From a virus, in IMG/VR virus record IMGVR_UViG_3300020439_002272, positions 1 through 24,126 of that record: a stretch of DNA of 24,126 bases; one strand, given 5' to 3'. The position numbers and the translations under genes are program-made. The notes beneath the pieces are model-generated. The model did no database searches and was not told where the DNA came from. It saw only the letters and a list, made by a program, of their open reading frames with translations. Positions 1-24,126 of the stretch are shown piece by piece. Within the stretch, counting starts at the first letter, position 1. Every line of letters begins with the position of its first letter.

Positions 1-1332
1 CGTGTATGTTGTACTGCAAATGCATCTGCCGTTCAAGACAAAGATTCAACAAACAAAACAGTTTCAGAAGCAGGTGTACTTAGAAGAGATGACGGCAAAC
101 CTGCTAATCTAGCAACAACAAGTTTATTAGATGCCTGGAACAACGAATACATGAAGTCGGTTCGCAGAATGATGTTGAAGGGTGAAAGACCTGATTCATG
201 TCTAAAATGCTTTAAGGAAGAAGATGCAGGACATAGAAGCAAACGACAATGGGAAACAGCCAAGTGGGTTGATGAACTTGGTCTGGAAGACATTATTGGC
301 GAGACTCAAGAAGATGGATCTATTCCGCCTAGAGTCAGATATATTGATCTTCGCCTGGGTAGTAAGTGCCAGTTGGCATGTGTTATGTGTAGTCCTCATG
401 ACTCTTCTTCTTGGGTAAAAGAATACAAAGAAATATATCCAGATCTAAAAAATAAACGATTGCGTAATTCTCAATTATGGGAAAAAGATTCTGGTAAATT
501 AGCATGGTCTGGAGGTTCTTATGCATGGCACAAATCAAACCCAAATTTTTGGGACGAATTTTGGACACAAGTACCTACGTTAAGACAACTATATTGGGCA
601 GGTGGTGAAGCACTTATAATGAAAGAGCATTATATGGTGCTTGAAAAAATAATCGAGATGGGTTATGCGAAAAATATAGAAGTTCGTTATAACTCAAATG
701 GTCTTGAATGGGACGATCATCTTTTTGACTTGTGGAAAGAGTTTAGAAATGTTATATTTCATTTTAGTATAGACTCATATGAAGATAAGAATCATTTCAT
801 TCGATATCCGTCGAATTGGGAACAGGTTGTAACACAATTAGAAACTCTTGACAATTATCCGCATGGAAATCTTAGACTCACTACTGCAACAACAATACTT
901 GCTCTTAATATATTTTATCTACCTGACTTCATAAAATGGAAGTTAGAACGTGACTGGAAATTATTAAACAAATTTCCTGCTGGTGCTGGTATGATAGATT
1001 TACATCTTGCATACTGGCCGCCACAATTGAACTGTAAAGTATTACCTAAATGGTTCAAGCAGGAAGTCACAGAAAAATACGAGGATTTTTATCCATGGCT
1101 TGAAGAAAACTGGAGAAAGTGTAACGGTGTTTCAGACTTGAACTTTGAGCAATGGCGTGAATTACCATATGGTATTAAAAGACTTGAAGGACTCGTATCT
1201 TTCATGAATTCAGAAGATTGGTCTGAGCGATTACCTGAAACTGCTGAGTGGTGTGGCACGATAGCAAAAAGAAGAAAGTTAGATTTTCTAAAAATATTTC
1301 CTGACTATGAATGGCTACAGTGGTATGGATGA
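1..1332 (+). CDS. Radical SAM protein with N-terminal twitch-type region, 5' end outside window
   Basis: The frame is open from base 1, so the gene begins upstream; about 443 residues are visible. The radical SAM cluster motif C-x3-C-x2-C is encoded at 367-369, 379-381 and 388-390 (SKCQLACVMC), followed by SSSW, as in its neighbours. Before it lies GERPDSCLKCFKEEDAG, the C-x2-C plus acidic/Gly block that characterises twitch domain-containing radical SAM proteins, in which N-terminal cysteines bind an auxiliary Fe-S cluster. A GGEAL motif (SAM-binding GGE) is encoded at about 601-615. The family cleaves SAM to a 5'-deoxyadenosyl radical; the substrate here is unknown. An internal ATG at 151 could be mistaken for the start, but it would remove conserved upstream sequence (DAWNNEYMKSVRRMML). 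The 3' end overlaps the next gene by 8 bases. Confidence 0.85.
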   Translation, partial: RVCCTANASAVQDKDSTNKTVSEAGVLRRDDGKPANLATTSLLDAWNNEYMKSVRRMMLKGERPDSCLKCFKEEDAGHRSKRQWETAKWVDELGLEDIIGETQEDGSIPPRVRYIDLRLGSKCQLACVMCSPHDSSSWVKEYKEIYPDLKNKRLRNSQLWEKDSGKLAWSGGSYAWHKSNPNFWDEFWTQVPTLRQLYWAGGEALIMKEHYMVLEKIIEMGYAKNIEVRYNSNGLEWDDHLFDLWKEFRNVIFHFSIDSYEDKNHFIRYPSNWEQVVTQLETLDNYPHGNLRLTTATTILALNIFYLPDFIKWKLERDWKLLNKFPAGAGMIDLHLAYWPPQLNCKVLPKWFKQEVTEKYEDFYPWLEENWRKCNGVSDLNFEQWRELPYGIKRLEGLVSFMNSEDWSERLPETAEWCGTIAKRRKLDFLKIFPDYEWLQWYG

Positions 1333-2422
1333 CAGATATTTTTGTATGGCTCCATGGTCCCACATTCAACAAAATTCATACGGAGAAATAAATCCTTGTT
1401 GTATGTTTTATGGTAAGGATAAAGTCTATACACAAAAATATGATAGTCTACAAGAAGCATTTGATGGATCAGAAAATGCAAGATTACGACAACGAATGCT
1501 TAATGGCGAATATATTGATTCTTGTAAAAAATGTTATAGGGATGAAGATTTAGGTAAGTCGAGTTATAGACAAAGATTTAATGAACGATATAAAATAGAA
1601 GACGAACCTGCTATACGAGAACTAGAATTAGCATTGAGTAATAAATGCAATTTCAAGTGTGTCGATTGTAATACTAGATTTAGTTCTTCATGGTATGACG
1701 ATGATATTTTATTGGGTAGAACATATTATACAGATATAGGTAGAAATTACAAATCAAACTTTGATATAGATAAAGTTGATCTTAGTCAGTTAAGAGAATT
1801 GAAGATATTAGGTGGTGAACCATTTCTTGAAAAAGAATATCTTAATATTTTTACAGGTATAGACAAATCTAATGTATCATTATTTTTTGTCACAAATAAT
1901 TCAGTTTTTCCTTCAGAAGAATGGATTGATCAATTTGCAGAATTTAATGATATAAGATTCATTGTAAGCATTGATGGTGTATACGATGTTGCCGAGTTTG
2001 TTCGATATGGAAAAAAATTTAGTAGGTTTGAGAAGAATTACGAAAAATGGATTGAATTATCAAAACAAAAATTGACAAATATGAAAGTCATACCTCATTT
2101 TGTTTTTCATGCTCTCAATTGTACAAATCTTGATGCAACAATTCAATGGCTTAGAAATTTTCATGATGATGATAAGGTTCTATCATATGATTTTTTAGAA
2201 AATCCAAACGAACTTTCAGTTAAATATTTACCTGATGATGTGAAAAAATATATTATACAAAATAATAAAAATTTCTTAACAGATCAGATAACTCAATTTA
2301 TGAATATGCATGACTATGACAAAGATTATTGTATGAAATTGAAAAAGTATTCAGATTTTCTTAACCTAAGAAATGAAATACCTGATGACTCAAAAACTTT
2401 AATCAGGATGTTAAAATGCTAA
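1325..2422 (+). CDS. Twitch domain-containing radical SAM protein
   Basis: A 365-residue protein from the ATG at 1325; an ATG at 1307 would add six residues. I prefer 1325 because the family N-terminus (RYFCMAPWSHIQQNS...INPCC) then begins at once and the overlap with the previous stop is 8 bases. Seen in sequence: auxiliary cysteines C7, C25, C26, C67 and C70; radical SAM cysteines C108, C112 and C115 (CNFKCVDC); GGEPF about 60 residues later; and VSIDG typical of the barrel. This is a full-length member of the family that binds a second Fe-S cluster through the N-terminal twitch region. The reaction cannot be read from sequence. It lies in a run of paralogous radical SAM genes next to glycosyltransferases, which suggests modification of a sugar or a surface molecule (inference). 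Confidence 0.87.
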   Translation: MDDRYFCMAPWSHIQQNSYGEINPCCMFYGKDKVYTQKYDSLQEAFDGSENARLRQRMLNGEYIDSCKKCYRDEDLGKSSYRQRFNERYKIEDEPAIRELELALSNKCNFKCVDCNTRFSSSWYDDDILLGRTYYTDIGRNYKSNFDIDKVDLSQLRELKILGGEPFLEKEYLNIFTGIDKSNVSLFFVTNNSVFPSEEWIDQFAEFNDIRFIVSIDGVYDVAEFVRYGKKFSRFEKNYEKWIELSKQKLTNMKVIPHFVFHALNCTNLDATIQWLRNFHDDDKVLSYDFLENPNELSVKYLPDDVKKYIIQNNKNFLTDQITQFMNMHDYDKDYCMKLKKYSDFLNLRNEIPDDSKTLIRMLKC

Positions 2423-3738
2423 ATTGTTATTATGCGTTGGGTGGAATCAATTATAAAAATGGTGTCATAACAACATGTCCTAGACAAGCAAATCAATTAG
2501 TATTTGCAAACGAAACTATATTACCATCAGAAATATACAATCACAAAAATTTTAGATTGTTGAGAAATAAACTTCATGCTGGAGAATGGCCATCAGGATG
2601 TGATACATGCGAAGAAATGGAGAAGGTTGGTGCAAAATCTATGAGATTAGATTATGAGTTAAATGAAGAAAATTTATTTACCAAAATGGGTAAACCATAT
2701 GAAAAATTTAGATTGATTGATGATAAGAAATTAATTGACTGTTATGATAATAAGTCGGGACTTGTAAAAAATGAAGGTTTAAGACATATAGAATTTAGGT
2801 TTAGTACGGCATGTAACTTTTCTTGTCTGCATTGTTCTAAAGTTTATTCTTCTGGATGGACGAAAAAATTAAAAAATTATGAACCAGATGAAGAGGTTAA
2901 GTTTTATGATTTGAGACAATTATTAGGTACAGAACATAGACATGGACCAAATGACAAAAATGAAATGAGATTATCAGTCGATCAATCAATCAAAATTGTA
3001 GAAGATCTGAATGAAAATTTTCAACATCTATGTCAAGTAGATTTTGCAGGAGGTGAATTACTTTATCAGAAACAATTCTTTCCAACCTTAAAAAAATTAT
3101 CAGAACACCCTAATGCAAAAAATTTACACATTTCATTTCACACTAATTTTAATGCAGATTTTAATGTATCTGAATTAAGTCAACTACTAAAACCTTTCGG
3201 TAAAAATACTATTATTATATCAGTTGATGCAGGAAGATCATTTTACTCATATTTTAGGCATGGAGGTCATTGGGATAAATTAGTAGAAAACATAAATGAA
3301 TTTAAGAAATTAAATCCAGACAGAGGCAAGTATGAGATTATAGTATCTTGCACAACATCAATTTATCAAATGCTAGATATATATGATGTTATAGATTCGT
3401 TTTTAGAGTTATCCTGTGATTTTGATGCATCTTTGGTACAAACTCCAAAATACCTTGATCCTACTTTAGTTAATTTAGAATTTGCAAAAGAGACAGAACA
3501 GGATATCGAAAAGACTTATGAGTTGTTAAAAACCGATAAAAGAGTTGATAGTTGTAGAAATGCAATGTATTGGTTTGATTACATTGTTGATTACATGAAA
3601 AGATTTAATCCACAATATAAAGAATACAATAGATTTTTGATTTATCGAAAAAAATCAGATCAAATATGGGGACAAAATTTTAATGATTATTTTGTCAACT
3701 ATCAAATTGAAGATGACGAACTAATTAGAGTAAAGTGA
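2416..3738 (+). CDS. Twitch-type radical SAM protein, diverged
   Basis: A 440-residue protein starting at an ATG that overlaps the previous stop by 7 bases. Radical SAM cysteines are C133, C137 and C140 (CNFSCLHC). AGGELLYQKQF supplies the GGE motif and ISVDAG a later barrel strand. The N-terminal region keeps C4, C21 and the pair C62/C65 (GCDTCEE), but the PW-x-H and PCC elements seen in the gene before are altered (GINYKNGVITTCPRQ), so the auxiliary cluster may be ligated differently. An insert of about 40 residues separates the twitch region from the radical SAM core. Same directon and paralogous to its neighbours; substrate unknown. The divergence from the other copies argues for different substrates in one pathway rather than redundancy (inference). 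Confidence 0.83.
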   Translation: MLNCYYALGGINYKNGVITTCPRQANQLVFANETILPSEIYNHKNFRLLRNKLHAGEWPSGCDTCEEMEKVGAKSMRLDYELNEENLFTKMGKPYEKFRLIDDKKLIDCYDNKSGLVKNEGLRHIEFRFSTACNFSCLHCSKVYSSGWTKKLKNYEPDEEVKFYDLRQLLGTEHRHGPNDKNEMRLSVDQSIKIVEDLNENFQHLCQVDFAGGELLYQKQFFPTLKKLSEHPNAKNLHISFHTNFNADFNVSELSQLLKPFGKNTIIISVDAGRSFYSYFRHGGHWDKLVENINEFKKLNPDRGKYEIIVSCTTSIYQMLDIYDVIDSFLELSCDFDASLVQTPKYLDPTLVNLEFAKETEQDIEKTYELLKTDKRVDSCRNAMYWFDYIVDYMKRFNPQYKEYNRFLIYRKKSDQIWGQNFNDYFVNYQIEDDELIRVK

Positions 3739-4802
3739 AATTAAGTCAATACGATTTTACAAAAATTCCTTGGAACAATATTGAGCGAGTAGGTACATGG
3801 AAAATGCTCGGTTCAGATTTGTTTACAGTCTCATGGTTATTAGGAAGATTCTGTAATTACAGATGTTCATATTGTTGGCCATATGCGAGAAGTAATACAA
3901 AAGATCATCGTCCTACTGATTTATGCCTCAAGACGATTGACGAAATTAAGCGACAAGCAAGACAACGGAATTTTAATTCTTTTCACTTTAGTCTATCTGG
4001 AGGTGAGCCTACTTTTCACCCAGGATATCTGGATATACTTGAATATCTTGCTGATGATGTAGACAATACAAATTTTACATCAGTTCATATGACATCAAAT
4101 TGTTCAAGACCTATGAAATGGTTTGAGAAGTATGTAAAATCAGCAGAGAAATTCTCTAGAGCATCAATAACTGCATCTTTTCATCGTGAGTTTGTGACAC
4201 CTGATAAACTTGAAGAGTTTGCTGATAAGTTGGATTTCTGTCAACGCAGTGGTGTGAGAGTGACAATTAATTCTGTAATGGTACCTGATAAGTTTGATGA
4301 AATATACAAAGATCTATTATATTTTTATGAACGTGGTGTGAATGTAACTCTAAAACCCCAAAGCGATCCTACTGCATCAAGAGTTGTTGATGGTTATACA
4401 GAAGAACAGATGAAAATACTACATAATGGTATGCCTCAAATTACAAATATGGAGGTAAAATCAAACAAACTCAAGAATATTCGTCAAGAATTTGAGATTG
4501 TTATGAATGATGACGAGGGAAAGGAGTGGTATCTCGACCAAGCAGAAAGATTCAACGCATTTAATTTTAATAATTTCAGAGGGTGGATTTGTTCAACTGG
4601 CTATCGCAGTTGCATTATCCGTGAGCCTGATGGGAGCGTTAAGCGGTCTTATTCTTGCGGAGATATTCCTTTAGGTAACATTGAAACTGGTTTTAACTTA
4701 TTTGACAAACCTAAAGAATGCATAACTGATGCATGTGTAAGTTCTGCTGATAGCAAGATTCCTAAAAGAAAAATGAATTGCGAGTTACCACTATGGAAAT
4801 GA
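3735..4802 (+). CDS. Radical SAM protein with C-terminal SPASM/twitch-like cysteine region
   Basis: A 355-residue protein starting at GTG in a GTGA overlap with the previous stop; the next in-frame ATG (codon 24) would leave an unexplained gap. Radical SAM cysteines are C40, C44 and C47 (CNYRCSYCWPY); GGEP is at residues 89-92, followed by HPGY. Unlike its three upstream neighbours it lacks the N-terminal twitch block. Instead the last 80 residues carry cysteines in WICSTGYRSCIIREPDG and SYSCGDIPLGN, then KECITDAC, a pattern typical of C-terminal auxiliary Fe-S domains (SPASM/twitch). A single G-x2-(D/E)G-type turn ending in CGD..LGNI is common in radical SAM enzymes acting on peptides or sugars. 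The substrate is unknown. Confidence 0.83.
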   Translation: MKLSQYDFTKIPWNNIERVGTWKMLGSDLFTVSWLLGRFCNYRCSYCWPYARSNTKDHRPTDLCLKTIDEIKRQARQRNFNSFHFSLSGGEPTFHPGYLDILEYLADDVDNTNFTSVHMTSNCSRPMKWFEKYVKSAEKFSRASITASFHREFVTPDKLEEFADKLDFCQRSGVRVTINSVMVPDKFDEIYKDLLYFYERGVNVTLKPQSDPTASRVVDGYTEEQMKILHNGMPQITNMEVKSNKLKNIRQEFEIVMNDDEGKEWYLDQAERFNAFNFNNFRGWICSTGYRSCIIREPDGSVKRSYSCGDIPLGNIETGFNLFDKPKECITDACVSSADSKIPKRKMNCELPLWK

Positions 4803-6046
4803 AACCAACCAAAGAAAACACATTTTGCTATTTTCCATTTTATGCAATGTCGATGAAATTGTTTGATGGTAAACAATTAAAGGGTGTTACGCCATGTTGT
4901 AAAATGTCAAATAATGGCACAACCGTGTTAGATCAAGATGAAATAAACGAATTAACACCATTGGAAATATTTGAGCATGAGAAATTTGAGAAAATAAGAT
5001 CGGATGCTCTTAATAATGTGAGAAATGACAATTGTTCAATATGTTGGGCACAAGAGGACAGAGGATTGCATTCTTATAGATTGACATCATCATGGGTCTT
5101 TGACGATGAGTTTAAGCAAGATCTAAGAGAATTTGATGTTTCGTTTTCCAATAAATGTAATCTCGTATGTAGAATGTGTAATTTAGGCGGTTCTCATCAA
5201 TTCTATAAAGACCTCGAATATTTTAAGAGTAAAAACAAATTACATGAAGTCAGTGAAGCAACTTCCAAAGCGACTTTTCCTAATGTCAAATTTGATACAG
5301 AAAATAATTCTCAATTAAATTGGTTACTTGATAATTATCAACAAATAAAATTTCTTAAAGTTTCAGGTGGTGAACCTTTATATGATAAAAAAGTTCAGAA
5401 ATTGATTAAGATACTTGTTGAAAATGATTATGCAAAAAATGTTCTTTTACAATTTCACACGAATGCTACACTTCTTGATGATGCTAATATAGAATTATTA
5501 AATCAATTTAAGCAACAGGCGCATGTGTTTAGTGTAGACGGCACTGGTAAGACATATGAATACATCAGACACAAATCATCTTTTGATTTGGTCGAGTCAA
5601 ATATTTTTAATTGGTTAAGCAAAAGCAATAACATAAGAAGCGTGGCATTCAACCTAGTATTGTCAGCATTGAATGTGCTTAATTTGAGAGAATATTTAGA
5701 ATGGATTGGAGATACCTTCTCATATAAGTATGAAATAAAAATTCACATATCAGAAATTAGACCGTTCACAAGAGGCATTTCTCTATACAATGTTCCAATA
5801 GACATTCTGAAATTAGCGAAGAAACGAGTTGAAGACTTTGAGAAAGAAAACACAAATAATTTATTGCATTATGAAATAGGTAACATTTATAAATTCATAG
5901 ATCTTGGCATTGAAAAAAATACATTTGAGAGAAACTCCAATATGTTAAAATCTGAAGTGTCTCTTTTTGATGAATCTAGAAATCAGAGTTATAAAGATTT
6001 TTTAGATCCAATTTTAGTTAAGGTGTTGGATGGAATATGCAGGTGA
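4799..6046 (+). CDS. Twitch domain-containing radical SAM protein
   Basis: A 415-residue protein from the ATG at 4799, which forms an ATGA overlap with the preceding stop. ATG at 4793 and TTG at 4778 are alternatives in the same frame. Auxiliary-cluster cysteines are C10 (TFCYFPFYAMS), C33/C34 (VTPCC) and C79/C82 (NCSICWAQEDRG); radical SAM cysteines are C120, C124 and C127 (CNLVCRMC). GGEPLYD and FSVDGTG match the SAM-binding and barrel motifs. This is the same architecture as the protein at 1325-2422 with a longer C-terminal half. It probably follows a GTP-free SAM radical chemistry on a small molecule or a glycan precursor; nothing in the sequence fixes the substrate. It is coupled to the SGNH-like gene downstream by a 17-base overlap. 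Confidence 0.86.
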   Translation: MKPTKENTFCYFPFYAMSMKLFDGKQLKGVTPCCKMSNNGTTVLDQDEINELTPLEIFEHEKFEKIRSDALNNVRNDNCSICWAQEDRGLHSYRLTSSWVFDDEFKQDLREFDVSFSNKCNLVCRMCNLGGSHQFYKDLEYFKSKNKLHEVSEATSKATFPNVKFDTENNSQLNWLLDNYQQIKFLKVSGGEPLYDKKVQKLIKILVENDYAKNVLLQFHTNATLLDDANIELLNQFKQQAHVFSVDGTGKTYEYIRHKSSFDLVESNIFNWLSKSNNIRSVAFNLVLSALNVLNLREYLEWIGDTFSYKYEIKIHISEIRPFTRGISLYNVPIDILKLAKKRVEDFEKENTNNLLHYEIGNIYKFIDLGIEKNTFERNSNMLKSEVSLFDESRNQSYKDFLDPILVKVLDGICR

Positions 6047-6881
6047 GGTTAGAAAAATACATTTAATTGGCGATAGTTATTTTGAGAATCATCTCAATCC
6101 CCAATACGTTTCACACAAATCTTTTTATGATATGTTATGTGACAAATACGATGAATCGAATATTAATAATACTGCTTTATCTGGTTCTGGTCCTCATCGT
6201 AATTTAACTTTATTTTTACAAATGATACAAAATGGACAAATAGTCTCAGGTGATGTTGTTTGTGTTCATGTTTCAGGAACATCTAGAGTGCAATTTCCAT
6301 ATTATGAAGACACAATAAATGAATATCATTGGGATCATGAAAAGAAAAAATCTTTTTGTTATGAAGAGGATAGACAAGATCTAGGACCAAGACAGAGAAC
6401 GGCACTTACATACTATAATCAATTTAGAAGTGAAATAGATTTTGCTTATCTTACTTTTAATGATTTTCTCAGTCAATCAGATGTATACTTTTCAAGTGTT
6501 CTTTATTCATTTTCTAGAATTCTTGATATAAAAATATTAGTATTTGATAAATTCCAAAATGATTATGCTAACAATTTTATGTCATTGAATGATAACAAAT
6601 ATCATTATTATAAGAAAGATTTATTTTCAACAAGCACAAGAGAGGTATATTTTGATCAAGTTGATTCTATAGTGCATACGTTAAAAGAAGATAAGAGAAA
6701 AAATCATCTATCAGAAGAAAATCATAAAGTTATGTTTAATTTAATAGACAAATTTGCTAATGGTGCACCATTTACTGAATTGAATGGTATAGAGTTTATG
6801 GAAAATTTTAGAAACGCCAATGAGGTTTATAATATTTTAAGTGAAAATCATCCATATAAAGAAAAATTTGTTTATGATTGA
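6030..6881 (+). CDS. SGNH/GDSL-hydrolase-like protein
   Basis: A 283-residue protein; the ATG follows AAGGTG, a reasonable Shine-Dalgarno sequence inside the end of the previous gene. Seen in sequence: an N-terminal beta strand leading to GDSY (G14-D15-S16), the block I nucleophile motif of SGNH hydrolases; NNTALSGSG near residues 46-54, resembling the block II glycine region; VHVSGTSR near 79-86, where block III usually sits; and KRKNHLSEENH at 222-232, resembling block V with its catalytic Asp/His. SGNH proteins act as esterases or as O-acetyl-sugar hydrolases and transferases. No signal peptide or membrane segment is visible, so it should be cytoplasmic. Placed between radical SAM genes, it may add or remove an acyl group on the pathway product (inference). 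The fold assignment rests on motifs alone. Confidence 0.6.
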   Translation: MEYAGEVRKIHLIGDSYFENHLNPQYVSHKSFYDMLCDKYDESNINNTALSGSGPHRNLTLFLQMIQNGQIVSGDVVCVHVSGTSRVQFPYYEDTINEYHWDHEKKKSFCYEEDRQDLGPRQRTALTYYNQFRSEIDFAYLTFNDFLSQSDVYFSSVLYSFSRILDIKILVFDKFQNDYANNFMSLNDNKYHYYKKDLFSTSTREVYFDQVDSIVHTLKEDKRKNHLSEENHKVMFNLIDKFANGAPFTELNGIEFMENFRNANEVYNILSENHPYKEKFVYD

Positions 6882-7062
6882 TGAGATATTAAAAGACTAT
6901 TCTTTAAGAGAATTGCAAATAGCATCTTCACAAATACTGTCTGAACATGATGCAACAAATAATTTTATAAAAAAATTTAGAGCAGATCATGATAGTCAAG
7001 AATTTTACAAGAATGTAATAAAATGGTATATTGAGACCTATAAAAAATTTCCTGATGTATAA
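6874..7062 (+). CDS. Small protein of unknown function (62 residues)
   Basis: The ATG at 6874 overlaps the previous stop by 8 bases and the stop overlaps the next gene by 8 bases, the same coupling as every real gene around it. The protein is charged and probably all-helical, with no cysteine, no membrane segment and no motif I recognise; it contains YSLRELQIASSQILSEHD and ends in YIETYKKFPDV. The start could extend to 6841, but that would overlap the upstream gene by 41 bases. Its place directly before a SPASM-type radical SAM gene makes a carrier, chaperone or precursor-peptide role conceivable, but nothing in the sequence proves it. Confidence 0.6.
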   Translation: MIDEILKDYSLRELQIASSQILSEHDATNNFIKKFRADHDSQEFYKNVIKWYIETYKKFPDV

Positions 7063-8095
7063 TCACAATCAAATAAAACATATACATTTTGAGCCTACAC
7101 AAAGATGTCAAGCAATGTGTTCTATGTGTGATAGAACAAACAATTCACATATGAAAAATGCTGAAATATCTATTGACCAGTTTAAGCAAATTATAGATCC
7201 ACATTTTGCAAAACAATTGGATAGTTTTCTCATGTGTGGAAATCACGGAGATCCAATGGTCGCAAAAGATACGCTTGACATGTACGAATGGTTGAGGTAT
7301 CATAATTCTTTTCTGCATCTGCATATGACTACGAATGGTGGTGGTCGTTCAGACAGTTGGTGGAAAGATTTAGCAAAAGTGTTCGGTAACAATGGCAAAG
7401 TTACATTTTCGGTTGATGGACTTGAAGATACAAATCATCTGTATAGAGTTAATGTTGATTGGAAACGAGTTGAAAATTCTATGGATGTTTATACACAAGC
7501 AGGTGGTAAAGGTCTTTGGGTTTTTCTTATATTTGAGCATAATGAGCATCAAGTAGAAGAAGCAGAACGAATGGCCAAATTATTTGGACTTGAATTTGTC
7601 AAAAAGAAAACAGGAAGATGGGTTCAATCATACAAGGGTAAGAAGATAGAAAAGAAAGAAACCTCTAAAGGCAATGAATTAAAACCACCAAGCAATAAAA
7701 AATATCAAAACAAAAGCGTAAATGATTATGAAAAATTAATTAACACGCATGGAGATTTTAATTCATATCTTGATACTACAGAAATAGTGTGCAAATCATT
7801 AAAGACAAAAGAAATTTATATTTCAGCAGAGGGTTTAGTAACTCCTTGTTGTTGGACTGCAGGAAAATTATATAAATCATATGAGAAGATAGGTCAAAAT
7901 CAGATGTGGTCATATATTGATGATATTAAAAATATTAATGCATTACATACGCCAATACGTAAAATTATTGATGGTAATTTTTTCAACAAGATAGAACAGT
8001 CTTGGAATTTGCCTAGTTGTTCACAAGGAAAATCAAAAGTGTGTGCAGAAAAATGTGGTACAGGATTTGATGCATTTGGGGATCAATGGAGATAA
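7055..8095 (+). CDS. SPASM-type radical SAM protein
   Basis: A 346-residue protein from the ATG at 7055 (a TTG at 7031 is in frame but gives a non-family extension). It opens HIHFEPTQRCQAMCSMC, giving radical SAM cysteines C18, C22 and C25. The usual GGE motif is replaced by CGNHGDP, a substitution common in SPASM relatives. MTTNGG and TFSVDGLED follow as barrel strands. The C-terminus has GLVTPCCWTAG and later SCSQGKSKVCAEKCG, matching the auxiliary Fe-S binding region of SPASM/twitch enzymes. Known members modify peptides or carry out sugar and aminoglycoside dehydrogenations and epimerisations; the substrate here is unknown. An ATG inside the preceding stop codon region and a 10-base overlap with the following glycosyltransferase tie it to glycan genes. 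Confidence 0.86.
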   Translation: MYNHNQIKHIHFEPTQRCQAMCSMCDRTNNSHMKNAEISIDQFKQIIDPHFAKQLDSFLMCGNHGDPMVAKDTLDMYEWLRYHNSFLHLHMTTNGGGRSDSWWKDLAKVFGNNGKVTFSVDGLEDTNHLYRVNVDWKRVENSMDVYTQAGGKGLWVFLIFEHNEHQVEEAERMAKLFGLEFVKKKTGRWVQSYKGKKIEKKETSKGNELKPPSNKKYQNKSVNDYEKLINTHGDFNSYLDTTEIVCKSLKTKEIYISAEGLVTPCCWTAGKLYKSYEKIGQNQMWSYIDDIKNINALHTPIRKIIDGNFFNKIEQSWNLPSCSQGKSKVCAEKCGTGFDAFGDQWR

Positions 8096-8805
8096 AATTT
8101 AATTGCCTCAAATGGGGTGATCTTTATGGACCAGAATATGTAAATAGAACATATGGAGGTCTTCTTAAACATTGTGCAATCCCTTTTCATTTTGTCTGTT
8201 ATACTGATGATTCAACTGATATTTGTAAAGAAATTGAAATACGAGATATTCAAGAATTGAGACCATATGACACAAAGAGAGTTTTTACATATGAAAAACT
8301 CATGCTTATTGACAAAGATGAGTATGATAAGAATTTTTGGCTTGATCTTGATCTTTTAATTCATAAAGACATTACAGACATTATCACAAGGCCACATAAT
8401 AATATTACATTTATATGGAATTATTGGAATGATTATGAAGGTTTGACATTATTTAATTATGGTCGTTGTGTCTCCTGTCATACAAATTCTTCCTTTGTTG
8501 CATGGGACAAAGGCACTGCAAATTGGTTACTAGATTATACTCATAAAAATTGGGATAAGATATCTTGGACGTATAAGAGTTTAGATAAGTATTTGTTCTA
8601 TCAACATCATAGAAAAGATAAACTGAATTTATGGGAAGATGGCATTTTTTCTAATTACAATAAAGAGTATTATCAATTAAGAAATAGAGTTTCACTTTTT
8701 AACACTTCTCATCTATACAATAATAAAAATATGAGAGATGTTAAGCATTATGAATTGCATGAATCTTCCGCATCAGAATTATGGAAAAGTTATTACACTG
8801 GATAA
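8086..8805 (+). CDS. GT8-like glycosyltransferase (GT-A fold)
   Basis: A 239-residue protein. It begins with a beta strand, then YGPEYVNRTYGGLLKHC and FHFVCYTDD, the nucleotide-sugar half of a GT-A fold. WLDLDLLIHKDI holds the D-x-D metal motif at D87/D89. KHYELHES near the C-terminus may supply the late His ligand. The length suits a minimal GT-A enzyme without a membrane anchor. It should transfer a hexose-type sugar from a nucleotide donor to an unidentified acceptor in the infected cell. The start lies 10 bases inside the radical SAM gene, and two more short D-x-D proteins lie 1.1-1.7 kb downstream. The family is secure at fold level; donor and acceptor are not predictable. Confidence 0.75.
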   Translation: MEIKFNCLKWGDLYGPEYVNRTYGGLLKHCAIPFHFVCYTDDSTDICKEIEIRDIQELRPYDTKRVFTYEKLMLIDKDEYDKNFWLDLDLLIHKDITDIITRPHNNITFIWNYWNDYEGLTLFNYGRCVSCHTNSSFVAWDKGTANWLLDYTHKNWDKISWTYKSLDKYLFYQHHRKDKLNLWEDGIFSNYNKEYYQLRNRVSLFNTSHLYNNKNMRDVKHYELHESSASELWKSYYTG

Positions 8806-9197
8806 TTAATCACGATGAGGTGAGCATATTATGTTGTCCTAGTTTTTTGTTTGTAAATAAAATAAAAAAATTTGGAATAAAAATAGACAATATAAATTTT
8901 GATGTAAATTTTAAGGAAATGCCAAACGTTATTTGTAAAGATTTTGTGTTTGATGATGTCGAATTGAATGAGTGTGTAGTAAATTATAATTGCGAAAAAA
9001 CTTATCCTGTAGGTAAAATGCATAAAGGAATATTGATTCTTAGGGGTGATGATAAAGGGCATAATGGAGATTGTAATCCAATAACTTCCGTCAATCAATT
9101 GATAGAGCAAAATGAAATTGAAACTGTTTATGATAGTTTTATTATGAAAAGCAAAAACAAAAAATATAATCAATATTGTGTCTATGGATCAAATTAA
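8781..9197 (+). CDS. Short Rossmann-like protein, apparently a degenerate relative of the adjacent methyltransferase
   Basis: A 138-residue protein that no single family motif identifies. By eye it lines up with the second half of the next gene's product: VSILCC (residues 14-19) against IEIIGSW, a following acidic strand end (NINFDVNF against QIDLYDID), CVVNYNCEK (65-73) against IIINTASEH, GILILRGDD (83-91) against LIILQSNN, and QYCVYG against RYMVIG. It therefore looks like a shortened SAM-methyltransferase fold whose glycine-rich SAM loop has been lost (CCPSFL), perhaps a non-catalytic partner. The alignment is mine and unscored. The start overlaps the GT8-like gene by 25 bases and the end overlaps the methyltransferase gene by 14. 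Confidence 0.5.
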   Translation: MEKLLHWIINHDEVSILCCPSFLFVNKIKKFGIKIDNINFDVNFKEMPNVICKDFVFDDVELNECVVNYNCEKTYPVGKMHKGILILRGDDKGHNGDCNPITSVNQLIEQNEIETVYDSFIMKSKNKKYNQYCVYGSN

Positions 9198-9945
9198 AAT
9201 ATGGCGTGATAATAAAAATCAAATCAGTCAACATAAAATAAAGATTGGTATGTTGAATGAGCAGATTGGAGAACTTAAAGAAAAAATAGGACTACAAAAA
9301 GAAGAGATTGCAATCTGCGAAAATACTAATAGAGAAACTCCTTATTATTGGGTTAGTCAATGGGTGTCTAATAACATAGCATCATATATGGAAAGTTTTG
9401 ATGACTCAGTTTCGCAAGGACAATATGAATCAAAGTTGTGGCTGATCGAAACAGTTGCAAAAATGAATTTGTTTAATCGTCAACCAATCAAAATAGAGAT
9501 AATAGGTTCTTGGTTTGGATTTCCGCTTATTGAAATGTTGAACAAAATTTTTACAATTGAACAGATAGATTTATACGACATAGATAAAAATTGTCATAAA
9601 GTTGTTGCTCAATATATGAATCATTTTGATTATGATTTTAAGATTGCACAATATGAAAATTACTTTGACAGAAAAGAATTGAGAAGAAGACACATAATCA
9701 TAAACACCGCATCAGAACATATGAATGATATTGTTGAAATGAAATCTTATTATAAGAATTATCCAGAGATGCCATTAATTATTTTGCAATCTAATAATTA
9801 TTTTGATATAGATGATCATGTCAATTGTGTAAATCATGAAGATGAATTGGCAGACAAAAATGATTTATTTACTTTGTATTATAAAGGTAAAACTTCTCTT
9901 CCTCTTTATGACAGATATATGGTAATAGGGCGATGGTCGAATTAA
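9184..9945 (+). CDS. Class I SAM-dependent methyltransferase-like protein with N-terminal coiled coil
   Basis: A 253-residue protein from the ATG at 9184; a GTG two codons upstream is possible. Residues 10-45 are a heptad-like charged helix (QISQHKIKIGMLNEQIGELK), probably a coiled coil for self-association. Residues 102-112, IKIEIIGSWFG, resemble strand 1 plus the glycine loop of class I methyltransferases, and LYDID (130-134) ends strand 2 with the acidic residue that normally holds the ribose of SAM. IIINTASEHMND (171-182) and LIILQSNNYF (198-207) fit strands 4 and 5. The substrate is unknown; methylation of a glycan or glycan precursor suits the context (inference). It overlaps the next gene by 13 bases. 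Confidence 0.6.
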   Translation: MDQIKIWRDNKNQISQHKIKIGMLNEQIGELKEKIGLQKEEIAICENTNRETPYYWVSQWVSNNIASYMESFDDSVSQGQYESKLWLIETVAKMNLFNRQPIKIEIIGSWFGFPLIEMLNKIFTIEQIDLYDIDKNCHKVVAQYMNHFDYDFKIAQYENYFDRKELRRRHIIINTASEHMNDIVEMKSYYKNYPEMPLIILQSNNYFDIDDHVNCVNHEDELADKNDLFTLYYKGKTSLPLYDRYMVIGRWSN

Positions 9946-10493
9946 TTTTAGTTAATACTGGTGAAAAATTTAATGAATGGTATGTTGATAATTTACTTTA
10001 TATGGTCGAGAATCATGGTAAATTGAAATACGATAAATGTCATGTCATACGTGATGGTGAAGGCAGTGTTTATGACAAGTTACAAATGTTTAGAGATTTT
10101 ACCGATGATGTAAATTATCTCTATTTCGATTTAGATGTAGTTATCAAAGGTGACGTTAATCATCTTGTACGTGATGACTTTACTCTTCTATTTGCATGGT
10201 GGAGAGATCGTCTGCACACACCTCTAAATTCTTCTATAATGTCGTGGAGAGGTGATCATTCAGTTTATTATGATGATTTTTATAAAGATGAAGATTATAG
10301 TCTTATTAAGTATTGGAGAGGTATTGATGAATATCTTTACAAAGAAACAGAATGTAAATTATATGAAAGAACTTGTTGGTCTTTCATGTATTCAACTGAA
10401 GAGATGCATTATCCTGTCTGTCTTTTCAATCACAACTTTCATAATATGATGAAAAAGGTACCATGGGTACAAAAGTATTTGCTTGTAGAATAG
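9933..10493 (+). CDS. Minimal GT-A-type glycosyltransferase
   Basis: A 186-residue protein. A first strand (VELILVNTGEKFNEWY) leads to DKLQMFRDF and YLYFDLDVVIKGDV, with the D-x-D motif at D66/D68, followed by LLFAWWRDRLHTPLNSSIM, a pattern shared by short phage and marine bacterial glycosyltransferases of the GT8/GT32-like type. The late motif LFNHNFHN could provide the metal-binding His. At 186 residues it is near the lower limit for a complete GT-A domain, so it may need a partner. Its neighbours are a methyltransferase-like gene and a second short enzyme with the same motif order. Donor and acceptor are unknown. Confidence 0.68.
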   Translation: MVELILVNTGEKFNEWYVDNLLYMVENHGKLKYDKCHVIRDGEGSVYDKLQMFRDFTDDVNYLYFDLDVVIKGDVNHLVRDDFTLLFAWWRDRLHTPLNSSIMSWRGDHSVYYDDFYKDEDYSLIKYWRGIDEYLYKETECKLYERTCWSFMYSTEEMHYPVCLFNHNFHNMMKKVPWVQKYLLVE

Positions 10494-11116
10494 GAAACAA
10501 GTTTGGGCAAGACGTAGAAGATTACATCAACTCAAAGATTCCTAATGTGACTTGGATACGTGATGAATTAGACGGTGTAAGATTGCAATGGAATAAAATG
10601 CGAGTAATGAATATGGATATTGACGAGCCAGTTGTGGTGATAGATATCGATTTAGAATTTATTAATGATTATATGGATGCAATAAATTATCCGATAGAAC
10701 GTGGACAATTTCTTTCTGCAAAATCTTGGTGGAGAGATTCAATGCGTTCCGATGTATCATATTCAGTTAATGGTGGATTTTACAAATATTATCCAAAAGA
10801 CTGCAAATACATCTATGACAAGTTTATGAAAGATAAATTACATTGGCAAAATTATTATATTGAAAATGAAATAACAGTAGGACCAGTAAATGGTGAACAG
10901 TATTTCGTAGAAGATTCTGTCAATGAAAAATTGCAACTAAATTTTTTACCTGAGACATGGTTTACAAAAAGCGTAAAAAATCCATCAAAAGATTGGTGGG
11001 CAAGAATGAATACATTGTATCCTGGAGATTGGATGTATCTAGATGGTTACAATCCTGATATCAAAATAATTCACGAAATGTTTGGTGGTAATTATGAAAA
11101 TTTGCCTACGTCCTAA
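10463..11116 (+). CDS. Short GT-A-type glycosyltransferase, paralogue of the preceding gene
   Basis: A 217-residue protein starting at an ATG 31 bases inside the previous gene. Shared motif order with that gene: KVFACRIGNKFG, then QWNKMRVM, then VVVIDIDLEFIND with D-x-D at D61/D63, then SAKSWWRDSMRSDVSYSVNGG. The C-terminal part contains YFVEDSVNEK and IKIIHEMFG, where the late His of GT-A enzymes usually falls. It is the last gene of the left plus-strand block. Its stop codon sits 11 bases inside the 3' end of the convergent minus-strand gene, leaving no room for a terminator between them. Confidence 0.66.
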   Translation: MGTKVFACRIGNKFGQDVEDYINSKIPNVTWIRDELDGVRLQWNKMRVMNMDIDEPVVVIDIDLEFINDYMDAINYPIERGQFLSAKSWWRDSMRSDVSYSVNGGFYKYYPKDCKYIYDKFMKDKLHWQNYYIENEITVGPVNGEQYFVEDSVNEKLQLNFLPETWFTKSVKNPSKDWWARMNTLYPGDWMYLDGYNPDIKIIHEMFGGNYENLPTS

Positions 11117-12254
11117 CTGCGTTTGCATCAGCAAAATATGCAACCATATAGTGTGTCGAATTTGTTGTTGTTGCTCCTGAACCATAACGTGCAATGTAAT
11201 ATGTTCCGCCTGCACCACCTACTAATTGGGCCGAATTAGATCCAGAATGTGACGTAGTACCGTCTGTATAAACAGTGTCAAGAAGTGTTCCCATTTGTCT
11301 CTCAAATGTAGAAGATGATGGAGCAGATGTAGGAAATTTATATCTTGGAAATGCATAATCTCCAGAAACACCATTAAAATTAGAAGATCTTTTCCAAACT
11401 GGCATCAAAACATTATCTATTAATGTAAATGAACTAGAGGTATCTGCCTGTTTAATGTTTGATGAAGAATCATCCCATCTAAGAAAAATATTATTTGATG
11501 CAGATTTAGCAGATGCTTCATCATAACTACTATCGGTTGTTCTTAGATACAAGTTATTAGTTGCAACTATATCTGCTCCACCTAACCCTGTATCATATGA
11601 AGACCAATTCATAATTGTATTTTGATGAAAAAAACCAAGATCTGTATAATCTGAACCAGGAGATGAAGTTGCGAGAGACAATAAACCAACACCATCACCA
11701 TTCATCATTTCATAATTTGCAAGTTTAATAATTGTGTCTATTAAATTTGCCTCAACTCCTTCTACTTTAGAATAACCTGAACCATCCCAATAAAGATAAG
11801 AATGTGCTTTTAGCGTAGCGGCATCAGGAACACTCGGAGCAGATCCAATATATTCTTCATAATAAAAAGCCTGTCTACCTGCTTCTGAGGCATCGAAAGT
11901 TGCTTCACTAGGTGCAGAAAATGTATCATCATTATCTCCAGCATTATCCCATGTTGCTTCATTGTAAGCATCTGTTTTGGTTGTATGAACTGCATTTTTT
12001 CTGTTGTCTGAGAGAAATGCTAAGTGAGTTACTCCAGATGCACTAGGAGAGGCACTGTCACCTCTATAACATGCTCCAAAGCCACTCGTTGCAGAAGCAC
12101 TCCCACTTCTATCACAAGCACCTGTATATGTACCTGATAAATCAGTGGCCCATGCTTTTCTTAGTTGATAAGCAACTAACTCAAGTTCTGCATCGGTCAT
12201 TTGTTTGAGGGCCGCAGAAGCAGTATCCCATTTTAATGGTCTAGTGATAGCCAT
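11106..12254 (-). CDS. Probable virion structural protein (tail-fibre-like), Ser/Thr/Gly-rich
   Basis: A 382-residue protein, last of three minus-strand genes. Composition is rich in Ser, Thr, Asn, Gly and Tyr, with no transmembrane segment, typical of phage surface structural proteins. It shares modules with the 595-residue protein encoded at 13284-15071: near the N-terminus LKQMTDAELE (16-25) against LKRMSDSELE; in the middle DNAGDNDDTF and TSSPGSDY against DNFADDDDTF and TSSPGDGW; and at the C-terminus GGTYYIARYG against SGTYYRIRYA. The two are therefore paralogues of different length. I do not recognise a named T4 counterpart. It should be expressed late as part of the particle (inference from the promoters near 15.1 kb). 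Its 3' end overlaps the convergent glycosyltransferase gene by 11 bases. Confidence 0.65.
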   Translation of the reverse strand: MAITRPLKWDTASAALKQMTDAELELVAYQLRKAWATDLSGTYTGACDRSGSASATSGFGACYRGDSASPSASGVTHLAFLSDNRKNAVHTTKTDAYNEATWDNAGDNDDTFSAPSEATFDASEAGRQAFYYEEYIGSAPSVPDAATLKAHSYLYWDGSGYSKVEGVEANLIDTIIKLANYEMMNGDGVGLLSLATSSPGSDYTDLGFFHQNTIMNWSSYDTGLGGADIVATNNLYLRTTDSSYDEASAKSASNNIFLRWDDSSSNIKQADTSSSFTLIDNVLMPVWKRSSNFNGVSGDYAFPRYKFPTSAPSSSTFERQMGTLLDTVYTDGTTSHSGSNSAQLVGGAGGTYYIARYGSGATTTNSTHYMVAYFADANAVRT

Positions 12255-12265
12255 GATATCTCACA

Positions 12266-13276
12266 TTAAGAAGTTTTATCATTTAGTATAGCATCATATG
12301 CCGAAAAAACAGAAGTTACACTTTCTGATTTTCTGATTTTTGATCGCAACTCTCTGTTTTCTGAATTCTGTACGGCTTCAGTCTCAAATATTTCCAATTT
12401 CAACTTAAACAAATCTTCAGGTGTTGATTGTTGTATCACTTCTAAAAGACTTGGCTTTTGTTGTTCAGTTCCATCATCATTTAATAACATCTGAAAATAC
12501 ATACAGACTTCACTGATAGATTTTGCTTTTCTTATTTTAGAACGCAATTCTTTATTTTCTGAATTTTGTACAACTTCTTGCTCAAAAATATCTAACTTAA
12601 ACTTAAACAGATCTTCAGTCGTTGCTTCGGATAATAACTCCCAAACACTTCTTGGGGTACCATCTGTGTTGGCATAAAAATTAGTATTTTCTTTATCTGG
12701 TTCATCATTAGTAGTTTGAGCATTTGTTCCATTTTTCCATTCTTGAAACAATCTTTGTTCTTCAGCATCATAAGATTGAACAAAAGCATAATATCTCATA
12801 TTTTCTTCATCAATCTTAGCCATGTATCTTTGTGTTTCTCTATCGATCATAGAGGCATCGCAAAAAGGCGATTCAATAAATGCTTTAACAATAGGTGTGA
12901 TGAGTATTTTATCTGCTTCATAAGATTCTTTGTCAGGTCTAAATTGAATAACATCGACCTTATGTGTTGTTCCATCAAAATTTTCAACAGATATAAATGG
13001 ATCAGATGCGGTAGAACCATTTACTGTATCCATCCATCTGACATGATTTACTCTAATATAACCTTCTGGCCAAACGAATTCGGTATTGTTTGGATCTGCG
13101 TAGGCATTATCATCTTTGATTGTGCCTATAATTTTTGTATCGTAAGAAAATCCTATACCACTATTGACGTATGAAGGGTCATTTCCGTCATTAGTATTTT
13201 CAACACTCATTACGCTTTCAGGCCTTTCTTGCGGTCCTAATTTTTGACTTTCATCCTCAATTTGTTCAATATCCAT
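12266..13276 (-). CDS. Probable virion-associated protein with internal tandem duplication
   Basis: A 336-residue acidic protein between two structural-type genes. The ATG is preceded by AGGAG at 4 bases spacing. Residues 1-200 include FVWPEGYIRVNHVRWMDTVN and VDVIQFRPDK, then a charged helical stretch around 145-180. Residues 212-267 and 278-333 are two copies of one 56-residue unit with a 66-residue period, each containing EDLFK-x-KL-(D/E)-IFE, VQNSEN-(K/R)-ELRSKIRK and a closing LND. The unit looks alpha-helical. No enzyme motif is visible. The context, sandwiched between paralogous structural proteins and only 7-11 bases from each, suggests a tail or capsid accessory protein or an assembly factor; function unknown. 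Confidence 0.6.
   Translation of the reverse strand: MDIEQIEDESQKLGPQERPESVMSVENTNDGNDPSYVNSGIGFSYDTKIIGTIKDDNAYADPNNTEFVWPEGYIRVNHVRWMDTVNGSTASDPFISVENFDGTTHKVDVIQFRPDKESYEADKILITPIVKAFIESPFCDASMIDRETQRYMAKIDEENMRYYAFVQSYDAEEQRLFQEWKNGTNAQTTNDEPDKENTNFYANTDGTPRSVWELLSEATTEDLFKFKLDIFEQEVVQNSENKELRSKIRKAKSISEVCMYFQMLLNDDGTEQQKPSLLEVIQQSTPEDLFKLKLEIFETEAVQNSENRELRSKIRKSESVTSVFSAYDAILNDKTS
12278..12445 (-). repeat. Coding tandem repeat, copy 2 (residues 278-333 of the 336-residue protein)
   Basis: Second copy of the 56-codon unit, separated from copy 1 by a ten-residue linker. The most conserved core is NRELRSKIRK against NKELRSKIRK; the C-terminal quarter has drifted most. Confidence 0.85.
12476..12643 (-). 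repeat. Coding tandem repeat, copy 1 (residues 212-267 of the 336-residue protein)
   Basis: First copy of a 56-codon unit. It matches copy 2 at 12278-12445 in protein (EDLFKFKLDIFEQEVVQNSE against EDLFKLKLEIFETEAVQNSE) and visibly in DNA. Confidence 0.85.
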
Positions 13277-13280
13277 AAAA

Positions 13281-13285
13281 CTCCT
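13281..13285 (-). promoter_or_regulatory. Strong Shine-Dalgarno site for the 336-residue gene
   Basis: AGGAG on the minus strand, 4 bases before the ATG at 13276. It overlaps the stop codon of the upstream gene, so ribosomes finishing that gene can reinitiate here. Most plus-strand genes in the window lack so clear a site. Confidence 0.6.
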
Positions 13286-15071
13286 AAATATCTGATTCTG
13301 ACATTAAATGTGTCGTGTTTACATCATAAGTAGTGGCACCTGCATATCTTATTCTATAGTAAGTACCTGATTCGCCTGATGGTGTTCCATCGAATATACC
13401 TGGCGTTGTGACCACGGTCTGATAATTTCCTGCAGGTCCACCTATACCTGCTTTTCTCGTGTTCATAGCAAAACCGTGTGAAAATTCACCTGAAGCGGTT
13501 GACGATCCTGTAAATCCAAAACCCAAAGTTTTTAATTTATATTGTGGATAATACATGCCTAAAGTATATAATTTATATAGTGTTTGTATCAATGCATTTG
13601 TTCTTAGATTATTTCTGGCGGCTGTACGTGTGGCACCACTATAATCTCCTATACCAATATATCCTCCACCTATGTTATATAGATTATTGAAATTTTCTAT
13701 GTTAGGTAGATCATGTCTCATTAAAGTAGTCATTCTTTCACACTTATAGACAGTGTTTGTATTATATGTGGTGTATGATCTATCACTATACATTGCTAGA
13801 AAACCACTATAGGGAAAATTACCTCCTGATTCTGGTCTTATTAGGTGTGTGCTTAGATTGGCAGGGGAATTAAAAGATGTCATATTACTCGAAAACCCTG
13901 GAAGAATAGTTGCGGTACTTGAAAATGAAGTTGAACTAGGTGTGCTTGATGTATAATCACTACTCAAATAAATCTCGGTTCCACTTGTATTTGCAGGCTT
14001 AAAATAAAAATATTTGTTATCAGAAAAATATCCTGCACTAGAATTATCCGCAACCCAAAATGCAAGTTCTCTTCCTTCATTATCGACATTTACACCGCTA
14101 CCAGAGTGAACAGTTACTTTCCATTTTTCAATATGTACTGGTCTTACACCACTGCCAGCAGTACCAGTAGAATCGTGATCATAAGTTCCTCCAGGATGAG
14201 GCACTTTAATATAGATTGAATAATTATATCTAAACGTTGGATAATCTAGATTAAATCTATATGCTAGACCATTAACTCCTGAAACACTATCTCTGAATGC
14301 ATAATAGTATGTGTTATTATAGTCATTAACACTTAAACCGGTAGCGGAAACTTCTCTCCATCCATCACCTGGAGAACTTGTTCCTAAATGATAAGATCCA
14401 AAATTGTAATTATCATTTGATCTAATTCTAGCAGTTACCATCTTAAAAATTGCTTCAGCAATTTTTCCCATATCTCCTTGAGTATGTGGATTTCCGCTTG
14501 AATCTGTAGATGCATACATGAAATCTCTAATCCATTGCGATGGAGAATAATTATTCAATAAATTAGAACTATTGCTAAAAGAAGAAGAGGAAGTGTGATT
14601 TCTTATTTCGTTATAATAATCACCACCAGGCTGTAATCCTGCCTGTGCGCCTGTTCCAAAATTTGCATTGTGTTTTTGTACCATGTAATATTGGTCATAT
14701 TCTACTTCAGAAATTGCTCCTGGCTCTGCAAAGGTATCATCGTCATCAGCAAAGTTGTCAAAAGCATTATTGGATTTGCTAGATATAGTGGCATTGAATT
14801 TTGTATCAACAATTTTATATCCTCTAATATCACTATAACCAGTAGATCTATCATAATCACTCATGTAAATTGAACCTATTTTTGCACCATAATAACCGCC
14901 AAAAAAGGAATGATACAACGTCCAATTCGAGGATGCTATTTGGATTGCGAAATATTCTTGCAATTTTCTTGCGATATTTTCAAGTTCTGAATCAGACATT
15001 CTTTTTAGAATACTACCAGTTGCCTTAATGGCTCTGCTTGTAGCATCTGAATTTGAGTAGGTATATGCCAT
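13284..15071 (-). CDS. Probable virion structural protein (tail-fibre-like), long paralogue
   Basis: A 595-residue protein, first gene of the minus-strand block; GGAAAG lies 3 bases before the ATG. It is rich in Ser, Tyr, Gly, Asn and Thr, with no signal peptide or membrane segment. The N-terminal helix LKRMSDSELENIARKLQEYF (22-41) probably forms the particle-attachment or trimer module shared with the 382-residue protein at 11106-12254; the C-terminal SGTYYRIRYA (568-577) is shared as well. The middle, about 150-480, is unique and full of short beta-type Tyr/Ser segments, as expected of a receptor-facing or decorative domain. Late promoter octamers stand 28-35 and 106-113 bases upstream. Assignment as structural rests on composition, paralogy and promoter type. 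Confidence 0.65.
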   Translation of the reverse strand: MAYTYSNSDATSRAIKATGSILKRMSDSELENIARKLQEYFAIQIASSNWTLYHSFFGGYYGAKIGSIYMSDYDRSTGYSDIRGYKIVDTKFNATISSKSNNAFDNFADDDDTFAEPGAISEVEYDQYYMVQKHNANFGTGAQAGLQPGGDYYNEIRNHTSSSSFSNSSNLLNNYSPSQWIRDFMYASTDSSGNPHTQGDMGKIAEAIFKMVTARIRSNDNYNFGSYHLGTSSPGDGWREVSATGLSVNDYNNTYYYAFRDSVSGVNGLAYRFNLDYPTFRYNYSIYIKVPHPGGTYDHDSTGTAGSGVRPVHIEKWKVTVHSGSGVNVDNEGRELAFWVADNSSAGYFSDNKYFYFKPANTSGTEIYLSSDYTSSTPSSTSFSSTATILPGFSSNMTSFNSPANLSTHLIRPESGGNFPYSGFLAMYSDRSYTTYNTNTVYKCERMTTLMRHDLPNIENFNNLYNIGGGYIGIGDYSGATRTAARNNLRTNALIQTLYKLYTLGMYYPQYKLKTLGFGFTGSSTASGEFSHGFAMNTRKAGIGGPAGNYQTVVTTPGIFDGTPSGESGTYYRIRYAGATTYDVNTTHLMSESDI

Positions 15072-15092
15072 AATCTTTCCAATATAATGATG

Positions 15093-15100
15093 TATAAATA
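15093..15100 (+). promoter_or_regulatory. T4-type late promoter for the tmRNA transcript
   Basis: Exact TATAAATA. With T4 spacing, transcription would start near 15106, at the predicted 5' boundary of the tmRNA acceptor piece. Known biology: this octamer is read by the sigma55-type factor with gp33 and the sliding clamp; a gp33-like gene lies at 23473. Confidence 0.65.
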
Positions 15101-15106
15101 TTTATG
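15099..15106 (-). promoter_or_regulatory. Late promoter variant for the minus-strand structural genes
   Basis: Minus-strand reading is CATAAATA, one mismatch from the late octamer. It overlaps the plus-strand octamer in the palindrome ATAAATATTTAT, making a divergent pair. The expected start near 15093 would give a leader of about 21 bases before the ATG at 15071. Confidence 0.5.
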
Positions 15107-15165
15107 TCAATGATTCTGCGAGATAGCAGGCTAGGACGTGGGTTCGATTCCCACCACCTCCACCA
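15106..15165 (+). ncRNA. ssrA: Permuted tmRNA, acceptor piece
   Basis: This is the 3' (acceptor) part of a two-piece tmRNA, placed before the coding piece as expected for a circularly permuted gene. Seen: hairpin CTGC/GCAG (15116-15119 with 15126-15129); a T arm with stem GTGGG/CCCAC (15138-15142 with 15150-15154) and loop TTCGATT; acceptor strand CACCTCC (15155-15161); discriminator A15162; and an encoded CCA at 15163-15165. The acceptor strand pairs over 7 bp with GGGGGTG at 15307-15313 of the coding piece, including a G3-U70 wobble, the alanine identity element for AlaRS. The 5' limit is inferred from the late promoter and could be tens of bases off. The long-range helix 2 partner was not resolved by eye. 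Confidence 0.85.
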
Positions 15166-15176
15166 GCGTTCTTAGA

Positions 15177-15184
15177 TATTTATA
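15177..15184 (-). promoter_or_regulatory. Second late promoter on the minus strand, inside the tmRNA spacer
   Basis: Minus-strand reading is an exact TATAAATA. A transcript from here would start near 15171, run antisense through the tmRNA acceptor piece and continue into the structural gene starting at 15071. Confidence 0.55.
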
Positions 15185-15225
15185 AAAGACATATAATAGC
15201 ACAAAATTTATAAAAAGTAAAGAGT

Positions 15226-15318
15226 ATGGATTCTAATCTCATCTTTTTGGCTATTGTTATTTTAATTGGTGTAACCGTATTCATTTCAATAATAGAATTT
15301 CTATTAGGGGGTGTTTAG
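15226..15318 (+). CDS. Possible 30-residue membrane peptide in the tmRNA spacer
   Basis: An ATG-started ORF lies in the spacer between the two tmRNA pieces, with a weak purine tract (AAAGAG) just upstream. The product begins MDSNLIFLAIVILIG and continues hydrophobic to residue 27, with one Glu at 24, ending GGV: a short polar N-terminus followed by one membrane-spanning helix. Its last three codons and stop use the first bases of the tmRNA coding piece (15307-15318), so protein and RNA constrain the same bases. If translated, the peptide would be made from the unprocessed precursor. AT-rich spacer DNA easily encodes hydrophobic peptides, so this may be chance. Confidence 0.35.
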   Translation: MDSNLIFLAIVILIGVTVFISIIEFLLGGV

Positions 15319-15484
15319 GTATTCGACTACATGTGAAAGCGTAGAGGAGACACATCTTGACAGATGTAAAAATGTCTGTTATAATAATCGCAAACAACAA
15401 CGATTATACCTCAGCACAAGTGGCTTTGGCCGCTTAATTGCTACGGGCTTTTCTGGTTGTGCCTGGGAACAGAAACAACCAATA
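15307..15484 (+). ncRNA. ssrA: Permuted tmRNA, coding piece (mRNA-like domain)
   Basis: This is the 5' part of the two-piece tmRNA. GGGGGTG (15307-15313) is the acceptor-stem strand, followed by the D-loop-like TTTAGGTATTCGAC, close to the near-universal tmRNA signature. A PK1-like pseudoknot can be drawn: stem ACATC/GATGT (15352-15356 with 15363-15367), whose loop GACA (15359-15362) pairs with TGTC (15373-15376). The tag frame follows, then a hairpin GGTTGT/ACAACC (15455-15460 with 15475-15480) enclosing CTG-GGAA-CAG, resembling the CUGG-AACAG loop I recall from alphaproteobacterial two-piece tmRNAs. Known biology: tmRNA with SmpB rescues stalled ribosomes and tags the nascent protein for proteolysis. 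The 3' end is approximate. The next gene starts 20 bases later, so both probably share one primary transcript. Confidence 0.87.
15390..15437 (+). other. tmRNA proteolysis-tag reading frame
   Basis: From the resume codon GCA at 15390 the frame reads ANNNDYTSAQVALAA and stops at TAA (15435-15437). The start AN plus acidic/polar residues and the end ALAA match known tags, whose terminal hydrophobic residues are recognised by ClpXP-type proteases. The style (AN.D....ALAA) resembles alphaproteobacterial tags more than cyanobacterial ones. The resume codon is inferred by analogy. Confidence 0.85.
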
Positions 15485-15503
15485 ACATTTCATGTGAAAA
15501 ATT

Positions 15504-18212
15504 ATGCAAAAACTTCTATATGTGACACCCCATTTATCTACAGGTGGGGCACCTCAATATCTTTTACGAAAATTAGAACTACTATTAAATGATTATGATA
15601 TTCATGTCATCGAGTTTCAAGATTTTGGCATTTTTAGGGTGCAGAAAGATCAAATAATAGATCTGCTCAAAAATCCATTGATAACACTTGGAGATGACAA
15701 ATATGAAATCATGACTCATATCAAAAATATAAGACCTGATATCATTCATTTTGAGGAAATGCCAGAATTGTTTAGTATTTCTGATGAGTTATCTCACCTC
15801 ATTTATCATCCAAACAGACAATATAAAATTTTTGAGACTTCTCATGATTCGTCTTTTGATCCTGGCAATAAAAAATTCTTTCCAGATAAATTCTTATTCT
15901 GTAGTGATAATCAATTGATAAAATTTAGATCGGTTGATGTTCCTGCCTGTGTCATAGAATATCCAGAATACAATTATAAAAGAAAAGATAGAGATCAAGG
16001 ATTGAGATCTCTTGGATTAGATCCTGAATATAAACATGTGTTAAATGTAGGACTGTTTACTGCAAGAAAAAATCAAGGTGAAATATTTGAGTATGCACGA
16101 CAATTAGAAAATGAAAAAATACAATTTCATTTTATTGGTAATCAAGCGCCCAATTTCAAGAATTATTGGGAACCGTTGATGAATGATAAGCCTGACAATT
16201 GTAACATATGGGGTGAACGTAAAGATGTAGAAAATTTTTATTCCTGTATGGATTTGTTTTTATTCACATCAAGAGGGCATGATGGAGATAAAGAGACTAA
16301 TCCTCTCGTATTAAAAGAAGCCGTAAGTTGGAATATACCAATTCTCATGCATAAAATAGATTCATACCTAGACAAATATGATAGAAAGGCAACGTACTTG
16401 TCTTCTAATAACAAATTAAATTTTCTTAAAATTAAAAATGTCTTAGGTCTGAATGACGGTGATATAGAATGTTTTACAGATTTTGACGGAGACATATCAA
16501 AACAGGTAAGAGTAAATTTTAATTTTTCAGATAGAGCATTTGATGCGTTGAAAGATAAATTAATCTGTGTATATGATAGTAGAAATAAACTTTGCATTAT
16601 GCGTAGTAAGGTAATGTCACCAAATATGTTTTGTATACCAAGTCCTCTTGCGAGTTTAGTCGATGGTTATGATGTTAAAATTTTTAATGCTAACGAAAAT
16701 TATTTTTCTAATTTAAGAGATGTACATCAAAATAGAATAGATGATCACCATTTACTATATCAAAAGAATTTTTCATTTCATCGTGAAATACCAAGTGTAG
16801 TAGTAAAAGACAAGGAAATAAAAGTTGTTGGTATTGACGATGATCCATCATCATGGTTTACAATGAATGAGGTATTCATTTCTAAAATTTATAAGAAAAT
16901 GAATATACAAAAAAACGATATTGTTTTAGACATTGGTGGTCATTATGGATTCTTCTCATTATATGCGTTGGATAAAGATGCTAAAGAAGTTCATGTCATT
17001 GAACCTTCACATACAAATTATAAGATACTATCAAAAAATTTAAGAGGATTTGATAATGTCAAAAAATATAATTGTGCTTTAAGTGAAGATGTTGGTGAAA
17101 AAGAATTTATTCTTGTTGGTCCAAGTAGTACAAACACATTCTATGAAAGTTACAATACACAAAATGAAAACCCAACCTCGCTTGGACAAACAAAAAAGGT
17201 GCAGGTGAACACGATGAATTTTGATCATTTTATCAAAAACAATAATATCGATAGAATAGATGCAATAAAGATTGATTGTGAAGGAGCAGAATGGGATATT
17301 TTTCCAACAATATCTGATGACTTTCTTAAATATAAAGTTAGAAAGATAAGTGCAGAATTGCATCAATTTAATAATGAAAAAGATTTAGAACATCATTACA
17401 AACGAAGTGAGCAATTAGAAGAAAGACTAATCAAATTAGGTTATGATGTTGAACGAGAACATGTTACAAGTAATCAACCAGATGAAAATGGTTTAGGACA
17501 AATATGGGCAAAAAGATATCCAAAAATTAAAGTTGTTCATATGCTCTGCACTACAGAAGGTCAGCGTGAAAAAGAAAGTATAAAACACATTAATCGTTTA
17601 CTTGATGTTTCTAATTGGGTTTATGAGCAATCGATGAATAAAAGATTTACAGATCTGCCTCCTGCAGATACTTGTGCAAGACCAGATGTGGTTCAGTTAG
17701 AACCTGGAGATTATAAATTGACAGGTGCCCATTATGGAAATTTTATGGCACATCGTAGAGTCTTTGAGGAACATATGACAGATGACTATGATGCTATTTT
17801 ATTTTGTGAATGTGATGCTATTTTTATTAAACCTCCAGAAGAAGTATATAAAATAATAATTGACAGTTACGATGATTTAATGTATAATAATCTTAATTAT
17901 ATGTCATTTGGCAAACGTATACCTGATTGGCATTATGATGAATATGAATCATTTGGAGTAACTGATAGAATGTCAGAGGCACATTGTTATCTTGTACCAA
18001 CAAGCAAAAAACAATACTTTATTGATAAGTTTGAGAGTACAGGTTGGGACACTTATGACCTTTGGCTTAATTCGTTTGTTTTTCCTGATAAAAAATGCGG
18101 TATAGTTAAACAACCAATATCAATACAATGTTCAGGTGATTCATATCTAGATAAATCTCATAAAGACGGTACAACATTATTAAAAGAGGGTGATATAACA
18201 TATGAGTTGTGA
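15504..18212 (+). CDS. Trifunctional fusion: GT4 glycosyltransferase - FkbM methyltransferase - GT-A-like glycosyltransferase
   Basis: A 902-residue protein starting MQKLLYVTPHLSTGGAPQYL, a classic GT4/GT-B N-terminus. Residues 1-290 are GT4-like: NVGLFTARKNQGEI (181-194), and TNPLVLKEAV (265-274) carrying the E-x7-E-type region. About 445-670 is an FkbM-type methyltransferase: DIVLDIGGHYGFFSLYALD (472-490) as SAM loop, VHVIEPS (496-502) and IDAIKIDCEGAEW (585-597). About 675-902 is a GT-A-like domain: VVHMLCTTEGQREKESIKHI (677-696) and AILFCECDAIF (764-774) as D-x-D equivalent. Residues 300-440 link the first two. No membrane segment. It probably extends and O-methylates one glycan in a single polypeptide (inference). 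It starts just after the tmRNA and overlaps the next gene by 11 bases. Confidence 0.82.
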   Translation: MQKLLYVTPHLSTGGAPQYLLRKLELLLNDYDIHVIEFQDFGIFRVQKDQIIDLLKNPLITLGDDKYEIMTHIKNIRPDIIHFEEMPELFSISDELSHLIYHPNRQYKIFETSHDSSFDPGNKKFFPDKFLFCSDNQLIKFRSVDVPACVIEYPEYNYKRKDRDQGLRSLGLDPEYKHVLNVGLFTARKNQGEIFEYARQLENEKIQFHFIGNQAPNFKNYWEPLMNDKPDNCNIWGERKDVENFYSCMDLFLFTSRGHDGDKETNPLVLKEAVSWNIPILMHKIDSYLDKYDRKATYLSSNNKLNFLKIKNVLGLNDGDIECFTDFDGDISKQVRVNFNFSDRAFDALKDKLICVYDSRNKLCIMRSKVMSPNMFCIPSPLASLVDGYDVKIFNANENYFSNLRDVHQNRIDDHHLLYQKNFSFHREIPSVVVKDKEIKVVGIDDDPSSWFTMNEVFISKIYKKMNIQKNDIVLDIGGHYGFFSLYALDKDAKEVHVIEPSHTNYKILSKNLRGFDNVKKYNCALSEDVGEKEFILVGPSSTNTFYESYNTQNENPTSLGQTKKVQVNTMNFDHFIKNNNIDRIDAIKIDCEGAEWDIFPTISDDFLKYKVRKISAELHQFNNEKDLEHHYKRSEQLEERLIKLGYDVEREHVTSNQPDENGLGQIWAKRYPKIKVVHMLCTTEGQREKESIKHINRLLDVSNWVYEQSMNKRFTDLPPADTCARPDVVQLEPGDYKLTGAHYGNFMAHRRVFEEHMTDDYDAILFCECDAIFIKPPEEVYKIIIDSYDDLMYNNLNYMSFGKRIPDWHYDEYESFGVTDRMSEAHCYLVPTSKKQYFIDKFESTGWDTYDLWLNSFVFPDKKCGIVKQPISIQCSGDSYLDKSHKDGTTLLKEGDITYEL

Positions 18213-19269
18213 AGACTCTATAGTATGCATACATGCACATCTAAGTGATGAAGAGAGAATAAGAGTTTGTCTTGAATTTGTCAGAAAAATAAAATCGTTT
18301 GGATATGATGTAATCGTTACATCTCATACTCAAGCGACAAAAGAATTTCAAGAAGAAGTCGATTATTTTGTTTATGATAAAGATAATATTGTTTTATCTG
18401 ATGTACAGTATCTAGGCTGGATGACATGGTATGCACCTAATTATGATTTGACATCAAAAGAATTTTGTTCATATAATACAGTATTGGCGGTTTTTAGGTT
18501 GATGTATATTGGAACAATGTATGCAAAATTATTAGGTAAATCAAAAATACATTTATTTGATTACGATGGTTTGTTAGAGAAACCTGATGAATTAATTATT
18601 AATGAAAACAAAATAGATAATGGTTTAGACGGTGTATTTTACTATTGGCAAAACGAAAAGACTGTTGATGACGGCAGAGGTTACGACACAACTGTAACGA
18701 CAAAATTACAAACGACAACTAGATTTATTTCGGCAAGAGTTGATTTTTTACTAGAAAGATTTGAGAAATTAAAAAGCGTTGAAGCACAAAAAAATATATT
18801 AAATGAATTTAGTTTTTTAGTAGGTGAAGAATTTTTTGCATATGCTTTTGGTTTAACAACATATAATGGAAACGATAAGAATACAAACGTAGAATTGTTA
18901 CCTTTTGTAGATAATTTAGAAAGGATGGGTATGATTCAGGATAGAATTCATACTCATCAAGATTTTTCATGGGTGGCATTAACACTTCCTGATAAAGTGA
19001 TTAATTCTATAGTAAATCCTGTGCCAAATTTTCTATTCATGATGAATCCCCACAAGCCAACAAAATATCAAGTGTTTCTAGACAAGAATGAAAAACCTTT
19101 TTTCACTTTTGAGGCATTAAAATATAATTATAATTTACTTCAGATATATGGTAATCCTGTTGTTGATGTATACTGTGATGATAAGCATTTTAGAACATAT
19201 GATCTCAAAGATTCAAGCACATTAGAGAGATTAGAAATTTGTAACACCCTTTATTTTAAGAACACATGA
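18202..19269 (+). CDS. Glycosyltransferase-like protein (GT-A type)
   Basis: A 355-residue protein; GAGGG lies 12 bases before the ATG, inside the end of the preceding gene. The N-terminus IVCIHAHLSDEERIRVCLEF leads to GYDVIVTSHT, and LLGKSKIHLFDYDGLLEKPD places a D-x-D motif (D120/D122), the layout of GT-A enzymes in marine phage glycan islands. Later segments (FISARVDFLLERF, FLVGEEFFAYAF) suit an acceptor-binding half. The last 80 residues (FLFMMNPHKPTKYQVFLDKN) look like a beta-sandwich appendix, possibly for substrate binding. Donor and acceptor are unknown. Its last four bases overlap the start of the giant glycosyltransferase gene, so stoichiometric co-expression is likely. Confidence 0.62.
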   Translation: MSCEDSIVCIHAHLSDEERIRVCLEFVRKIKSFGYDVIVTSHTQATKEFQEEVDYFVYDKDNIVLSDVQYLGWMTWYAPNYDLTSKEFCSYNTVLAVFRLMYIGTMYAKLLGKSKIHLFDYDGLLEKPDELIINENKIDNGLDGVFYYWQNEKTVDDGRGYDTTVTTKLQTTTRFISARVDFLLERFEKLKSVEAQKNILNEFSFLVGEEFFAYAFGLTTYNGNDKNTNVELLPFVDNLERMGMIQDRIHTHQDFSWVALTLPDKVINSIVNPVPNFLFMMNPHKPTKYQVFLDKNEKPFFTFEALKYNYNLLQIYGNPVVDVYCDDKHFRTYDLKDSSTLERLEICNTLYFKNT

Positions 19270-22200
19270 AACCAAAAGTAAGTGTATTAGTGCAAACATG
19301 TGACAACTATTCTCATTTTTGGGAAGGTTGGTATACAATGTTTAATCGTTTCTGGGATTTTGATTTAGATTGGCAGATTTATTTTTGTAGTGAAGAGAGA
19401 GATTTCCCTTATCAAGATGATAGAATCAAACAACTTAAAACTGGTAAGAGTAAACAATATTGGGGTGTTGAAGAACGAGAGTGGATTCAAGATTGGTACG
19501 GTAAGCCAAAACAGATAGATGAAGGTTGGAGTGACAGATTAATTTATATGTTAGAGAATGTAGATACCGATTACATTTTTTACATGCAAGAAGATCAGTG
19601 GCCAAAATTTAAGATTGATAAAGAACTGTTTTCAGATCTTGCAAGTTTTTGTTATTCATATGATGTTGATGCTCTTAAATTACATAGAGTCATAAGATTA
19701 GATCATGTAGTACCAAAACGTAAGACAGACATATACATTAGAGATAAAAAACTCATACAATGGGGGCCAGAAAACGATTGGTTAGTGAGTCATCAACCTA
19801 CACTATGGAAACGTGAATTTCTACTAGATTTGCAGATTAAAGGTGAAGGTTTTAGAGATAATGAATATGCAGGTACAGATAGATTAAGAGAAAAATATAA
19901 AGATAATTTTCCTAAGATCTATAGTTATAATCACGATTGGTTTTATGAAAGGTCGGCCGCATCTCGTGGTGAATGGGTTGAACCAGTGCAGTGGGAGTTC
20001 GATGAAGTCAAACATGAAATTGATGTTGAGACAAGATATGAATTGTTAAAACCAAAACACAAACCTAAAAGTAAAGGTCTTAAATTATCGTTAGTCACAT
20101 CATGTTTTAATGCTGAACATTTTATTGATGAATTGGCTGAAACGGTCATATCTCAAAACTATGATAATTGGGAATGGATTGTTGGTGATGATTTTTCTGA
20201 TGATAATACTTTCCAGAAATTACTCGATTTGCAAAATCGAGATCCAAGAATCCGAGTAGCATTTCCTAAACATAAAAAACAAATGTGGTGGAATCCTCAA
20301 GAGTTTGCTACAGGAGATATTGTATGCCATTTAGATGCTGATGACAAATTGCTTCCAAATTGTTTTGAGAAGATCAATTATTACTTTAGAATTTTTCCTG
20401 AAGTTGTTTTAATGCATTTCAATGCCAACAAATATAATGATACTTTACCGAACGGTCCTAATCAAACATTTGAGAAGTATAAAGATAATGTTTACATGAC
20501 CACTGATAATGATTCTTTTCTTGAGGGGTTTGAGAAATTATGGCCATTGAGAAGTAGTATATTTGGTTATCTTAGAATTTTTCGTAACATTCCTGGATTA
20601 CATTTTCCTGTTCATGAAGATGGCGATGCTTGTTCATCTAATGATGGACAATGGTTACTAATGCTTGAAGAACGTGGAAAATGGTTGACAATACCAAGAA
20701 CAGTTTATGTAGCGAGAGAGCATGGTGCATCAGAAAATTTTACAAGATGGAATCAAAGAGGCGAGGCACAATTAGCAATTGATGCGAGAAAGAGAAGACA
20801 GGAATTTCACATTGAATACCCCAGAAATCTAAAGTATTTTGATGAGATTTATAATTTAGCCGAGTCTACTTATACTACATCATTTAATTGGGCAACAGAA
20901 CCACAAGTAGTTTCATTCATTAACTATCAACTCAACGACATAAAAAAAGATAAAGCAAAAAAATTGTTTTTTGATCATGATATTAACTTTGACTACTATC
21001 ATGAGAATGTAAATTATTACTTTGTGCAAATACAACTTGATACAACTCCTAGAGATTTTCAATATATTATAACAGAAATAAAAAATAGATCATCCAACAA
21101 TTATGAATTGGTCGTATTTTGTGAGAATAAAAATTTACATTTTAATTTGAGAACAGGTGAAGATAATATTAATTTAATATACGAATTGATGTTATCAAAT
21201 GGATATCAATTTAATTTTTTCGAGCAATTGAACAGATATCATATTGTCTCAATGAAAAATTTTGATGAGCCAAAAATTGAGGTGCAAGAAAATTTTGAGA
21301 TAGAGCATGTAGAAAAAAAGGTTGAACAGTCAGACATTCTTAATATAATGCAAGTACATGTCGGTTGTGGTATAGATATTCCGCCAAAAACATATGGAGG
21401 TTTAGAAGAGGTGATATACCATTATATAAGAATGGCAGAACATAATGGACATAATGTTGAACTTAAATGGCTTGACGATATTACGCAAGCAGATCTTGAT
21501 CATTATGATATTTTTCATGTACATACTGGTGGGTTTTCTGATCTAGTTAAAGACAGATGTATCCCTTACATATTTACAACGCATGATGTACATCCATGGA
21601 TTAACGGTAAAGATTCTTGGTATTATCAAGTCAATAATGAATCTATAAAAAACTCGCTTTTCTCTTTAATTCCTTGTGATCATCTCATACCGTATTATGA
21701 TACACCAGAAAAACTTAGGAAACTAGATCATGGTGTTGATTCTAATTTTTTCTTTCCTACAAACAATAAAAAAGATAAACCAAAACTTGTATGTGTAGGT
21801 GGTGGAGATGACAGAAAAGGTTTTCATCTAGCAATACTTGCGGCCAAAGAATTAGGTATGCCAATTACAATTGTGGGACCTGATAGTATTCACGAAAACT
21901 ATAATGATGTATTCTATAAAGTTAAGAATGCATGTAAAAATGACATAGAAATAAATCAAACTGGTAATGTTGATAAGCATCAACTAAGAAAAATTCTAAA
22001 TGAGCATGATATAATAATTCATCCGTCATCAATTGAAACAGGACAACCTTGTCTTGCAGTTTTAGAAGCAATGTCTTGTGGTTTGCCGTGTGTCGGAACA
22101 ATGCAAGATGATGTAACAGTACCAGGATTGATAGAGTGTACAAGAGAAGTAGATACAATCGTGAGCGGTGTAAAGACAGTTCTTGACGATTATGATAATC

Positions 22201-23480
22201 ACTCTAAAAATGCTAGAAATTTTGCAATTGAACGAGATTGGGAAAATATTTTTAAGAAACTTGAACCTTATTATTATGAGGCAAGAGAATTAAAAAATAC
22301 AAAACCTTTTAGCATGAAAGATAGATTGCAGTTTGCATACAATGAAACTGAATTTAAGAAAAAGGAATCTAAAGCAGATCATAACAATATTGATATTAAG
22401 TTTTCACCAAACCCAATTGTTGAAATTACTGGTCTACATCCGAAAGAATACGAAGTAACTTTTAAGAACAAAGAAAATGGAGGAACTGTTTACAGTAATG
22501 TAATAAACACAAACAATTGGTGCGGATCAAATATACAATATTTTATTCCATGGCATATAATAGTAAAAGAGAAAGACGGTCCAATTATAAAAGAACATAT
22601 TATGGATCTCAATAAAGAAGCCGTGTATATTTATTTTGATTCTGGTGCTATGGGTGATAACTTAGCATGGATAGGTTCAGTAAATCAATTTCAACAGAAA
22701 CATAAATGTAAGGTATATTGTTTTACTTTCTTCAACGAACTATTTAGAGAAAAATATCCAAATATAGAATTTGTTGATGATCATAATAATTTTCAACATA
22801 GCGACAAATTTACTTACAAATATTGGATTGGATGGCTTAATTCTGATTCTGGCAGATGTCCAATTGATACAAAAAAGGTTCCACTACAAGAAGTATCATC
22901 TACAATATTAGGTCTTGACTATGTGGAAGAACGTGCTAAAATAACTATCAACGAATTAGAAGCAGAATTGCAAAACCCATATGTCTGTATTGGAATGCAA
23001 TCAACTGCACAAGCAAAATATTGGAATTACGAAGGAGGTTGGAATGAAATAGTTGAATATCTTAAATCAAAAAATTATGATGTTGTATGTGTAGATAAAC
23101 ATCAAGTCTTTGGTGCAGGCAATTATATGAATCATGCACCTGATGGTGTGATACATCGACATGAAAGAACACTGGATCAAACTATTGCAACAATTAATGG
23201 TTGTGAATTTTTTATAGGACTAGGTTCAGGATTATCATGGCTTGCTTGGGCATTAGAAAAACCTGTAGTTTTAATTTCAGGTTTTAGCGAACCTTATTCT
23301 GAATTTGCAATAGATTGTGAAAGAGTGCATAATGATTCAGTATGTAACAGTTGTTATAATCGTCACACTTTTGATCCTGGTAAATGGGATTGGTGTCCAG
23401 ATAATAATGATTTTGTATGTACAAAAAGTATTACGCCAGAAATGGTTAAACATTCAATTGATAAAATTATAAATGCTTAA
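19266..23480 (+). CDS. Giant four-module glycosyltransferase: GT-A - GT2 - GT4 - TibC/Aah-like O-heptosyltransferase
   Basis: A 1404-residue protein in an ATGA overlap with the previous gene. Module 1 (1-260): GT-A-like, VSVLVQTCDNYSHFWEGWY and YIFYMQEDQWP. Module 2 (272-550): GT2, LSLVTSCFNAEHFIDEL, DDFSDDNT and HLDADDKLLPN (D-x-D at 357-359). Residues 560-690 form a linker domain. Module 3 (691-1010): GT4, PKTYGGLEEVIYHY, GGGDDRKGFHLAI and CLAVLEAMSCGLP (E933). Module 4 (about 1040-1404) resembles autotransporter strand-loop-strand O-heptosyltransferases (TibC/Aah, GT9-like): FDSGAMGDNLAWIGSV, with D1131 a candidate catalytic Asp; FIGLGSGLSWLAWALEKPVV; and four cysteines C1360-x2-C1363-x13-C1377-x7-C1385 ending FVCTKSITPEMV. 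Known relatives bind iron through such cysteines and use ADP-heptose. The phage substrate is unknown. Confidence 0.83.
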   Translation: MKPKVSVLVQTCDNYSHFWEGWYTMFNRFWDFDLDWQIYFCSEERDFPYQDDRIKQLKTGKSKQYWGVEEREWIQDWYGKPKQIDEGWSDRLIYMLENVDTDYIFYMQEDQWPKFKIDKELFSDLASFCYSYDVDALKLHRVIRLDHVVPKRKTDIYIRDKKLIQWGPENDWLVSHQPTLWKREFLLDLQIKGEGFRDNEYAGTDRLREKYKDNFPKIYSYNHDWFYERSAASRGEWVEPVQWEFDEVKHEIDVETRYELLKPKHKPKSKGLKLSLVTSCFNAEHFIDELAETVISQNYDNWEWIVGDDFSDDNTFQKLLDLQNRDPRIRVAFPKHKKQMWWNPQEFATGDIVCHLDADDKLLPNCFEKINYYFRIFPEVVLMHFNANKYNDTLPNGPNQTFEKYKDNVYMTTDNDSFLEGFEKLWPLRSSIFGYLRIFRNIPGLHFPVHEDGDACSSNDGQWLLMLEERGKWLTIPRTVYVAREHGASENFTRWNQRGEAQLAIDARKRRQEFHIEYPRNLKYFDEIYNLAESTYTTSFNWATEPQVVSFINYQLNDIKKDKAKKLFFDHDINFDYYHENVNYYFVQIQLDTTPRDFQYIITEIKNRSSNNYELVVFCENKNLHFNLRTGEDNINLIYELMLSNGYQFNFFEQLNRYHIVSMKNFDEPKIEVQENFEIEHVEKKVEQSDILNIMQVHVGCGIDIPPKTYGGLEEVIYHYIRMAEHNGHNVELKWLDDITQADLDHYDIFHVHTGGFSDLVKDRCIPYIFTTHDVHPWINGKDSWYYQVNNESIKNSLFSLIPCDHLIPYYDTPEKLRKLDHGVDSNFFFPTNNKKDKPKLVCVGGGDDRKGFHLAILAAKELGMPITIVGPDSIHENYNDVFYKVKNACKNDIEINQTGNVDKHQLRKILNEHDIIIHPSSIETGQPCLAVLEAMSCGLPCVGTMQDDVTVPGLIECTREVDTIVSGVKTVLDDYDNHSKNARNFAIERDWENIFKKLEPYYYEARELKNTKPFSMKDRLQFAYNETEFKKKESKADHNNIDIKFSPNPIVEITGLHPKEYEVTFKNKENGGTVYSNVINTNNWCGSNIQYFIPWHIIVKEKDGPIIKEHIMDLNKEAVYIYFDSGAMGDNLAWIGSVNQFQQKHKCKVYCFTFFNELFREKYPNIEFVDDHNNFQHSDKFTYKYWIGWLNSDSGRCPIDTKKVPLQEVSSTILGLDYVEERAKITINELEAELQNPYVCIGMQSTAQAKYWNYEGGWNEIVEYLKSKNYDVVCVDKHQVFGAGNYMNHAPDGVIHRHERTLDQTIATINGCEFFIGLGSGLSWLAWALEKPVVLISGFSEPYSEFAIDCERVHNDSVCNSCYNRHTFDPGKWDWCPDNNDFVCTKSITPEMVKHSIDKIINA

Positions 23481-23697
23481 AATAATATCTCCCCAAGACT
23501 TCACAATAACAATAGAACATATAAAAAAGTCAAAAAATATGACTTATATGGACGCTATTCAATATTATTGTGAACAAAACAATATAGAACTTGAAACTAT
23601 TGGTAAACTTGTACAAGGCGCCTTGAAATCGAAAGTAAGAGAAGAAGCAGAGAATTTACATTTTCTACCTAAACCAACACGTATACCTGGACTATGA
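23473..23697 (+). CDS. 33: gp33-like late transcription coactivator
   Basis: A 74-residue protein whose sequence (ISPQDFTITIEHIKKSKNMT, YMDAIQYYCEQNNIE, LHFLPKPTRIPGL) matches the compact gp33-type proteins of T4-like marine phages; T4 gp33 itself is longer, at 112 residues. Known role: it bridges host RNA polymerase (beta flap) and the phage sliding clamp to activate transcription from TATAAATA late promoters, with the sigma55-type factor. Such octamers occur at 15093 and 15177 in this window. The ATG overlaps the end of the giant glycosyltransferase gene by 8 bases and the stop overlaps gene 59 as ATGA. The 33-59 adjacency is itself typical of T4-like genomes and supports the call. Confidence 0.85.
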   Translation: MLKIISPQDFTITIEHIKKSKNMTYMDAIQYYCEQNNIELETIGKLVQGALKSKVREEAENLHFLPKPTRIPGL

Positions 23698-24126
23698 TCA
23701 AAGTGGAACCTTACGAATGTTACAAAGAATATCTTGCTATCAAAAGACACTTTCAATCACCTTCTTATGATTACTTCAAGTATGATGGTAAAATAAGAAC
23801 ATCTAAAGTGACATTCTCAAAACGTAAAGATAATTTTCTTTTTGCAAAACTCGCTAAGACATATAAAGATGAAGAGATCAAAACATTTTTTGTAGCAAAT
23901 TTTGTAGATAATGAAAACTTTTGGATTACAGATACATTAACAGAACAAGCCGAAGTCTCGTATAGAGATTGGCAAAAAAGAATTCAGAGTTTATCTTATA
24001 TGTTCAATAATGACATTGATAAACTATTGGATGAGTATGAGTTTGATGAAGTCTTTGAGGTAAAAGATGGGCAACATCCCATTTTACTAAAAATGTGTAT
24101 TGCTAAATACTTAATGATTGAGACTT
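23694..24126 (+). CDS. 59: gp59-like DNA helicase loader, 3' end outside window
   Basis: 144 codons are visible from an ATG in an ATGA overlap with gene 33; the frame is still open at the window end (T4 gp59 has 217 residues). The N-terminus VEPYECYKEYLAIKRHF, then SYDYFKYDGKIRTSK and FTKRKD-like FSKRKDNFLFAKLAK, matches the N-terminal HMG-like domain of T4-family helicase-assembly proteins; NFVDNENFWITD and YRDWQKRIQSLSYMF lead into the C-terminal helical domain. Known role: it loads the gp41 replicative helicase onto gp32-coated DNA at forks and recombination intermediates. The basic N-terminal surface is for DNA binding. The identity rests on sequence pattern plus the gene order after 33. 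Confidence 0.85.
   Translation, partial: MIKVEPYECYKEYLAIKRHFQSPSYDYFKYDGKIRTSKVTFSKRKDNFLFAKLAKTYKDEEIKTFFVANFVDNENFWITDTLTEQAEVSYRDWQKRIQSLSYMFNNDIDKLLDEYEFDEVFEVKDGQHPILLKMCIAKYLMIET

Follow-up and report, generated by a model that had tools for sequence, protein, structure and literature searches.

The 24,126-nt stretch of viral DNA analysed here (the window) carries a permuted tmRNA that most probably belongs to a marine T4-like (Kyanoviridae-like) phage and has a small protein-coding gene nested in the segment that separates the two tmRNA pieces. The two-piece phage tmRNA is itself already known, and it is the apparently protein-coding spacer that constitutes the new element. The segment between permuted tmRNA halves is usually treated as waste and left unannotated. 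If phages instead place small genes there, a class of phage micropeptides goes systematically unannotated today, the RNA gene has two products rather than one, and compact genomes would have a reason to keep the permuted form.

A complete circularly permuted (two-piece) tmRNA gene can be read by eye on the plus strand of the window, with the acceptor piece placed before the coding piece. ARAGORN called one permuted tmRNA (15072-15528) with the tag ANNNDYTSAQVALAA, and Rfam model RF04321, the merged permuted tmRNA model that has absorbed the former alpha_tmRNA RF01849, was matched end to end over 15105-15437 with 88.9 bits (E=3.6e-16), the gathering cut-off being 47 bits. The features of the region, all on the plus strand, are the following:

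15093-15100: T4-type late promoter-like octamer TATAAATA, an exact match just upstream of the acceptor piece
15105-15165: tmRNA acceptor piece, with T arm, acceptor 3' strand, A73 and encoded CCA (ARAGORN, RF04321, sequence)
15138-15142 and 15150-15154: T stem GTGGG/CCCAC, with loop TTCGATT (sequence)
15155-15161: acceptor 3' strand CACCTCC, followed by A73 (sequence)
15163-15165: encoded CCA (sequence)
15166-15306: intervening segment (spacer) of 141 nt, between the CCA and G1
15226-15318: nested ORF, putatively encoding a 30-aa micropeptide with one TM helix, MDSNLIFLAIVILIGVTVFISIIEFLLGGV; the final 12 nt lie within the coding piece
15307-15484: tmRNA coding piece (ARAGORN, RF04321, sequence, folding); 3' end approximate
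15307-15313: acceptor 5' strand GGGGGTG (sequence)
15321-15327: ATTCGAC signature (sequence)
15352-15376: PK1-type pseudoknot, S1 ACATC/GATGT and S2 GACA/TGTC (sequence; S1 covariation in the clade)
15390-15437: tag reading frame ANNNDYTSAQVALAA-stop, resume codon GCA (ARAGORN, RF04321)
15455-15480: 3' hairpin GGTTGT...ACAACC with an AACAGAA motif, found also in other phage tmRNAs

The acceptor stem of the window forms its full 7 bp across the two pieces and includes the alanine identity pair G3-U70; in relatives, G3-U70 and the CCA were fixed by the search pattern. Acceptor pair 5:68, the sole one left free by that pattern, joins the two pieces and was G-C in 79, A-U in 62 and C-G in 30 of 174 viral permuted genes, with two other standard pairs and 99.4% of the genes paired. 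At the remaining acceptor positions the pattern allowed little or no variation, so they are uninformative on covariation. PK1 stem 1 also covaries among clade members (CATC/GATG, CAGT/ACTG, CAAC/GTTG, CAAG/CTTG, CGAC/GTCG, CGGT/ACCG), and the coding piece folds better than its shuffles (z=-3.1). The acceptor stem was absent from the minimum-energy fold of the whole precursor, a fold that is unreliable at such length and cannot model pseudoknots. The permuted tmRNA gene in the window is real. The initial annotation had described a phage-encoded circularly permuted tmRNA, and every part that it listed is present at the position given. It had proposed ARAGORN and Rfam covariance models as checks, both of which match, and had named as grounds against it a miss by the model, or acceptor strands failing to covary in related phages; the model covers both pieces, and covariation links them.

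The same annotation had regarded such a gene as unusual in this setting, which does not hold. Of the 53 phage two-piece tmRNAs reported by Buchholz et al. (2022; PMC9004378), 50 are marine or aquatic. Permuted tmRNAs are present in the isolates HTVC008M, Mosig and Melnitz, and pattern scans of IMG/VR alone yielded at least 221 ARAGORN-called permuted tmRNA genes. Its description of the genome as T4-like has some backing from a gp33-like late-transcription gene at 23473-23697 (PHROG 254, E=1e-18), whose relatives are those of Kyanoviridae cyanophages, Mosig and Melnitz; the 24-kb fragment contains no capsid or terminase gene to carry that description further. SmpB was likewise not found within the fragment.

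Relatives of the window tmRNA were sampled from IMG/VR with fixed search patterns, and members of its clade were recognised by the tag motif NNxDY/NNSEY; the clade recovered in the tree described below falls within this set. An ORF of 27-33 aa fills the spacer in all 34 sampled tmRNAs of this clade, which together hold 26 different spacers. The nucleotides of the spacer are not conserved in relatives, though the flanking tmRNA pieces are 84-90% identical; in the close relatives L013-L015 and L027 the spacer sequence differs and still encodes a single-helix peptide of 29-30 aa. AGGAG stands directly after the CCA of many clade ORFs. A Shine-Dalgarno (SD)-like motif occurs within the first 14 nt after the CCA in 16 of 25 clade ORFs versus 17 of 148 ORF-less segments, and a clear SD is absent in the nine other clade ORFs. 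Over 12 pairs without shared sequences, the differences at codon positions 1, 2 and 3 numbered 108, 57 and 160 (p=2e-11). Values of pN/pS were below 1 in nearly all pairs (0.09-0.30 in family B and 0.07-0.38 in family F; roughly 0.1-0.3 in the closest families) and near or above 1 in some.

In the wider IMG/VR sample, 37 of 87 segments of 91-144 nt contained an ORF filling the intervening sequence (IVS) versus about 5 in dinucleotide shuffles, and 35 TM-like ORFs were found in segments of this size versus about 0.5. Segments of 55-90 nt showed no ORF enrichment (3 versus about 7 expected), so that spacer coding is not universal. Mosig and HTVC008M have short segments with no IVS-filling ORF. 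Longer segments, of 157-187 nt, carry ORFs of 47-57 aa (57 aa in L482, 47 aa in L469 and 53 aa in L477), which include a TM-plus-tail protein and a probable coiled coil.

Other phage lineages hold unrelated small ORFs of 22-57 aa in the same position, some of them soluble. Examples are MTWDDIRR..., MENLILLV... (41 aa), MKTPDII... (22 aa) and a Trp-rich soluble group, M.QWD.YFPPLNLWNYS, whose ORF extends from the slot into the coding piece. A 50-aa family beginning MKYKIVVK lies inside the intervening segment in L501-L506 and L509-L515; in L507 and L508 it is a free-standing gene flanked by protein genes. In L516 it is preceded by an acceptor-like relic that lacks a downstream coding piece. Most pairs of this family have pN/pS values of 0.14-0.38. 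A cargo family that occurs both inside and outside the tmRNA is the best single argument for real genes that come and go in the slot. The L516 copy (974-1155) is 96% identical to that of L510, and a second, intact tmRNA (1775-2173) lies about 620 nt downstream; a possible reading is the escape of cargo from a decayed tmRNA. In L502 (82-1377), four tRNA genes (Trp, Gly, Val and Ser) lie directly upstream of the cargo-bearing permuted tmRNA. At least seven changes of label (some of the labels possibly being chance ORFs) are required to explain how ORF-bearing genes are distributed on the tree, so the slot has probably been filled more than once. Because related lineages hold other small genes there, it behaves as a recurrent cargo site, one that costs almost no extra DNA.

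An ordinary permuted tmRNA with a meaningless spacer, in which hydrophobic ORFs are by-products of U-rich and AT-rich sequence, would agree with the published permuted phage tmRNAs (PMC9004378), the lack of ORF excess in short segments, the absence of an IVS-filling ORF in Mosig and HTVC008M and the weak ribosome site of the ORF in the window. Composition of this kind is retained in the dinucleotide shuffles, which nonetheless produce almost none of the TM ORFs observed, and neither an ORF in every clade tmRNA, nor three-base periodicity with low pN/pS, nor a homologous free-standing gene is expected from filler; this explanation is improbable. As a group, the slot ORFs are nearly certain to be real genes.

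The support from coding constraint is weaker for the ORF of the window alone than for the group. The initial annotation took the spacer as a plain gap between the two pieces and overlooked the ORF at 15226-15318. In 3000 shuffles of the window segment, 0.3% yielded a TM-like ORF with a length of at least 26 aa and a hydropathy of at least 2.0, and the hydropathy of the actual peptide, 3.2, was never reached. By shuffling, the peptide resembles those of L158 (p=0.001) and L013 (p=0.0065; both values uncorrected for six comparisons), and its similarity to the peptides of L027, L043, L063 and L081 was not significant; pN/pS was 0.56 to L158 and 0.49 to L013. Within its clade the ORF is atypical, starting 60 nt after the CCA versus 0-16 nt elsewhere, having as ribosome site only a poorly spaced AGAG and running 12 nt into the coding piece. 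It is probably a real gene, and its product would be located in the membrane. The slot peptides could not be convincingly assigned to any family with Pfam or PHROGs, the best weak match being Sarcolipin, at 18.6 bits and below the cut-off. Searches of INPHARED with DNA and tblastn (the tmRNA, three TM peptides and the 50-aa cargo) found no useful relative, a result that says little since the peptides are short and of low complexity.

The segment might instead be conserved for RNA reasons, as a processing helix extending the acceptor stem, with the ORF secondary. The ends of spacers do pair far better than shuffled ones, with a mean terminal helix of 9.8 bp in segments without an ORF and 7.9 bp in those with one versus 3.5-4.0 bp, which suggests that in most precursors the acceptor stem continues into the spacer; the SD and the start codon fall within this helix in some relatives. 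It touches only the ends, however, whereas codon periodicity spans the whole ORF. The window was considered as a further bearer of this helix and rejected, as its segment forms only 2 bp there, a point that likewise speaks against an RNA role as the reason for conservation. We regard such an account as unlikely, and the nested coding gene as the better reading.

The octamer TATAAATA has two exact matches in the window, a number not above chance, and it is the position that matters. It stands at the equivalent place in the relatives L013-L015, and GATAAATA does so in L027. Its location before the acceptor piece, together with this recurrence, suggests late transcription of a single precursor. 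The other copy, on the minus strand at 15177-15184, falls within the intervening segment and faces a divergent gene for a 595-aa protein (13284-15071), whose late transcription may proceed antisense across the acceptor piece. The L013 segment also contains TATTTATA.

Under the proposed working of the nested gene, one precursor would be transcribed, probably late in infection, from the octamer at 15093. RNase P and 3'-end nucleases would then cut at G1 and at the CCA, as described for two-piece tmRNAs (PMC9004378) and assumed here from those known cases, to give a two-piece, alanine-charged tmRNA. By analogy, segment 15166-15306 would be removed in this step. Together with SmpB, the tmRNA would rescue stalled ribosomes and add a degradable tag ending in ALAA. 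The intervening segment would serve as a coding slot, translated before or after processing into the 30-aa single-helix membrane peptide. As a guess, the peptide could be a membrane-acting accessory of host takeover or of lysis timing.

The ribosome-binding site directly adjoins the CCA in many relatives, and the stop codon adjoins G1, where RNase P cuts. Since the terminal helix in addition covers the start codon in some of them, it can be tentatively suggested that phage permuted tmRNAs are dual-output transcripts in which translation of the nested gene competes with maturation of the tmRNA, although we consider this a good deal less probable than the nested gene itself. A ribosome that loads early would delay folding and processing of the tmRNA, or the reverse, and the supply of ribosomes would thereby be linked to the output of membrane peptide.

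Among known systems, the closest are the tmRNAs of Melnitz (a Methylophilales phage) and of the Pelagibacter phages Mosig and HTVC008M (PMC9004378), which have in common with the window the permuted order, the encoded CCA, a tag ending in LAA, AACAGAAACA in the 3' hairpin and, probably, a T4-like marine phage genome. Unlike the window, the three have T-loops resembling those of alphaproteobacteria, with which they also group in the tree, and the spacers of Mosig and HTVC008M are short and lack an IVS-filling ORF. In Melnitz the spacer measures about 140 nt, and its unannotated ORF, MFKWLSKTRLVV..., which extends into the coding piece, is represented by a single sequence. This spacer ORF (MZ577095; L455:855-1035), MFKWLSKTRLVVITRDYFRERNRKADAKIPKYLSG..., has a GGAG site and would make a good experimental model. 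Alphaproteobacterial two-piece tmRNAs also have the permuted architecture and the tRNA-like domain, but they differ in their T-loop, of the GGCRGTR type versus TTCGATT; most of their spacers are short, and no cargo ORF was seen in those read. A parallel for a protein gene inside a portion that the mature RNA lacks is the group I intron-containing tmRNA with a homing endonuclease gene (PMC11915505); there the carrier is a self-splicing intron in the T-loop and the proteins are LAGLIDADG endonucleases, whereas here the carrier is the intervening segment and the products are small membrane or soluble peptides. Permuted intervening sequences have been described that hold a tRNA-Ala gene in one case and a repeat element in another (PMC11915505). 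In these the same segment houses an extra element, but they are single, non-protein-coding cases from cellular genomes. No protein gene in the intervening segment of a permuted tmRNA is reported in PMC11915505 or in the open-access literature searched.

As to the origin of the tmRNA, a T-loop of the form TTCRAYT (TTCGATT in the window) occurred in none of 47 alphaproteobacterial permuted tmRNAs, most of which read GGCRGTR; that of Melnitz is of the alpha type, and those of Mosig and HTVC008M are of the related form TGCAAY. In a tree of 123 genes, the alphaproteobacteria fell together (100/99) with HTVC008M, Mosig and Melnitz beside them (93/86), and the window was placed in a separate, phage-only clade of 12 genes (100/100). 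The window thus shows neither the alpha-type T-loop nor the grouping with alphaproteobacterial genes by which membership of that lineage was judged. Permuted tmRNAs that combine a canonical T-loop with a spacer of 20-50 nt were searched for by pattern in 299 Pseudomonadota genomes, and none was found. On these comparisons the window tmRNA appears to lie outside both the alphaproteobacterial and the pelagiphage lineages, and the claim on origin is confined to this, since the bootstrap was only partly settled and the tree left out betaproteobacterial and cyanobacterial genes. Capture from an alphaproteobacterial (SAR11-like) host, as the initial annotation had suggested, is very unlikely in view of the T-loop, the tree and the genome search, even though most cellular permuted tmRNAs are alphaproteobacterial, the SAR11 phages HTVC008M and Mosig have permuted tmRNAs, and that of Melnitz was argued to be alphaproteobacterial (PMC9004378).

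A scan of genome contigs gave matches that were mostly due to chance. Two contigs from metagenome-assembled genomes, L363 and L383 (Saprospiraceae and Flavobacteriales), carry permuted tmRNAs with nested ORFs like the viral ones; they are probably phage contigs binned with host genomes and were left out of the bacterial evidence.

Elsewhere in the window, a run of radical SAM-like genes at 151-8095, beside glycosyltransferase genes, is unusual for a stretch of phage DNA. Pfam matches were obtained at 151-1332, 4778-6046 and 7031-8095, and the neighbours at 1307, 2416 and 3735 look alike by eye. The gene at 15504-18212 encodes a glycosyltransferase fused to an FkbM methyltransferase, and that at 19266-23480 a single 1404-aa chain in which glycosyltransferase domains of family 2, group 1 and family 9 are combined.
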